The position numbers were made by a program, and so were the translations under genes. From contig JAGCWA010000057.1 in the NCBI GenBank assembly GCA_017962085.1, positions 58,903-122,902 on the forward strand: a stretch of DNA of 64,000 nucleotides, in the 5' to 3' direction. Below the pieces are notes generated by a model. That model had not been told where the DNA came from. It saw only the letters and a list, made by a program, of their open reading frames with translations, and made no database searches. Of the stretch, positions 1-64,000 are shown piece by piece (the first letter of the stretch is position 1; each line of letters opens with the position of its first letter). Source of the DNA: Paludibacteraceae bacterium (GTDB lineage Bacteria > Bacteroidota > Bacteroidia > Bacteroidales > Paludibacteraceae).

Positions 1-1
1 G

Positions 2-463
2 ACATATTTCCAGTTGAATCGAGTGTGTCATATGGCACCATTTTTTGTCGCGGGTATCTTGTGTTGCCGATATGGGTGGCACAAGTGGTTGGAGAACTTT
101 AGGGCATTGGGCATTAGCTTCTTTATGTTTTTGTTGTGGAATATTATGCGACTGATGTTCGATCCTATGGGGCTTTTTTCTGTTACTGCGGGTATTGTCT
201 TCTCGTTTTCTCTTTGCTTGAATTTGGCAAAGCGTTGGCCTTCGTTGTTTCGCTCATTCCGGGATTATACATTCCAAATATTTCTGATGGGGATTTTCTT
301 TCAGATGGTTGTCCGATGGGTATATGTTAGAATGGGATGTGATTGGATGTTCGTCCCGTTTTGGTTGTTGAGTGTTGTGATAGGAGTGTTTGTTCCGGTG
401 GCGATAGCGAAATTGGTTGAGAAGAAAGCTCCCAATTTCATCCGTTTATGTATGGGGCTATGA
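2..463 (+). CDS. Acyltransferase 3 family membrane protein, C-terminal part (cut by window start)
   Basis: The reading frame is open from the first bases of the window, so the gene begins upstream. About 153 residues are visible, with four or five hydrophobic membrane segments separated by short basic loops. The opening motif HMAPFFVAGILCCRYG resembles the late-membrane region of OafA/WecH-type acyltransferase 3 proteins, which O-acetylate or otherwise acylate surface sugars. Its position directly upstream of a glycosyltransferase and GDP-fucose genes fits a role in decorating a capsule, exopolysaccharide or O-antigen. The catalytic His of this family lies in the missing N-terminal part, so the assignment rests on the C-terminal membrane pattern and on context. 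Another polytopic polysaccharide protein is possible. Confidence 0.6.
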   Translation, partial: TYFQLNRVCHMAPFFVAGILCCRYGWHKWLENFRALGISFFMFLLWNIMRLMFDPMGLFSVTAGIVFSFSLCLNLAKRWPSLFRSFRDYTFQIFLMGIFFQMVVRWVYVRMGCDWMFVPFWLLSVVIGVFVPVAIAKLVEKKAPNFIRLCMGL

Positions 464-519
464 TGTTTTCGGTTTGTACATGTCGTTAATGGGTAGCTGG
501 ATAAAAAAAAGAAGTGTTT

Positions 520-1641
520 ATGGCAAATAATATAGTGAAGAAGGTTGTAGTGACAGGGACGCGCGGTATTCCGAATATAATGGGTGGTGTGGAAACCCAT
601 TGTGAGGAGCTTTTCCCTCTGGTTGCGGAGAAAGGATATGATGTCACGGTGATTCGCCGTTCCGAGTATGTGAAGGATGAGTTGTCTGAATGGAATGGTG
701 TGAAGTTGGTGAATATTCCATCCCCTAAGAAGAAGAGATTCGAAGCGATCATTCATACTTTCAGGGCGGTAAATAGAGCCAAGAAGTTGGGCGCGGATAT
801 TATACATATCCATGCGATAGGTCCAGCCATTCTGACCCCATATGCGAAAGTGAGGGGCATGAAAGTCGTGTTCACGCACCATGGGCCAGACTATGACCGA
901 GACAAGTGGGGAAAGTTAGCTAAGCTGATACTGAAAATAGGTGAGCAATTGGGCTGTCGTTTCGCGGATGAGGTGATTGTTATATCGGAGGTTATCAGGA
1001 AGTTGATCGCGGAGAAGTGCCGGCGAACGGATCGTGTCCATTTGATTTATAATGGGGTGCCGAACCCGGATTTCGTTGATTGTCCAGAATATTTCTCCGA
1101 GTTGGGAATCGAGTCGGAAAAATACGTGTTGGGCATGTGCCGTTTTGTTCCGGAAAAGAATCTTCATCATTTGGTGGAGGCATTTGCCTCTTTCAAAAAT
1201 AGACATCCGGAGAGTAATGTCCGTTTGGTTTTGGCCGGGGATGCGGATTTCGAAGATGATTATTCTAGGGAGCTCAAAAGGATGGCGAAGGAAAATAATG
1301 TTGTCCTGACGGGGTTTGTTCGGGGAGAAAAGCTCCATTCGTTGTTGGCTCATGCGAGCTGTTTCGTGTTGCCTTCCTCTCATGAGGGTCTCCCCATTGC
1401 GCTATTAGAGGCGATGAGCTATCATTTGCCTGTTATTGTGAGTGATATTCCTGCGAATATGGAGGTGGGTTTGCCTCAAAACGCATATTTCAGAGTGGGT
1501 GATGTGGCTCAACTTTCGGAGAAGTTGGAGTCTCAGTTGACTGGAAATGCGCAAATACGGGTGCAGTATGACATGGAAAAGTATAAGTGGAGCTGCATCG
1601 CCGATCAAGTTGTTTCCGTTTATAATCAGGTGTGTATATAA
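520..1641 (+). CDS. Glycosyltransferase family 4 protein
   Basis: A GT-B fold retaining glycosyltransferase of about 373 residues. The N-terminal domain begins with the glycine-rich segment VTGTRGIPNIMGGVETH, typical of GT4 nucleotide-sugar transferases, and the C-terminal domain carries the E-x7-E donor-binding motif in SSHEGLPIALLEAMSYHLPV. It probably adds one sugar to a lipid-linked or surface glycan at the cytoplasmic face; donor and acceptor cannot be told from sequence. I chose the ATG at 520 because the residues that follow enter the conserved first strand; a GTG at 514 in the same frame is an alternative start. It is followed 21 bases later by gmd, so the genes are probably co-transcribed. 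Confidence 0.85.
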   Translation: MANNIVKKVVVTGTRGIPNIMGGVETHCEELFPLVAEKGYDVTVIRRSEYVKDELSEWNGVKLVNIPSPKKKRFEAIIHTFRAVNRAKKLGADIIHIHAIGPAILTPYAKVRGMKVVFTHHGPDYDRDKWGKLAKLILKIGEQLGCRFADEVIVISEVIRKLIAEKCRRTDRVHLIYNGVPNPDFVDCPEYFSELGIESEKYVLGMCRFVPEKNLHHLVEAFASFKNRHPESNVRLVLAGDADFEDDYSRELKRMAKENNVVLTGFVRGEKLHSLLAHASCFVLPSSHEGLPIALLEAMSYHLPVIVSDIPANMEVGLPQNAYFRVGDVAQLSEKLESQLTGNAQIRVQYDMEKYKWSCIADQVVSVYNQVCI

Positions 1642-1662
1642 TAATTTATGATTTAAAATACT

Positions 1663-2751
1663 ATGAAGACCGCTCTTATTACAGGTGTCACGGGTCAGGA
1701 CGGCTCTTACCTGTCGGAATTCCTTCTGAGCAAAGGATATGATGTGCATGGGATCATTAGACGTTCATCCGTCGATTACCGTGAGCGTATCGCCCATCTG
1801 GAGGGCCAACCCAATTTCCATCTCCATTATGCGGATATGGGTGACTCCATGTCGTTGGTCAAGGTGGTTGGACGGGTGCGTCCTACGGAGATTTATAATT
1901 TAGCGGCGCAGAGCCATGTCCAAGTTTCGTTTGACTCTCCCGAGTTTACTGCGGATGTTGATGCGACAGGCGTACTCCGTATCTTGGAGGCGGTGAGGGC
2001 TTGTGGATTGGAGAAGACATGCCGCATTTACCAGGCGTCCACGTCGGAACTTTACGGCAAAGTTGAGGAGGTGCCTCAGAATGAGAACACTCCGTTCCAT
2101 CCGTATTCTCCCTATGCGGTAGCCAAACTGTATGGTTTTTGGATCGTGAAGGAGTATCGTGAGGCATACAATATGTTCTGTTGCTCTGGTATTTTGTTCA
2201 ATCACGAAAGTGAAAGGCGCGGTGAGACGTTTGTTACTCGTAAAATCACGTTGGCGGCTGCCCGTATCTCTCAAGGAAAACAGGATTGCCTATATCTGGG
2301 TAACTTGGACAGTTTGCGCGACTGGGGGTATGCGAAGGATTATGTGGAGTGCATGTGGTTGATTCTACAGCATGAGACACCCGAGGACTTTGTGATTGCT
2401 ACGGGTGTGCAGCATACGGTCCGTGAATTCGCTACCCTGGCTTTCCATTACGCGGGCATCGAATTGCGATGGGAAGGCTCAGGCGTGAACGAGAAGGGAA
2501 TTGATGTGAAGACAGGGAAGGTGGTCGTCGCCGTATCGGAGGACTTCTATCGTCCGACGGATGTTGTTAACCTGTGGGGCGATCCTACGAAGGCGAAGGC
2601 TAAACTGGGTTGGAACCCGTCGAAAACAACTTTTGAACAGTTAGTGAAGCTGATGGTGGACCACGATGTGGCTAAAGTTGCGTCAGAGGGTGCTGCGGAA
2701 AAGGTTAGAATGAATTTGGCGGAATATTTGGAGAAAGGAATTGTGAAATGA
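1663..2751 (+). CDS. gmd: GDP-mannose 4,6-dehydratase
   Basis: A 362-residue short-chain dehydrogenase of the extended type. It converts GDP-D-mannose to GDP-4-keto-6-deoxy-D-mannose, the first step to GDP-L-fucose. The N-terminal Rossmann motif is [15 protein letters not shown], the catalytic Ser/Thr-Glu pair lies in [16 protein letters not shown], and the YxxxK pair is in [11 protein letters not shown]. The late motif [16 protein letters not shown] is also characteristic of Gmd. Length is normal. The stop codon overlaps the start of the next gene, fcl, which performs the following step, so the two form a translationally coupled unit. Confidence 0.97.
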
Positions 2752-3692
2752 TGGAGAAGAATTCGAAGATATATGTGGCGGGCCATCGGGGTATGGTTGG
2801 AAGCGCCATTGTGAGGGAATTGCAAAGACAAGGCTATTGCAATATCATCACCCGTACACACAAGGAGTTGGATTTGACAAGACAGGAGGCTGTCGAGAAA
2901 TTCTTTGCGGAAGAAAAACCGGAGTACGTTTTCCTCGCTGCCGCTAAAGTAGGTGGTATTGTCGCTAATCAGTCTGCTTTGGCGGATTTTATGTACGACA
3001 ACATGATTTTAGAGATGAATGTGATCCACTCCGCTTGGAAGAATGGTTGTAAGAAGCTCGAGTTTTTAGGTAGCAGTTGCATTTATCCGCGCATGGCACC
3101 GCAGCCAATGCCGGAGTCTTGTTTGCTCACGAGCGAGCTGGAGAAGACGAACGAGGCGTATGCGCTCGCTAAAATATCAGGCTTGAAATATTGTGAGTTC
3201 CTCAATAGGCAATATGGCACGGACTACATCAGCGTAATGCCCACCAACTTGTATGGACCTAATGACAATTACCATCCAGAGCATTCCCACGTGTTGCCAG
3301 CGTTGATCCGCAGGTTCCATGAGGCGAAGGTGGCAGGTTTGAAGGAGGTTACTTGTTGGGGCGATGGAAGTCCGCTGAGGGAGTTCTTGTTTGTCGATGA
3401 CCTGGCTAACCTTTGTGTCTTCCTTATGAACAATTACAGCGGAAATGAGACGGTGAATGCTGGCACAGGGAAGGAGTTGACCATTAAGGCGCTTACCGAG
3501 CTTGTGGCGAAGGTGGTTGGCTATGAGGGAGAGATTAAGTGGGACACCACACGTCCAAACGGTACGCCGAGAAAACTGTTGGATGTGAGCAAGGCAGAGA
3601 AGCTGGGGTGGAGATACAAGACCGAACTGGAGGATGGCATTAGGATCTCTTACGATGATTTCCTGAACAATCCGATGCGGGCGGAACGGTAA
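2748..3692 (+). CDS. fcl: GDP-L-fucose synthase
   Basis: A 314-residue epimerase/reductase that turns GDP-4-keto-6-deoxymannose into GDP-L-fucose. It has the NADP-binding motif [14 protein letters not shown], the catalytic Ser and Cys region [17 protein letters not shown], the YxxxK motif in [11 protein letters not shown] and the NxYGPNDN motif. ATG codons at 2748 and 2751 are both possible starts; the first overlaps the gmd stop as ATGA. The gene ends the sugar-nucleotide cluster and is followed by a hairpin terminator. Fucose may go into capsule, or onto surface and secreted proteins by the O-glycosylation pathway known in Bacteroidetes, a point inferred from the family and not visible here. 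Confidence 0.96.
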
Positions 3693-3728
3693 AATGGCAG
3701 CAGGTTAAGCAATTGCTAAGAAGATAGG

Positions 3729-3764
3729 AAAGGAGGATGTCCCGAATGGGAAACCCTCCTTTTT
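3729..3764 (+). terminator. Intrinsic terminator after fcl
   Basis: The arms AAAGGAGG and CCTCCTTT pair around an inner TCCC-GAAT-GGGA stem and run into a short T tract. It lies between the convergent genes fcl and tsaB, about 35 bases after the fcl stop. The T tract favours the plus strand. Confidence 0.7.
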
Positions 3765-3811
3765 ACGTTTATATCGATAGAGAACGGATGAGAAGTCCGC
3801 CTGAATCGTTT

Positions 3812-4510
3812 TTAGATCCCGAATTTGTTTTTGCTGACTGTGGCCACGAATTCTTTCAGATAGAAAGGCTCGAAGTAAGCCACATCCTTGAAATCCTTTT
3901 TGGCGAAACATTTCTCCGCCAAGTCCGCCATGTTCGATGCGAGCGGGTAGATACCGTCCACGAACGATATGTTTGGGTGGGTGAGCGTCTCCTTGCATTT
4001 GGATGCGCCGTTTCCGAAACAGATGATCTTCTTCTCTTGAAGGATGTCGGCGTAGGAATTTTCGTCGATGATGTCCGCAGAGATTTCCCTTTTCAGGTTC
4101 AGTTCCCCATCGAACAATGCGGTGTATACCTCCATTCTTCTGGCGTCGATCATCGGGCATAGCCAAGTGTCGTTGCCAGGCTTGCCGTGCTGGGAGATAT
4201 AGCCTTGCGCCATCACTTCAAGCGTGTTGATGGCGAGGAGAGGCACGTTTGCGCCGAAACATAAACCTTTCGCGGTTGACACACCGATACGAAGGCCCGT
4301 GTAGGAACCCGGACCGCAGCTGACGGCCACCGCATCCGCTTTGATGGATGATGAACGCATATGTTCGGTCAGTTCCTGAAGGAATTTCGCCAAAAGGGTG
4401 GAGTGGGTCATACCCTCGAAATTCTCTTTGCTCCACGACACTTTCCCGTCGATGGATAAAGCCACGGAACATATTTCCGTCGCGGTGTCAATCAATATAA
4501 TGTTCGCCAT
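3812..4510 (-). CDS. tsaB: tRNA threonylcarbamoyladenosine biosynthesis protein TsaB
   Basis: An ASKHA-fold protein of 232 residues that partners TsaD and TsaE in making t6A37 in tRNAs decoding ANN codons. The N-terminus ILIDTATEICSVAL and the motif SCGPGSYTGLRIGVSTAKGL are diagnostic. I chose the ATG at 4510 because it puts the conserved first beta strand at residues 2-10, as in other TsaB proteins; an ATG four codons upstream at 4522 is in frame. The gene stands alone on the minus strand, convergent with fcl and divergent from yicC. Confidence 0.93.
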   Translation of the reverse strand: MANIILIDTATEICSVALSIDGKVSWSKENFEGMTHSTLLAKFLQELTEHMRSSSIKADAVAVSCGPGSYTGLRIGVSTAKGLCFGANVPLLAINTLEVMAQGYISQHGKPGNDTWLCPMIDARRMEVYTALFDGELNLKREISADIIDENSYADILQEKKIICFGNGASKCKETLTHPNISFVDGIYPLASNMADLAEKCFAKKDFKDVAYFEPFYLKEFVATVSKNKFGI

Positions 4511-4712
4511 ATTTAAATTCAACTTGGAATGTGTCGCGAAAATACATTATTCGTCGCTTTCAAGGAAGAGATTCCGGATAGTTTTTTGAAAGAGTTTGGG
4601 TGACAAGGGGAAACACGTAGTCTCGAATCTGTTAAAAGAGGGGAGATGGGTGGGGAATTATATGAAATTTGAATATATTTGCATTGTTAATTTTCAAAAG
4701 AAAAAGAAGAAT

Positions 4713-5585
4713 ATGGTATTATCAATGACAGGGTTCGGCAAGGCAACTTGCACCGTTGGAACCAAGAAAATTACGATTGAAATTAAGTCGCTGAATGGCA
4801 AGCAATTAGATTTATCTTCCCGTGTGCCGAGTATGTATCGGGAGAAGGATTTGGAATTACGGAATCTTGTGAGTCAGCGTTTGGAGCGAGGAAAAGTTGA
4901 GTTTGGTGTTTTCTTAGAGAATTTGGGGACGGAGAGTTCCTCTCAGTTGAATGGACCAGTTATTCAGGCATATAGCAAGCAGATAAAGCAAATATCCCAG
5001 GAGTTGGATATTCCCCTTCCAGTAGATTGGTTTTCCGTGTTGTTGCGTCTGCCGGAGGCGATGAAGACAGAGTCCCAGGAGTTGGAAGAGGTAGAGTGGA
5101 ATCAGGTATATGCGGCATTTTCCCAAGCGTTGGATTCGTTGGTTGAGTTCCGTACAAAAGAGGGAGCCTCCTTACGTCGTGTGTTCGAGGAGAAGATAGC
5201 GAATATAAGGAAGTTATTGAAGGAGATAGATCCTTATGAGAAGGAGAGGATCGAAAAGGTCAAGGAACGCATCTTGGACAATCTGTCATCCTTGCAGGAT
5301 GTGAATTACGACAAGAACCGTTTCGAGCAGGAACTCATTTATTACATCGAGAAGTTGGATGTGAATGAGGAAAAGAACCGATTGGCTCAGCATCTGAAGT
5401 ATTTCGAGGAGACGATGGATGCGGAGGGTAATTGCGGCAAGAAGTTAGGTTTCATTGCGCAAGAGATCGGAAGGGAGATAAATACGTTAGGCTCCAAATC
5501 CAACCATAGTGAGATGCAGAAGATTGTGGTGAAGATGAAGGATGAGTTGGAGCAAATCAAGGAGCAAGTTTTGAACGTGCTCTAA
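4713..5585 (+). CDS. yicC: YicC family endoribonuclease
   Basis: A 290-residue YicC/YloC-type protein, a conserved family shown in other bacteria to have endoribonuclease activity. It opens with MVLSMTGFGKA, the near-universal start of this family, and has the family's long charged coiled-coil C-terminal half ending in the conserved segment ATN-like KSNHSEMQKIVVKMKDELEQ. The frame is open upstream to 4596, but the ATG at 4713 is preferred because the conserved MTGFG motif follows it directly. It is 16 bases from gmk and is the first gene of a yicC-gmk-nadD operon, an order common in Bacteroidetes. Confidence 0.93.
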   Translation: MVLSMTGFGKATCTVGTKKITIEIKSLNGKQLDLSSRVPSMYREKDLELRNLVSQRLERGKVEFGVFLENLGTESSSQLNGPVIQAYSKQIKQISQELDIPLPVDWFSVLLRLPEAMKTESQELEEVEWNQVYAAFSQALDSLVEFRTKEGASLRRVFEEKIANIRKLLKEIDPYEKERIEKVKERILDNLSSLQDVNYDKNRFEQELIYYIEKLDVNEEKNRLAQHLKYFEETMDAEGNCGKKLGFIAQEIGREINTLGSKSNHSEMQKIVVKMKDELEQIKEQVLNVL

Positions 5586-5601
5586 TAAAGGGAAGATAGT
5601 C

Positions 5602-6174
5602 ATGGAAAGAGGCAAGGTGATTATATTTTCAGCCCCATCAGGCTCGGGAAAATCCACGTTGATCAATTATTTAATGACGCAGTTCGATTGCTTGGAGTTC
5701 TCCATTTCAGCCACGAGCAGGAGTCCGAGAGGAGAAGAGAAGAATGGTGTGGAGTACTATTTTTTGACTCCGGAGGAATTCCGAGCGAAGATTTCGGAGC
5801 ATGCGTTCCTGGAGTGGGAGGAAGTATATGAGAACAAGTATTACGGCACGTTGAGGAGTGAAGTGGAGCGCATCAATTCGAAAGGCAACATCGTTGTGTT
5901 TGATGTGGATGTCGCGGGAGGATGTAACATCAAGAAGATGTTTGGTGAGAATGCGTTGTCCGTTTTCATCATGCCGCCGTCCGTCGCCACGTTGAAGGAA
6001 CGTTTGGTGAAGAGAGGGACAGATGCGATGGAGGTGATAGAAGACCGGGTGAACAAAGCGTCTTACGAGATGACATTTTCCAATCGTTTTGACCGAATAG
6101 TTGTAAACGATGATTTGGAATGTACGAAAGCTCTGATTCGGAAAATTGTGAAAGAGTTCATAGACAATGAGTAA
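5602..6174 (+). CDS. gmk: Guanylate kinase
   Basis: A 190-residue kinase converting GMP to GDP with ATP. The P-loop is SAPSGSGKSTLINYL at the N-terminus. The GMP-binding region has SATSRSPRGEEKNGVEYYFL, and the late segment with DRVNKASYEM matches the family. Length is normal. Its 3' end overlaps the start of nadD by 8 bases, which indicates translational coupling. Confidence 0.97.
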   Translation: MERGKVIIFSAPSGSGKSTLINYLMTQFDCLEFSISATSRSPRGEEKNGVEYYFLTPEEFRAKISEHAFLEWEEVYENKYYGTLRSEVERINSKGNIVVFDVDVAGGCNIKKMFGENALSVFIMPPSVATLKERLVKRGTDAMEVIEDRVNKASYEMTFSNRFDRIVVNDDLECTKALIRKIVKEFIDNE

Positions 6175-6754
6175 GGTTGCGCTTTTTTTCGGTTCATTCA
6201 ATCCGATACATATCGGACATCTCGCATTGGCCAATCATATAGCTGAGTTCGGCGGTGTGGATGAGGTTCGTTTTGTGGTTTCTCCGCAGAATCCGTTTAA
6301 GCAGAATCTCAGTCTGATGGATGATGAAGTTCGTCTCTCGTGGGCGAAGCAGGCGGTAGGGGACTATCCCCGTTTTTCCGTGTCGAACATTGAGTTTTCC
6401 ATGCCGAAGCCATCGTATACGAGTGACACGTTGGATCGTTTGTCGAGCATGGAGCCTGGGAATGAGTTCATTTTGGTGATGGGGGGAGATAACCTCGCCT
6501 CGTTTTCCGGTTGGCGAAGGTATGAGTGGATATTAGAGCATTACCGAATTCTTGTCTATCCCCGTTTGGATGGACCGACGGAGATTCCGGAAGAGTGGAG
6601 CAGTCGGATCACGATGCTTTCGGATGCTCCGAGGATAGAGGTGTCGTCCACGTTCGTGCGAAAATCGATTATGGAAGGAAAAGATGTCCGTTTTTTTGTT
6701 CCGCAATGTATATGGACGAGCGTTCGAGACGAATTTGTTAAAAAAAATCGTTAA
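6167..6754 (+). CDS. nadD: Nicotinate-nucleotide adenylyltransferase
   Basis: A 195-residue nucleotidyltransferase that joins nicotinate mononucleotide and ATP to give deamido-NAD in NAD synthesis. The signature GSFNPIHIGHLALANH supplies the two ATP-binding His residues, and the C-terminal motif VSSTFVRKSI matches the ISxTxIR motif. MGGDNLASFSGWRRYEWI is the substrate-binding region. Length is normal. It overlaps gmk by 8 bases and closes the yicC-gmk-nadD operon. Confidence 0.95.
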   Translation: MSKVALFFGSFNPIHIGHLALANHIAEFGGVDEVRFVVSPQNPFKQNLSLMDDEVRLSWAKQAVGDYPRFSVSNIEFSMPKPSYTSDTLDRLSSMEPGNEFILVMGGDNLASFSGWRRYEWILEHYRILVYPRLDGPTEIPEEWSSRITMLSDAPRIEVSSTFVRKSIMEGKDVRFFVPQCIWTSVRDEFVKKNR

Positions 6755-6782
6755 TAATTTTTCTGCTTAGCCACAAATAGAC

Positions 6783-6790
6783 TATTTTTG
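6783..6790 (+). promoter_or_regulatory. Possible -7 element for the TPR gene
   Basis: TATTTTTG matches the Bacteroidetes -7 consensus TAnnTTTG and lies 37 bases before the ATG at 6828. No good TTTG -33 box sits at the usual distance, so support is partial. Confidence 0.4.
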
Positions 6791-6827
6791 TGGTAAATTT
6801 TTTGGAATAAAACAATTTAATAAGAAA

Positions 6828-7514
6828 ATGGAAAGGAAGAATGAGTTGCCTTCTGCAAATAGGGAAGGAAATGAGCAATCATTGACGGCATCTGGTGTTG
6901 TTAGTTTTGTTGAGTCCCATCAGGGATTGATACTTGCTGTTTTGGGCGGTATTGTCGCAGTGGTCGCATTGTACTTCGTGTTGAACCAATATGTATGGGG
7001 ACCGCGTGAGGATGCTGCGAAGAATGAGATATTCAAGGCGCAACAGATGTTCGCGAGGGATTCATTCCAAGTGGCTTTGGACGGAAATGACGAGTTCATG
7101 GGCTTCCTTGATATCATTGACGAGTATGGTTCCACCTCCACTGGTAATTTGGCATACGCATATGCTGGTATTTGCTATAAGAATCTCGGCGAGTATGACG
7201 AGGCAATAAAGTGCTTGAATAAGTTCTCCGGTTCGGATGAGTTGGTTTCACCAGCAATCATCGGTTCTATTGGCGATTGTTATTGGAATATGGACAATGC
7301 GTCCAAGGCGGTAGACTACTATATGAAGGCTGCTGCGAAGGCGGATAATGACCTTCTTTCTCCATTGTACAAGAAACGTGCCGCTGAGGCATACCTTTCT
7401 ATGGATAAGAAATCCGAGGCGGTTAAGTTGTTGGAGGGTATTGTTACAGAGTATCCTAACTATGCGGATATGACCGAGGTGATGAAGTTCCTCGAGATTG
7501 CTAAGCAAAATTAA
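6828..7514 (+). CDS. Tetratricopeptide-repeat protein with one N-terminal membrane segment
   Basis: A 228-residue protein with one hydrophobic segment at about residues 28-50 and then TPR-like helical pairs, for example [20 protein letters not shown] and [19 protein letters not shown]. The layout recalls YfgM-like proteins, membrane-anchored TPR proteins that contact the Sec translocon and periplasmic chaperones; in Bacteroidetes the family is common but not well characterised. It ends 7 bases before the ribH start, so the two genes may share a transcript. It is unlikely to be an enzyme. Confidence 0.8.
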
Positions 7515-7521
7515 TCGAAGA

Positions 7522-8013
7522 ATGGCGACAAAGAATTTGTCCGATTATGATATTAACTCTGTGCCGAGCGCAGGGGACATGAAATTTGGTATCGTGGTTT
7601 CAGATTGGAACCACGATATCACTTCTAATTTATTAAAGGGTGCCTATGACACGCTTATAGAGCATGGGGCGAAGAAGAAAAATATAATCGTCGCCCATGT
7701 GCCAGGTAGTTTCGAACTCATATTCGGGTCTCAGCAACTTGCAGACGCGAAGGATGTTGATGCGGTGATTGCCCTTGGATGCGTGGTGAGAGGGGGCACT
7801 CCACATTTTGATTATGTATGTCAGGGAACAACTTATGGGATAGCGAAATTGAATGCGGAGTATGATGTTCCATTCATTTTTGGCCTGCTTACTACCGATG
7901 ACATGCAACAGGCTGTTGACCGTTCGGGCGGCGCTTTGGGAAATAAAGGCACGGAGGCGGCTGTGACAGCAATAAAGATGGTAAATTTCAAGCGAAATCT
8001 TTTGGAGGATTAA
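7522..8013 (+). CDS. ribH: 6,7-dimethyl-8-ribityllumazine synthase
   Basis: A 163-residue enzyme for the penultimate step of riboflavin synthesis. Conserved features are [13 protein letters not shown] at the substrate pocket, [14 protein letters not shown], the turn [17 protein letters not shown] with the catalytic His, and [12 protein letters not shown]. The ATG at 7522 was chosen over a TTG-like upstream extension because it lies after the stop of the TPR gene and gives the usual length. No FMN riboswitch was recognised upstream, where only 7 bases separate it from the preceding gene. Confidence 0.95.
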
Positions 8014-8031
8014 TTAAATTTACTACCTTTG
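8001..8031 (+). promoter_or_regulatory. Promoter for the tRNA-Tyr/tRNA-Gly pair
   Basis: TTTG at 8001-8004, 19 bases, then TACCTTTG at 8024-8031 is a full match to the Bacteroidetes primary-sigma promoter (TTTG-N19-TAnnTTTG). It overlaps the end of ribH and lies 16 bases upstream of tRNA-Tyr. Confidence 0.8.
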
Positions 8032-8047
8032 CACTCGATTTCAGTAG

Positions 8048-8130
8048 GGGCGAATACCAGAGTGGCCAAATGGGGCAGACTGTAAATCTGCTGGCTCTTG
8101 CCTTCGGTGGTTCGAATCCATCTTCGCCCA
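8048..8130 (+). tRNA. tRNA-Tyr (anticodon GTA)
   Basis: The acceptor arms GGGCGAA (8048-8054) and TTCGCCC (8123-8129) pair fully, with discriminator A at 8130. The anticodon stem GCAGA/TCTGC encloses the loop CTGTAAA, giving anticodon GTA at 8082-8084. A long variable arm follows, as expected for class II tRNA-Tyr, and the T loop is TTCGAAT. The 3' CCA is not encoded. Confidence 0.97.
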
Positions 8131-8146
8131 CAATAACAATTCACTT

Positions 8147-8219
8147 GCGGAAGTAGCTCAGTTGGTAGAGCATCAGCCTTCCAAGCTGAGGGTCGCGGGT
8201 TCGAATCCCGTCTTCCGCT
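8147..8219 (+). tRNA. tRNA-Gly (anticodon TCC)
   Basis: The acceptor arms GCGGAAG (8147-8153) and CTTCCGC (8212-8218) pair fully, with discriminator T at 8219. The anticodon stem TCAGC/GCTGA encloses CTTCCAA, giving TCC at 8180-8182. The D loop has AGTTGGTAGA and the T loop TTCGAAT. The CCA end is not encoded. It is 16 bases after tRNA-Tyr and shares its promoter. Confidence 0.97.
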
Positions 8220-8433
8220 CTCAAGTTGAAGCAATCATGTTTCTCTTAGTTTTGTGTTTAATATGTGTCACGTTCATGGGGAATGTGTGATTCTGGAAAA
8301 GCCAATTAGAAAATATAATTCACCAATCTTTTTTTAGTTTTTTCCTGCTGGACATTGGGTCTAGGAATGTGATGTTTGAGTACGTTTCACCATGTGATAC
8401 GTGTCTGTAATTAAGATATTTAGTTTTTCAAAT

Positions 8434-10281
8434 ATGAATGTAATAGAGTTGAAGGGTAAAAACCTTATGGAATTGAAGACCATAGCGAAGGAGCTAGGCA
8501 TTAAACGTGTTGATTCCTTCCGTAAGGAGGAACTTATTTCCAAGATCGTCGACGTAATGGCGGCGCAGCAGAATAAGGAGTCTTCCGATGGTGGCAGTTC
8601 TTCCTCCAGCCTTGAGAATTTCTTGGATAAGATGATATTGTATGCGGAAAAGGGGGGGGCGAAGGACAGTGAGGAGAATGATGAGGCAACCGCATCGACA
8701 GATGAGGAGCTCCCATCTGATCCTGTTATGGATATTCCTGTCCGTTCTGGTGATGTTAATGTACAGAATTTGAATAAACTGGAACCTCATGATCGGTTTG
8801 AGCAGGAACGTCAGGATAATGGAGCTCCGAAACGTCAGGACATGAAACAAGTCCACGTTCGTCCCCGCGGTGGGTTCGATGCTATCGCATCCGGTAATAA
8901 GGCGGCGGCTATCGCCCGTCTCATCCTTGATAAGAAGAAAGGCATCAAGACTCCTCCTATCGAGGAGGTGTTGTCTGCCACGGAGGCGGTTTCCCAGCAA
9001 AACCAAATGCAAAATAATGAGCCTAATAGGTTTGAGAAGGAGTCTCCTAAGCAACCTCAACCTAATGCGAAGGCTCCTTCCAACAATAATCCACAGGTTG
9101 TCAATGAACCTGTTCAGGAACCGCAACAACCTGCTCCACAGAAGGTTCGTTCCTACGACTTCGATAATATCGTGAAGGGACAGGGTGTGTTGGAGATCAT
9201 GCCTGACGGATTCGGTTTCATCCGTTCCTCCGATTATAATTATCTGAATTCCCCTGATGATATATACGTTTCCCAGTCGCAGATCAAGATGTATGGTCTG
9301 AAGACGGGTGATGTGATAGAGGGTACGATCCGTCCTCCGAAAGAGGGTGAGAAGTACTTCCCTCTGATGGGCATCGATAAGATCAACGCACGTTCTCCTG
9401 AGTTCGTGAGGGATTGTGTTCCTTTCGACCATCTGACGCCTCTCTTCCCTAACGAGAAGTTCAACTTGACGGGCGGAAAGAACTCATGCAATCTGTCTGT
9501 CCGTACAGTCGATTTGTTCTCTCCTATAGGCAAGGGACAGCGTGGTTTGATTGTGGCGCAGCCTAAGACTGGTAAGACGGTCTTGCTGAAGGATATCGCC
9601 AACGCCATCGCGGAGAATCATCCTGAGGTATATATGATCATCCTCCTGATCGACGAACGTCCTGAGGAGGTTACGGATATGGCACGTAGCGTGAATGCGG
9701 AGGTTATCTCCTCTACGTTCGACGAGCCGGCTGAGCGTCACGTGAAGATCGCCAGCATCGTGCTGGAGAAGGCGAAGAGAATGGTGGAGTGCGGTCATGA
9801 CGTGGTCATCCTGCTTGATTCCATCACACGTCTCGCCAGAGCCTACAATACGGTTTCTCCTGCGTCTGGTAAGGTCCTCTCGGGTGGTGTGGACGCAAAT
9901 GCGCTGCACAAGCCGAAACGCTTCTTCGGTGCCGCACGTAACATCGAGAACGGCGGTAGCTTGACCATCATCGCCACGGCTTTGACCGATACGGGTTCGA
10001 AGATGGATGACGTGATCTTTGAGGAGTTCAAGGGTACGGGTAACATGGAGTTACAACTCTCCAGACAGTTGGCCAACAAGCGTATTTACCCAGCCGTTGA
10101 CATCATGGCTTCCAGTACGCGTCGTGATGATCTGTTGCACAGCAAGGAGACGATTCAACGCATGTGGATCCTTCGCCGCTACTTGGCGGATATGAACCCT
10201 GTGGAAGCCATGGAGTTCTTTAAGGATAGATTGGAGAAGACCGCCACGAACGAGGAGTTCCTCGCTTCTATGAATGATTGA
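8434..10281 (+). CDS. rho: Transcription termination factor Rho with a long disordered insert
   Basis: A 615-residue hexameric RNA-dependent ATPase that ends transcription. Residues 1-45 form the Rho N-terminal helical domain ([20 protein letters not shown]). About residues 50-245 are low-complexity, rich in Gln, Asn, Pro and charged residues. The cold-shock-like RNA-binding domain follows ([20 protein letters not shown]). The Walker A motif QPKTGKT is at about residue 375, and [14 protein letters not shown] and the R-loop [17 protein letters not shown] complete the motor domain. The ATG at 8434 was preferred to a GTG at 8401. Enteric Rho is near 420 residues; the excess is the insert, a feature of Bacteroidetes Rho. 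It is monocistronic with its own terminator. Confidence 0.96.
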
Positions 10282-10290
10282 TTGACAGGG

Positions 10291-10319
10291 GGGGACGGAA
10301 ACGTCCCCTCTTTATTTTT
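10291..10319 (+). terminator. Intrinsic terminator after rho
   Basis: The perfect stem GGGGACG/CGTCCCC closes a GAAA tetraloop and is followed by a T-rich tract. It starts 10 bases after the rho stop. Confidence 0.92.
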
Positions 10320-10403
10320 GTATATGACATAAACCAGTTTTGATAGAGTTGTATTAGTGTTTTTGATTAAGTTTAGTTGTTTTATTATTTTTCCTTTTAG
10401 ATA

Positions 10404-12581
10404 ATGAAAAAGATAATCGCAACGTTAGGGTTGCTATTGTTAGGGTGGGGGACTCTTTGGAGTGTTACCCCGCATGAAGGTTGCCCTGACTTTACCGATC
10501 TTACGGCAAGTTATGTGGAGCCGTTTGCGTCAGGTGTGGGTAACCAATTGGTAGAGGGTCGTCATACTGTCATCACTGAACAGGGAACCGATCCGAGGAC
10601 AGGAAACAAGCTACGGCTGATTCCCGATGGGGTCCACAAGGTGGTGCGTTTGGGAGATGAGTTGGCGGGTAGTCAAAGTGAAAGCCTGACATATCATTTT
10701 AAGCCCACTTTGGATGCCTCTATGATAAATTTGAAATTCGCTGTGGTTTTCGAGAATCCTAATCACGGACTCAGGGAACAGCCTTATTTCTCCATATCTG
10801 TGACGGATAAAAATGGTCATCTGTTGCCGAACACATTCCAGTATGCGGTGTATGCGGATAATGGGTTGTCGGGTTTTAAGGAATACGTCGATGGAAACAC
10901 TACTGTCATGTGGCGGGATTGGACCGATGTGGTGGTGGATTTATGTTCCTATATCGGTGAAGAAGTATTGATCACATTCAAGACCCGTGATTGCTTGCAG
11001 AATGGACATTATGCCTATGCCTATCTCACGACCACATGTGCCTCTGGTGGATATATGAAGTTATTGTGTTTGGATAACAATAATGTGAATTTGTCAATGA
11101 TCGATGGTTTTGATTCTTACCATTGGAGTGATGGAACTGATTCCAAGGACTTCGAAGGAATTTTGGATCAACCTATTTGGTGCGATCTGACTTCTGTTAT
11201 TGGATTGATCACAAAGTTTTTTGTGGCGATTGCGGATGATGCGACATCGTCTATGGATGATGTCATTTATGATGAGGTGTGTGAAGGTGAAGAATATTCT
11301 TGGTTAGGCCATTCTATCGATACCAAGTTTAATGGGACCCGTAAATTTAATGGGGCTTTGGTGGAAAAGGATAGTTGTACCATTACATACAAGACATTGA
11401 TGTTGAAGACCATACCTACACGTACCGTGCTTAATGAAACCATCTGCGAAGGGGAAGATTATTTTAAGAACGGATTTAAATTCCGGAATCCGCCTGTGGG
11501 AGAATATATGGATTCCATTGAGGTGGAATCCGACACGGACTGCAAGCGTTGGAATATCTTGAAGTTGCGTGTCGTTTCGAAATCGATTTCACCTAGTATG
11601 AAGGGTGACGAAACGCCTTGTACGGATGCGTTAAGGACCTATGAAGTATCTAGCGGGTATAATTATAATTGGGTGTTGCCGGAGAATGCGGTCCTATTGG
11701 ATGGTGGTTTGACGGAAGACCGTATTGGGGTGAAGTTCACGGATGTCTCTAATGGGGTTATTTCTGCAATATGCTCCAATGGTTGTGTGTCGAAAACTGT
11801 ATCGATGCCTATTAGCCCCGTAAAAACATTTAGGACGTTCACCATTGATACGATTTGTCAAGGAACAACTTACCAAAAAAATGGATGGAACTTGGGTGTG
11901 CAGAAAAAACTTGGATACTCCACTTTCATCCGTCAGTTGGGCGATTCCTGCAACGCATCTGATGTTTTGCTGCTTTATGTGATGAAATCTCCATCTATAG
12001 GTGTTGTGACTTCTACTGATGTTGTGTGCCCTGGAGAAGAGGTACGATTAGCTGCGGTAGATAAGAATAAATATAAAAATGATTATTTGGCGATCGGAGA
12101 TGTGTGGTGTGAAGATGGAACCATTATGAAACTGAAGGATTTCTTAGTGAGCGGTAAGGTTGCGAAGGGAATTGTTTGTGACATTGCTCTCGAACCTATT
12201 GTCTTTGTGATCTCTATTGCAGATGAAAATAACGGAGATGCTGTTCCTTATGAAATTGGCACTATGGATAATAATAAAAATTTGTGGGCTTATTCCTGGT
12301 TATCTAATCTGTGCGGCAAGTGGCTCGTGTTAAATAAATATCTAGGACAGATTGGAGGCGCAGATCTGTTGGATGGGTTATACTGGCTAGGAAATAAACA
12401 TGATATGTCTTTAATTGGATTAGCTGATACTCATCGGGCTGCAATAGGTTATGATGGCGTTTCGACTAATCCTATTGAGACCAAATGCAAAATCAGGTAT
12501 ATGTATTTTGTTGAAGTGGATGAATCATCTCATATTGGGATAGATCGCACCTCCGAGCTTCATCGCACCTCTGAGTTTTAA
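10404..12581 (+). CDS. T9SS type B adhesin, N-terminal part fused to a C-type-lectin-like fragment (interrupted gene)
   Basis: This 725-residue product has a signal peptide (MKKIIATLGLLLLGWGTLWS). At about residues 50-235 is a beta-sandwich-like module also found near the N-terminus of the adhesin at 59140 (shared pattern of PYFSISV, then a Cys and GHYAYAY). Then come repeats of a short module starting TICEGE or TICQGT and ending with a conserved Cys. At about residue 540 an Ig-like domain begins (VVCPGEEVRLAAV) but stops halfway. The last 170 residues are AT-rich in codon use and start like DUF1566-type C-type-lectin-fold modules (IGDVWCEDGT). There is no C-terminal sorting domain, so on its own it would not be expected to leave by the T9SS. 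The missing half of the Ig domain and the sorting signal are in the next frame. Confidence 0.75.
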   Translation: MKKIIATLGLLLLGWGTLWSVTPHEGCPDFTDLTASYVEPFASGVGNQLVEGRHTVITEQGTDPRTGNKLRLIPDGVHKVVRLGDELAGSQSESLTYHFKPTLDASMINLKFAVVFENPNHGLREQPYFSISVTDKNGHLLPNTFQYAVYADNGLSGFKEYVDGNTTVMWRDWTDVVVDLCSYIGEEVLITFKTRDCLQNGHYAYAYLTTTCASGGYMKLLCLDNNNVNLSMIDGFDSYHWSDGTDSKDFEGILDQPIWCDLTSVIGLITKFFVAIADDATSSMDDVIYDEVCEGEEYSWLGHSIDTKFNGTRKFNGALVEKDSCTITYKTLMLKTIPTRTVLNETICEGEDYFKNGFKFRNPPVGEYMDSIEVESDTDCKRWNILKLRVVSKSISPSMKGDETPCTDALRTYEVSSGYNYNWVLPENAVLLDGGLTEDRIGVKFTDVSNGVISAICSNGCVSKTVSMPISPVKTFRTFTIDTICQGTTYQKNGWNLGVQKKLGYSTFIRQLGDSCNASDVLLLYVMKSPSIGVVTSTDVVCPGEEVRLAAVDKNKYKNDYLAIGDVWCEDGTIMKLKDFLVSGKVAKGIVCDIALEPIVFVISIADENNGDAVPYEIGTMDNNKNLWAYSWLSNLCGKWLVLNKYLGQIGGADLLDGLYWLGNKHDMSLIGLADTHRAAIGYDGVSTNPIETKCKIRYMYFVEVDESSHIGIDRTSELHRTSEF

Positions 12582-13211
12582 AAATCAAGTATTACTCTAT
12601 TCTATGTAGATACAATGAAATATATTTGCTCACTTATAATTTTGTTTTTATCATTCTCTTCGGTTCATGCATATCGGATTGGAGATGTCGTTATGACAAA
12701 GGAGGGTGATCTGGGAATCGTTTTTTATATTGACCAGGAGAAGGTTCTGTTATTATCTCCTTTTGAGAAACGAGCTAGTTTTTCTACGCAGAGTCGTATC
12801 GATGAATGTATTACTGGTAATGATTGTGATGAATCATTGCAAGTGCATTTGTTTAATGGACGTGAAAATACTAAGCGAATGAAAGAATTGGCGGAAAACT
12901 CATCCTATGTGTTTCCCGTTTTGGATAGTATTCCAACAGATAAAGGCTGGTTTATTCCTTCATTGGCTGAATTTTCTGAGATAATTGATTGCCTTTCCAG
13001 TGTGACGGGTATGATTACCGCTTTGAATGGAACCCCTTTGGAAGAATATACTTATTGGACATCGTCTCAATATGTGTCGGATGGAAGAGGAGGTATATAT
13101 GCCTATACGATTAATAGAGGAAATGATAGTTATTGGAAGTCAACACTTTTTGATATTGATTACGCTGTCCGCTATATCTATCAGATTGATTTAATGGATG
13201 AATTTACGGAT
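12063..13211 (+). other. Putative in-frame insertion of about 1.15 kb inside an adhesin gene
   Basis: Removing this segment joins VCPGEEVRLAAVD to AETNYMWNTGSTEPQIT and restores a complete Ig-like domain that aligns with the repeats of the adhesin at 59140, such as ICRGDSTNLIARGADTYVWN. Its length is a multiple of three, and a GAT codon lies at both edges. The segment is visibly more AT-rich than its flanks and encodes two partial or whole C-type-lectin-like (DUF1566-like) modules plus a signal peptide. No transposase or inverted repeat was seen. The edges are inferred from the protein alignment and may be off by several codons. Confidence 0.6.
12544..12579 (+). repeat. Two tandem 18-bp units at the end of the first adhesin frame
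   Basis: ATCGCACCTCCGAGCTTC is followed directly by ATCGCACCTCTGAGTTTT, encoding RTSELHRTSEF just before the TAA stop. The two copies differ at three positions. Confidence 0.8.
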
Positions 13212-14282
13212 GCTGAAACGAACTACATGTGGAATACAGGAAGTACGGAACCCCAAATAACGGTTTCGCCCGGTAATACAACTACTTATTCGGTTTCGGC
13301 GACAAGTAAGTTGAACGCTTGCGGGAGCACGGCTAGTACAACCATCCTTGTGGCTGGTCAATCTCAGGATATTTATGAAACTATTTGCGAAGGCGAGACC
13401 TATTCAGGCTATGGGTTTAATGCGAATACGGAGGGAACCTACACGAAAAGCATCGGGAAGGATAATTGCATGTCAGAGACTAGACTACATCTTACTGTTG
13501 CTCCAAAATACAAACAGGTATTCAATGACAATGCATGTTTAGGCCAGTATTACAACAGGCATGGTTTCTCAATGACGCCTTTCGTGAAGGGCGAGTTCCA
13601 TGATACGCTGACGTTCCTTAGTCAACTGGGTTGCGACAGTATAGTGATATTGAACTTGAATGTCAAACCGATCGCATACGATACAATCACAAGACGGATT
13701 TGCCAGAACGAGAGATATAAGGATTCCGATTTCGATATAGAGGCAAATCAGAAGCCTGGATTATCGTATTATACGGTTGAAAAGAGTCAGGAGAATGGCT
13801 GCAAGTCTTACCACACCTTAGCGCTTCAGGTTGATCCGATTTTCCAAGTCACGGTTGTGGAGGATATGAATGAGGAGGAAATCTCTTATAATCAGCGTGG
13901 CTTCAATTTGGAAAAGGTAACGCCTGGTAGTTCTTATCGTTTGGAACTGAGTGCGGACAATGGGTGTGACAGTATTGTCACGCTTTATTTCCGATCGACC
14001 TCATGGGAAGAGGGAAAGAGAGACACTGCTGCCATTAGGGACGGTAGAGTCATTCCTACCGCTTTCACTCCTCACTTTGAGGATGGTATGAATGACCACT
14101 TCATGCCAGGCTATGAGGTCTATATATATGACCGCTACGGCAATCTGATCTGCCATTCCGAGGATGGTTGGGACGGAACCTATCGTGGCAAGGTGGCTAC
14201 GGCTGGTGTCTATATCTATGTTGTGGTTATGAAGGATGGTGAGATGCGAAAAGGAACCATCGAAGTTGTAAAGTCTAAGTGA
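12615..14282 (+). CDS. T9SS type B surface protein: C-type-lectin-like domain plus the C-terminal half of the adhesin
   Basis: A 555-residue protein with its own signal peptide (MKYICSLIILFLSFSSVHA). Residues 20-195 look like a DUF1566-type C-type-lectin-like domain: IGDVVMTKEGDLGIVFYID at the start, GWFIPSLAEFSEI in the middle, YWTSSQ and YAVRYIYQI at the end. From residue 198 (AETNYMWNTGSTEP) it continues with the second half of an Ig-like domain, then three TICEGE/CDSI modules as in the previous frame. The C-terminus from about residue 479 (VIPTAFTPHFEDGMNDHF, then GNLICHSEDGWDGTYRG) is a gliding-motility-type CHU_C domain, the T9SS type B sorting signal. It lies in the same frame as the upstream ORF, separated by one TAA at 12579-12581. 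Its stop overlaps the next gene. Confidence 0.8.
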   Translation: MKYICSLIILFLSFSSVHAYRIGDVVMTKEGDLGIVFYIDQEKVLLLSPFEKRASFSTQSRIDECITGNDCDESLQVHLFNGRENTKRMKELAENSSYVFPVLDSIPTDKGWFIPSLAEFSEIIDCLSSVTGMITALNGTPLEEYTYWTSSQYVSDGRGGIYAYTINRGNDSYWKSTLFDIDYAVRYIYQIDLMDEFTDAETNYMWNTGSTEPQITVSPGNTTTYSVSATSKLNACGSTASTTILVAGQSQDIYETICEGETYSGYGFNANTEGTYTKSIGKDNCMSETRLHLTVAPKYKQVFNDNACLGQYYNRHGFSMTPFVKGEFHDTLTFLSQLGCDSIVILNLNVKPIAYDTITRRICQNERYKDSDFDIEANQKPGLSYYTVEKSQENGCKSYHTLALQVDPIFQVTVVEDMNEEEISYNQRGFNLEKVTPGSSYRLELSADNGCDSIVTLYFRSTSWEEGKRDTAAIRDGRVIPTAFTPHFEDGMNDHFMPGYEVYIYDRYGNLICHSEDGWDGTYRGKVATAGVYIYVVVMKDGEMRKGTIEVVKSK

Positions 14283-15568
14283 TGAGAAATATGAAAAAGA
14301 TAATATTCGCCTTTTGCTGCATGGCTACAATGTGTGGTTATGCGGCGGAGAGGGCTTTCCTGGATGGATACACTGTGGAGCCTTCCCGTATCAATAATGA
14401 CGAGGCTGAGTCGGGCCTCTCTTTGCTGAAGAATAAATTGGCGTTCTCCCGTGGGGGAAAGGTCTATGTGGCTACCCTCAGTGACAGTTTGGACATAAAA
14501 AGCATCATGGAACAAAGCGATTTGTCTGCTCTTGGAATAGAGGGACAGTTCGCTCAATACAACAATCAACTGGTATTCTCTTCAAAGGGTGTGCTCTATT
14601 GCGCCACACTGAAGAATAACGTGTGGGGAAATCCTGAGAAACTGATGATCGATGGATTCATGTCGACCCGTGAGCAGGAGGAGGGAACCACTTTCATTTC
14701 TCGACGTTGGACCTATAAGAAGAAACCTGCGGCCGGTATGTATAATCCTGCATTCGGTAATAAAGGCAAACGCATCTATTTCTCTTCCCAACTCGAAGGG
14801 GGAAGGGGTGGATCTGATATCTGGTACATAGAGCGCAAACCGGACAATAAGACATGGTTCGCTCCTAAAAACATGCCGGATGTCAACTCAGAAAGGAACG
14901 AGGATTTCCCGCAGTTGGTAGGCGACACGATGTTCTATTTCTCCTCCGACAGAGCGGACTCGCTCAAGGGAAGCAATATCTTCAAGAAACTGATGAAGGG
15001 GAAGAATGTACGTGCCACACAGATGGTTGCGGCCCAATTCAATAGTGATGCGAACGATAAGAATTTCGTTGTGGCTGAGAATGTTCCGTTCCTGATTTCC
15101 AATCGGGCAGGGGGCGACGATATCTATCGCCCGAACATCGTGCCTGCCCCAGAGCCAGTAGATACCACGCCAGTCGACACTACTGCACAACTGAAGGTGG
15201 TCCGCAAGGACTTCCGTACTTGCATCTTCTATTTCGAATATGACAAGACATCCATGATCGACTCATATGAGGCAGAGTTCAAATATATCTACGACTTCAT
15301 TAACGAGGACTCAACTTCTATCGTTAAGATAACCGGATATACGGATGAGCGTGGTACGGTAGACTACAACCTGACGCTCTCTAAAGAGCGTGCCAATGTA
15401 GTATTCGACAAATTGGTGAAGATGGGTGTCAACGCTAAACGTCTACGCTTCGATGGCAAAGGAAAGTCTAATCCTGTCGTGCCGAATGCCCAAACAGAGG
15501 CTGACCACCAAAAGAACCGTCGTGTGGAAATTGTAAAACTAGAGAATGATGAAAAAGATGATAAATAA
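14282..15568 (+). CDS. OmpA-family outer-membrane lipoprotein-like protein with PD40/beta-propeller repeats
   Basis: A protein of about 428 residues with a signal peptide (MKKIIFAFCCMATMCGYA). Residues about 150-285 carry PD40-type repeats, for example KRIYFSSQLEGGRGGSDIWY and GDTMFYFSSDRADS. The last 140 residues are an OmpA C-terminal peptidoglycan-binding domain with FYFEYDKTS, GYTDERGTVDYNLTLSKERA and NRRVEI. It resembles PorE-like and gliding-associated OmpA proteins that tie T9SS outer-membrane parts to the cell wall. The ATG at 14282 overlaps the adhesin stop by one base; an ATG at 14291 also fits. It overlaps the following PorP/SprF gene by 23 bases. The three genes are very likely one operon. 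Confidence 0.88.
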   Translation: MRNMKKIIFAFCCMATMCGYAAERAFLDGYTVEPSRINNDEAESGLSLLKNKLAFSRGGKVYVATLSDSLDIKSIMEQSDLSALGIEGQFAQYNNQLVFSSKGVLYCATLKNNVWGNPEKLMIDGFMSTREQEEGTTFISRRWTYKKKPAAGMYNPAFGNKGKRIYFSSQLEGGRGGSDIWYIERKPDNKTWFAPKNMPDVNSERNEDFPQLVGDTMFYFSSDRADSLKGSNIFKKLMKGKNVRATQMVAAQFNSDANDKNFVVAENVPFLISNRAGGDDIYRPNIVPAPEPVDTTPVDTTAQLKVVRKDFRTCIFYFEYDKTSMIDSYEAEFKYIYDFINEDSTSIVKITGYTDERGTVDYNLTLSKERANVVFDKLVKMGVNAKRLRFDGKGKSNPVVPNAQTEADHQKNRRVEIVKLENDEKDDK

Positions 15569-16469
15569 AAGATTTGTATTGACGCTTTGTCTCTCGTTGT
15601 TGGCGCTCTCTTCTTATGCCCAGCAAGACCTGATGTTGTCGCAGGAAATTTTTTCCCGTGTGAACAAAAATCCTGCCGCGACGGGTAATACTAATGATAT
15701 CGATATTTTCCTCCATGGACGTATCCAATGGGCGGGAGTCGATAATGGACCAAGGACTACAGTTCTAAATGTAACCAATTATTTGGAAAAACTCCATTCG
15801 GGTGTCGGTTTCACGATGTCTTACGACCATATGGGGATCGGACATAATTCCACGAACATGAAATTGGTATATTCCTATCAGATCGATTTCAGTGAGCAAT
15901 ATGTGCTTGCCATGGGTTTAGGCGCTGGCATCCATATCGGCGGTTTCGACTATACCGCTAACATAATGGACGATGCGAATGAGTATGGTTGTGACACCTA
16001 CCCATATGATAAGGAGGTACGTGTTTCCCCTGATTTCGATCTCGGTTTTGAATTAAACAATCCTATGTGGACTGTCGGAGTCTCCATGACACACCTGACC
16101 AATAAAGAGTCTACGACCTTCAAAAGCGGAAGACATTTTTATCTTTATGGGATCGGCAATTTCCTTTTAAACGAGCAATGGATTTTGGCTCCTGTCGTGA
16201 ACTATTTCCATCACAATAAGACCAATGTGTTCGAAATCGGTTCATTGGCTTATTTTAGACGCATGTATTGGGGTGGTTTGTCTTGGCGCCCTGATTTACA
16301 CGACAAAATGAACCCTTCCATGATGGTCTTTACCTTGGGCCTGGAGTGGAAGAAATTCAGGTTCGGTTATTCGTATGATCTGGGTCTAGGTTCCAACGAT
16401 TTGTTGCCTTCCAACACGCATGAGGTCATTTTGTCATATGGTATCGACAAGAAGAGAAAACAAAAATAG
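15546..16469 (+). CDS. PorP/SprF family type IX secretion outer-membrane protein
   Basis: A 307-residue beta-barrel-type protein with a signal peptide ending LLALSSYAQQ. The start of the mature part, QQDLMLSQEIFSRVNKNPA, matches the QD-x-QFSQ-x-NPA pattern of the PorP/SprF family, and GVGFTMSYDHMG and the alternating strand pattern after it agree. In Flavobacterium johnsoniae SprF is needed for secretion of the adhesin SprB, a type B cargo, so this protein is the likely partner of the adhesin encoded upstream. It starts inside the end of the OmpA-like gene and is followed by a terminator. Confidence 0.92.
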   Translation: MMKKMINKRFVLTLCLSLLALSSYAQQDLMLSQEIFSRVNKNPAATGNTNDIDIFLHGRIQWAGVDNGPRTTVLNVTNYLEKLHSGVGFTMSYDHMGIGHNSTNMKLVYSYQIDFSEQYVLAMGLGAGIHIGGFDYTANIMDDANEYGCDTYPYDKEVRVSPDFDLGFELNNPMWTVGVSMTHLTNKESTTFKSGRHFYLYGIGNFLLNEQWILAPVVNYFHHNKTNVFEIGSLAYFRRMYWGGLSWRPDLHDKMNPSMMVFTLGLEWKKFRFGYSYDLGLGSNDLLPSNTHEVILSYGIDKKRKQK

Positions 16470-16489
16470 GGCAGGATTCTATGTTAAGG

Positions 16490-16521
16490 GCGGATATTGA
16501 GAGATCGATATCCGCTTTTTT
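16490..16521 (+). terminator. Intrinsic terminator of the adhesin-OmpA-PorP operon
   Basis: The stem GCGGATAT/ATATCCGC with a 10-base loop is followed by six T. It lies 20 bases after the porP-like stop. Confidence 0.88.
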
Positions 16522-16618
16522 CGTTTATGAGGGGACCCTATCGAAATTGTTTGGTCCCCTTCGTTGAATGCCCGAAATAAAGTCTATAAGCTGTTTTTTA
16601 GCGTTCCCTTGGACTCCG

Positions 16619-17905
16619 CTATAAAAAGATCACCAATATCAGGATATTCACCGCACAAATCACGCTGGCGCCTAAGGCGAGGTCCTTCAACAACTTCTTC
16701 CCCGAGAAGGCGACACCGTAGACCATGTTGACGAAACTGTTGCTGATCATCGCTTGGAATGTGGCGAGAATCAGCAGGGAGCCCGCGACGGCGTGTTGCG
16801 TTTGGAAGAGGTTGATGATGAACGGGTTGATGTCCGTTACGCCGACGATCACGGAGAGTATGCGCAATCCGCTGTCTCCGAAATAGATCAACGCATAGTG
16901 CGTGATGATCGTGAAGGCGACGAACAGCACGGCGAAAAGTAGTGCCACCTTGAATTCCAGCGGGTTCTTCTCTTCCTCGATCTCCAACGCTTGGGACTCC
17001 TGCACAACAGATTGGTTGCGGCGCTTCCTCGTGTAGAAATAGAGGGCTACCAAGGCGAACGTGACGATCATGATGGCGAACAGGTACCAGTATTGCAGCA
17101 TTAGTTCGAAGTTGAAGATGCCCAAAAGGATCAGGATCCTGAAGTACATCATGGCGATGGAGCAGAAGATGGCGGCGACGTACTCCGAGAGGTCTCCGTT
17201 TTTATCCTTCGCCTTCTTGCCTAGGATGATGCAGGTCGCCGTACTGCTGTAGATACCGCCCAATATGCCTGTGATGATGACGCCTCCGTCCTTGAACACG
17301 TATTTCTTCACCAGGTAGCTGGCGTAGGAGATGCCGGAGATGACCACGGTGGCGAGCCAAATGCTGTAAGGAGTGAGCCCTGAGCCTTCTATCAGTTCGG
17401 TCTTCGGCAACATGGGTAATACCACTCCGGCGATGATCATGAACTTGGCGAGGTTGATGAATTCCTCGTCGTTCATCGACTTGGTGAACTGTATGAACTT
17501 GTCCTTCATCTCGGTTAGGATCAGGACCGCCACGACGACCAGAATGGCCATCCACGGGTCTTTTTCGCAGACGACGGGCGCCAGGCAGTAGGTGATCAGG
17601 GCAATCACGATGGAGGTGATGCCGTAGGACTTCTGCACGAAGATCTTATGGATGTAGTAGGCGACGAACAATAGGGTGAGGGTGACGCCTCCGCAGAGAA
17701 AAGGCACGATGCTCCCGCTCCCCGCCACGTAGAGGATGTAACCCAATATACCGATCAGCGTGAAGGTACGGTCCGCACCGAACGCATGTTTGGAATCCTC
17801 CTCCTTCAGGTATAACTTCCTTTGTGATAGTCCGATAACCAATGACATTAGCGTGACTAAGACAAATTTCAACAAATCCGATGACAAAATATCGTTGGTC
17901 TCCAT
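16619..17905 (-). CDS. MgtC/SapB-related DUF4010 membrane protein
   Basis: A 428-residue protein with about a dozen hydrophobic segments. The N-terminal part resembles MgtC/SapB membrane proteins (LLKFVLVTLMSLVIGLSQRK, then DRTFTLIGILGYIL). The central and C-terminal parts match DUF4010 (GGVIITGILGGIYSSTAT and DINPFIINLFQ). Family function is not settled; links to magnesium or membrane-potential stress are known for MgtC only. A cytoplasmic, charged linker occurs at about residues 295-320. It is preceded on the same strand, 45 bases away, by the acidic protein gene. Confidence 0.85.
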   Translation of the reverse strand: METNDILSSDLLKFVLVTLMSLVIGLSQRKLYLKEEDSKHAFGADRTFTLIGILGYILYVAGSGSIVPFLCGGVTLTLLFVAYYIHKIFVQKSYGITSIVIALITYCLAPVVCEKDPWMAILVVVAVLILTEMKDKFIQFTKSMNDEEFINLAKFMIIAGVVLPMLPKTELIEGSGLTPYSIWLATVVISGISYASYLVKKYVFKDGGVIITGILGGIYSSTATCIILGKKAKDKNGDLSEYVAAIFCSIAMMYFRILILLGIFNFELMLQYWYLFAIMIVTFALVALYFYTRKRRNQSVVQESQALEIEEEKNPLEFKVALLFAVLFVAFTIITHYALIYFGDSGLRILSVIVGVTDINPFIINLFQTQHAVAGSLLILATFQAMISNSFVNMVYGVAFSGKKLLKDLALGASVICAVNILILVIFL

Positions 17906-17950
17906 ATCTCAAATTTTTTATCTTTCTATGAAGATAAGAAAAATGGGGGA

Positions 17951-19126
17951 TTATTCCAAATTTAAGTTCTTCAAAACACTGTATATTGTCTCCGCGGAAC
18001 CATCGTTCCACCTTCGGACCCAGAAGCCGATGAGGTAGATAGTCACACAGTCAGGCATGCCTTTGAAGTTGACAAACTCGCTTATCTTTTCTATCTTTTT
18101 TTGGTATGTTGAATCCGTGTCAACATCCTCGTCATCTATTCTATCTAAGACTTTTTCTGTTATTTCTACTATTTCTACTCCTTCTAAATCGTCCTTGTCC
18201 TTTTCTTCGATGTATTCTTCCTCCTCCTTATCCTCTGTTTTTTGGCGGTCATCTTCATAATAAATCTTGTATAGCTCCTTGTAGTTCTCTTGATTTACCC
18301 AATGATAGGAGGAGGTGAGCTGCTGGATGGCGCTTTGAAGGTTGCCGTATTTGTCTTCTTGCAAATATTTTTTATACCAAACCTTTCCTTTTTCGATGAG
18401 CGTTTTTTGGAATTCGCTATCATCCTTTTTCATGCGGAACAGGTATAATATGCATGGGAAAAGGTAGTCGTCGAATTTCTCCTTTAGTACACTTGCGTAA
18501 ATTAACGTGTTTTCCGGGTCGCATATGGCAATGTTGCAGTATTTTAAGATGTTATGGCTGTTGTCGTTTTCTACGCTATCCAATACTTCCGCATAGTTGT
18601 TTAGCGCTGATTCGATCATGTTGTCAGGGCAAGCTTCATTGTCCGAGCAGGATTCCCCATCGATTCCAAAGCTTAAAAAATTTGTCTTTCTGTTTTTGAA
18701 GTGTAAGGTGCCATAGGCGGATTGTCCGTTTCTCACCGCTTTGTTGATATAATATGATATCCATAAGGATTGCCCATATCCGATCGTAAGTCCGTTGTCC
18801 CAAGTGTCGGTATGGAATGGCTTATTTAATGGCGGAATTATGCGCTGTCTGTCCGGATAGTAGAATCCGTCGGAGTCTTTCTCGTAGACAATGTATTGGG
18901 ACATCGTGTGTCTTTCTCTGGAGAAATCCTTGTTTTTAAAACTAAAATACAATAATTCCCCATCATCATCGTACCTGCCTATATGGCATTTCTCGATGGG
19001 TCTTTGGATGGTATATTCCTTGCTGAATGTTATCTGGCATCGAATCGCCCAAATGACGGCCAAAAGGATTGGCACGATGAGTGCCGCGAGGACAAGTTGC
19101 TTTTTAGTTATTTTGTTGAAGTCCAT
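17951..19126 (-). CDS. Uncharacterised membrane-anchored protein with an acidic C-terminal region
   Basis: I do not recognise this 391-residue protein. It has a basic start and one membrane segment (residues about 10-28, LVLAALIVPILLAVIWAIRC), then a soluble, mostly aromatic- and charge-rich domain. Residues about 300-345 are a run of Glu, Asp and Lys that should be disordered. The start overlaps the DUF2157 gene by 23 bases, so the two are coupled. In many bacteria DUF2157 genes are followed by small GDYXXLXY-type membrane proteins; this gene takes that place, and a loosely similar segment (HIGRYDDDGELLYFSF) occurs near residue 50, but the match is weak. Confidence 0.6.
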   Translation of the reverse strand: MDFNKITKKQLVLAALIVPILLAVIWAIRCQITFSKEYTIQRPIEKCHIGRYDDDGELLYFSFKNKDFSRERHTMSQYIVYEKDSDGFYYPDRQRIIPPLNKPFHTDTWDNGLTIGYGQSLWISYYINKAVRNGQSAYGTLHFKNRKTNFLSFGIDGESCSDNEACPDNMIESALNNYAEVLDSVENDNSHNILKYCNIAICDPENTLIYASVLKEKFDDYLFPCILYLFRMKKDDSEFQKTLIEKGKVWYKKYLQEDKYGNLQSAIQQLTSSYHWVNQENYKELYKIYYEDDRQKTEDKEEEEYIEEKDKDDLEGVEIVEITEKVLDRIDDEDVDTDSTYQKKIEKISEFVNFKGMPDCVTIYLIGFWVRRWNDGSAETIYSVLKNLNLE

Positions 19127-20396
19127 GTTTCTTTTTCTTTGAGATGAATAGATTGATTAGGATAAGCACGACGCCCCAGATGATGGAGAGCGTTCCAATT
19201 AGGATGATCGATTTGTTGTATTCGGACAATGTCATCAACATGAAAACGTACCAACCCACTAAGGCCAAATTCAGTTTCAGCACATCCATCGTCCGTATGC
19301 TAATGAATGTGAGGTAGGCCAAGTAGATGATGGTCAGACCTTGGAATGTGTACGATAAGTATGCGTAAGGTATGAATAAGACAAGAGGAATCAGGGGAAG
19401 CGTGATCCACTCGTCCAACTCGGGTTTCAATCCTCTTTTCCATTTCATGTAGAAGGAGAGTCCCAATAGGAGGATCTGTATGATGGCAATTGTCGGGAAC
19501 GCAGTCGGTCCATACTCATCGGTGTGGTAATCGGATAGCCTGAAAGCGAAATAGGCCAGAATTATGAAGTTGGCGATGTATGTGGTTGCTTTCAGAAAAG
19601 ATGCATTGCTTTGGATATGTGTGGATTGCTTGATCCATGTGTGTAGTGAGTATGATATGCATGCGGACGCAAAAAAGGAGGCTAATATTAGACAATTGTC
19701 CTCAGAAGACTTCCCGTTTGTTAATACTGAATGTCCCCACAGAATCACGCAGAGGAGGACGAAGGGGAGAGCCGCCGTCCTGAATTTGACAAGGAAGGTC
19801 TCCTTTTCCGTATGGTAGGTTCTGTAAAGAAACAGCAGATCAATGAAGAAGGTGATGAGATATAAGACAACGCTCAAATCGTCATTCATAGCACTTGTTG
19901 AAACACATAAAATTGCTATGATGACCGAAGATGTGATAACTGACCTGAAAAGAAATACGATGGGGTAGGCTAATATCGCCAGTGTGAAGACATGGATTGG
20001 TAAATCGATCTCCATGTCGAAGATATAGTTGATTAAGCAAAAGGTCGTGACCAGACCTATGCAGTAGATGAGGCATGCCGCCTCCTTGAATGCTCGACTC
20101 TCGTATTGGTGTTTGTACACGTAATAGCAGGAGGCTGAGCCCAGGATGATCGGTAGTAATCCGATGATGACTTGAAGCGCATGGGGGATGGACTCCCAGT
20201 TATCCGCAAGGAGAAAACATATACCTGTTATGATAAAGATGGCTGCGACGATGCACAGAGGCAAGGTCGTATTGGTGAGGAATTTTTTCTTATTTCCCTC
20301 TTTCTCCAAGTAATAGTTGATGATGTTGTTGGCCACCGCCTCGTCGATGATGTGGTGGTCCAGCAACTCTTGGGTGTCGATATTGGTTATCTTCAT
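19104..20396 (-). CDS. DUF2157 multi-pass membrane protein
   Basis: A 430-residue protein. It begins with a helical cytoplasmic segment (ELLDHHIIDEAVANNIINYY), followed by about 12 to 14 hydrophobic helices. The first helix pair, with FIITGICFLLADNWESIPHA, carries the A-x-N-W-x-x-I-P motif typical of DUF2157 proteins. Function of the family is unknown. It is the upstream gene of a coupled pair with the acidic membrane-anchored protein. Confidence 0.85.
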   Translation of the reverse strand: MKITNIDTQELLDHHIIDEAVANNIINYYLEKEGNKKKFLTNTTLPLCIVAAIFIITGICFLLADNWESIPHALQVIIGLLPIILGSASCYYVYKHQYESRAFKEAACLIYCIGLVTTFCLINYIFDMEIDLPIHVFTLAILAYPIVFLFRSVITSSVIIAILCVSTSAMNDDLSVVLYLITFFIDLLFLYRTYHTEKETFLVKFRTAALPFVLLCVILWGHSVLTNGKSSEDNCLILASFFASACISYSLHTWIKQSTHIQSNASFLKATTYIANFIILAYFAFRLSDYHTDEYGPTAFPTIAIIQILLLGLSFYMKWKRGLKPELDEWITLPLIPLVLFIPYAYLSYTFQGLTIIYLAYLTFISIRTMDVLKLNLALVGWYVFMLMTLSEYNKSIILIGTLSIIWGVVLILINLFISKKKKHGLQQNN

Positions 20397-20425
20397 GTAT
20401 CTGGCGTTTTAAAGAATTGTGTGCG

Positions 20426-20998
20426 TTATTCGTTCAGGAAAGAGCGTATTTGCGGTACCACATAATCCCGGATGGACTCTTCGGGAGGGTAGTGCCCTCC
20501 TGGCATGAAGATTCGGTTGCTGTAGTGTTGTTTGAACCAATGGGCGGCCATGCGCGTCATGAAGTCCTTCCGTCCGAACATGCCGATGGTCAGTGCATCC
20601 TCTTCGGGTGTCAGGTCGTCGTATTGTTTCCGCTCCATATCCTTGTAGATGTCGCACATACGCTTGTCCACGTGCCATATCTGGTTGCCGTCGGCTCTTC
20701 CTTCCTTGTATTTGTTGTCGCCTTGGAACATGTACATGTAGGTCATGCCGAGGCTGGGATTCAGCAATATCTTTTTACGTCCTCTGTATTTCTGCGCCAT
20801 GAATCCGCCGAGGCTATGGCCAATGATCAGGTCCACTTGATATTCCGCCAAGAAACGGTCGATTTGAGGGAAAGCCTTCTCTGGGTCGATGGACAAGTCC
20901 GGTGCCCAAACAGTCGCTTCCGGTAGGTATTTACGGATAAACTCAGCGGTGGCAGATTCGTGGCTCGAAGCCATTCCGTGCAAAAAAAGTATATTCAT
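20426..20998 (-). CDS. Small alpha/beta hydrolase (YqiA-like esterase)
   Basis: A 190-residue serine hydrolase. The oxyanion segment is ILFLHGMASSHES, the nucleophile elbow is IIGHSLGGFMAQKY, and the last part PGGHYPPEES supplies a His. Size and motif spacing resemble YqiA/UPF0227 esterases. No signal peptide is seen, so it is cytoplasmic. The substrate is unknown. It lies 29 bases upstream of the DUF2157 gene on the same strand. Confidence 0.8.
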   Translation of the reverse strand: MNILFLHGMASSHESATAEFIRKYLPEATVWAPDLSIDPEKAFPQIDRFLAEYQVDLIIGHSLGGFMAQKYRGRKKILLNPSLGMTYMYMFQGDNKYKEGRADGNQIWHVDKRMCDIYKDMERKQYDDLTPEEDALTIGMFGRKDFMTRMAAHWFKQHYSNRIFMPGGHYPPEESIRDYVVPQIRSFLNE

Positions 20999-21054
20999 GA
21001 CAATCAGTTTTTTTTCTATGATTTGTTGAACTATTTAAAAAATTTCGCATTATG

Positions 21055-21062
21055 CAAATATA
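21055..21062 (-). promoter_or_regulatory. Possible -7 element for the minus-strand hydrolase operon
   Basis: On the minus strand this reads TATATTTG, a match to TAnnTTTG, 57 bases before the hydrolase start. A -33 box at the right distance was not found. Confidence 0.4.
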
Positions 21063-21161
21063 ACTAATATACGGGGAAACCCTGTTTGTATTGTTTGAAA
21101 AAGTGAATATTTTTCCTTCCTCCGCTTCCGTGTGACTGCCGTTATTATCCCTCCCGCGGAT

Positions 21162-21192
21162 TTTGCCGTTAGAGGAACTATCGTTAAATTTG
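21162..21192 (+). promoter_or_regulatory. Promoter for rsmG
   Basis: TTTG at 21162-21165, 19 bases, then TAAATTTG at 21185-21192 is a full Bacteroidetes promoter match, 22 bases before the rsmG start. Confidence 0.75.
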
Positions 21193-21214
21193 CGGAAAAA
21201 GAAAAAGAAGAGAG

Positions 21215-21838
21215 ATGGATATTATCCTTAAATATTTCCCGAATCTATCGGACAAACAGAAGGAACAGTTCGCCGCGTTATACGATTTGTATATCGATTG
21301 GAACAGTAAGATCAATGTGATATCCCGCAAGGACATAGAGAATCTTTACGAGCATCATGTCCTGCATTCCTTGGCCATTCCTAAGATCCTATCGTTCAAG
21401 GATGGCACCAGCGTCATGGACGTCGGTACGGGTGGCGGGTTCCCTGCCATTCCGTTGGCAATCTATTATCCTAATTGTCAGTTCCATTTGGTCGATTCCA
21501 TCGGAAAAAAGATCCGTGTGGCGACGGAGATATCCAACGCTATCGGCTTGACCAACACCACATTCGCGCACGAGAGGGTGGAGGATGAGAAGGGAAAGTT
21601 CGATTTCATCGTCAGTCGTGCGGTCATGCCTTTGGGCGACCTCGTCCGGTTGACACGCAAGAATGTGGAGCATAAAAATCCGAAAAATGCCCTTCCCAAC
21701 GGACTAATCTGCCTGAAAGGCGGTGAATTGGAGCATGAGGTGGGTCCTTTCCGGCATGCGGCTTCGCTCTTTAATATCAAGGATTTCTTCTCCGAGGAGT
21801 TTTTCCAAACGAAAAAGGCGGTTTATTTACCATTGTGA
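21215..21838 (+). CDS. rsmG: 16S rRNA (guanine527-N7)-methyltransferase
   Basis: A 207-residue Rossmann-fold methyltransferase that modifies G527 of 16S rRNA. It has WNSKINVISRKDIENLYEHH, the SAM-binding motif VMDVGTGGGFPAIPLAI, HLVDSIGKKI, and the later FDFIVSRAVMPL. Length is normal. It is the first gene of a plus-strand run rsmG-pcm-MBL hydrolase-ABC ATPase with gaps of only a few bases or overlaps. Confidence 0.95.
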   Translation: MDIILKYFPNLSDKQKEQFAALYDLYIDWNSKINVISRKDIENLYEHHVLHSLAIPKILSFKDGTSVMDVGTGGGFPAIPLAIYYPNCQFHLVDSIGKKIRVATEISNAIGLTNTTFAHERVEDEKGKFDFIVSRAVMPLGDLVRLTRKNVEHKNPKNALPNGLICLKGGELEHEVGPFRHAASLFNIKDFFSEEFFQTKKAVYLPL

Positions 21839-21841
21839 TGA

Positions 21842-22489
21842 ATGATCATGAATGACACACCTAGACATGCGACGTTGAGGCGACGTCTGGCGGAACAGCT
21901 ATATGCCAAGGGGATAAAGAACACTAGGGTGTTGAATGCGATAGCCAGCGTTCCGCGCCATCTTTTCATGAGCAGCACGTTGGAACCGTTCGCCTACAAC
22001 GATAACGCCTATCCGATCGGGGCTGACCAGACCATTTCGCAACCGTGGACAGTGGCATACCAGACCGAATTGTTGAACCCGCAAGAGGGGGAGAAGGTCT
22101 TGGAGATTGGCACTGGCTCCGGCTACCAATCCGCTGTCTTGGTTTGTTGCGGCGCTTCCGTCTACACTGTCGAGCGTATCAAAAATCTTTATGTCAGTGC
22201 CACAAAAAGGTTCTCCGAACTGAATATCAAGGTGACATGCAAGTATGGGGATGGTTATGAGGGCTGGGCGGAGATGGCGCCATATGATAAAATCATCGTT
22301 ACGGCAGGTGCGGACAGCGTGCCGCATAATCTGTTGGTTCAATGCAAAATAGGCGGTTCCATCGTCATTCCTATCATGGAAAATAACGAGCTGAGGATGA
22401 TTCGGCTTACCCGAATGTCCGAAAATAATTTCAGCAAGGAGGATTTCGGGACGTGCGCTTTCGTCCCTATGCTAAAAGGAATCATGTAA
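21842..22489 (+). CDS. pcm: Protein-L-isoaspartate O-methyltransferase
   Basis: A 215-residue repair methyltransferase that acts on isoaspartyl residues of damaged proteins with SAM. Diagnostic motifs are RHLFM near the N-terminus, DQTISQPWTVAYQTELL, the SAM site VLEIGTGSGYQSAVL, and IIVTAGADSVPHNLLVQCK. ATG codons at 21842 and 21848 are both possible. It starts 4 bases after rsmG. Confidence 0.94.
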   Translation: MIMNDTPRHATLRRRLAEQLYAKGIKNTRVLNAIASVPRHLFMSSTLEPFAYNDNAYPIGADQTISQPWTVAYQTELLNPQEGEKVLEIGTGSGYQSAVLVCCGASVYTVERIKNLYVSATKRFSELNIKVTCKYGDGYEGWAEMAPYDKIIVTAGADSVPHNLLVQCKIGGSIVIPIMENNELRMIRLTRMSENNFSKEDFGTCAFVPMLKGIM

Positions 22490-22499
22490 GAAAGGTTAT

Positions 22500-23141
22500 A
22501 TGGAGATCAAACAGTTTATATTCAATATGTTCCAGGAGAACACGTACGTGTTGACCGATGAGGAGAAGAATTGCATCATCATCGACCCTGGCTGTTTCTT
22601 CGAGGAGGAGCAGGAACGGTTGGTCGGATATATTCGGTCAAATGGGCTGAAATTGACTCGTATCATTCAGACACACTTGCACTTGGACCATATCTTCGGA
22701 TGTCAGGTTTTGTTCGATGGATTCGGTATTCAGCCCGAGGCGCACGCGTTGGACGAGTTCTTTCTGGATATCTTTCCTACGTACGGGAGGAAGTTCGGCA
22801 TCGACGAGGAGTTGAAGTGCGTGCCGCTCAAGTCTTATTTGCGTGCCGGTGACGTCATAAAGATAGGCGATTCGGAGCTCCATGTGATCCATACGCCGGG
22901 ACATTCCCCAGGAGGTGTATGTTTCTATGCTCCGAAGGAAAAGCTCCTTTTCAGCGGTGATTCCCTCTTCATGGGCAGCATTGGTAGAACCGATCTGGAG
23001 CGGGGCAATGGCACTGAACTGATCCGTTCCCTTACGGAAAAACTGATGGTTTTGCCGGAGGATACGACCGTTTTGCCCGGACATGGTCCGAAGACCACCA
23101 TCGGGTTTGAAAAAGCCAATAATCCATATATCCATGAATGA
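22500..23141 (+). CDS. Metallo-beta-lactamase fold hydrolase (glyoxalase II-like)
   Basis: A 213-residue single-domain hydrolase. The metal-binding signature is QTHLHLDHIFG (HxHxDH), with further ligands in HTPGHSPGG, SGDSLFMGSIGRTDL and LPGHGPKT. This is the common small MBL protein annotated as hydroxyacylglutathione hydrolase-like; many act on other thioesters or persulfides. Its last 8 bases overlap the ABC ATPase start. Confidence 0.92.
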   Translation: MEIKQFIFNMFQENTYVLTDEEKNCIIIDPGCFFEEEQERLVGYIRSNGLKLTRIIQTHLHLDHIFGCQVLFDGFGIQPEAHALDEFFLDIFPTYGRKFGIDEELKCVPLKSYLRAGDVIKIGDSELHVIHTPGHSPGGVCFYAPKEKLLFSGDSLFMGSIGRTDLERGNGTELIRSLTEKLMVLPEDTTVLPGHGPKTTIGFEKANNPYIHE

Positions 23142-23892
23142 ACCGATTCTTCTGACCAGCGACCTTTCTGTGGGTTATAAGGTCGGTGGAAACGCAGTGC
23201 GGACATTGCAGTCGAACCTGAATCTACAGTTGAGGCGAGGTTCGTTCACCGCCCTTGTCGGACCGAATGGAGTGGGGAAGTCCACCCTGCTTCGGACATT
23301 GTGTGGTTTGCTCAAACCCCTTGCGGGAACGGTTTCCTTGGCGGGAACGGATCTTTTCTCCCTATCCATCGAAAAAAGGGCGGAGTATGTGAGTATCGTC
23401 GTCACGAATAATGTGGATACCAGCAGATTGACGGTTAGAGAGGTCGTTTCCATCGGAAGATACGCCTATTCCAATTGGGTAGGCACGTTGGATGAGAGGA
23501 ACGAGGAAATTGTGGAAAATGCCCTATCCATGGTGAAAATTAGCCATTTGGCCGACAGAAGGTTGTCGGAGATGTCGGACGGGGAGAGACAGCGGGTTTG
23601 GATCGCGAGAGCGTTGGCGCAGGACACGCCCCTCATACTATTGGACGAGCCCACATCCTTTTTGGATTATAGGAACAGAATAGAGATTTTCGCCATCCTG
23701 AAACAGTTGAGTCAGTCAGGAAAGAGTATCCTCATCTCCACCCATGAAATTGATTTGGCTTTGCGTTATGCGGACCAGATGTGGGTGATGAGCGATGGAA
23801 TCGTGCAGGGAGATGCGGAGGCGATAGGAGCTTCCGATGTGTTAACGGAGGTTTTTGGTTACCCCAAGGATGCGGGGCAAGTCCAGATATAG
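23134..23892 (+). CDS. ABC transporter ATP-binding protein, iron-siderophore/cobalamin type
   Basis: A 252-residue ATPase of the FecE/BtuD type. It has Walker A GPNGVGKST, the Q-loop region SIVVTNNVDTSRLTVREVV, the signature MSDGERQRVWIARALAQ, Walker B PLILLDEPTSFLD and the switch His in STHEIDLALRYAD. I chose the ATG at 23134 over an open upstream extension; it overlaps the preceding stop. No binding protein or permease is adjacent; a matching lipoprotein and FecCD-type permease without an ATPase lie at 56561-58714. The 3' end overlaps the convergent HAD gene by 51 bases. Confidence 0.92.
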   Translation: MNEPILLTSDLSVGYKVGGNAVRTLQSNLNLQLRRGSFTALVGPNGVGKSTLLRTLCGLLKPLAGTVSLAGTDLFSLSIEKRAEYVSIVVTNNVDTSRLTVREVVSIGRYAYSNWVGTLDERNEEIVENALSMVKISHLADRRLSEMSDGERQRVWIARALAQDTPLILLDEPTSFLDYRNRIEIFAILKQLSQSGKSILISTHEIDLALRYADQMWVMSDGIVQGDAEAIGASDVLTEVFGYPKDAGQVQI

Positions 23893-24549
23893 TTCCTCCA
23901 TGCTGTGATAAAGCAAGTCTGCCCCGTTTTTTGTGAGTTCCTCATCACGTAAAATACCCGTATTCACCGCAATAGTGAAGATGCCTGCGGAGGATGCGGA
24001 GCGTACGCCCAGGGGAGCGTTCTCGACGACGATGGCTTGGTCGGCGCGGAGGCCACCTTTTTCTAGTCCCATCAGATAAGGCTCCGGGTCGGGTTTCCCT
24101 TTCTTCACATCATAGGCGGTCACCATGTGTTCCTTGGTGAAGACACCGGGGAAAGAGTGGTTCAGTTTGTCCAACAGGGAGAGTTGTCCCGAACCCGTGA
24201 CTAAAAAGATTTCCTTCTGGGCCGCTTGAATGGCCGATAAAACCTTCTCGACGTCCTTCATCTTAGGCGGTTGTGGCAGATTCTCAAAGCATTGCGACTT
24301 GAATTTATAGATGCGTTGGCACTCCTCTTCCGTCGCCGACCTCCCTAATTGCGAGGCGAACACCTCGCTGATGGTGGAGGAGCCCGTCATGCCTTCCCGC
24401 ATATATACGTCATAATCCGTGAATTCCAGTCCAAGAGATTTGAATGCATGTACCCAAGCCTTCGCATGATTCGGCATGGAATCGTACAGCACACCATCCA
24501 TGTCGAAAAGGAAAGCCTTCAAGTCTATATCCTCTAATTTTCTGCCCAT
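23842..24549 (-). CDS. HAD-superfamily phosphatase, beta-phosphoglucomutase-like
   Basis: A 235-residue subfamily IA HAD enzyme. Motif I is FLFDMDGVLYDSM, motif II VTGSGQL, motif III lysine in KKGKPDPEPYL and motif IV VVENAPLGVRSASSAG. The cap domain between residues 30 and 95 is helical, as in sugar phosphatases and phosphoglucomutases. Substrate unknown. Its C-terminal codons overlap, antisense, the end of the ABC ATPase gene. Confidence 0.9.
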   Translation of the reverse strand: MGRKLEDIDLKAFLFDMDGVLYDSMPNHAKAWVHAFKSLGLEFTDYDVYMREGMTGSSTISEVFASQLGRSATEEECQRIYKFKSQCFENLPQPPKMKDVEKVLSAIQAAQKEIFLVTGSGQLSLLDKLNHSFPGVFTKEHMVTAYDVKKGKPDPEPYLMGLEKGGLRADQAIVVENAPLGVRSASSAGIFTIAVNTGILRDEELTKNGADLLYHSMEELYLDLPRILGVTKNLR

Positions 24550-24560
24550 TTCATCGTCAA

Positions 24561-24594
24561 TTAGAAAGGAGGCGACCCCTACGGACCGCCTCCT
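24561..24594 (-). terminator. Terminator for the lepA/DUF3078 unit
   Basis: The arms AGGAGGCG (24567-24574) and CGCCTCCT (24587-24594) form an 8-bp stem with a 12-base loop. Read on the minus strand it is followed by TTCTAATT, a weak T tract. It lies 30 bases after the DUF3078 stop and just upstream of the HAD gene. Confidence 0.6.
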
Positions 24595-24623
24595 ATTCCG
24601 TTCAATTATTTCTGTCTAAACAT

Positions 24624-25862
24624 TTAAAATTGGTAGGCTATACCTAAGGATAAGGTTTCCCATATCTGAATATTAGCGTGTGGAATGCCGTTGTTCACGC
24701 CTCTAAACGTCTTCATTTCTGCGTTATCGTACTTGAATTGAGCTCTTGCCGATACGTTAATATATTTGGTCACCTTAGCCATTAATTCCACTTTCCACTT
24801 GAAGGACCAACCATGGATTAATTTTTTCAAATCTTGTCCTGGATTGGTCTCATGGTATTGTACTTCGTAATCGGATTCATCCTCTAGATTATAAGGCACC
24901 TTTATTTTAACTTTTCTAGGCAATCTGAATTCATCCAAACTATCTTTCCTGGCATCCAGTGCGTTCACCGTTTTTATGTTTTCGTCAATCCAATCTGTGT
25001 ATTTGTCGGTGTAGACGGAGATCGCCTTGTTGTATGCGTAGAAACCTTCCAATGAACTGAAGAAGTGCAGGTTTTTGGTGATGTCGAAGTCTGAGCGTAA
25101 GATGGCGTATGCACCCAACTCATTACGAGACTTCTTGTATTCGTTCTCAGTCCCTTCAATCAGTTCCATACCATATTTCGGCGCCAATTCGTTCAATCTA
25201 CAGATTGTGATTCGGGCGGTCAATGGAGACATGAAAAAACTGATGTATTTATTCGGTACATAATCAAAACCCAATGAGACTTTTATGGCGGCAGGTGCGA
25301 AGAATGCGGAAATCGTGTCTTTTGTTGACTCGTATCTTTCGTCGTCTTCAACAAACGGCCAATTATCTGGGTTAGGGTATTGGGAGTATGTGTCGAATAA
25401 CTCATACGTGTAGCCCGGCGTAAATTGGGACTCCAAACTTGCTAAAGCGGATGAGTACCAATATTTGGCCATTTTGTAACCGAACTTAGAATAGAGTCCG
25501 AATTCATCCATGTTCTTGCGAATAGTTTCACCTTGGAATTCTGAGGAGTAGATCATTCCGTATTTTGCGGCGAAGCTATTGTCCCACTTTACCCTGTTTT
25601 TCTTGTAGTTGGCGTTCAAGTTCAGGAAAGCGTCCGCGGAAACGCTGGCGCCTGCACCTTCCATGCAGTAGTCGTTGAAGTAGGCTTGGTTAACATTCAG
25701 GCCTACAGAACCGGGGTACTTCCAGTAGATGGAATCTGTGGAGATTTCGCCACTAGACTTCGTGGAGATGGAAGAGGCTGTCTTCACTAACTCGTTATCG
25801 TCTGCCAATGCGGAGGCGATAGCCATAAATAGCACTCCAAGTGCAACACAAATTTTTTTCAT
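24624..25862 (-). CDS. DUF3078 outer-membrane-type protein
   Basis: A 412-residue protein with a signal peptide (MKKICVALGVLFMAIASALA). The mature part begins with a short disordered stretch and continues as alternating beta strands, with segments such as NQAYFNDYCMEGAGASVSAD and NSFAAKYGMIYSSE. The C-terminus ends in Phe (LSLGIAYQF), as expected for an outer-membrane beta barrel. The pattern matches DUF3078, a Bacteroidetes family of unknown role. It lies 41 bases downstream of lepA on the same strand and may be co-transcribed. Confidence 0.85.
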   Translation of the reverse strand: MKKICVALGVLFMAIASALADDNELVKTASSISTKSSGEISTDSIYWKYPGSVGLNVNQAYFNDYCMEGAGASVSADAFLNLNANYKKNRVKWDNSFAAKYGMIYSSEFQGETIRKNMDEFGLYSKFGYKMAKYWYSSALASLESQFTPGYTYELFDTYSQYPNPDNWPFVEDDERYESTKDTISAFFAPAAIKVSLGFDYVPNKYISFFMSPLTARITICRLNELAPKYGMELIEGTENEYKKSRNELGAYAILRSDFDITKNLHFFSSLEGFYAYNKAISVYTDKYTDWIDENIKTVNALDARKDSLDEFRLPRKVKIKVPYNLEDESDYEVQYHETNPGQDLKKLIHGWSFKWKVELMAKVTKYINVSARAQFKYDNAEMKTFRGVNNGIPHANIQIWETLSLGIAYQF

Positions 25863-25903
25863 AACATAATTATTAAAAATACGTTAGTATAGTTTTTTTG
25901 TTA

Positions 25904-27691
<1,788 letters not shown>

Positions 27692-28014
27692 TCTTCTTCT
27701 ATGTGAAAAAATCTATGTTTTACAATGGTGAATTTTCGGCATTCACCATGCGTTTGGACGGAGGAAACGCCCCTCCCATTTACACACACACTTTCCACCC
27801 GTTAGGCCTAAGCGGGATGCTTCAGGTCACATTGAGTGAATTTTCACGCGAATTTAACGAAAAAGCGGATAATGTCAAAATGGAAACAGGGAACATGTTT
27901 TTTTAGGAATATGTAGCTTGCTCTATCTTTATGTGAGTGAAATAGTTAGAGCGAAAAATGTGGGTATAATTTCCCCACAATGTAAAACTTTGTTAAAAAA
28001 AAGTCGGGTGGATG

Positions 28015-28047
28015 TTTGTATTTATTGGGATTTTTTCCCTATCTTCA
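28015..28047 (+). promoter_or_regulatory. Possible promoter of the giant LamG protein gene
   Basis: TTTG at 28015-28018, 21 bases, then TATCTTCA at 28040-28047, which matches TAnnTTTG except for the last two bases. If used, it leaves a leader of more than 300 bases before the ATG at 28369. Confidence 0.45.
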
Positions 28048-28244
28048 CAATGAAAAATGCAGCAAAGCTAGTGTGAACAAATAAGGGTTTAGGTGAAAAA
28101 ATGGATGTTTTTTCTTGTCTCTGAAGTTTATGGCTCAGGGGACTACTTTATTTTTCAACGACTTATGAAAGAAGGTACGCCGTTATAGGACGATGTGTTT
28201 TAGCGGTAAGTTGCGGTATGTTTTATGTGAATGAGGAGATAATA

Positions 28245-28301
28245 CCCCCTCTTTGGATTTCATTCATAATTTTCGGAATTGATGAAATTCCCGAGAAGGG
28301 G
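28245..28301 (+). other. Imperfect inverted repeat in the leader of the giant gene
   Basis: The arms at 28245-28263 (CCCCCTCTTTGGATTTCAT) and 28282-28301 (ATGAAATTCCCGAGAAGGGG) can pair over most of their length with a few bulges, enclosing an 18-base loop. It sits about 70 bases before the start codon. No T tract follows, so it is not an obvious terminator. Confidence 0.4.
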
Positions 28302-28368
28302 AGTGCGTGAGGTTTTGTAAGCGGTGAGTGTGACTTTTTATTAATTATATTAACTAAATTTTATTGTA

Positions 28369-31300
28369 ATGGTAAATCTTTATTTACGAAGGCATGGTAC
28401 GGACAGCATGCCAAAAAAACGGAGGCAGAGGCAGTGTTTGCTGACCTTGTTGATCCTCTTCTGTTCTATGTCGCCTTGGCAAGGGGCGAAGGCGTCGTAT
28501 GCGGGAACGTGTTGTGACTGCGGAACCCAGTGTTGGCAAAAATGTTACGATTCATACTCGTGGGATGCGGAGAAGGGTTGCATTCGATACGTGGTGCGCT
28601 ACTGGCAGAACTGGGGTTCAGGACATGGCGGTGACTGGTGTGGTTGGCGAGAAGATGAGGGTGGCGCTACAATTACCCAATATACCACAACGAATAAAAC
28701 CTTTAAAATTAGTTGCCAAGAAAAAGCGAAGTCCGATGGAACACATATAGTGACAAAACCGACATCCAATTGCGAGTTGAAGTGGGACAAAGGTAATACT
28801 TGCACCGAGTATTTCGCTCAATGGTATGAACCTGTTTCCACCGATGACCTTAACAAAGAAATCACGATTAATATCGAAGGCAAGTGGTGGCGTTATGGTA
28901 CTACATGGGATGACCAAACAGACTGTAAAGTTGACGCAAACAATTCTGTATATACCAAGGCTAGTGTGGGTTCTTACGAAGTTGGCGAACCTTCTTATAG
29001 TATTGTGAAAGGAACCCCAGTTATAAAAGTTCCTTGGAAATGGAATAAAAGCGGTTGTAATGTGGAAAAAGCTAATGAGTGTGGCTTGTGGTACAATGGC
29101 AGATTGCAACAAGATTTGCAGAATTTGCATAAAGGCGACCTCGTTACTGAGTCAAGTAAAGGTGACACACTCTATTTTGTCGCCGACAATGACTTTTTAA
29201 AGAAAACACATAGGTTTATCTTGCACCGTAAATACAACCCTACAGGTAATAACAACATTCATTACGAGGCAAATAGTGATGAAGTTGCCATAAAGGCTTT
29301 TGCGCAAGTTGATAATATGAGTGTGGAAGGCGATGAGAATAAAAAATTGATACATGTTGCGTTTGAAGTCCCTACGGTTTCTGGCGAAACTTACGACGAT
29401 TCGCCTTTTTCGGTAAGATTGGAAAAATTACAAACTAATGGCACATATGAGCTTATTAAAGATAGTATAGTGCAATACTCGAGTGGAACCAAACAATATA
29501 CTCTCGATTTCAATATAGGTGTTGTTGATAGTTCCACATACAAGGTAAGCGCCGCTAGGCAAAAAACGTATGACATTAAAGGATGGGATAGATACATCTT
29601 TTCGAAAGTGGTTACTATATGCACTGACCATTGTTATCCACAGAACATGAAGGTGAAAAAATCCACTACTAAAGATGGAGAAAACTGTATTGAAATATCT
29701 TGGGACCAAACTGGAAGTATCTGGACAAACGGAACGGATATGGTAATACATCGTACAAATTTGACGACTACGAGTACCAGTAATTTTAATGTAAAGAAGG
29801 AGCAATTCCACCAAGGAATGTACCAAGACGCTCTGATTCAGCAGTGTAATAATTATGTGTACGAGATAGAGTTCAAGCCAGGTAGTTCTAATTACGCTCC
29901 TAAAACGTTGAATGTGGACGAGAAGCTATCGTTTGTGAATATAGGTTCTCTAGAGTCATTGGAGGTATCGAAGGGCTATTATTCTGATAAGGTGGATTTG
30001 AGTTGGAGGTCGAATGGCGACTTCGATGAGTTTGTTGTTGAACGCCGTGAAAACGACAATCCGAACTCAAAGTATACGAAGATACTGTCAATTGGTGGTT
30101 TGAATATATCAGACTATGCTGTGGAAGACCGCTCATGCCAGCCTGGTGTGATGTATGCATACAGGGTGTATGGATTGAAAAAATGTATGGAGGATGTTTA
30201 TAATAGCAGGGATACTTTGTATGGCTATGGGTTTAGGACTCCTACTGGAAACTTCTATGGTAGAATCGCTTTTGAGAACGGCCAAGCGGAGAGTGATGTG
30301 GAGGTGCGTATGGAAAGCGACGAGAACTTTAGAACATATGCTTTGAAATTTTATGGTGCCGACACTGCAAAAACGACGACTACTACTCCTCTGAGTTCAG
30401 GATATCCGTTAACCATGCAGTTGTGGGTGAAGCCTGAAGTCTCAAGTGACGAACCTATGACACTGATAGACAAAGCCGATTACTTTAAACTACAGTTGGT
30501 TGATGGTTCCGTACGATTAAAAGTGGGTGATACTAGTGTGGTTACTGATAAAAAAATACTTAACGACTACTATACCCATGTCAGTGCGGTGGTGGATGAC
30601 GATTCGACCATTCATATTTACTTGAATGGAGATACGGCGTTGGAAGCGAAAGGTTTGAAGTTGAAGAATGCCATCAAGAATTCTGATGTGGTAGTCATCG
30701 GCGAAAACTTTAAGGGTGAAATAGACGATGTGCGTTTATGGAGCCGAGCTTTAGGCAGAGTCGAAGTGAAAAAAGACTATACTCGTTATTTGGTGGGTGA
30801 CGAAGATGCCCTCGATGCTTACTACACATTTGATTTCATGTCGGAAAACGAGTTCTACGACATTAGTCACAAGGGCTCTGTGTATAATGGGAATACAGGT
30901 GTGCTTATGGGGGCAAAGAAGGTGTATTGCACATTGAATGTAGACCAACTGGGTTACAGAGGTTATACGAACGAGGATGGACAATTTGCCATCAATGCTG
31001 TACCATATTATGGAAATGGTACTTCATATACGATAATTCCTAGGAAAGGGACTCATCAGTTCATGCCGAAACAGGAAGTCCGTTTTGTCAGTGGCGATGC
31101 ACAGAGCCACACGATAAACTTCACGGATAATAGTTCTTTCCCTCTCACGGGTTTTGTCTATTATAGCGGAGGTACTTATCCTGTGGAGGGCGTTTCGTTC
31201 ACTATTGATGGTGTGCCTGCTCTTGACAAGTCGGGACAGTACGTCATGACGTCCGAAATTGGAAAATTCACCATTAATGTTCCTGTTGGTATCCATGAGG

Positions 31301-34300
31301 TAAGGGCAGTGAAACCCGGACATACTTTCGAAATGGAAGGCCGCGTATGCAATGTCGATGGGTCAGACCGTAACTATCAGGATGAGGATGTCGCAACCCT
31401 GTATGACAATACAAAAGTGAAATACATAGGACGTGTATGTGGTGGTGAGGTGCAAGAAGGGTATCCTGTCGGTTTTTCCCTTTCAAAGAACAACTTGGCA
31501 GATGATATGAAAGTGATATTGTCGGCAACGCAATCCGTGTACGACTTGCAGTCAAATGCTCATTCCGATACTATAAACCATCCGGTTCTCAAACACATTT
31601 CGGGAAAAGAAGGAAAGATGTCGACGGGGAAAACCGTGTGTGATTACAATCGTGATAATATCACAATTCACGTGGACAATGAGACTGGTGAGTTCATCGC
31701 ATGGGTATATCCTATCGAGTATAAAGTCGGTTTAAGTGTTTATGGGCATAAAGACATTGCAGGAGACAATTCGGCACTTGACCTTTCAAAGTATGTGCCA
31801 TCCCAATATGAGACCTACACATATGTCGACACGATTGTAAATGGTACGGAAACAAGATATCCTCAATATACGGATACGATCGATTATCGTCAAAAACAGG
31901 TGTTCACCAAACGTTATCGAGCAAAAATGGTGGTGTCTCAGTCTAGTAATGACATGGATCTGGAATTCTTCGGGGATAGATCCTATACCTATGTTTCTGC
32001 GACTGGCGATCAATACCCGACATCCTTGTATGTTGATTCAACCAAGACATATACATTTGGTCTCCCTGTGTTTATAATGAATAAGGACTATCAATTCCAC
32101 TATTCAATCTTTGAGGAGTACCCGTATTATATTGACAACAACATGCATGTCGACGAGAATAGGATTGACCGTGTGATGATTTCCGGGGCGGAGGTGTCGT
32201 TCAATAATAAGTTTGCTTACAGTGAGAAAATAGATACTGTGAAACAGTTATATTCCTTTAAGGTGAACGAGCCTGACATGACAACTGCCAAGGGTACGGT
32301 TTCCGCGACATTCACGTATGGTGATAGTGATAATCCTACTAGTGTGTCATGGGATAACCCTATGGGGAATCCTAACGGAGAGGCCTATGTGTTTGGTTCA
32401 CATCAAACTGGCACCGACTTTATCACGGGTGGACCTGACAAATTGTTATGTGTGCTTCGTGACCCTCCGGGATCCAATAGTTACTCATATCTGGAGAAGG
32501 GAACTTCTTTCACTCAGTCATCCACCTACTCTGGTTCGTTCAACCACGAAGGAAGCGAGATGTGGACAACCGGGTATAAGTTGGAAGCGATGACAATCAA
32601 TACTGCGAATACTCCGGCTAGTTCGACGGGTACAATAAACACTCTTTTTGAAACAAATAGTGGCATTAAGGCTGGTATTGTCCAGGAAGCGGAGTATACT
32701 GGTTCAAATTCCAAATCCAACAATATTACCCTTACAACACGTATCCAAACAAGTGACGATCCTATGTACGTCGGTGCGGATGCGGATCTTTATGTGGGTT
32801 ATTCAACAAACATATCTTTCGGATCGACCCAAAATGTCACATCGATTCCGATCGCTCTGTATGATAGCATGGGAGGAGCCCAATATTTCGAAACGTTATA
32901 TGCAAAAGCCGATTCTTATGCTATCGTAAAGACGAAAGGTATCAGCTCTTTGGAGAACTTCGCTACGATGTTCGCATATCCTCAAATATATATTGAGCAG
33001 ACACTCCTGCCGAATCTGAAAGATTTGAAGAGTTCATTGATCCTGCCAATGTCGGAGGCTAAGGACGATTCGATAATGCAAGCGCTTGCGGAATCGAAGA
33101 AAGAAAATATATATGTTTCTAAAGTGTCTTTGTCGGATCCTAGTTTTGGAGAGGAAGGCTCGTACAAAACATATTTCTTTGACAACCGTCATTGTGATAC
33201 GATTCATTACATAAATCAATCCATCAAGCGTTGGGAAGATGTAATGAGTGACAACGACCAAATAAAGATTGAGACGAAAAACAAGGGAGAGGTGCTTCAG
33301 AACTACTCTTTCCAAGCGGGGGCAAACATCGAATATGGGGAATCATATTCTTCCGCACTTTCCTCTTCTCATTCTTTCAGTATCAAATTGGGAGTCGAAG
33401 TCAGTGACGATAACAAGGCAACGACTGCAGGAACCTATGTCTTGTTTGAATTTGATGAGACGTTTACGACCACACAGGGAGGTGAATTCTCCAGTGAGGC
33501 GGAAGCCTCCCATTCCAAAGGTTTTGTTTTGGCGGAGGATGGTGACGACGATTATCTGAGTGTCGACGTCTATCGTGAGATGCTGGTGGATGAAGTATCT
33601 GTCATCTATGATCCTGATTCTGTTGATTTCGATGAATCATACGTTAATTGGGTCAATGCTGGAACTGCAGATACAACTAAGTTGACAAAGAAAGACTATT
33701 ATCCGACATTCGTGTTTGTCACCCGTGGTGGTGCGACCAGTTGTCCTTACGAGGGCGCCTATGCGGCGAAGCATTGGAAAGGACATAAAACAGAGGTTAT
33801 TAACGTTGCTACAATGAAGTTGGAGGAGCCTTCTATCGATATGCCTAAGAAGTTCATCGAGAATGTTCCTTCCGGCGAGGATGCTTATTTGACGGTTTAT
33901 ATGAAGAATAACTCCGAGACGGGAGAAGACCAATGGTTCGACCTCCGTCTTGTGGATGCTTCTAATCCGAATGGTGCTATCCCTAGTATCGATGGCAATT
34001 CCATGTCTGGTTTCGCTCTCGAGTATCTGGTGCCTGCAGGTCAGGTGTTGGAGAAGACATTGGCTATCACGAAGGGGTCCGTGTTGAATTACGACAACTT
34101 GGCATTGGCTCTTTGCTCTAAGTGCCAGGCTGATCCGACAGGTTTCTTGGATGTGATCGCTGATACGGTTTATTTCTCTGTCCACTTCATCCCTTCCTGC
34201 TCGGATGTGGCTATCGTTAAACCAAGCAACAATTGGACGTACAACACCAATTGTGCGGTCGACACGATCGACGGGGTGGCTAAGCATTATATGCCGATAA

Positions 34301-37300
34301 CAATCTCTGACTTTGATGTCAACTATACTGACTTCGATCATATCGAGTTGCAGTATAAGCCTGCTTCAGGTTCGGATAACGATTGGGTGACTTTGGGGTA
34401 TTATTACAAAGATAGCACACTGGCTAATAGTGCCGTGGCTAATGGATTCAATGCCTTCACCATCTCATCTGAAGATGCTGGTAATATCTATTACAATTTC
34501 TTCATGGATAACCTTCCTGACCAGAATTACGATCTGCGTGCGGTTTCATTCTGTAATATCAACAATGAGTTGTATGAAAATCCTTCCGAAGTGGTTTCGG
34601 GTATCAAGGATATGTACAATCCTCGTCTGTTCGGTTCTCCTAGACCTGCGAATGGTGTGTTGACAATCGATGACGATATCCGAATCGACTTCAACGAGAC
34701 CATAGCGGAGGGAATGTTGACCGTCAATAGCTTTGAGATTACGGGTGTACGTAACGGTGTGGTTTCTGACCATAGCGTGGCTATCGCCTTGGATGGTGAG
34801 AACGATTACCTCACGACAGAGGTTACTCGCAACTTCGCCAACAAGGACTTGACCTTCGAGTGTTGGGTGAACTACGATTCTTTGCAAAACGCGACATTCT
34901 TCAGCCATGGTGATGCAACGGAGTCTATTTCCATGGGCATGAACAAGGAGGGTAAGATTGTCGTCAAGGTTGGCAACAAGGTACTCGTTTCGGAGAGTGT
35001 TCCTGCATGGGAGAAATCTTCTTGGAACCATGTCGCTTTGGTCTATAACAATGAGAATAAGACCGTGACTGCTTATGTGAACTACATGCCTGTTATTAAT
35101 TCAGTTAATGTTGAGGCTTACAAGGGTGACGGTGTCATTGAAGTGGGTAGGAATGTAGCCTCTGCTAACGGCTACTTTAATGGTAAGGTGGATCAATTCC
35201 GTATCTGGAATTCGGTTCGTTCTTCTGCTACTATCCAAGCCAATTGCACGTCACAGCTCTCTGGTAATGACCTGAATTTGATGGCTTACTATGAGATGGA
35301 AGAGGCGAAGGGTGCCGCTACGGAAGATAAGGCTCGCGGCGCTAATTTGTTGATGAAGGGTGGTTCTTGGGCATTGCCTGAGGGACGTTCGGCTGAATTC
35401 AATGGTCAAAGTTACGTTGCCATGAATAGTTCGTCGGCTGTCATCACTTCGGATATGGACTTCACCCTTGAGTTCTGGTTCAATGCTGAATCTGAAGCAA
35501 AGGGTCAGACCTTAATCTCCAATGGTACAGGTTTGGCTTCGGATGCCGAAGACGCTACTAAACTATTTAGCGTCGGTTTTGACCCAACGGGTGCGTTGAC
35601 ATTCCGTCACAATGGTTACGTGACGCCTTTGGAGGGAGACTTCTCCGACAATAACTGGCATAACTTCACCCTTGCGGTGAGTCGTTCTTCTGGCGTCGCC
35701 CGTATCTATGTGGATGGTGAGTTGAACACTTACTTCTCTGCTGATAAGATTGGTGGCATTGCTTCTGATAAGTTGTTCGCTGGCGCGTGTGTATATTATG
35801 TTGCAAACGACTCGACAACTGTTGCGAAGCAGAGAAAAGCTGATCAGTATTTCTCGGGTAGAATTGATGAGGTGAGACTCTGGAATCTCTATCGTCAACA
35901 ATCTCAGGTGGAGAACTTCTACAACCAGAAATCGAATGGCGACGAGATGGGCTTGCTGCTCTACTATCCGTTCGAACACTACGTTGAATGGCAGGGTACG
36001 TCACAGATGCAGTTCACATTGGAGGATAAGGGAAATGACGCATTGGATGGCAATGGCAAGAAGTTGGCGTTCGCGACGATGCAAGGCGTAGTTTCCGAGT
36101 CCCGAAATATACCTCCGGTTAAAACGAAGGGCGCGACTTCTTCATTGTTGTTTGACTGGGTGGTTAACGACGATGCGTTGATTATCAACTTGCAAGAGCA
36201 AGATTACCGTGTTGAGAAGACCATTGTCAACTTCACGGTGAAGGGCGTGCAGGATTTGAACGGAAACTACATTGTTTCCCCGATCACGTGGAGCGCTTAC
36301 ATCGACCGCAACCAGTTGAAGTGGATGGATGACGCTGTGACTGTCAACAAGAAGCAAAACGAGCCGTACAAGTTCGAGATGCCGATTGTGAACAAGGGTG
36401 GTTCCGTCATCAACTACAGTCTGAAGAACATGCCTGCTTGGTTGAGCGCCTCTTCCGAGTCGGGTGCCATCAATCCGTTGGAGAAGCAGACCATCGAGTT
36501 CGAGATCGATCCATCACTTGCTGTCGGCACGTACGACGAGGTGGTTTACTTGACGAACTCCAATAACGTGACTGAACCTCTCGCCCTCAATGTGACGGTG
36601 GAGGGTGACACCCCTGATTGGAGCGTTGATCCTTCGAAGTATGAATTCAGCATGGCTGTATTCGCTCAAATCAAGTTGGACAACCAATTCTCCAACGATG
36701 AGAGAGATATGCTTGCGGCCTTCTATAAAGGCAAGTGTGTCGGTGTGGCTAACATGAGCTATGACAAGACCATGGATTTGTGGTATGCAATGTTGACAGT
36801 TTATTGCGACACCACAAAATACAATGGTTTGGTTTATCGCGCATGGGACGCTAGCAAGGGCATCATGTCGGAGGCGGTTTCTTCTCCTGTGGTGTCGTTC
36901 GAGGCAGACACGGTTTACGGAAAACCTACCGCACCGGTGGTGTTCTATAACGGAACCACTAAGTATCAGAACATTCCGCTGAGCAAGGGCTGGAACTGGG
37001 TTTCATTCAACCTTGAGAACAAAGCGGGCATGGCAGACTTGAACACTTATCTCAATAGTGGAAAATGGGGCTTGAACAGTATTGTGAAGGACTTGAGCGG
37101 TCATTCCGCAAACTATTCCGCAGTGAGTGGAAAGTGGTTGAATGATAGTCTTGTGTTGAACAACACGAACATGTTCAAGATCTATTCTGACGAGAATCAG
37201 GTGTTGTCTGTCGCCGGTTCGGGTATCAATCTTGACTCAATGATGATTCCTGTGAAGGCAGGTTCTTGGAACTACATCGCTTATTTGCCTACTGGTAGCA

Positions 37301-38064
37301 TGACGTTGAAAACCGCATTGGCTGGATATGAGGCAAAAGATGGTGATGTCATCAAGTCGAATGAAGGATTCGCCATGTACTATGGCAACGAGTGGATCGG
37401 TTCCCTCAACAGCTTGCAACCTAATTGCGGTTATATGCTGAAAAACACGGGCAATGTCCAAAAGACGTTCAAGTATCCTTCCTCTTCTTCCGCTTTGCGT
37501 TCCGCTGTTTCAGTGGAGTCTTCCGCTTACGAGTCTAACATGAGCATCATTGCTTCTGCCCCTGAAAAGAGGGAGGGCGACCTCCTTCGCACACTTGTGG
37601 GAACAGAGGAGAACAAGATTGTGGAGGTCGCTTTGTCGGATGACTATGCGCTCCAGTTCATCAATGTTTCGGCGAAGGCGGGTGACAAGGTGCGTTTCAC
37701 GATGGAACGTGACGGAGTCACTTATGAGGCGAACAACGCTTTGACCTTCACGGGTGATGCGATATATGGTACGCCAGACCATCCATTCGTGTTGAACTTC
37801 AACGTGGGTGGGGTAGAGACGTTGACCGTATATCCAAATCCTATGGATGTCGAGTTGAACGTTGCAGGCAAGCTGGACGGCGAAGGTGATGTGACGCTTG
37901 AACTCTTCGATGTGCTGGGCGTGCTTGTCTTTGAGAAGCAAGTCTCCGCATCGGATAATGTTCTGGACGAAAGCATCAACGTGTCAGGCTTGGTTCCTGG
38001 CTCATATATGCTGAAGGTTAGCCAAGGCGATGAGTCTAAAGTGTTTAAAGTTGTAAAGAAGTAA
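28369..38064 (+). CDS. Giant multidomain surface protein with LamG domains and T9SS type A sorting domain
   Basis: A 3231-residue secreted protein. A basic, long signal region (KKRRQRQCLLTLLILFCSM) precedes a Cys- and Trp-rich N-terminus. FN3-like domains occur at about residues 425-610, a LamG/concanavalin-like domain at 655-805, and a carboxypeptidase-regulatory-like strand domain near 920-1000 (LTGFVYYSGGTYPVEGVSF). A long Ser/Thr-rich beta region spans 1250-1800. Two more LamG domains are at about 2135-2310 and 2340-2530, each with the W-x-H-x-AL/DEVRLW-type motifs. A module with DMLAAFYKGKCVGVANM lies at 2757-2860, then two GWNWVSFN-type repeats. The end from about 3149 (LTVYPNPMDVELNV) is a type A sorting domain. 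A start at 28408 is also possible. The product is probably an adhesin or glycan-binding surface protein. Confidence 0.88.
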   Translation: MVNLYLRRHGTDSMPKKRRQRQCLLTLLILFCSMSPWQGAKASYAGTCCDCGTQCWQKCYDSYSWDAEKGCIRYVVRYWQNWGSGHGGDWCGWREDEGGATITQYTTTNKTFKISCQEKAKSDGTHIVTKPTSNCELKWDKGNTCTEYFAQWYEPVSTDDLNKEITINIEGKWWRYGTTWDDQTDCKVDANNSVYTKASVGSYEVGEPSYSIVKGTPVIKVPWKWNKSGCNVEKANECGLWYNGRLQQDLQNLHKGDLVTESSKGDTLYFVADNDFLKKTHRFILHRKYNPTGNNNIHYEANSDEVAIKAFAQVDNMSVEGDENKKLIHVAFEVPTVSGETYDDSPFSVRLEKLQTNGTYELIKDSIVQYSSGTKQYTLDFNIGVVDSSTYKVSAARQKTYDIKGWDRYIFSKVVTICTDHCYPQNMKVKKSTTKDGENCIEISWDQTGSIWTNGTDMVIHRTNLTTTSTSNFNVKKEQFHQGMYQDALIQQCNNYVYEIEFKPGSSNYAPKTLNVDEKLSFVNIGSLESLEVSKGYYSDKVDLSWRSNGDFDEFVVERRENDNPNSKYTKILSIGGLNISDYAVEDRSCQPGVMYAYRVYGLKKCMEDVYNSRDTLYGYGFRTPTGNFYGRIAFENGQAESDVEVRMESDENFRTYALKFYGADTAKTTTTTPLSSGYPLTMQLWVKPEVSSDEPMTLIDKADYFKLQLVDGSVRLKVGDTSVVTDKKILNDYYTHVSAVVDDDSTIHIYLNGDTALEAKGLKLKNAIKNSDVVVIGENFKGEIDDVRLWSRALGRVEVKKDYTRYLVGDEDALDAYYTFDFMSENEFYDISHKGSVYNGNTGVLMGAKKVYCTLNVDQLGYRGYTNEDGQFAINAVPYYGNGTSYTIIPRKGTHQFMPKQEVRFVSGDAQSHTINFTDNSSFPLTGFVYYSGGTYPVEGVSFTIDGVPALDKSGQYVMTSEIGKFTINVPVGIHEVRAVKPGHTFEMEGRVCNVDGSDRNYQDEDVATLYDNTKVKYIGRVCGGEVQEGYPVGFSLSKNNLADDMKVILSATQSVYDLQSNAHSDTINHPVLKHISGKEGKMSTGKTVCDYNRDNITIHVDNETGEFIAWVYPIEYKVGLSVYGHKDIAGDNSALDLSKYVPSQYETYTYVDTIVNGTETRYPQYTDTIDYRQKQVFTKRYRAKMVVSQSSNDMDLEFFGDRSYTYVSATGDQYPTSLYVDSTKTYTFGLPVFIMNKDYQFHYSIFEEYPYYIDNNMHVDENRIDRVMISGAEVSFNNKFAYSEKIDTVKQLYSFKVNEPDMTTAKGTVSATFTYGDSDNPTSVSWDNPMGNPNGEAYVFGSHQTGTDFITGGPDKLLCVLRDPPGSNSYSYLEKGTSFTQSSTYSGSFNHEGSEMWTTGYKLEAMTINTANTPASSTGTINTLFETNSGIKAGIVQEAEYTGSNSKSNNITLTTRIQTSDDPMYVGADADLYVGYSTNISFGSTQNVTSIPIALYDSMGGAQYFETLYAKADSYAIVKTKGISSLENFATMFAYPQIYIEQTLLPNLKDLKSSLILPMSEAKDDSIMQALAESKKENIYVSKVSLSDPSFGEEGSYKTYFFDNRHCDTIHYINQSIKRWEDVMSDNDQIKIETKNKGEVLQNYSFQAGANIEYGESYSSALSSSHSFSIKLGVEVSDDNKATTAGTYVLFEFDETFTTTQGGEFSSEAEASHSKGFVLAEDGDDDYLSVDVYREMLVDEVSVIYDPDSVDFDESYVNWVNAGTADTTKLTKKDYYPTFVFVTRGGATSCPYEGAYAAKHWKGHKTEVINVATMKLEEPSIDMPKKFIENVPSGEDAYLTVYMKNNSETGEDQWFDLRLVDASNPNGAIPSIDGNSMSGFALEYLVPAGQVLEKTLAITKGSVLNYDNLALALCSKCQADPTGFLDVIADTVYFSVHFIPSCSDVAIVKPSNNWTYNTNCAVDTIDGVAKHYMPITISDFDVNYTDFDHIELQYKPASGSDNDWVTLGYYYKDSTLANSAVANGFNAFTISSEDAGNIYYNFFMDNLPDQNYDLRAVSFCNINNELYENPSEVVSGIKDMYNPRLFGSPRPANGVLTIDDDIRIDFNETIAEGMLTVNSFEITGVRNGVVSDHSVAIALDGENDYLTTEVTRNFANKDLTFECWVNYDSLQNATFFSHGDATESISMGMNKEGKIVVKVGNKVLVSESVPAWEKSSWNHVALVYNNENKTVTAYVNYMPVINSVNVEAYKGDGVIEVGRNVASANGYFNGKVDQFRIWNSVRSSATIQANCTSQLSGNDLNLMAYYEMEEAKGAATEDKARGANLLMKGGSWALPEGRSAEFNGQSYVAMNSSSAVITSDMDFTLEFWFNAESEAKGQTLISNGTGLASDAEDATKLFSVGFDPTGALTFRHNGYVTPLEGDFSDNNWHNFTLAVSRSSGVARIYVDGELNTYFSADKIGGIASDKLFAGACVYYVANDSTTVAKQRKADQYFSGRIDEVRLWNLYRQQSQVENFYNQKSNGDEMGLLLYYPFEHYVEWQGTSQMQFTLEDKGNDALDGNGKKLAFATMQGVVSESRNIPPVKTKGATSSLLFDWVVNDDALIINLQEQDYRVEKTIVNFTVKGVQDLNGNYIVSPITWSAYIDRNQLKWMDDAVTVNKKQNEPYKFEMPIVNKGGSVINYSLKNMPAWLSASSESGAINPLEKQTIEFEIDPSLAVGTYDEVVYLTNSNNVTEPLALNVTVEGDTPDWSVDPSKYEFSMAVFAQIKLDNQFSNDERDMLAAFYKGKCVGVANMSYDKTMDLWYAMLTVYCDTTKYNGLVYRAWDASKGIMSEAVSSPVVSFEADTVYGKPTAPVVFYNGTTKYQNIPLSKGWNWVSFNLENKAGMADLNTYLNSGKWGLNSIVKDLSGHSANYSAVSGKWLNDSLVLNNTNMFKIYSDENQVLSVAGSGINLDSMMIPVKAGSWNYIAYLPTGSMTLKTALAGYEAKDGDVIKSNEGFAMYYGNEWIGSLNSLQPNCGYMLKNTGNVQKTFKYPSSSSALRSAVSVESSAYESNMSIIASAPEKREGDLLRTLVGTEENKIVEVALSDDYALQFINVSAKAGDKVRFTMERDGVTYEANNALTFTGDAIYGTPDHPFVLNFNVGGVETLTVYPNPMDVELNVAGKLDGEGDVTLELFDVLGVLVFEKQVSASDNVLDESINVSGLVPGSYMLKVSQGDESKVFKVVKK

Positions 38065-38080
38065 TATGGGAGAGTATATT

Positions 38081-38713
38081 ATGAAGAATTGGTTTTATAT
38101 TGCATTGTCCATCTTCCTCTTGTCCGGATCTTTCCAGAGTTGCAAAGACGACGATGAGGTTGAGGCGCTTGAAGAGCAGCTGAGAGAAAAGAATGCGCTT
38201 ATCAAGCAATTGGAGGAAGAGAAGAATAGCTTGAACAATACGAACAAGCAGTTGGATGAGACCAACAAGAAGTTGGACGAGTTGCTCAAGAAACTCCAAG
38301 GGGAAGAGACTGAGAATCCGTGGGAGGATGTACAGGATACCTCTGTGGTAATCATTCCTACGGGTAACACGTACGAGAACCCTGGTTGGAAGTCTGTTGC
38401 CGTTGCGGGTGACTACGCTTACACCATGACGGTGGTTTTCGAACTCCCTGCCGAGCTGAAATCGAAGGCCTCCAGTGATGACCTCATGGCGGCGTTTGTC
38501 GGAAGCGAGTGCAGGTGCGTTAAAAAGGCCATCGATGGCGTGTTCCTTCTGACCGTCATCGGAACGGGTGCTGAGACGACGAATGTGACTTTCCGTTACT
38601 GGAATGCGGCGGACCACTGTCTGTACGAGTCTCTGGTGTCGGTTCCGTTCGCTTCCGACCGGATCTTCGGGGTGGTGGATAACCCGAAGAAGTTTGTCTG
38701 CAAGCAGTTGTGA
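38081..38713 (+). CDS. Lipoprotein with coiled coil and a module shared with the giant surface protein
   Basis: A 210-residue lipoprotein with signal peptide and lipobox (FLLSGSFQSC), then acidic residues KDDDEVE that fit surface or outer-membrane sorting in Bacteroidetes. Residues about 25-75 form a charged coiled coil. The C-terminal 110 residues, with DDLMAAFVGSECRCV and VTFRYWNAADHCLYES, are similar to residues 2757-2860 of the preceding 3231-residue protein (DMLAAFYKGKCVGV and YRAWDASKGIMSEA). It starts 16 bases after the giant gene (or 1 base, if the ATG at 38066 is used), so both are likely co-expressed. Function not known. Confidence 0.82.
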   Translation: MKNWFYIALSIFLLSGSFQSCKDDDEVEALEEQLREKNALIKQLEEEKNSLNNTNKQLDETNKKLDELLKKLQGEETENPWEDVQDTSVVIIPTGNTYENPGWKSVAVAGDYAYTMTVVFELPAELKSKASSDDLMAAFVGSECRCVKKAIDGVFLLTVIGTGAETTNVTFRYWNAADHCLYESLVSVPFASDRIFGVVDNPKKFVCKQL

Positions 38714-38773
38714 TGAACAAGTCTCCGAGAAGGTTGTCCGCTACGGATAATTGATCGGAACGCTACATTAGGG

Positions 38774-38817
38774 CGTGGCTCAATGAAGTCTTATGACGGA
38801 TTTGAGCCACGTTTTTT
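38774..38817 (+). terminator. Intrinsic terminator after the lipoprotein gene
   Basis: The 10-bp perfect stem CGTGGCTCAA/TTGAGCCACG with an 18-base loop is followed by six T. It ends the giant-protein transcript. Confidence 0.9.
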
Positions 38818-38977
38818 ATGGGTAGTGGATGCCTCTCTTCTTCCCTTTTGACTGGATTCATTGTCCGTTCTGTTGTTAATTGTGGGAAAAGATCCCGTTT
38901 TTGTTTCAATTCATTCTTCGTCATTGAAATTTCATTAAACTTTTTGCGCAAATATCATGTGTCTAAGAAATTTTTTC

Positions 38978-38985
38978 TATCTTTG
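38978..38985 (+). promoter_or_regulatory. Possible -7 element of the oad operon
   Basis: TATCTTTG matches TAnnTTTG 52 bases upstream of oadG. The -33 region is poor (TGTG at 38958). The rest of the 324-base gap between the lipoprotein gene and oadG holds the terminator and nothing else recognised. Confidence 0.5.
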
Positions 38986-39037
38986 GGGATTATATTTATT
39001 GCTAAAATTTTTGCTAAAAAACTAATAGTAAGGTTAA

Positions 39038-39298
39038 ATGGATAAATTTTTCATGGCCCTACAATTAATGGGCATTGGGTTGGCAACGGTATTCTCCGTT
39101 TTATTACTCATTATTTTCTTGGGAAATATGTTAATCAAGTTGATTAACAAGTACGCGCCGGCGGAAGAGGCGCCTAAATCGAATGCGTTTTCAGCAACGC
39201 CTAGTGCAGTGGATGCCAATGTGGCCCAAGCCATCAACATGGCGATCAGTAAGATCACGAATGGAAAGTCAAAGGCTGACAAAATCGAAAGAATTTAA
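39038..39298 (+). CDS. oadG: Sodium-pump decarboxylase gamma subunit (OadG family)
   Basis: An 86-residue membrane protein. One hydrophobic helix (LQLMGIGLATVFSVLLLIIFLG, about residues 8-30) is followed by a Pro/Ala-rich linker and a short charged helix. This is the usual layout of OadG, which stabilises the alpha-beta complex at the inner membrane. An AAGGT sequence just upstream may serve as a ribosome site. It is the first gene of oadG-oadA-oadB. Confidence 0.88.
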   Translation: MDKFFMALQLMGIGLATVFSVLLLIIFLGNMLIKLINKYAPAEEAPKSNAFSATPSAVDANVAQAINMAISKITNGKSKADKIERI

Positions 39299-39322
39299 GA
39301 GAAAAATAATCATAACTGAAAA

Positions 39323-41161
39323 ATGGCTAAAGAAGTTAAATTCAGTCTCGTTTTCAGAGACATGTGGCAGGCCGCAGGTAAGTATGTACCACGCGTCGAC
39401 CAATTGATGAAAGTTGCGCCCGTAATCGTGAAGATGGGCTGCTTCGACAGAGTAGAAACAAATGGTGGTGGATTTGAGCAGGTGAATCTCCTCTACGGAG
39501 AAAATCCGAACAATGCAGTTCGTCAGTGGACGAAGCCTTTCCATGAGGCTGGCATTCAAACCCACATGTTGGACCGCGCCTTGAATGGCCTTCGTATGAG
39601 TCCGGTTCCTGCGGATGTCCGCAAACTCTTCTACGTGGTTAAGAAGAAACAGGGTACTGATATCACCCGTACGTTCTGTGGTTTGAACGATACCCGTAAC
39701 ATTATCCCTTCCATCAAATATGCACACGATGGTGGCATGATCTCCCAATGTTGTCTTTGCATTACCTATTCTCCGATCCATACCGTGGAGTATTACACGA
39801 AAATGGCTAAGGAGTTGATCGATGCAGGATGTGACGAGATCTGTTTGAAGGATATGGCTGGTATCGGCCGTCCTGCCTTCTTGGGTGAATTGACGAAGAA
39901 CATCAAGGCGATCAAGGATATCACGATCCAATATCACAGCCACGCTGGTCCTGGCTTCAACATGGCATCCATCTTGGAGGTCTGCAAGGCTGGTTGCGAC
40001 TATGTGGACGTTGGTATGGAGCCTCTCTCTTGGGGTACTGGTCACGCTGACGTGATCGCTGTTCAGGCTATGTTGAAGGATGCCGGCTTCAAGGTGAAGG
40101 AGATCAACATGGAGGCTTACATGGAGGCTCGTACCTTGATCAAGGAGATGATGGATGATTTCTTGGGCTACTATATTCCTCCTCGTAACCGTATGATGAA
40201 CTCCTTGTTGATCGGTCCTGGATTGCCAGGCGGTATGATGGGTTCCTTGATGACTGACTTGGAGACGAACCTTGAGTCCATCAACAAGTGGAAGGAGAAG
40301 AACGGCAAGCCTAAGATGAGCCAAGACGAACTGTTGATCAAACTGTTCGACGAGGTGAAATATGTATGGCCGATGATGGGTTACCCTTGCTTGGTGACTC
40401 CATTCTCACAATATGTGAAAAACATGGCGTTGATGAACGTTATGCAGATGGAGAAGGGCAAGGAGCGTTGGTCTATGATTGCCGACGATATTTGGGATAT
40501 GATGTTGGGTAAGTCCGGTAACTTGCCTGGTCCTTTGGCTCCTGAATTGGTTGCCAAAGCGAAAGAGCAAGGCCGCGAGTTCCATACAGAGGATCCTCAA
40601 AGCAACTATCCTGACGCTTTGGACACCTTCCGCGAGGAGATGAAGAAAGAGGGTTGGGACTTCGGTCAGGACGACGAGGAGTTGTTCGAGTTGGCTATGC
40701 ACCCACAACAGTACAGGGCTTACAAGTCTGGTAAGGCTAAGGCAGACTTCTTGGCTGACCTTGAGGAGCGTAAGGCGAAGAGAGCCGCTTGCAAGGGCGG
40801 TGCTGAATTGCCTCAAACCGTAACTGTTGAGGTGAATGGTGTTAAGTACAATGTCACAATCGGCGCAAATGATGGTTCTGCTGCTCCTGCGGCAGCGACT
40901 GGTGCGGCGGTGGCTGCGGCTCCTGGCGAAGGAACTGAATTGACCTCTCCATTGGAGGGCAAGTTCTACTTGGTGAAGAATTCGGGTGACGCACCGGTTA
41001 AGGTAGGTGACGCCGTGAAGAAGGGCCAAGTGGTTTGCTACGTGGAGGCGATGAAGACATTCAATGCTATCGCGGCTGAGTGTGATGGTGTCATCACTCA
41101 GATTTGCTTGACAAGCGGTTCTTCCGTTTCCGAAGATGATGTTTTGATGAGAATTAAATAA
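39323..41161 (+). CDS. oadA: Biotin-dependent decarboxylase alpha subunit (oxaloacetate decarboxylase type)
   Basis: A 612-residue protein. The N-terminal two thirds form a HMGL-like carboxyltransferase barrel with FRDMWQAAGKYVPR, DEICLKDMAGIGRP, the metal site YHSHAGPG, and the PYC/OADA conserved domain. A Pro/Ala linker at about residues 530-545 leads to a biotinyl domain with SPLEGKFYLVKNSGD and the biotin site VEAMKT, whose Lys is residue 578. The canonical motif is EAMKM; Thr replaces the second Met here. It carries the carboxyl group from oxaloacetate, or a related acid, to biotin for the membrane beta subunit. Confidence 0.93.
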   Translation: MAKEVKFSLVFRDMWQAAGKYVPRVDQLMKVAPVIVKMGCFDRVETNGGGFEQVNLLYGENPNNAVRQWTKPFHEAGIQTHMLDRALNGLRMSPVPADVRKLFYVVKKKQGTDITRTFCGLNDTRNIIPSIKYAHDGGMISQCCLCITYSPIHTVEYYTKMAKELIDAGCDEICLKDMAGIGRPAFLGELTKNIKAIKDITIQYHSHAGPGFNMASILEVCKAGCDYVDVGMEPLSWGTGHADVIAVQAMLKDAGFKVKEINMEAYMEARTLIKEMMDDFLGYYIPPRNRMMNSLLIGPGLPGGMMGSLMTDLETNLESINKWKEKNGKPKMSQDELLIKLFDEVKYVWPMMGYPCLVTPFSQYVKNMALMNVMQMEKGKERWSMIADDIWDMMLGKSGNLPGPLAPELVAKAKEQGREFHTEDPQSNYPDALDTFREEMKKEGWDFGQDDEELFELAMHPQQYRAYKSGKAKADFLADLEERKAKRAACKGGAELPQTVTVEVNGVKYNVTIGANDGSAAPAAATGAAVAAAPGEGTELTSPLEGKFYLVKNSGDAPVKVGDAVKKGQVVCYVEAMKTFNAIAAECDGVITQICLTSGSSVSEDDVLMRIK

Positions 41162-41169
41162 GAGGAATC

Positions 41170-42570
41170 ATGGGAGAAATATTAGATAAAATATATGGCA
41201 TGACGGCGATTGGCAACTTTGTTGACAATCCCTCATACTTCATAATGATTCTTTTGGCCTTCTTCCTGCTCTATTTGGGTATCAAGAAGGAGTATGAACC
41301 GTTGTTGCTTGTTCCAATCGCTTTCGGTGTGCTGATCGCCAACTTCCCTGGAGGTGGCATGGGTGTGCTGGCTGTGAATGGTGTGGGTGAGATTTTCCGT
41401 ATCTCGAATGAATTCCTGAACAATGGATTGGATAGTGGGTTCCAGGTCCTCTCTTTCGCGGAGGGTACTGAGGAAGCTAAGGAAGGTTTCGTCCAACTTG
41501 GAAAACTGTGGTATAATCCAGCCTTGGAAGGCAATGCGATACTTCAGGACGCTAATTTGTTGAACCATATTGAGGTGTATGATATCTGGCAAATGCCTTT
41601 GCATGACATCGCGCATGAGTTCGGTATCATGAACTACATCTATTACGCATTGATCAAGTCCGGTCTTTTGCCTCCAATCATCTTCATGGGTGTGGGTGCG
41701 CTGACAGACTTCGGTCCGATGTTGCGTAACCTAAAGTTGGCTATCTTTGGTGCTGGTGCTCAGTTTGGTATCTTCGCTGTATTGATAGTAGCAAGTCAGT
41801 GTGGATTCAGCATGAAGGAGGCTGGATCATTGGCCATCATCGGTGGTGCGGATGGTCCGACCGCAATCTTCACTACATTGAAGTTGGCTCCTCACATGTT
41901 GGGTCCAATCGCTATCGCGGCTTATTCATACATGGCTTTGGTGCCTGTGATCATTCCGTTGGTGGTTAAGTTGACCTGCAAAGAGAAGGAGTTGAAGATC
42001 AACATGAAGGAACAAGACAAGTTGTATCCTAGCAAGCAGGAGTTCAAGAACATGCGTGTGTTGAAGATCCTCTTCCCAATCACGGTTACTACGATTGTGG
42101 CAATCATCGTGCCAGACGCAGTTTCATTGGTGGGTATGTTGATGTTCGGTAACTTGATCAAGGAGATCGGTAACAATACTTCACGTTTGTTCAATGCGGC
42201 ATCCAATGGCATCATGAATGCGGCTACCATCTTCCTCGGCTTGTCTGTGGGAGCTACCATGACGGTTGACGCGTTCTTGAACCTTAAGACGATCGGTATC
42301 GTTGCCGGTGGTTTCTGCGCATTCGGATTCTCCATCTTCGGTGGTATCTTACTGGTGAAGATCATGAACCTCTTCTCGAAGAAGAAGATCAATCCGTTGG
42401 TTGGTGCGACAGGCTTGAGCGCTGTTCCGATGGCTTCGCGTGTCGCCAATGATATCGCCTTGAAGTACGATTCCCGTAACCATGTGCTGAACTATTGCAT
42501 GTCATCCAACGTGGCAGGTGTGATTGGTTCCGCTGTGGCTGCCGGTATCCTGATATCGTTCTTAGGCTAA
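41170..42570 (+). CDS. oadB: Sodium ion-translocating decarboxylase beta subunit
   Basis: A 466-residue polytopic membrane protein that decarboxylates carboxybiotin and exports Na+. It has the conserved segments MGVGALTDFGPMLRNLK, IGGADGPTAIFTTLKLAP, and the C-terminal NPLVGATGLSAVPMASRVA. The loop after the first helices is longer than in the shortest members, as is common in Bacteroidetes. It lies 8 bases after oadA and ends the operon at a strong terminator. Confidence 0.95.
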   Translation: MGEILDKIYGMTAIGNFVDNPSYFIMILLAFFLLYLGIKKEYEPLLLVPIAFGVLIANFPGGGMGVLAVNGVGEIFRISNEFLNNGLDSGFQVLSFAEGTEEAKEGFVQLGKLWYNPALEGNAILQDANLLNHIEVYDIWQMPLHDIAHEFGIMNYIYYALIKSGLLPPIIFMGVGALTDFGPMLRNLKLAIFGAGAQFGIFAVLIVASQCGFSMKEAGSLAIIGGADGPTAIFTTLKLAPHMLGPIAIAAYSYMALVPVIIPLVVKLTCKEKELKINMKEQDKLYPSKQEFKNMRVLKILFPITVTTIVAIIVPDAVSLVGMLMFGNLIKEIGNNTSRLFNAASNGIMNAATIFLGLSVGATMTVDAFLNLKTIGIVAGGFCAFGFSIFGGILLVKIMNLFSKKKINPLVGATGLSAVPMASRVANDIALKYDSRNHVLNYCMSSNVAGVIGSAVAAGILISFLG

Positions 42571-42592
42571 TCATCAGTTAGTTTATATATGG

Positions 42593-42625
42593 AATCCCCT
42601 GGTCTTCGGACTGGGGGATTTTTTT
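42593..42625 (+). terminator. Intrinsic terminator of oadGAB
   Basis: A 12-bp stem, allowing two G-T pairs, closed by a TTCG tetraloop (AATCCCCTGGTC and GACTGGGGGATT), followed by a T tract to 42625. It starts 23 bases after the oadB stop. Confidence 0.93.
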
Positions 42626-42826
42626 GTGTGAATCTGTTGATTTTGAGTTGCGTGGGTGTTTTCCCCTAGATTTAAGGCCATCATGGGTTGTTTGCGGATA
42701 AATTGATTATTGAAATAAAATACTATTATATTTTGTTGAATTCTATAAGTTTTATATTTTCGCAAATATAGACAATACAATGAAGGTGTGTGTTGAGCCC
42801 ATCTTGATAAAACACATTCAATATAT

Positions 42827-45800
42827 ATGAAAAGATTTGTAGGTGTATTGGTTTTTCTGTCTTATTGTTTAGGGTCCTTTCCTCAGAATGATTGTCCGTT
42901 AGGGGATTGGGATGATGTTGTTGTTTTCTGTACGGATGAAAATGACTTAGGTATAAAATATCCCGCCTCAAGGCACTCCTCTGAAGACTTTTGTTTTTTC
43001 TCGGACTTGTATCGGGCGTTAATGGATTCGGCGGATTTCTCGACAGATTTAACTTTCCACTCTCTTTCGGGTGTGGTTGGATGTCTTGGGGGGGATTGTA
43101 TTGTCACGCCGAGATGGTTGCTAATGCAGGTTGAGGAGTCCGGTGATTTGACGTTGGAGTTGACTCACTCGATGAATAGCGATGTGGACTATGCGTGTTG
43201 GGGTCCTTTCTGGGGAGATACTAAAAACGATGTTCTGCAGTCCATATGTGAGGATCCTGTCAATTCACTAAGTTTCATACCTCAATATAGGTTATTGACT
43301 CTAGATGACATGGAAGCTTGCCCACGTTTGTATGAATTGACGACTTCCCATAGTAGAAATATCATAGATGAAATGCTAACGCAGGTGGATAACCCCTGTT
43401 TCCGAGGCAATTTCGATCAATATCCTTATTTGCAATTGCAGGATTGCTCGTTCTCATACCAATACACGGAGATATGTCGTATCGAACAGGCGGTGAAAGG
43501 TGGCTGGTATCTGTTCTTGGTGTCGAATTATGGTAGGATGATGGGTGATATTACCATTCGGAAGTTGGGCGGGTCTGCGATTGTGAGTTGTAAGGTGATT
43601 GTTGATATATCCAATTCGGGACCTTATTGTGAGGGTGATGACATTCATCTCAAGGTGCTTAATGCACCTCAGAATGCAACTTTTTCGTGGATCGGACCGA
43701 ATGGTTTTAGTTCAACGGAGAAAGAACCTGTTATCCCTAATTCAACGGTTGAGAATGCGGGAGTCTATTCCCTTCAGATGGTAGCCAATGGCGTGGCTTC
43801 CGATGTTGTGGAGACGAATGTGATTGTTCGTCCATCCGTTGCTGTGGATACTACCATTATGTTAGATTATGGAGATTCGTATCAGTATGGCGATTCTGTA
43901 TATACGGAAACAGGGGTGCATACGGAGATTGACGCTTCAAATCCATGCGGCGTGAAAAATGTTCATTTGTTTTTCTCAACCCCTGAATTACACCTCCATT
44001 CAAATTCACCGATATGTGAGGGGGAAGTCTTGGTTTTGTCCGCCGAGCAGATTCCTGACGCTCAATATGATTGGATAGTTCCTTCCGGGCAACGGTTACA
44101 GAATCAGTCGCATGAGTTGTCTTTGCCTAACGTTGGAGCCTCTGATGGTGGCTCCTTCCAATTGGATTTAATCATTCATGCTGATACGTTCTCCTATCAA
44201 ACCGTAGTGGATGTGCATAAGAAACAAGTGATTACGAAAAGCATGTCGGTTGTTGTCGGTGACTCTGTTGAATTCGATGGGAAAATACTTCGCCAGGCGG
44301 GAGATTATCAGGGCGTTTTCCTAGGCCAGAATGGATGTGATAGTGTGGTTCTCCTCCATCTGGATTATTATCTTCCGGAGATAACCCTTGTTACAAATTC
44401 TCCTGTATGTGAAGGTGAGGCGTTACGTTTTTCCGTGAAATCTGCCGAGCAGATTCCCGACGCACAATATGATTGGGTAGTTCCTTCCGGGCAGCGTTTA
44501 CAGAATCAGTCGCAAGAGTGGGTTTTGCCTGACGTTGAAGCTTCCGATGGCGGTTCCTACCAATTGGATTTGATCATTCAGTCAGATACGCTCTCTTATC
44601 AAACCGAAGTGGAGGTGCATAAGAAACAAGAGGTTGTGAAAGACACGTTAGTCGTTGCCGGTGATTCTGTCGAATTCGCAGGGAAGATACTTCGCCAAGC
44701 AGGAGATTATCAGGGCGTTTTCCAAGGTCAGAATGGATGTGACAGTGTGGTCACCCTTCACTTGGATTATTATCTCCCGGAGATAACCCTTGTTACGAAT
44801 GCTCCGGTGTGTGAAGGTGAGGCGTTACGTTTTTCCGTGAAGTCTGCCGAGCAGATTCCCGACGCACAATATGATTGGGTAGTTCCTTCCGGGCAACGTT
44901 TGCAGAATCAGTCGCAGGAGTGGGTTTTGCCTGACGTTGAAGCTTCCGATGGTGGCTCCTACCAATTGGATTTGATTATTCAATCAGATACGTTCTCCTA
45001 TCAAACCGTAGTGGATGTGCGTAAGAAACAAGTGGTTACGAAAGACACATCGGTCGTTGCCGGTGATTCTGTCGAATTCGCAGGGAAGATACTTCGTCAG
45101 GCGGGAGATTATCAGGGCGTTTTCCAAGGCCAGAATGGCTGTGACAGTGTGGTTACCCTTCACTTGGATTATTATCTCCCGAAGATAACCCTTGTCACAA
45201 ATGCTCCGGTTTGTGAGGGTGGGGCGTTACATGTTTCCGCGGATCAAGATTTTTATGCGGATGATGTTTCGTGGTCGGGTCCGAATGGTTTTGTTTCTCA
45301 TGAAAAAACATTGGATATTCCTTCTGCGACACTTCAAAATAGTGGGCAATATAAGTTGACCATCACATGCCTCCCAAATTTGGTTTCCGAAGCCACGATT
45401 GATGTACAGGTGTTGGAAAAACCTTCGATTGTATTGTACGATACCATTATGTTCGGGGAACAATATGAGTTTGATGGGCGTTCGTTGCAGGAAGATGGTG
45501 AATATATGAGCTTGACGACTTCTCAGCATGGCTGTGACAGTGTCACGAGGCTGATGTTGAAGGTTGTCGCTGATTCATCTCTTGCGGTCTCGTATGATCC
45601 ATATTATTGCTATGGCAGTTCTTTTTCCGTGAGTGTGGTTGATCCGCAGGAGTTCACAGAGTATAGTTGGACGGGTCCGAACCATTTTTCCGCAGCGGGC
45701 GCTTCCATCCGTATAGAAAACGCTAAGGAGGAGGATGGTGGCATATACGTTGTGACGAAAAAACAACGTGGTGAGGTCTTCTCTAAATCTCTTTCAATTA

Positions 45801-47032
45801 ATGTGGCTCCGAGGTGTGCCTACGATACGATGACCGAGATCGAATACGGGGAAAGCGTTGATTTCAATGGGAAGACAATCGATCAGGCGGGACGTTATGA
45901 AACGGTATTGACGAATGCTGTGGGGTGTGATAGTTTCATCACCTTGACGGTCGTTTGTACGTTGCCTTCACTTCAGTTAATATCTAATTCGCCTGTGTGT
46001 GAGGGAGAAGAATTGGTGATTCAGGCGGATGGGAAGACGGACGGTGCCTCCATTGAATGGATAGGGCCCAATGGGTTCACGTCCGATCAGAAGCGCATCT
46101 CCATTCCGAATGTTTCCACTCGAAATCAGGGGGAATATAAGTTTGTTCGCAAGTATGCGGATACCTTGGTGGAGACAAGTGTAATGGCGCTTGTTAGGGA
46201 GAAATACAGAGAAGATGTGGATGTCTCCATTCCTAAGGGAGATGTGTATGATTTTGGCGGTGAATCTTTGTCCATGGCGGGTGACTACGAGAAAACCTTT
46301 ATTAGTCGATATGGTTGTGATAGCGTTGTGACAGTTCATCTTACTGTCGTGTTCCCTGACACTTCGCTTAATATTCTTACCGATAACCCATATTGTAGTG
46401 GAGAGACTATTCGTTTAAAGGTGGAGCCACCTCATGATTATGCGGAGTATAAGTGGAATGGTCCGCAGCATTTCCATGCAGTCGGTCCGGAAGTGGAGAT
46501 AGAGAACGCGTCCGAATACAACGGAGGAACTTATCATGTTGTAATGACAGTGTTCGATCAAGAGGTGAGACGTTCGGTTGAGGTGGATGTTCATCCTACC
46601 TATGTTAGCGATACTGCTATCATTGTTCCGTATGGCTCAACGTATGATTTCCATGGAACCCATTTGGGCCATTCGGGTATATATCAAACGACGCTCCTCA
46701 GTTCGGACGGATGTGATAGCACAATCTATTTGGACTTGACCGTGTTGGACTTTGTCCCTTTAAAACCAGCGAAGTATTTCACACCGAATGGAGATGGTGT
46801 GAATGAACGATGGGTCATTGAGAACGTTGAGAGGTATGGTCAGGTTGAGGTGACCATATTTGACCGTTATGGGACGGTTGTGCGGCACTATGACCATTAC
46901 GAGAACCTGTATGGTTGGGATGGAAAGGATGAAAATGGTTTCGATAAGCCATCCGCTGATTATTGGTATATCATCAGTTCACCATATTCACAGGAGGAGT
47001 TGAGCGGAAATTTCTCGCTGATCAGGCGGTAG
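42827..47032 (+). CDS. Ig-repeat adhesin with T9SS type B sorting domain
   Basis: A 1401-residue secreted protein. The signal peptide is MKRFVGVLVFLSYCLGSF. Residues about 20-255 are a unique domain rich in Cys and aromatic residues. The rest alternates two modules: Ig-like units beginning NSPVCEGE with a central YDWVVPSG or FSWIGPNG, and short units with GDSVEFAGKILRQAGDYQ and GCDSVVTLHL. Three consecutive pairs at about residues 387-785 are nearly identical. The C-terminus from about residue 1318 (FTPNGDGVNERWVIENV, VTIFDRYGTVV, GWDGKDENG) is a gliding-type CHU_C sorting domain. No PorP/SprF gene is next to it, unlike the other two type B loci in the window. Confidence 0.9.
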   Translation: MKRFVGVLVFLSYCLGSFPQNDCPLGDWDDVVVFCTDENDLGIKYPASRHSSEDFCFFSDLYRALMDSADFSTDLTFHSLSGVVGCLGGDCIVTPRWLLMQVEESGDLTLELTHSMNSDVDYACWGPFWGDTKNDVLQSICEDPVNSLSFIPQYRLLTLDDMEACPRLYELTTSHSRNIIDEMLTQVDNPCFRGNFDQYPYLQLQDCSFSYQYTEICRIEQAVKGGWYLFLVSNYGRMMGDITIRKLGGSAIVSCKVIVDISNSGPYCEGDDIHLKVLNAPQNATFSWIGPNGFSSTEKEPVIPNSTVENAGVYSLQMVANGVASDVVETNVIVRPSVAVDTTIMLDYGDSYQYGDSVYTETGVHTEIDASNPCGVKNVHLFFSTPELHLHSNSPICEGEVLVLSAEQIPDAQYDWIVPSGQRLQNQSHELSLPNVGASDGGSFQLDLIIHADTFSYQTVVDVHKKQVITKSMSVVVGDSVEFDGKILRQAGDYQGVFLGQNGCDSVVLLHLDYYLPEITLVTNSPVCEGEALRFSVKSAEQIPDAQYDWVVPSGQRLQNQSQEWVLPDVEASDGGSYQLDLIIQSDTLSYQTEVEVHKKQEVVKDTLVVAGDSVEFAGKILRQAGDYQGVFQGQNGCDSVVTLHLDYYLPEITLVTNAPVCEGEALRFSVKSAEQIPDAQYDWVVPSGQRLQNQSQEWVLPDVEASDGGSYQLDLIIQSDTFSYQTVVDVRKKQVVTKDTSVVAGDSVEFAGKILRQAGDYQGVFQGQNGCDSVVTLHLDYYLPKITLVTNAPVCEGGALHVSADQDFYADDVSWSGPNGFVSHEKTLDIPSATLQNSGQYKLTITCLPNLVSEATIDVQVLEKPSIVLYDTIMFGEQYEFDGRSLQEDGEYMSLTTSQHGCDSVTRLMLKVVADSSLAVSYDPYYCYGSSFSVSVVDPQEFTEYSWTGPNHFSAAGASIRIENAKEEDGGIYVVTKKQRGEVFSKSLSINVAPRCAYDTMTEIEYGESVDFNGKTIDQAGRYETVLTNAVGCDSFITLTVVCTLPSLQLISNSPVCEGEELVIQADGKTDGASIEWIGPNGFTSDQKRISIPNVSTRNQGEYKFVRKYADTLVETSVMALVREKYREDVDVSIPKGDVYDFGGESLSMAGDYEKTFISRYGCDSVVTVHLTVVFPDTSLNILTDNPYCSGETIRLKVEPPHDYAEYKWNGPQHFHAVGPEVEIENASEYNGGTYHVVMTVFDQEVRRSVEVDVHPTYVSDTAIIVPYGSTYDFHGTHLGHSGIYQTTLLSSDGCDSTIYLDLTVLDFVPLKPAKYFTPNGDGVNERWVIENVERYGQVEVTIFDRYGTVVRHYDHYENLYGWDGKDENGFDKPSADYWYIISSPYSQEELSGNFSLIRR
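43985..45181 (+). repeat. Three tandem repeats of about 393-402 bp inside the adhesin gene
   Basis: Units start at 43985, 44378 and 44780. The second and third are each 402 bp and nearly identical over long stretches; the first is 393 bp, lacks three codons (KSV region) and is more diverged. A fourth, degraded unit starts at 45182. All stay in frame (134 or 131 codons). Confidence 0.9.
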
Positions 47033-47051
47033 TGTTTTAGAAATTAGGTGC

Positions 47052-47059
47052 TATCTTTG
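47052..47059 (+). promoter_or_regulatory. Possible -7 element of the DUF3089 gene
   Basis: TATCTTTG matches TAnnTTTG, 23 bases before the chosen ATG. No matching -33 box at the standard distance was found. Confidence 0.4.
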
Positions 47060-47081
47060 TGCTTATTGTTTGAAAATTGCG

Positions 47082-47993
47082 ATGAGACCTAGATATTCGA
47101 TTGAAAAGTATTGGTTTGAATCCTCTTCACAGTATAAAGGAAAGTCGGTGGATATCTTCTACATCTATCCCACCATCAATTCCGAACCGCTTTCGAATCG
47201 AGGAAGCGTGCCTGCTTATACGGATATCAGTAGGGCGGAGGTGAGGAATGCGGCGAGGAAAAACCAGGTGTACAATAAAACCGTCTATGCGGCGGATGAC
47301 TTCAATTTCTTCGCTCCCTATTACCGTCAGATGACGACGAAGGTGTTCGCTATGAGCAACACGGAACGGAAGTTCAGGGCGAAGCTCTCCGCTGCGGACG
47401 TGAGGCGTGCTTTCCAATATTACATGCGCACTTTCAACAACGGAAGGCCTTTCATCCTATTGGGCCATAGCCAAGGCTCCCAGATGTTGTTGGAGTTGCT
47501 GAAACATGGAATGACGGACAAGCAGTATGACCAGATGATCGCCGCCTATCTGTTGGGCTATGAGATTACGGAGAAGGACTTGGACAAATTTCCTCATCGG
47601 CTCAAACCCGCCACGGGCGAGAAGGATAGGGGGGTGGTGATCTCCTACAACTCCGTCACTTCGATGGAGGGAAAGTCTCCTTTGTTCGCTAACACTGTCG
47701 TTTGCATCAATCCGTTGAATTGGCGGACCGACGGGTCCTTGGCTACTGCAGATATGCATAAGGGCATTGTTCGTTACGATAAGAAAACAAAGGCCTATAA
47801 AACCACACCAGGGTACACCAGCGTGCGGATAGAGGATCATCTGCTCGTTTGTGGGGAGGTGGATCCGAAGGTGTGTTACAACGAAAGCCTCAAGGAACCG
47901 TTTCCTTGGGGTAATCTGCACTTTGCGGACACGTGGTTATATGCGGCGAACATTAGCGAGAATATGCGCAAAAGAGCGGGTCTATTGGAGTAG
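47082..47993 (+). CDS. DUF3089 alpha/beta hydrolase
   Basis: A 303-residue hydrolase. VDIFYIYPTINSEP is the typical DUF3089 opening, the nucleophile elbow is FILLGHSQGSQMLLEL, and a late His lies in IEDHLLVCGEVDP. The ATG at 47082 was chosen; a TTG at 47070 is in frame. Most Bacteroidetes members carry an N-terminal lipoprotein signal; none is visible here from either start, so this copy may be cytoplasmic. The substrate is not known. Confidence 0.87.
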   Translation: MRPRYSIEKYWFESSSQYKGKSVDIFYIYPTINSEPLSNRGSVPAYTDISRAEVRNAARKNQVYNKTVYAADDFNFFAPYYRQMTTKVFAMSNTERKFRAKLSAADVRRAFQYYMRTFNNGRPFILLGHSQGSQMLLELLKHGMTDKQYDQMIAAYLLGYEITEKDLDKFPHRLKPATGEKDRGVVISYNSVTSMEGKSPLFANTVVCINPLNWRTDGSLATADMHKGIVRYDKKTKAYKTTPGYTSVRIEDHLLVCGEVDPKVCYNESLKEPFPWGNLHFADTWLYAANISENMRKRAGLLE

Positions 47994-48020
47994 ATACTCT
48001 TCTTTATCCTAAGCATAAAA

Positions 48021-48050
48021 AAAGCACCCATGATTGCTCACGGGTGCTTT
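48021..48050. terminator. Bidirectional terminator between convergent genes
   Basis: The stem AAAGCACCC/GGGTGCTTT encloses a 12-base loop, with an A run before and a T run after, so it works on both strands. It separates the DUF3089 gene (plus) from the CotH-family gene (minus). Confidence 0.9.
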
Positions 48051-48071
48051 TTCTGTTGTTGTCTTATTGTT

Positions 48072-51000
48072 TTACAACTTCACGAACTTAGTTTGGTAAG
48101 TTGTGCCGTTGACTGTAATTGTCACGACGTAAACGTTGTTCTCCAGGTTGCCGACATAGATGCTGGAACCATTCTTTATGTTCTTGGAGAGCAGGATTCG
48201 ACCCGTCAGGTCCGCAAGAATGATGTCCGCCTCTTCCCCGTCTATGGCGAACCATAGGTAATCGCTTGTTGGGTTAGGGTAGACGCTCAGAATAGGCAGT
48301 GAGCTTCCCTCTTCGCTGTTGATTAAAGTAATCTCGCTTGGTGAGGAAGTCAACAAAGGATAATAAGCGTTCTTCTTCGCGAAGGTTGGTCGAGAGGTGA
48401 CTGCCCAAGAACCGTCCCCAGTGTAGGAGAAGCGGCTGTAAGTCTCTCCGTCGGTGTGAGGCATGTAGCGGATGGAGTCGATGACTTCGATCTTTCCGTT
48501 CACCTTTCTGCTCAGAGCTATCGTTTGGCCTTTATCCTTCGCAAGCTCGAAGTTCGTATGCAGAGGACCTTGGTCGGAAGAGTCTGCATCCGCCCAGAAC
48601 ACAAGGTATCCTTTCGCAGGGACAGTAGTCTTTGCTGGGTTGTTGGTAGGGATTTGGAACCTATCCAATGTCTTCCTCTTGTCGGAGAGGTACATGCCGC
48701 CCAAGTCTACTGGCACGTCGCCGTCGTTGTAGATTTCGATCCAGTCCTCGTCTTGGCGGAACTCGTCTACATATTGTTTGTTGGCGGCGCACACCTCGTT
48801 GATGTAGAGCTTATTGTAGGAGGTTGAGCTACCGTCCTTTTCGAATACCGCACGGAGAACGCAAGCTTCGTTCACATTGCCTGTATATTCCTCGTTGTTA
48901 GACGAGTTATTGGATGTCACGCCTGTTTTCTCGTCCAGCATGGAGAGATCGAACGCTACGGAAGCGGAGTTCTTAGCGCTATGCAATTCTACCGCAATCA
49001 CGTTTTTGCCTTGGTTGAGGTCACTTCTGCGAATCTTGAAGGATACCGTAGCGTAAGAGTCCATCTCGTAAATGGCTCTGGTCGTGTCGCTCACGTTGTT
49101 AGGCAAGTTGTAGCGGTATATCTCTTTGCCGTTGAGATAGATGATCGCACCGTCACCGATGTAGGCCATGCACTGGATCTCGTTGTCCATGGAACTGAGG
49201 TTGTCGATGTTGAACTCTTTTCTCAGGAGAATGGTCTTTGCGGCTTGTGTTGTGCCGAATCCCCATTCACCGCCACCGATACCGCCGATGCCACCACCGC
49301 CGATACCATCTCCAGGGGCAGGTTGGATGCCCATGTTGCCACCGGTCCAGTTTCCGTTGTTGTTACCGCCGGTCCAGTTTCCGTTGTTGTTACCGCCAGT
49401 CCAGTCTCCGTTGTTGTTGCCACCGGTCCAGTTTCCGTTGTTGTTGCCTCCGTTATTGTTACCACCGTTGTTGTTACCACCGGTCCAATCACCCATACCA
49501 CCGGTCCAGTCGCCCATGCCGCCTGGCCAAGTGCCACCTCCGGATGATCCGGTGACGTTGGTTTTCACATAATAGGACATGCTACCGCCGAGAGGAGCCT
49601 CGCCAGACTCCCAGCTGGAGTCATCGAACGAACTCTCTTTCCAGTTGTAAGGCGTGCTTACGGAGTCACTCAAGTAGAGATATTTCCAGGAATCGTTGGT
49701 GTTGAGGATGTAGTTTTCCCTACAAACCTCCCATTTCTTGAATTTGTAACCTACAGGAGCAATAGCCTTCACGGAGATTTGCGTGCCGGAGAAATATTTA
49801 CTTCTGAAATCACTCTTGTTGATAGGCTCCAATCCGTTCAGCAAGTAAGATGCGCCAGGGATTTCGGAGTAGATCCTCAGTGGAACAGGAGAACCGTAAT
49901 TCAGGGCGCTAGATACATGGTCGAACACCACGTTTTGTCTTGCGACAAGGAAGTTGCGCACCTTCATGGACTCATCCCTCCAAGTCAAGGATGTTTCCTT
50001 GATATTCTTTTGTGCGAGGAAGTTCCTGAAGTAATCCGCTTCCTTGTTCAGGATGGTTATCATACTGTCCAGGATATAGGCGGTGTTCTCCGCTCCGAAT
50101 GTAGTTCCCGCATGGGCGACGAACTTCGTCATGAGACGTCTGCTCATTTCCGGGTTTTTAATCAACTGGGTCAAATAAGTGAGTTTATTTGCGTTGGAAG
50201 TGAATCCGTTGCCCGTCATATTCTCCTCATACAAAGAAGTGGAGTATTCCGTATCGTAAAGGATCCAGCGCCACTTGCCGTTCTCGTTACGTTTCCAAGC
50301 CTTGTTGTTGTTGTCGGCCCAGTCCTTGTTGAAGATGTATATTTCCGTCATCATGTAGTTCAGGAACTCGTCCACGTCGATGATCTCATCTATTTTACTG
50401 AAGGCGTCGGCGGAGCTTGCGTTATTGGCGATGTTCTTGACCTGTTGGAAATCCGCACATTCGCCGGTTCCTGTCTTAGAGGTGACTTGAATGCAGAAAT
50501 CCTCCTCTTTCAGTCCGTAGTTGGAGTAGACGAAGTCTTTGTTGGTACGTTCGCGCATACCCAACATCGCGTAGTATTCACCGTTCATGAAGACCACGGT
50601 TGGCTCGTATGCTTGGTGGTCCAAATCCATGCCGGAAGCCGCCACTGTTTGGATGTAGCCGTCCCTGAACAACATTCTTCCGAAGTCGTTACCTGAGTTA
50701 CGGAGAACGAGGCCTTTCCACTTTAGTGCAGGTTTCTCTCTGAATATCGCGCAGTCGAACTTGTTGTTTCCAACCGCCTTGCCCGCTTTGACGGCCACTG
50801 ACTTGATGGATTTCGTACGTGAGCAAGCGCCGAATGCGCTGATTTTCACCTCTTGGTTGGCCATGGTCTCCTTGTTCTCGTCATACAACTCGAAGTTACA
50901 AGGGCGGTCCCAATCGTTCATGTAGTTGGCTGCTCGATCCATGGCTCCACAATTGGAAGGTACTGTCGAACCATTCTTTCCCACAACCAATGCGCCAAGC

Positions 51001-51809
51001 GAGTCACCATATACGTATTGACGGTCCGTCACCAATGATACGACCTTAATGGAGGTCGGTATGTTATTGACGCCGATGAAGTAGGTCGCCGTTGTGATGT
51101 CGCTGGCGACTTCCCCGTTTACGACTGCGATGGCACGCAGAGGTGTGGTCGTGTTGATTTGGATAGGGGAGGAGTATTGCATGGAGTTGATGGTTGGCTC
51201 CGTGCCGTCCGTCGTATAATAAATCTTAGCGCTACCATCCTCCGCATAGATCTTAACGTTCTGTGAACCAGTGTAGAACCCTCCGCTGATGCTGAACTCT
51301 GGCGCCGCTGTCTGGGCGTCTGCCGTTTTCGCATTGTTGTTCGTCGCCAATATGGTCGGTGTGACGAAGTGGGACAATTTGTTGCCACCGTCTTGTACCC
51401 TTCCGTAAGAGGCGTTCCTGAACGGTTTAGGGTAGGTCACCTTGTCCAAGACATGACCGCTTTGGTCGGAAAGAATCAACGTGCCACCGTCGCTGTCCAG
51501 CTTGAAGTTGGCGTGGTTGGTTTTATCTTCTTCGTCGAAATAGAAGATGGCGTAGCCCTTTGGCTGTATCTGGGAGTTGTTGGCCCGATTCTGCCATTTG
51601 TATATGTCTGATTCTGAGTCGGAAAAGAAGTAGTTGCTTAAATCAACCATCTCGTCCCCGGAATTATATAGTTCCACCCATCCCACGAAGTTGAAGTCCT
51701 CGTTGTAATGGAAGGATGAATTGCGCACCATGATTTCATTGATATGAATAGATGCGAAAGCGGGACCCGCCATCCATGCAGTTAATAGTAAGTAATTCTT
51801 TATTCTCAT
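48072..51809 (-). CDS. CotH-kinase and lamin-tail domain surface protein with T9SS type A sorting domain
   Basis: A 1245-residue secreted protein. After a signal peptide (MRIKNYLLLTAWMAGPAFAS) comes a lamin-tail domain (INEIMVRNSSFHYNEDFNFV, residues 20-150). A chitobiase/FN3-associated strand domain with YYTTDGTEPT follows near 170-250, then a CotH-type kinase region at about 255-650 with FNKDWADNNNKAWKRNENGK and WRWILYDTEYS. A jelly-roll-like domain at about 720-980 is interrupted by a Gly/Asn/Trp tandem repeat at about 760-850. A second lamin-tail domain (YINEVCAANKQYVDEF) is near 1000-1113, and the type A sorting domain starts at about 1171 (LSVYPNPTSDYLWF). CotH proteins phosphorylate spore-coat proteins in Bacillus; the role in Bacteroidetes is unknown. 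Confidence 0.88.
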   Translation of the reverse strand: MRIKNYLLLTAWMAGPAFASIHINEIMVRNSSFHYNEDFNFVGWVELYNSGDEMVDLSNYFFSDSESDIYKWQNRANNSQIQPKGYAIFYFDEEDKTNHANFKLDSDGGTLILSDQSGHVLDKVTYPKPFRNASYGRVQDGGNKLSHFVTPTILATNNNAKTADAQTAAPEFSISGGFYTGSQNVKIYAEDGSAKIYYTTDGTEPTINSMQYSSPIQINTTTPLRAIAVVNGEVASDITTATYFIGVNNIPTSIKVVSLVTDRQYVYGDSLGALVVGKNGSTVPSNCGAMDRAANYMNDWDRPCNFELYDENKETMANQEVKISAFGACSRTKSIKSVAVKAGKAVGNNKFDCAIFREKPALKWKGLVLRNSGNDFGRMLFRDGYIQTVAASGMDLDHQAYEPTVVFMNGEYYAMLGMRERTNKDFVYSNYGLKEEDFCIQVTSKTGTGECADFQQVKNIANNASSADAFSKIDEIIDVDEFLNYMMTEIYIFNKDWADNNNKAWKRNENGKWRWILYDTEYSTSLYEENMTGNGFTSNANKLTYLTQLIKNPEMSRRLMTKFVAHAGTTFGAENTAYILDSMITILNKEADYFRNFLAQKNIKETSLTWRDESMKVRNFLVARQNVVFDHVSSALNYGSPVPLRIYSEIPGASYLLNGLEPINKSDFRSKYFSGTQISVKAIAPVGYKFKKWEVCRENYILNTNDSWKYLYLSDSVSTPYNWKESSFDDSSWESGEAPLGGSMSYYVKTNVTGSSGGGTWPGGMGDWTGGMGDWTGGNNNGGNNNGGNNNGNWTGGNNNGDWTGGNNNGNWTGGNNNGNWTGGNMGIQPAPGDGIGGGGIGGIGGGEWGFGTTQAAKTILLRKEFNIDNLSSMDNEIQCMAYIGDGAIIYLNGKEIYRYNLPNNVSDTTRAIYEMDSYATVSFKIRRSDLNQGKNVIAVELHSAKNSASVAFDLSMLDEKTGVTSNNSSNNEEYTGNVNEACVLRAVFEKDGSSTSYNKLYINEVCAANKQYVDEFRQDEDWIEIYNDGDVPVDLGGMYLSDKRKTLDRFQIPTNNPAKTTVPAKGYLVFWADADSSDQGPLHTNFELAKDKGQTIALSRKVNGKIEVIDSIRYMPHTDGETYSRFSYTGDGSWAVTSRPTFAKKNAYYPLLTSSPSEITLINSEEGSSLPILSVYPNPTSDYLWFAIDGEEADIILADLTGRILLSKNIKNGSSIYVGNLENNVYVVTITVNGTTYQTKFVKL
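49342..49532 (-). repeat. 27-bp tandem repeats encoding Gly/Asn/Trp-rich units
   Basis: Four units of 27 bp from 49342 to 49449 encode GNWTGGNNN or GDWTGGNNN. They are followed by two 15-bp GGNNN units and two MGDWTGG units up to about 49530. The units differ at few bases. Gly, Asn, Trp and Thr dominate. Confidence 0.9.
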
Positions 51810-51975
51810 GATATTAACCTTTTAAAATAATGTACGTATGGTTTACCAATACAAATGTATGTTTTTCTTATGGTGATTCCCAAAAACAATCAATCAAATA
51901 TGTCTTTTCCATTTCCAATAGTGTTTTTTTTTCAAAAACATGGGGGTTATGCTTTCAAAGGGGTGTTTGTTAACA

Positions 51976-52006
51976 ACAAAAAGGGGAAAAGCCCTGCTTT
52001 TCCCCT
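51976..52006 (-). terminator. Terminator of the 56-residue membrane-protein gene
   Basis: The perfect 11-bp stem AGGGGAAAAGC/GCTTTTCCCCT has a three-base loop and is followed on the minus strand by TTTTGTTG. It lies 27 bases after the stop of the small gene and 167 bases upstream of the CotH-family start. Confidence 0.85.
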
Positions 52007-52032
52007 CTATGTTCATACACAAAATGACTGCT

Positions 52033-52203
52033 TTACAGCCCTTTCACGAGTGTTGCTATAGCCAATAATGCGAACGCAGCGCTTACGAACCAAAAACCGT
52101 TGGCTGAAACGAAAGGAATCACTACAAAATAACTTAAAATGCCTAATACGCCGAGAATTACGGCTATAACCCAAATGATTTGTTTAGGAGCTGAAAGTGT
52201 CAT
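52033..52203 (-). CDS. Small two-helix membrane protein
   Basis: A 56-residue protein starting MTLSAPKQIIWVIAVILGVL, with two hydrophobic helices (about residues 8-28 and 34-52) joined by a short turn containing Pro and Asn. Small proteins of this type are widespread in Bacteroidetes and have no settled function. The ATG at 52203 is preferred to a longer frame from 52365, whose extra residues are not hydrophobic and overlap the promoter. It has its own promoter and terminator, which supports it as a real gene. Confidence 0.75.
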   Translation of the reverse strand: MTLSAPKQIIWVIAVILGVLGILSYFVVIPFVSANGFWFVSAAFALLAIATLVKGL

Positions 52204-52277
52204 AATACATAAATTTTTAGTTAATAATAAAGTTCCATTCTGCGAAGCCGTTTTTATTTGTTTCCGACTTCCATATA

Positions 52278-52309
52278 CAATATTACTAATTTTATTTAAG
52301 AATTGCAAA
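52278..52309 (-). promoter_or_regulatory. Promoter of the small membrane-protein gene
   Basis: On the minus strand, TTTG at 52309-52306, 20 bases, then TAATATTG at 52285-52278 matches the Bacteroidetes consensus with one mismatch. The start codon is about 75 bases downstream. Apart from this and the rpsP terminator, the 349 bases between the small gene and rpsP hold nothing recognised. Confidence 0.55.
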
Positions 52310-52492
52310 TAAATGTTAGAATTTTTTTTCGAGGGAAAGTGGAAAGAATCTATTTGCCCCCACATGAATGTGTTTGCTTGAATGGGTTGTAATATATTGA
52401 TTCATAGTTTAATAAAATTATTCTATAAACATGGTGACTCATAGATGATAGATCCTTTCAATTCAAAATAGACTTCTTCAAACCATAATTCA

Positions 52493-52532
52493 TAATTAAA
52501 AAAGAGACACCCGTACCACGGATGTCTCTTTT
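52493..52532 (-). terminator. Terminator of rpsP
   Basis: AAAGAGACA and TGTCTCTTT pair, with an inner CCGT-ACC-ACGG hairpin, and the minus strand continues with a run of T. It lies about 20 bases after the rpsP stop. Confidence 0.88.
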
Positions 52533-52552
52533 GTTGCATAAAGGTCTGCTAT

Positions 52553-53131
52553 TTACTCAGCTGCCTTCTCTTCAGTAGCTGGAGCCTCAGCTGCTGGAGC
52601 CTCTGCCTCGGCGATTGCCTCAGCTGCCTCTGCCGCTGCTTCCTTAGCTGCTGCCTCAAGAGCTGCTGCAGCCTCAGCTCTCTTCTTAGCGAGAGCCTCA
52701 GACTTAGTCTTGTTGATAGCTTGCTCCTCCTCCAAACGTTTCTTGGCGGATGCAATCTTCTTCGTGTTCTGCTCTGTAACGATAGCGTTGTTCTTCTTCT
52801 CCTTCTCGTTCAACCAAGCTTGGAATCTCTTCTCAACCTCTTCCTCCTTGAAGGCGCCCTTCTTAACGCCACCCAACAAGTGCTTCTTCAGGTATACACC
52901 CTTGTCGCTCAAAAGGTTTCTTGTTGTGTCAGTTGGCTGTGCACCGGTCATTACCCAGTACAATGCTCTGTCGAAGTTTAAGTCAACTGTAGCAGGATTT
53001 GTGTTCGGATTGTATGATCCGATTCTCTCAATGTACTTACCATCACGTGGTGCCCTGCTATCTGCTACGACGATGTGGTAATACGCGTACCCCTTACGGC
53101 CGTGTCTTTGCAATCTAATTTTGGTTGCCAT
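52553..53131 (-). CDS. rpsP: 30S ribosomal protein S16 with an Ala/Glu-rich C-terminal extension
   Basis: A 192-residue protein. Residues 1-85 are the conserved S16 core ([39 protein letters not shown] as two adjoining parts: [20 protein letters not shown], then [19 protein letters not shown]). The core ends near residue 110. The remaining 80 residues are a charged helix followed by Ala/Glu-rich repeats that should be disordered. Typical S16 is 80-90 residues; the extension is usual in Bacteroidetes. It is transcribed alone and divergent from gldF. Confidence 0.96.
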
Positions 53132-53179
53132 TCTTTTTAATTAATAATTTGTTAAACTTCTTTCGCTTAAAAAGCGGCG

Positions 53180-53210
53180 CAAAGGTAGCATTAATTTTCC
53201 GAATATTAAA
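53180..53210 (-). promoter_or_regulatory. Promoter of rpsP
   Basis: On the minus strand, TACCTTTG at 53187-53180 is a full -7 match, with TTTA (one mismatch to TTTG) 19 bases upstream at 53210-53207. The rpsP start lies 48 bases downstream. Confidence 0.7.
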
Positions 53211-53220
53211 AACATTTTCT

Positions 53221-53228
53221 TATTTTTG
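53221..53228 (+). promoter_or_regulatory. Possible -7 element of gldF
   Basis: TATTTTTG matches TAnnTTTG and lies 33 bases before the gldF start, back to back with the rpsP promoter. The -33 region shows no clear TTTG. Confidence 0.45.
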
Positions 53229-53261
53229 CGCTAAAAAAAAAGGAAATAGGTATAAAAAGCT

Positions 53262-53990
53262 ATGCTCGCATTATTTAAAAAGGAATTCTGCAATTTTTTC
53301 TCCTCTCCGATGGGGTACATCGTCATTGGCGTGTTTCTTGCCCTGACGGGTCTTTTCCTGTGGGTCTTCCCTGGTGAGGAAAATATTTTGGATAATGGTT
53401 ACGCCAACATGGACGGACTTTTCTACTTTGCGCCTTGGCTCTACCTTTTCCTTGTGCCGGCGGTGACTATGCGTCTTTTTGCGGAGGAGCGGAGGACGGG
53501 TACCATAGAATTGTTGAAGACGCGCCCTATCTCCAGTTGGAGCATCGTCCTCTCTAAATACTTGGCGGGCGTGGCGCTGGTTTTGTTCTCCTTGGTGCCG
53601 ACGTTGCTTTTCTTCTTGTCTGTTTGGCTTTTGGGCGATCCGATGGGTAATATAGACATGGGAGGTACTTGGGGCTCGTACATCGGACTCTTCTTCCTGG
53701 CCACCTTCTATACGGCGGTGGGTCTGTTCGCCTCCTCGCTCACGGATAATCAGATCATTTCGTTCATCGTGGCCGCGGTGTTGTGTTTCTTCGCTTACAT
53801 CGGGTTCGACATCGTTTCCGGCATGGCATCTAACGGACAGACGGAGAGTTTCATCGCCTCGTTGGGCATCAGTGCGCATTATGAATCGATGAGCCGCGGC
53901 GTGATCGATAGCCGTGACGTCATCTATTATATTATCGGTATTGTCATCTTCCTGTTCTTCACGAAGGAAATCATCGATAGAAAGGGATAA
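53262..53990 (+). CDS. gldF: Gliding-motility-type ABC transporter permease GldF
   Basis: A 242-residue ABC-2 permease with six hydrophobic segments. It matches the GldF pattern closely: FFSSPMGYIVIGVFLALTGL at the start, AEERRTGTIELLKTRPIS in the cytoplasmic loop, and GLFASSLTDNQIISFIVAAV later. GldF works with GldG and the ATPase GldA; the complex is required for gliding in Flavobacterium johnsoniae but is also kept in non-gliding Bacteroidales. The usual neighbour gldG is absent: a phosphopantetheinyl transferase gene follows after 11 bases. Confidence 0.88.
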   Translation: MLALFKKEFCNFFSSPMGYIVIGVFLALTGLFLWVFPGEENILDNGYANMDGLFYFAPWLYLFLVPAVTMRLFAEERRTGTIELLKTRPISSWSIVLSKYLAGVALVLFSLVPTLLFFLSVWLLGDPMGNIDMGGTWGSYIGLFFLATFYTAVGLFASSLTDNQIISFIVAAVLCFFAYIGFDIVSGMASNGQTESFIASLGISAHYESMSRGVIDSRDVIYYIIGIVIFLFFTKEIIDRKG

Positions 53991-54001
53991 TTCCGTAGCC
54001 T

Positions 54002-54613
54002 ATGCTTTATCATTGTGACAGAAACGCCGACGGGGAAATCCTCTCCATTTGGAAGATGGATGAGCCTGTCGAGGATCTGCTTTCCCTCTTTTCCGATAAA
54101 AAGGGTCTTTACCAGTCTGAGGTGGAGCGCCATAAGTCGGTGAAAAGGAGGCAGGAGTACCTCTCCGTACGTGCCTTGTTGCTGGATGCGTTGGGACATG
54201 AGTGTGACGTTTTCCACGATGAAATGGGGAAACCATTCCTGCCGGAAGAGCATTTGCACATAAGCATCTCTCATACAAAAGGTTATGCGGCTGTTCTGCT
54301 TAGTCCGCACCGGGAAGTAGGCTTGGATATAGAGCAATTTTCCGATAAGATTTTCCACGTCAGGGATAAGTTCCTGCGTGCGGAGGAGCAACGGCTCATC
54401 GATTCCACCGATAGAATTCCTCTCTTGCTTTGCTGGTCCGCCAAGGAGGCGATCTATAAGTTGTTTGAAGGGTTGCGTCCCGAGTATTGGGAGCAGATTA
54501 CCATCAAGGCGTTGGATATGGAACAATGTACGATAGAGGCGGAGGTGGAGGATAGACCGTCTGTCACCCTTCGTTTCCGTATCTTTCCTGATTTCGTGAT
54601 GGTGCATAATTGA
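54002..54613 (+). CDS. 4'-phosphopantetheinyl transferase (Sfp type)
   Basis: A 203-residue enzyme that moves phosphopantetheine from CoA to a carrier protein. Conserved motifs are GKPFLPEEHLHISISHTKGY, the Mg-binding EVGLDIEQF and the signature LCWSAKEAIYKL. The two-subdomain size fits small Sfp-like members rather than AcpS. Its carrier-protein target is not encoded nearby. Confidence 0.9.
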   Translation: MLYHCDRNADGEILSIWKMDEPVEDLLSLFSDKKGLYQSEVERHKSVKRRQEYLSVRALLLDALGHECDVFHDEMGKPFLPEEHLHISISHTKGYAAVLLSPHREVGLDIEQFSDKIFHVRDKFLRAEEQRLIDSTDRIPLLLCWSAKEAIYKLFEGLRPEYWEQITIKALDMEQCTIEAEVEDRPSVTLRFRIFPDFVMVHN

Positions 54614-54622
54614 TGATGGACT

Positions 54623-55798
54623 ATGAGGTGCCACTATTTCAATCCCGAAAATGATTTGGCGTTGGCCCATGGAGGTGGGCATTACAATCCGCCTGCGTCG
54701 GCCGTGCAACTCGCCACGGACTTGTCCCTGTTGCCTGTCTGGTTCGCCCGGAACGGCGAATTGGTCTTGTCGCGGAATGTTGTGCCTTCCGATTGGCATG
54801 CGGATGTCTTCGTTCGGTTGGGAATCTCGGTGGAATGGACTCCTTTCGCGGAACGGTGTCGCCACCAGTCGGAGGAGGATGAGCTGGTGCCTTGGGGGTG
54901 GAATGGAGCGTTGCTCAATGAATGGAACAAGTATGCGAAGCGGAAAATCTCGGTGGATGTGGCCACTTTGAGGAATTTGTCCCACCGTCGCTTCACCATT
55001 GAGGTGCTTAAATGTTTGGGAAACAATGGGTTGTTGCCTCGTTTGTTTGGTATGCCCCAAGAGTTGGGTTCTTTGCGGGAAATCCGCCAATTCATCGATG
55101 CTTCTCCGCATTGTGTGCTGAAAGCCCCGTGGTCATGTAGCGGAAAAGGTCTGCGGTGGGTCAACGAGGAGCGGGGCGGTTTGTTGGAATCGTGGTGCTC
55201 CAATGTGTTGGCTAGGCAGGGAAGCGTTATCGGGGAGCATGTTTATGGAAAAGTGGCGGATTTCGCCATGGAGTTCCTCAGTGACGGCAAGGCGGTCTCT
55301 TTCGCGGGATATTCCTACTTTTCCGCCGATGGAATGGGCACTTATCGAGGCAACTATTTGATACCTAACAAATTGATAGAGAAAAAATTGGGCGAATCCA
55401 TCGGTGAAACAGCCTTTCGGGAGGTGGCGCATTGCCTGGAGGCGTTTTTCGCCTCTTCCGTGGCGCCTTACTACCAAGGTTATTTCGGGGTCGACATGAT
55501 GGTGGTGGAAGACGAGACGGGTAGGTGGATCCATCCTTGCGTGGAGGTGAATCTACGGATGAACATGGGGGTGTGTGCGAGGATCATAACCGATAGGTAT
55601 CTATCTCCTTCCTCCGTCGGTGAATTCGTGATATGGGCGAACAGATCGTCCGATGAATTGGCGAAAATTTGTTCCGATTATTCGAGGGATTATCCCCTTG
55701 TTATTCAGAATGGTAGGATACGCTCCGGCTTTTTACCGCTCACTTTTGTCGGTGAAAACGCCCGTTATGCGGCGACAATCCGTGTGAAGGAAGAATGA
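54623..55798 (+). CDS. Uncharacterised ATP-grasp-like protein
   Basis: A 391-residue protein that I can place only loosely. It opens with YFNPENDLALAHGG, a motif seen in Bacteroidales hypothetical proteins. The central part has VLKAPWSCSGKGLRWV, like the ATP-grasp glycine-rich loop with its Lys, a conserved basic/acidic middle (GEHVYGKVADFAMEF), and the end HPCVEVNLRMNMG, which resembles the ATP-grasp E-x-N-x-R metal site. It probably ligates a carboxylate to an amine or thiol, but no substrate can be named. It starts 9 bases after the phosphopantetheinyl transferase and probably shares its transcript. Confidence 0.72.
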   Translation: MRCHYFNPENDLALAHGGGHYNPPASAVQLATDLSLLPVWFARNGELVLSRNVVPSDWHADVFVRLGISVEWTPFAERCRHQSEEDELVPWGWNGALLNEWNKYAKRKISVDVATLRNLSHRRFTIEVLKCLGNNGLLPRLFGMPQELGSLREIRQFIDASPHCVLKAPWSCSGKGLRWVNEERGGLLESWCSNVLARQGSVIGEHVYGKVADFAMEFLSDGKAVSFAGYSYFSADGMGTYRGNYLIPNKLIEKKLGESIGETAFREVAHCLEAFFASSVAPYYQGYFGVDMMVVEDETGRWIHPCVEVNLRMNMGVCARIITDRYLSPSSVGEFVIWANRSSDELAKICSDYSRDYPLVIQNGRIRSGFLPLTFVGENARYAATIRVKEE

Positions 55799-55878
55799 TG
55801 CGTCTTGTTTCGCACAAATCTTTCTTTATATTAAAATAAGGTGATTCACGGGGAGAATAGGGTAGCGCGCCTCTCCTC

Positions 55879-56475
55879 TTATTCGGACATGATGTTCAAC
55901 TCTGTCAGTCCGCTGAGCAGGAAGTCCGTGAAGGCCTTTTTGTTTTCCGGCAGTGAAAATTGCGCCAATTCACCGCGCATGAACGGCACCTCGCAACCCT
56001 TCAGGGCGCATTGGAACAGGGCGGCGGCGAATTTAGGATTCTTCACGTTGAATACGTTGCGCGCATTGCCCTCCAACAGGATTTTTTCCAGCATCCTGCG
56101 CTCTTGCAGGTCCAGTTTGTGGCGAACCTTCTCCACCAGGTGGATATTGCTGAAGAAACTGGCGCGTAGGTTACCGTTTCTGCGGACAGCCTCCTGGAAG
56201 AGGCTCATCCTCATGAAGATATAGTTGATCAGATTTTCCGATGGACTCTGACTTTTTTGCATTACCTCCTGCAATTTGTGCGCCAATTGGAACAGCTCGT
56301 TCTCTATGACGGCGGAGTAGACCTCTTCTTTTGATTTGAAATAGGTGTACAATGTCCTTCTCCCCTTTTGGGCGGCCACTGCGATATCGTTCATCGTCGT
56401 GTTCTCCACACCTTTGGCGGCGAAAAGTTTTCTTGCTACATCAATTAATAAATTTCTTGTTTTAATTGTTCCCAT
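55879..56475 (-). CDS. TetR family transcriptional regulator
   Basis: A 198-residue regulator. The N-terminal DNA-binding domain is clear: LIDVARKLFAAKGVENTTMN, IAVAAQKGRRTLYTYFKSKE. The C-terminal ligand domain is helical and not assigned. The ATG at 56475 is chosen because it starts the family's short lead-in (MGTIKTRN); a longer frame to 56514 adds unlikely Cys-rich residues. It is divergent from the ABC importer gene at 56561 with an 85-base gap, so it could control that operon, itself or genes elsewhere. Confidence 0.9.
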   Translation of the reverse strand: MGTIKTRNLLIDVARKLFAAKGVENTTMNDIAVAAQKGRRTLYTYFKSKEEVYSAVIENELFQLAHKLQEVMQKSQSPSENLINYIFMRMSLFQEAVRRNGNLRASFFSNIHLVEKVRHKLDLQERRMLEKILLEGNARNVFNVKNPKFAAALFQCALKGCEVPFMRGELAQFSLPENKKAFTDFLLSGLTELNIMSE

Positions 56476-56560
56476 ATCATTTCTTAGGCATATATCCATA
56501 CAAAAATACAGCATTTTCCTAAATCTTGCATAACAATCCTTAAAATTTTAAATTCGCGCC

Positions 56561-57706
56561 ATGTTACTTTTTCCGAAACATATTGCTTTTTGCGTGCTTG
56601 TAGTGGTCGGAGTGATATTTCTTCCTTCGTGTCTTGATGCGAGGCGGGAAATCTCTTCTCCTGATACACAGTCACATCCGTTGTCGCTTCGGTACGCCAC
56701 CCATTTCGGCGTGGAGGAGACGTCTTATGGATACCTTGCCACTGTCTATGCGGGCGGGTCGGATCAGCAGGTGACGTTCAGGTATGCGCTGGTGCGTGGA
56801 GACTCCGCTCAGGTGCCTGATGATGCATGCAGAATCAAGATACCGGTTGAACGTTTGGGCACCAATTCCGGCACATTGTTCGGGTTCCTGGAACTTCTAG
56901 GGGTTATGGACAAGATGGTGGCCACCTGCGACGCGAAGTTTATTTTCTCCGATGAAATCAGGGGAAAGGTCAGCCGGGGGGATATCATCTCTTTGGGCTC
57001 CTCGTTCGATATCAACGGGGAACGTTTATTGTTCGCTCATCCTGATGTTTTGTTCCTCTCCGATTTGCGAGACGATCCCCATGCCAATGTTTGTCCGGTT
57101 GTCCACAACTTCGAGTGGAAGGAGTCTTCCGCACTTGCCCGGACGGAGTGGATTAAATTCATCTCCCTCTTTTTTGATCGGTATGCGATGGCGGATTCCA
57201 TCTTCCAGACCATCGAGCAAAGATATGTGGATCTAAAGGAGATGGTGGATACGGTTCAGACCCGTCCGACGCTCTTCTCCGCAGGATCTTACGGAGACAC
57301 GTGGTACATGACGGGTGGGGAAGGCTTCATGTCCAAGCTCTACCAGGATGCGGGCGGAAATTACCTGTTGGCCGATACGATGGTGCCCACTGTCACCTGT
57401 GGAACGGAGTGGTTGTTGGCGCATTATTCTGAAGCGGATTTTTGGATGAACTGCGGGACGGTCAGACTGGAGGATCTGGATCCCCGTCTTTCCCAGATGA
57501 AATCGTACAAAAACGGTAATCTCTTCCACTTCCAGAAGCGGGAGAAGACGACGGATGGTCTGCACATCACCGATTTCTACGAAAGTGCGGTGGCGAGGCC
57601 GGATGTCGTGTTGGCGGATTTGATATCGGTGCTTCATCCCGAAGTGATGCCTGAACATGAGACCGTTTATCTGGGACGTTGCGTCAAATCAGGAGAGGGG
57701 AGGTAG
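56561..57706 (+). CDS. ABC transporter substrate-binding lipoprotein, iron-chelate/cobalamin type
   Basis: A 381-residue periplasmic-binding lipoprotein. The lipobox is FLPSCLDAR after a hydrophobic segment. Family traits are the first-lobe segment RIKIPVERLGTNSGTLFGFL, LFAHPDVLFLSDL, and the second-lobe region FSAGSYGDTWYMTGGEGFMS followed by YQDAGGNYLLAD. It probably delivers a metal chelate or corrinoid to the FecCD-type permease encoded 6 bases downstream. Confidence 0.88.
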   Translation: MLLFPKHIAFCVLVVVGVIFLPSCLDARREISSPDTQSHPLSLRYATHFGVEETSYGYLATVYAGGSDQQVTFRYALVRGDSAQVPDDACRIKIPVERLGTNSGTLFGFLELLGVMDKMVATCDAKFIFSDEIRGKVSRGDIISLGSSFDINGERLLFAHPDVLFLSDLRDDPHANVCPVVHNFEWKESSALARTEWIKFISLFFDRYAMADSIFQTIEQRYVDLKEMVDTVQTRPTLFSAGSYGDTWYMTGGEGFMSKLYQDAGGNYLLADTMVPTVTCGTEWLLAHYSEADFWMNCGTVRLEDLDPRLSQMKSYKNGNLFHFQKREKTTDGLHITDFYESAVARPDVVLADLISVLHPEVMPEHETVYLGRCVKSGEGR

Positions 57707-57712
57707 TTCGCC

Positions 57713-58714
57713 ATGAATCGTAAAAGGTTGGTTTTCATAATACTTTTTTCCCTTTCCATCGTGCTTTTTGTGGTGGATGTGTTGTTCGGGAGTGTGGATA
57801 TCCCTTTCAGTGAGTTCGTAGCCCTGCTCAAGGGAAGTTGCGACCCCATCCATCGGACGATTATGGTAGACATTCGGATTCCCAAGGCCATCACCGCTGT
57901 TTTGGTAGGCATATCCCTCTCCGTTTCGGGACTATGGATGCAGACGCTTTTCCGAAACCCATTGGTGGGTCCGTATGTGTTGGGTATCAGTTCCGGCGCG
58001 TCGTTGGGAGTCGCCGTATATCTGTTGTTGTTTTCCGCCTTAGGCATATCCTCCGTATATGTATCCGGCTGGGGTGTCGCGTTCTCCTCCATGATAGGGG
58101 CGGCGCTTCTCTTCTTGCTGGTCATTTCGGTATCGTTCCGGCTGAGGGAGAAGGTCTCCCTGTTGATTGCCGGCATCATGTTAGGGTGTTTGGCCACATC
58201 AGCCATATCGTTGCTGCAGAACATCAGCGATCCGGACTCCGTCAAGATGTTTGTGAACTGGACGCTAGGCTCGTTGTCCGGCGTCACGTGGGAGAAGTTG
58301 CGGGTCATGGCCCTCTTTGTGGGCATAGGCGTTGTTTTTGTGCCCTTCCTGCTCAAACCGTTGGATGCGATGCTTTTAGGGGATGATTACGCCAGCAGTA
58401 TTGGGGTGGATGTGCGGAGAATGCGCTGGATGATTATTCTCTCTGCCACATTGTTGACGGGAGCGACCACAGCCTTCACGGGTCCGATCGGTTTTATCGG
58501 CATTGCGGTGCCGCACATCGTCAGGGGACTTCTGCAGACCTCTGTTCATCGTTTGCTGACGCCTTGCTGTATGCTTTGTGGGGCGGTGTTGGTGCTATTG
58601 TGTGATATCTTCTCCCAACTACCTGGGGATGGGTATGTCTTGCCTGTCAATGCGCTCTCGTCATTGATTGGTGCGCCTGTTGTTTTGTGGATTATTCTGT
58701 CCAATAAACGTTGA
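57713..58714 (+). CDS. FecCD-family ABC transporter permease
   Basis: A 333-residue inner-membrane permease of about ten helices. Motifs include RIPKAITAVLVGISLSVSG, MQTLFRNPLVGPYVLGISSG, SLLQNISDPDSVKMFVNWTLGS (given as its first part SLLQNISDPDSVK), and TAFTGPIGFIGIAVPHIVRG. No ATPase follows; the next gene is an adhesin. The ATPase at 23134 is of the matching family. Confidence 0.93.
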   Translation: MNRKRLVFIILFSLSIVLFVVDVLFGSVDIPFSEFVALLKGSCDPIHRTIMVDIRIPKAITAVLVGISLSVSGLWMQTLFRNPLVGPYVLGISSGASLGVAVYLLLFSALGISSVYVSGWGVAFSSMIGAALLFLLVISVSFRLREKVSLLIAGIMLGCLATSAISLLQNISDPDSVKMFVNWTLGSLSGVTWEKLRVMALFVGIGVVFVPFLLKPLDAMLLGDDYASSIGVDVRRMRWMIILSATLLTGATTAFTGPIGFIGIAVPHIVRGLLQTSVHRLLTPCCMLCGAVLVLLCDIFSQLPGDGYVLPVNALSSLIGAPVVLWIILSNKR

Positions 58715-59139
58715 AAATCGGTTTTTCTAAATCAATTTTTTGTGCAATATTTATATATAATTTATTAATAAGGGGAAAGTGGCAACAAATCGGGTGCCGT
58801 TGGGGTGTTGATAGATGACCTTTACTGAAAGAAAGAGTCTGTTCACTGAAAATTTCATAAAGAAGGTGAAATATTGTAAAAAGTTAGAAAATAAATATAC
58901 ATCTTTGTAGGTGAAAAGAAGGGTTAAAGGGATATACTGTTATGTTGAGATAATGGTATTTGAAGGTATGAGATTTAGAAGAGTGATTAGGAAGTGAATG
59001 CTTATAAGGGAGTGTATGTAAAGGTTTGATATTATTGAACGGATTATTTCACGCTATTGATTATTAGCGAATTACGTATGCTGGCATCTTCTTCTGATAT
59101 CAAGAAAAACGTATATGCACGAATTAAAAATTTAAGATT
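58715..59139 (+). other. 425-base intergenic region before the second adhesin operon
   Basis: AT-rich, with no gene recognised. CATCTTTG at 58901-58908 is one base off the -7 consensus and could be a promoter, leaving a leader of about 220 bases. No strong hairpin terminator after the permease gene was seen. Confidence 0.5.
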
Positions 59140-62100
59140 ATGTCCTTAAATCTAATTACTGGGATGTTCCAGACAAAAACGATAAAGGGAGTGATGGTCA
59201 TAGGATTGTTGCTCAACTTTTTGGATGTGTTTTCGCAGGACACCAACATCGACACTCCGAACCTGAGTTTCGAGGAGGGTGAACCTACGCATTGGGAACT
59301 CTATACGGGTGGAATTTACCTGGACAACACAGATAGTATGTATAAATACACCGCATGGACTCCGTGGACAAAGAATCGTACAATCAGGGAAGCCAAGTTG
59401 CAGGAGTTTGAGGTTATGACCAATATGAGTGATGTGGATGATCCAGTCATTAACTGTTGGAATTTCAAGACAAATCCTGATGGAATCACCCCTATTAGAA
59501 TCGGTAGTACGGGTACTGCGGAGAACAACGATCATTCGGGTACACCTAATTTGCCGGCGAAGGCCGAGCGATTGGTATATAAGTTCACAGTGACGGAGAA
59601 CACTACGTTGTTCACCTATTGCTTTGCGAGTGTTCTACATTGTCCGGATTTACAATCTGGTCAAACGGGTGGCATTACATTTGGTCGGCAGGGTGGACAA
59701 TCGAATAGTGACCACACTGATGGTTATCAGTTGCCATCTTTTTCTGTGTCGGTATCGATGTTCAATCCTGCCACAGGTGGAGAGGTGAAGTTGCCATGTG
59801 GTGAATTCACCGTCAATGCGGAGGGTCAAAATGCGGATGGACTTGAATTGGTTGCAGATCAGTCTGTTACTTCTTGTCGTGGGTCTGATGATGGAGGTAA
59901 TATTAGTCAATATGCGTTTCGTCGTTGGACCTATGGTAATTTTGACTTGTCCAAGCATGTTGGTAAAGAGGTGACGATAGAGGTAATCGTACATGATTGT
60001 CTTCGGTCGTCAAATGGGGTGATTGGTCCTGGAGGTCATCGTGCGTATGGTTACTTTTGGGCCGAGACCAAGAAATTGGAGTTGAAAGTGAAGGACTGTA
60101 TAGGAGAGCCTGCTAGAATTATGGCTCCTATCGGGTTCGGCAAGTATGATTGGTCTCGCTCGGATGGTGTTAGGGTTGATACGGATCCTAATGATCCTTC
60201 TGTTGCCGTTATTCCGAATGACTTGAAGAGTACTGGTGTTGACTATATATGTAAGTTGACGAGTATGCAGTCGGGCTGTACTCAGGTGGAGTTGAAAACT
60301 CAACTGCAGAAGATGGACGCCGTATTGGACTTCGAGTATGAGAATGATTGCGGTGGAATGGTGCATTTTAAGAACATCACGTACAATATCATCGGTGATA
60401 GACCGTCAGGTTATCTATGGGACTTCGGAGATGGGTCCGCCCCTCAGAATGTCGAGACTCCAGATGCTCGATACATGGCTCCTGGTCCGTATACTGTGAA
60501 TTTGACGGTGAAAACAGAATTGGGTTGTTCGGTACCCTTCTCTAAGGATATCTATGTGCGCCATTTCCCTAATTTGAGCATTAGTTCCCAAAAAACCGTT
60601 TGTATCGGGCATGAGGTGGAACTTGAGACGGTTGGCGCATCTGCCAATAGCCGTTATGTGTGGAGCACGAATCCTACAGATACTTCCACTTCTTCTTCCC
60701 TCAAAACGGTGATCAGTTCATATGAAAATGATTTTCACGTGGATGTGATAGACGAATATTTCTGTAAGTACGAGAAAGATTGGAAGGTATATGGTGTCGA
60801 GAGCCCTCGCCTTGCGATAACTGGAGAAAAGGAGGTGTGTCTGGGTGATACGGCGCACTTGGAGGTCCGTGATTATCTCTTCCCTGATTCGACCATCAAT
60901 TATACTTGGATATCGATGGGCGTGAATTCCGATTTGTTGAGAGCTTGTCCGTTGACTGACACCACGTATACGGTGAGGGGAACCTATGCTTATGGTCCTC
61001 GTTGCTTCAGTGAGGCATCGTACAAGGTCAATGTGTTGCCTCTTCCGGTGTTGAATGTTGACGGCGACAGGCAGGTATGTAAGAATGACCCGGCGAACTT
61101 GACCGCCGAGTTGGTATCTTATAACGGAGATTTCGCGTCATGTATTTGGGAGGATCAGGTTACGGTGGGTGAGAAACGCGCCGTTTATCCTGACGATGAG
61201 ACTACTTATTCCGTCTATTGTGTGGACGAAATGAACTGTAAGTCCCGACCAGTCTCCATCACGGTTAAGGTGAAACCTTTGCCGGATATAAGGATTACGG
61301 GTGATTCCGCCATCTGCGAGGGTAAATCCGCGAAGTTGACGGTGAATGGTGTGGGTACGAATGTGGAGTGGTACGATGGTACGTCTGGACAGACCACTAT
61401 TACCCGAAGCCCAACGCAGGATACCACCTATTGGGTGGAGGGATATTCCAACGGATGTAAGGGTAGGGCAGACTTCAACGTGAAAATTTTGGATGTGCCT
61501 ACGGTTTGGATTGAAGGTGTATCTTCCATCTGTCGGGGTGATTCGACGAATCTGATCGCCCGGGGTGCTGATACGTATGTTTGGAACACATCGGATAATG
61601 TGGATTCCATCTGGGTTTCCCCATATTCCGAGTCTGAATATTCAGTGATAGGTACTGTGAACAATGGCGGTTGTGTGGGCACGGCTTCCTTTAAGGTGAG
61701 TGTCAATGAGCCTCCGACCCTTGTCTTGTCCGGTAATTCGGACGCCTGTGATGGGGATGAGGCCAAGGTGTCCGTCACGGGTGCGAACGAGTACTTTTGG
61801 AGCAATAATGCTTACGGACCTAACGTTTCTGTGAGGGTGACGAAGGATGACACGCTCACGGTAAGGGGTGTGGATAATAACCAATGTGAGGCGACCGCCA
61901 CATGGACTATCAAGAAGAAAGAGCTTCCGCAGCTCTCCTATTCAGGCGATACTGCCGTGTGCGCAGGTGATATTTTGACCATTACGGCCTCTGGCGCCAA
62001 CACGTACGAGTGGCAGGATGGTTCTGGTACTTCTGTCTTCAGCCAAGTGCTGGAGAGGGATATGGAGCTGAAGGTGAAGGGTGTCATCAATGGATGCTCC

Positions 62101-63795
62101 TCTAGCATCATAATCCCTGTCAGTGTTTCTCCTGTTCCATCCCTTTGGGTTTCCGGATCGGGTGTGACGGGTGTCTGTGCAGGTGATCCTGCCGTGTTGA
62201 TCGGACATGGCGCCGACCGTTACCAATGGAGCAATGGCGAGACGACCGACACGATCGTGATCTATCCGACCAACTCAACGGATTACTCCTTGTATGGCTA
62301 TTCCGAGAAGGGTTGTGAGGTCTTTGTCCCTGTGCCGGTTAAGGTAAATCCTAACCCTATGGTCTACACGAAGGGAGACACGAAGGCCTGCTTGGAGTCT
62401 GTGGTCACTATCGAGGCGATGGATTCGAATGGCGAGACAGCAAGTTTCTCTTGGGACAATGGTAGTTTAGGCTCTGTCATCACACCGAAGATTATGGGTG
62501 ACCAAACCTTCACGGTGACCGCACAGAACAAATATGGCTGCAAGGGCCAAGCGACACATACGGTCTATTTGACGGAACAACCTGTTCTTTCCTTCTTGGG
62601 AGAAACGTCCATTTGTTATGGCGAGACGACCACCTTGCAGGGTCAGGGAGCTGTGAACTACACGTGGACAGATGGTGAGAAGGAGTATGTTGGTTCATCC
62701 ATCAATGTCTCTCCGAAAGAGAATACGCTCATCCGTATGACGGGTAGTAACGTAGGCAATTGCCCTGCCACTATCGATATACAGTTGACCGTGCTTTCTT
62801 TGCCATCCATCTTGATCACGGGTGATAGCGCAGTTTGCTTCGGCGATGAGTTCATGCTCTATGCTTCTGGTGCGTCGACGTATAAATGGAGCACGGGGGA
62901 TGAGACCTCCAGCATCAAGTATAACACGGGTTCCTCTGCAGAGTATACGGTGTGGGGAACGAACGAGTCGGGTTGTGTTTCACAAGCCACTCATGTGGTG
63001 GAGGTGCGCCCTAATCCTGTCATCCTGATTGAAAAAGGCTCACAGACAGGTTGTCAGGGCAGACCTGACACGATACGTTTCTCCGCGAAGGGCGGTGTGA
63101 TGTACAAGTGGTCCAGCGAGCCTTATAGCGCAAGCGTGGCGAAGAATGGAATCACTTCCGATTTGGTGGCTACCATAGAAGAGCCTGTCGTGTTGAATGT
63201 GGAGGGAACGGACGAGTTCGGTTGTAAGGGACACGCGGAATATAGCGTTGAGCTCCTTCCGAGACAAGATATTCGTTTCGAGGTATATCCTACCTTCATC
63301 GAGTCGGGTAGTTCTAATGTGCGCTTCTCCGGTATCTCTCCAAAGGAGAGCAAGTGGTATTGGGAGCCGGATGATGGTGATAAGGTCTACGAAGGCGTGA
63401 ATACTTCCCATTTCTTCGATCCGAACGCTGCGGACTCCTTCGTGGTGAAGGTTCGGGCCATCGACAAGTATGGTTGCGAATATGTGGGAAGGCAGGCGAT
63501 CTTCACATGGCTTGATTTCTGGGCGCCGGAAGGCTTTACTCCTAATGGAGACGATATGAACGACTCCTTCAAGTTCTTTGGCGGCGAGTACATGGATAAA
63601 TTCGAGTATATCATCTTCAATAGGGTCGGAGAGATCGTGTTCGAAGGAAAGAGCATAGAGGACGAGTGGGATGGAACTGTCAATGGTGAGCCTTGCCCTT
63701 GGGGTGTATACGGTTGGTATTGCAAATATAAAAGCAACTATATGGGAATTGACAAGGAGGGGGATCGCCGAGGATTCGTCTCTCTTGTAAGATAA
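59140..63795 (+). CDS. PKD/Ig-repeat adhesin with T9SS type B sorting domain
   Basis: A 1551-residue secreted protein. The signal peptide is best read from the ATG at 59164 (TIKGVMVIGLLLNFLDVFSQ); 59140 is the first ATG. Residues about 30-315 hold a beta-sandwich-like module with FSVSVSMFNPATGG and GHRAYGYFW, similar to the N-terminus of the protein at 10404. A PKD domain with GYLWDFGDGSAPQNV lies at about 395-475. Some ten Ig-like repeats follow, each with a C-x-G-[DE] start and a central YxW or YVWNTS. The end from about residue 1460 (FTPNGDDMNDSFKFFGG, then EWDGTVNGEPCPWGVY) is the type B sorting domain. A PorP/SprF gene follows 27 bases later. Confidence 0.92.
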   Translation: MSLNLITGMFQTKTIKGVMVIGLLLNFLDVFSQDTNIDTPNLSFEEGEPTHWELYTGGIYLDNTDSMYKYTAWTPWTKNRTIREAKLQEFEVMTNMSDVDDPVINCWNFKTNPDGITPIRIGSTGTAENNDHSGTPNLPAKAERLVYKFTVTENTTLFTYCFASVLHCPDLQSGQTGGITFGRQGGQSNSDHTDGYQLPSFSVSVSMFNPATGGEVKLPCGEFTVNAEGQNADGLELVADQSVTSCRGSDDGGNISQYAFRRWTYGNFDLSKHVGKEVTIEVIVHDCLRSSNGVIGPGGHRAYGYFWAETKKLELKVKDCIGEPARIMAPIGFGKYDWSRSDGVRVDTDPNDPSVAVIPNDLKSTGVDYICKLTSMQSGCTQVELKTQLQKMDAVLDFEYENDCGGMVHFKNITYNIIGDRPSGYLWDFGDGSAPQNVETPDARYMAPGPYTVNLTVKTELGCSVPFSKDIYVRHFPNLSISSQKTVCIGHEVELETVGASANSRYVWSTNPTDTSTSSSLKTVISSYENDFHVDVIDEYFCKYEKDWKVYGVESPRLAITGEKEVCLGDTAHLEVRDYLFPDSTINYTWISMGVNSDLLRACPLTDTTYTVRGTYAYGPRCFSEASYKVNVLPLPVLNVDGDRQVCKNDPANLTAELVSYNGDFASCIWEDQVTVGEKRAVYPDDETTYSVYCVDEMNCKSRPVSITVKVKPLPDIRITGDSAICEGKSAKLTVNGVGTNVEWYDGTSGQTTITRSPTQDTTYWVEGYSNGCKGRADFNVKILDVPTVWIEGVSSICRGDSTNLIARGADTYVWNTSDNVDSIWVSPYSESEYSVIGTVNNGGCVGTASFKVSVNEPPTLVLSGNSDACDGDEAKVSVTGANEYFWSNNAYGPNVSVRVTKDDTLTVRGVDNNQCEATATWTIKKKELPQLSYSGDTAVCAGDILTITASGANTYEWQDGSGTSVFSQVLERDMELKVKGVINGCSSSIIIPVSVSPVPSLWVSGSGVTGVCAGDPAVLIGHGADRYQWSNGETTDTIVIYPTNSTDYSLYGYSEKGCEVFVPVPVKVNPNPMVYTKGDTKACLESVVTIEAMDSNGETASFSWDNGSLGSVITPKIMGDQTFTVTAQNKYGCKGQATHTVYLTEQPVLSFLGETSICYGETTTLQGQGAVNYTWTDGEKEYVGSSINVSPKENTLIRMTGSNVGNCPATIDIQLTVLSLPSILITGDSAVCFGDEFMLYASGASTYKWSTGDETSSIKYNTGSSAEYTVWGTNESGCVSQATHVVEVRPNPVILIEKGSQTGCQGRPDTIRFSAKGGVMYKWSSEPYSASVAKNGITSDLVATIEEPVVLNVEGTDEFGCKGHAEYSVELLPRQDIRFEVYPTFIESGSSNVRFSGISPKESKWYWEPDDGDKVYEGVNTSHFFDPNAADSFVVKVRAIDKYGCEYVGRQAIFTWLDFWAPEGFTPNGDDMNDSFKFFGGEYMDKFEYIIFNRVGEIVFEGKSIEDEWDGTVNGEPCPWGVYGWYCKYKSNYMGIDKEGDRRGFVSLVR

Positions 63796-63822
63796 GAACA
63801 ACTCATACGCAATTGAATTGAA

Positions 63823-64000
63823 ATGAAGAAGTTATTGTTAATATTGGCGATGAGTCTAGGCGGAATGGTTTTCGCTCAGGACTTCTCTTTGGTGAATCAT
63901 AACCTGACCCCCTTCAGTCTGAACCCGTCATTGGTGGGTAACGCGAAGGACATACGGTTCGGACTGAGCTACCGGCAGCAGTGGATGGTCTTGGGCAACC
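63823..64000 (+). CDS. PorP/SprF family protein, N-terminal part (cut by window end)
   Basis: The 59 visible residues are a signal peptide (MKKLLLILAMSLGGMVFAQ) and a mature start QDFSLVNHNLTPFSLNPSLV, then a first strand with LSYRQQW. This is the N-terminal pattern of PorP/SprF proteins, as in the gene at 15546. It is probably the outer-membrane partner of the adhesin encoded directly upstream. Confidence 0.88.
   Translation, partial: MKKLLLILAMSLGGMVFAQDFSLVNHNLTPFSLNPSLVGNAKDIRFGLSYRQQWMVLGN

Follow-up and report, generated by a model that had tools for sequence, protein, structure and literature searches.

A 64,000-nucleotide stretch of a Paludibacteraceae genome (i.e., the window; contig JAGCWA010000057.1) contains two consecutive adhesin genes that each encode one part of a single Ig-like domain. 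Why should one domain of an adhesin be divided between two proteins, and what is the segment that separates its parts? The first-pass annotation read the locus as one adhesin gene that had recently taken up a mobile domain cassette and had thereby become two genes. The Ig split that it described and the correspondence of both proteins to one longer adhesin were confirmed by our analyses, while the recently moved-in cassette was not.

All features of the locus lie on the forward strand. The upstream gene encodes the donor, protein A (10404..12581; 725 aa), with a signal peptide, an N-terminal module, PKD/Ig-like repeats, a half Ig-like domain (GVVTSTDVVCPGEEVRLAAVD; 12000..12062; putative strands A-B, recognized with an Ig HMM and by profile-profile comparison), and, at its C-terminal end, the first Lcl_C-like domain (Lcl1; 12063..12578; delimited by alignment and HMM matches). 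Protein A lacks a sorting domain and gave no match to any NCBIfam model. A TAA stop and a 33-nt gap (12579..12614) separate it from the acceptor, protein B (12615..14282; 555 aa; ORF and domain matches), which is in the same frame and comprises a signal peptide (MKYICSLIILFLSFSSVHA; 12615..12671; simple hydrophobic-core test), the second Lcl_C-like domain (Lcl2; 12672..13211), the remaining half of the Ig-like domain (AETNYMWNTGSTEPQITV onward; 13212..13352; putative strands C-G, recognized by the same two methods), and the T9SS type B sorting domain already noted at first pass (14055..14267; TIGR04131; E = 9e-10). The direct neighbors of the pair are rho, a gene for a PD40/OmpA protein that is in part PorE family-like (14279..15568; profile matches), and a gene for a PorP/SprF family T9SS membrane protein (15546..16469; TIGR03519; E = 6.1e-49); no chaperone or usher gene is among them.

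The segment between the two Ig parts has the boundaries (12060 to 13211) and joints previously assigned to it, and its length is a multiple of 3 (1,152 nt; 3 x 384). Its G+C content is 36.9%, compared with 43.9% in the left flank and 45.2% in the right flank, as the description of an AT-rich segment had implied. The GAT shared by its edges is present as a single codon and is not informative. The content of the segment had been missed: it consists of two Lcl_C (DUF1566)-like domains of the C-type-lectin type, the second of which stands behind its own signal peptide. The Lcl2 domain of the window scores 15.4 bits against PF07603 (E = 0.024; gathering cutoff, 34.9) and aligns with its homologs over its length. 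In the lineage of the window, Lcl1 is shortened and diverged, with much of the region near the GWYLP motif of its homologs absent from the alignment. Neither gene looks like debris. The dN/dS values in comparisons with genomes G015, G001, and G002 (0.17 to 0.40 for protein A and 0.15 to 0.28 for protein B) indicate purifying selection; Lcl2 evolved faster in one comparison (dN/dS = 0.61 versus G001), and synonymous changes were near saturation in comparisons with G009 and G007.

We surveyed this arrangement across genomes. Matches were found in 18 of 393 Bacteroidales genomes (E of 1e-15), 21 of 250 genomes of the same family (E of 1e-25), and 36 of 104 genomes of a second family (E of 1e-25). 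From the matches listed, we chose a subset of 65 stretches that matched either protein B or a profile built on Lcl2 plus Ig C-G (6, 18, and 40 from successive searches, plus the window). The junction is present in 52 of the 65 stretches, from 38 genomes, and there are 75 junctions in total, spread over four families. When 395 genomes were searched as a class at an E of 1e-25, the genome of the window alone matched; the strict connector therefore looks rare beyond the two densely sampled families. At 58 of the 75 junctions, no more than 2 residues lie between the Lcl1 model match and the C terminus of the donor; the other 17, including that of the window, have diverged or shortened Lcl1 ends. 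Among chain members, a protein of G1073 scores above the Lcl_C (PF07603) cutoff of 34.9 (47 bits) and one of G252 below it (30.9 bits). Split acceptors directly follow a donor in 75 of 76 cases; the donor of the 76th lies 1.9 kb upstream, with a retroelement between the two. The median gap between the donor and the start of the acceptor is 18 nt. Stop-codon read-through into one long protein would suit the single TAA and the common frame of A and B, but the acceptor starts in the frame of its donor at 36 junctions and out of frame at 39, and a signal-peptide-like sequence opens each of the 75 acceptors (i.e., a hydrophobic core before Lcl2 in the simple test), making this the least credible of the alternatives and practically negligible.

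The relatives of the locus bear directly on the cassette. Close matches to both A and B (57 to 100% identity) were found in 6 of 15 congeneric genomes, and all 6 have the two-frame form; these matches are termed orthologs on the basis of similarity. Nothing comparable to the A/B pair was found in the other nine. No allele was seen among the congeneric genomes in which the gene runs uninterrupted, with AAVD and AETNY joined, i.e., the form that the first-pass annotation had proposed as confirmation of an insertion. Single-frame homologs do exist, and the five that we analyzed keep both Lcl domains in place inside one Ig. Of the 16 genomes of the genus, including that of the window, 14 list frames of 1,367 to 1,402 aa. 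In the genome of the window, a single 1,369-aa ORF combines a half Ig, Lcl1, Lcl2, and another half Ig with a sorting-like region at the C terminus, and a CCA tRNA nucleotidyltransferase-like gene lies two genes away. The AT richness of the segment holds in the window and is not general, the G+C content of the Lcl block being within approximately 2 points of that of the flanks in the five single-frame homologs. The idea that a mobile domain cassette recently entered a single adhesin gene would draw on the in-frame length and the base composition of the segment in the window, but the recurrence of the two-gene form in the orthologs and over four families, the lack of an empty allele in the relatives seen, and the presence of both lectins inside the fused homologs make it very improbable. 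The split form is the commoner one (76 of 81 acceptor rows, in hand-picked stretches), and the fused forms require three changes on the acceptor tree, the central support of which is weak. The relatives include Paludibacteraceae from yak omasum and water-buffalo rumen and two Bacteroidales assemblies. Viral contigs were also scanned for further relatives and yielded 18 pattern matches, none of which was a relative.

Whether the two Ig parts are complementary was assessed with an HMM built from seven intact repeats of the Ig type in the adhesin encoded at 59140 to 63795. In the window, the A half aligns to model positions 8 to 26 and the B half to positions 24 to 65, in agreement with the earlier claim of one domain split over two proteins. 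The test set consisted of 68 of the 75 junctions, after removal of three without a recognized Lcl1 start motif, one without a half-Ig, and three duplicates. The median extents are positions 8 to 23 for the A halves, none of which passes position 30, and 24 to 65 for the B halves, none of which starts before position 15. The halves are thus the first and second parts of one Ig model at all 68 junctions, and they meet at a median distance of one position. At 67 of 68 junctions, the A half scores above the 95th percentile of its own shuffled versions. Joined halves outscore the B half alone at 49 (median, +1.7 bits) and a shuffled A half plus the B half at 57 (median, +3.2 bits), and 24 of the 68 joined sequences give a one-domain alignment across most of the model; the gain per sequence is modest. 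Pooled as profiles, the signal of a joined Ig is strong: compared with the intact repeats, the joined halves cover template positions 2 to 67 of 67 (E = 3.9e-16), while the A half covers 2 to 26 and the B half 22 to 67 when compared separately, and halves joined in reversed order recover the second part only (22 to 67). Against Pfam Ig_7 (PF19081), joined halves aligned over the full length in two of three cases tested, with scores of 18.8 and 15.5 bits (E = 0.002 and 0.022), below the cutoff of 27.3. The joined halves of the window did not match Ig_7, nor did four halves tested alone; those of the window gave a sub-threshold PKD match over the full length. An AlphaFold prediction for the window junction, read through the TAA with six rows drawn from L077-L080, reached a pLDDT of 28.5, too low to be informative, probably because of too little sequence depth.

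We also examined whether a half-Ig goes together with a partner downstream. In this reciprocal test we used the best 30 donor loci of the second family, many of which are also among the 65 stretches. A half-Ig is present at 27 of the 30; an acceptor follows at 26, and the 27th lies 135 nt from a contig end. None of the three loci that have Lcl1 without a half-Ig is followed by an acceptor ORF, and one of these has both lectins in one ORF. The presence of a half-Ig therefore predicts a downstream partner (26/26 testable loci versus 0/3).

The junctions form chains. There are 55 runs, of which 46 consist of two ORFs and 9 of three to eight ORFs; an apparently frameshifted L139 chain contributes three of the two-ORF runs, and its broken-looking ORFs were kept unaltered in the counts. 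The longest chains are found in G1073 (eight ORFs), G1072 (six), G252 (five), and G1039 (four). Connector parts occur at both ends of 22 ORFs; the middle proteins of G252, for example, are approximately 520 aa long and comprise a signal peptide, Lcl2, Ig C-G, a repeat, Ig A-B, and Lcl1. Sorting domains were sought with NCBIfam in the C-terminal 130 residues, and none was detected in the 75 donors. The runs end in a tested protein in 46 cases, are truncated at the edge of the stretch in 8, and end in Lcl1 in 1 (L144), in which the last ORF lacks a half-Ig and no acceptor was seen downstream, in a stretch that contains masked bases. The type A or type B C-terminal sorting domain that defines T9SS cargo was found in protein B and in 43 of the 46 terminal proteins not truncated where a contig or stretch stops (42 type B and 1 type A). 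The three without it are, from their sequences, two short and apparently frameshifted L139 ORFs and the abruptly ending L174. A sequence in G1077 (L173) whose Lcl2 plus Ig C-G is identical to that of L174 ends in sorting-domain-like sequence.

These observations can be weighed against the proposal that A and B, and their counterparts elsewhere, are independent proteins whose half-Igs are relics that pack on their own lectin without pairing between chains. The modest gain from joining the halves is compatible with this proposal, as are the uninformative structure prediction for the window junction and the fact that the case for pairing comes from sequence. It would leave unaccommodated, however, the complementary Ig parts kept at every junction tested, the prediction of a partner by a half-Ig, the consistent lack of sorting domains in donors, and the recurrence of the chains. 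We regard it as improbable.

Distances between loci bear on co-inheritance along the chains. Over 21 triples, donor distance correlates as well with the distance of the next acceptor (Spearman coefficient, 0.351) as with that of the acceptor on the same protein (0.344); this overall lack of preference for the partner agrees with independent proteins. Close pairs behave differently. Among 185 cross-locus pairs of middle proteins, the three with a donor distance of 0.30 or less are the same three that have a next-acceptor distance of 0.30 or less, and their own acceptors have diverged (0.35 to 0.42). Conversely, the donors have diverged (0.42 to 0.45) in the three pairs with an own-acceptor distance of 0.30 or less, so that none of the six close pairs shows co-inheritance of both ends of a protein. 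This evidence of co-inheritance consists of those six pairs, with the threshold of 0.30 chosen post hoc, and linkage over the short gene gap may contribute to it. Since close donors go with close next acceptors and not with close own acceptors, the breaks of exchange seem to fall inside the proteins and to spare the joint.

The same data address a promiscuous or between-cell pairing, in which any donor would join any acceptor and give rise to branched or mixed polymers in place of chains in gene order. Donors and acceptors within a chain are paralogous (mean p-distances of 0.51 and 0.45, respectively, over the 21 triples), and such pairing is conceivable on that basis. The coincidence of close donors with close next acceptors, the separate histories of the two ends of a protein, and the strict gene order argue against it, and we consider it unlikely, although it is the least unlikely of the alternatives.

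The reading that we favor is that the junction is a heteromeric connector. Since each encodes part of one Ig-like domain, the proteins of neighboring genes look built to snap end to end, in gene order. On the sequence evidence, it is likely that an Ig domain is reassembled between consecutive proteins and that the members without a CTD are carried along, as hitch-hikers, by the tagged terminal protein. The architecture that underlies this reading is established at the level of the sequences, i.e., in the complementarity of the halves, the gene order, the signal-peptide-like starts, the presence of a single sorting domain in each complete chain, and the fused counterparts. We infer from it the assembly of the Ig across chains, the position of the lectin pair at the B-C loop, and co-export through the T9SS. 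Both proteins would reach the periplasm by Sec; the C terminus of the donor would bring Ig strands A-B and Lcl1, and the N terminus encoded by the next gene would bring Lcl2 and strands C-G. Strands from both chains would then fold into one Ig domain that bears the lectin pair at its B-C loop, and the T9SS would export the assembled chain by way of the sorting domain that its terminal member provides. The window would accordingly encode a two-link adhesin, and other Bacteroidales would have up to eight links with a lectin pair at each joint, while the single-gene homologs would be the same connector in fused form. More tentatively, these proteins may constitute a new class of surface appendage, encoded by an operon, in which gene order is assembly order and up to eight different proteins are held together head to tail by cognate split Ig/lectin connectors. 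Such a chain would pass the outer membrane on one terminal T9SS signal, and the lectin pair at each joint would be open to diversification, with a retroelement as the agent in one case; we see this broader claim as possible, if not quite probable.

The case in question is a donor of G1052, in which the C terminus of Lcl1 looks DGR-diversified and DGR features (RT, Avd, and a template repeat) lie beside the chain; on this basis Lcl1, rather than Lcl2, may face a ligand. A DGR was rejected as the general explanation for the split, a template repeat having been found in one case and RT matches in 7 of 28 genomes. The template-repeat scan covered the same stretch only and the true C terminus only where the model reached it (within 2 residues in 58 of the 75 donors, that of the window not among them). 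No RT match at an E of 1e-6 was found in the genome of the window (G000), which speaks against the window genes as DGR targets.

The closest known principle is donor-strand complementation, as in chaperone-usher systems and as proposed for Porphyromonas gingivalis fimbriae, in which, according to passages of PMC4789730, a neighbor completes an incomplete Ig-like fold and a linear fiber results. The connector would work by analogy with this principle, and we do not claim membership in that class. There, a single beta-strand in an N-terminal extension is donated, whereas the donated part here is a C-terminal half Ig (median, approximately 16 model positions) plus a lectin domain. Here, the cut is probably placed after strand B and before strand C and has a lectin domain on either side, the subunits are large, multidomain, and encoded by separate genes in chain order, the T9SS sorting domain is on the last subunit only, and the direct neighbors in the window are not chaperone or usher genes. 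Protein B, with its TIGR04131 domain near a PorP/SprF gene, resembles the T9SS type B adhesins that have a PorP/SprF partner, but the donors differ from these in having no sorting domain.

Lectin-type DUF1566/Lcl_C domains of the same type occur, in the portions of the literature consulted, in Legionella Lcl and, in portions of PMC4159848, in DGR variable proteins and BACOVA_04982 (4EPS); there is a sequence match to 4eps, and one donor here is DGR-target-like. Unlike in other such proteins, two of these domains here stand in tandem within an Ig loop, with a gene boundary between them. An untagged protein that moves with a tagged partner is known from Tat hitch-hikers and peroxisomal piggyback transport (passages of PMC9251779), which involve another membrane and another machine, while hitch-hiking through the T9SS is a proposal made here. 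Tag/catcher systems likewise use a domain that is cut in two, reassembles, and joins proteins; as portions of PMC5487036 describe them, they are engineered from split domains and covalent (isopeptide or ester bonds), whereas the connector here is natural. For the T9SS itself, passages of PMC10994853 propose that substrates exit CTD first, and a signal sequence-mCherry fusion without a CTD serves there as a control in secretion assays. A term search of the T9SS effector review PMC10202324 turned up no passage on CTD-less or hitch-hiking cargo, and we found no description of such a connector in the open full-text literature, a coverage that mostly excludes subscription papers.

If the halves pair, some cargo could pass through the T9SS without a sorting domain of its own, and CTD-based scans for T9SS substrates would miss the upstream members of chains. 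The split Ig domains would then provide a natural and genetically ordered linkage of multiple proteins and a possible source of orthogonal connectors. Pairing of the halves would also explain the tandem adhesin operons of uncultured Bacteroidales.

In the L139 chain (G1052:C41), a diversity-generating retroelement on the minus strand (approximately positions 14300 to 16180) separates the first donor from the acceptor that follows it. This interval contains an Avd-like ORF (bAvd, 88.4 bits) and an RT (PF00078). The element carries a template repeat, the counterpart of which is the C-terminal repeat of the first donor; over the 80 nt compared, 14 of the 18 mismatches between them fall at template adenines.

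A second, more diverged class of donors comprises long proteins with the half-Ig and Lcl1 (i.e., the first Lcl_C-like domain of the connector) at the C-terminal end. It includes a donor at L062 (G155:C62), which is followed by an acceptor, and our search for donor loci identified further members with frames of approximately 1440 to 1650 aa. In addition to proteins A and B, the window encodes other very large, probably secreted proteins at 28369-38064, 42827-47032, 48072-51809, and 59140-63795.

Lcl domains were also found in other contexts. Proteins with one C-terminal Lcl domain (L065:3866-5086 and L069:6533-9317) share a conserved N-terminal domain (KKVAILETVDKKG...) upstream of it, and their gene surroundings are alike in two genomes. 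At L066:315-1184 (G252:C4), zinc-ribbon-like CxxC motifs precede an Lcl1-type domain; since no signal peptide is evident in this ORF, its product may be cytoplasmic. This ORF is apparently followed by a similar one. Finally, Lcl1 and the second connector domain, Lcl2, occur in tandem, with Lcl1 lacking the Ig half, at L063:3542-7210 and L064:6137-11142 (a single ORF in G235 and two ORFs in G219). These tandems are possibly ancestors or derivatives of the connector.
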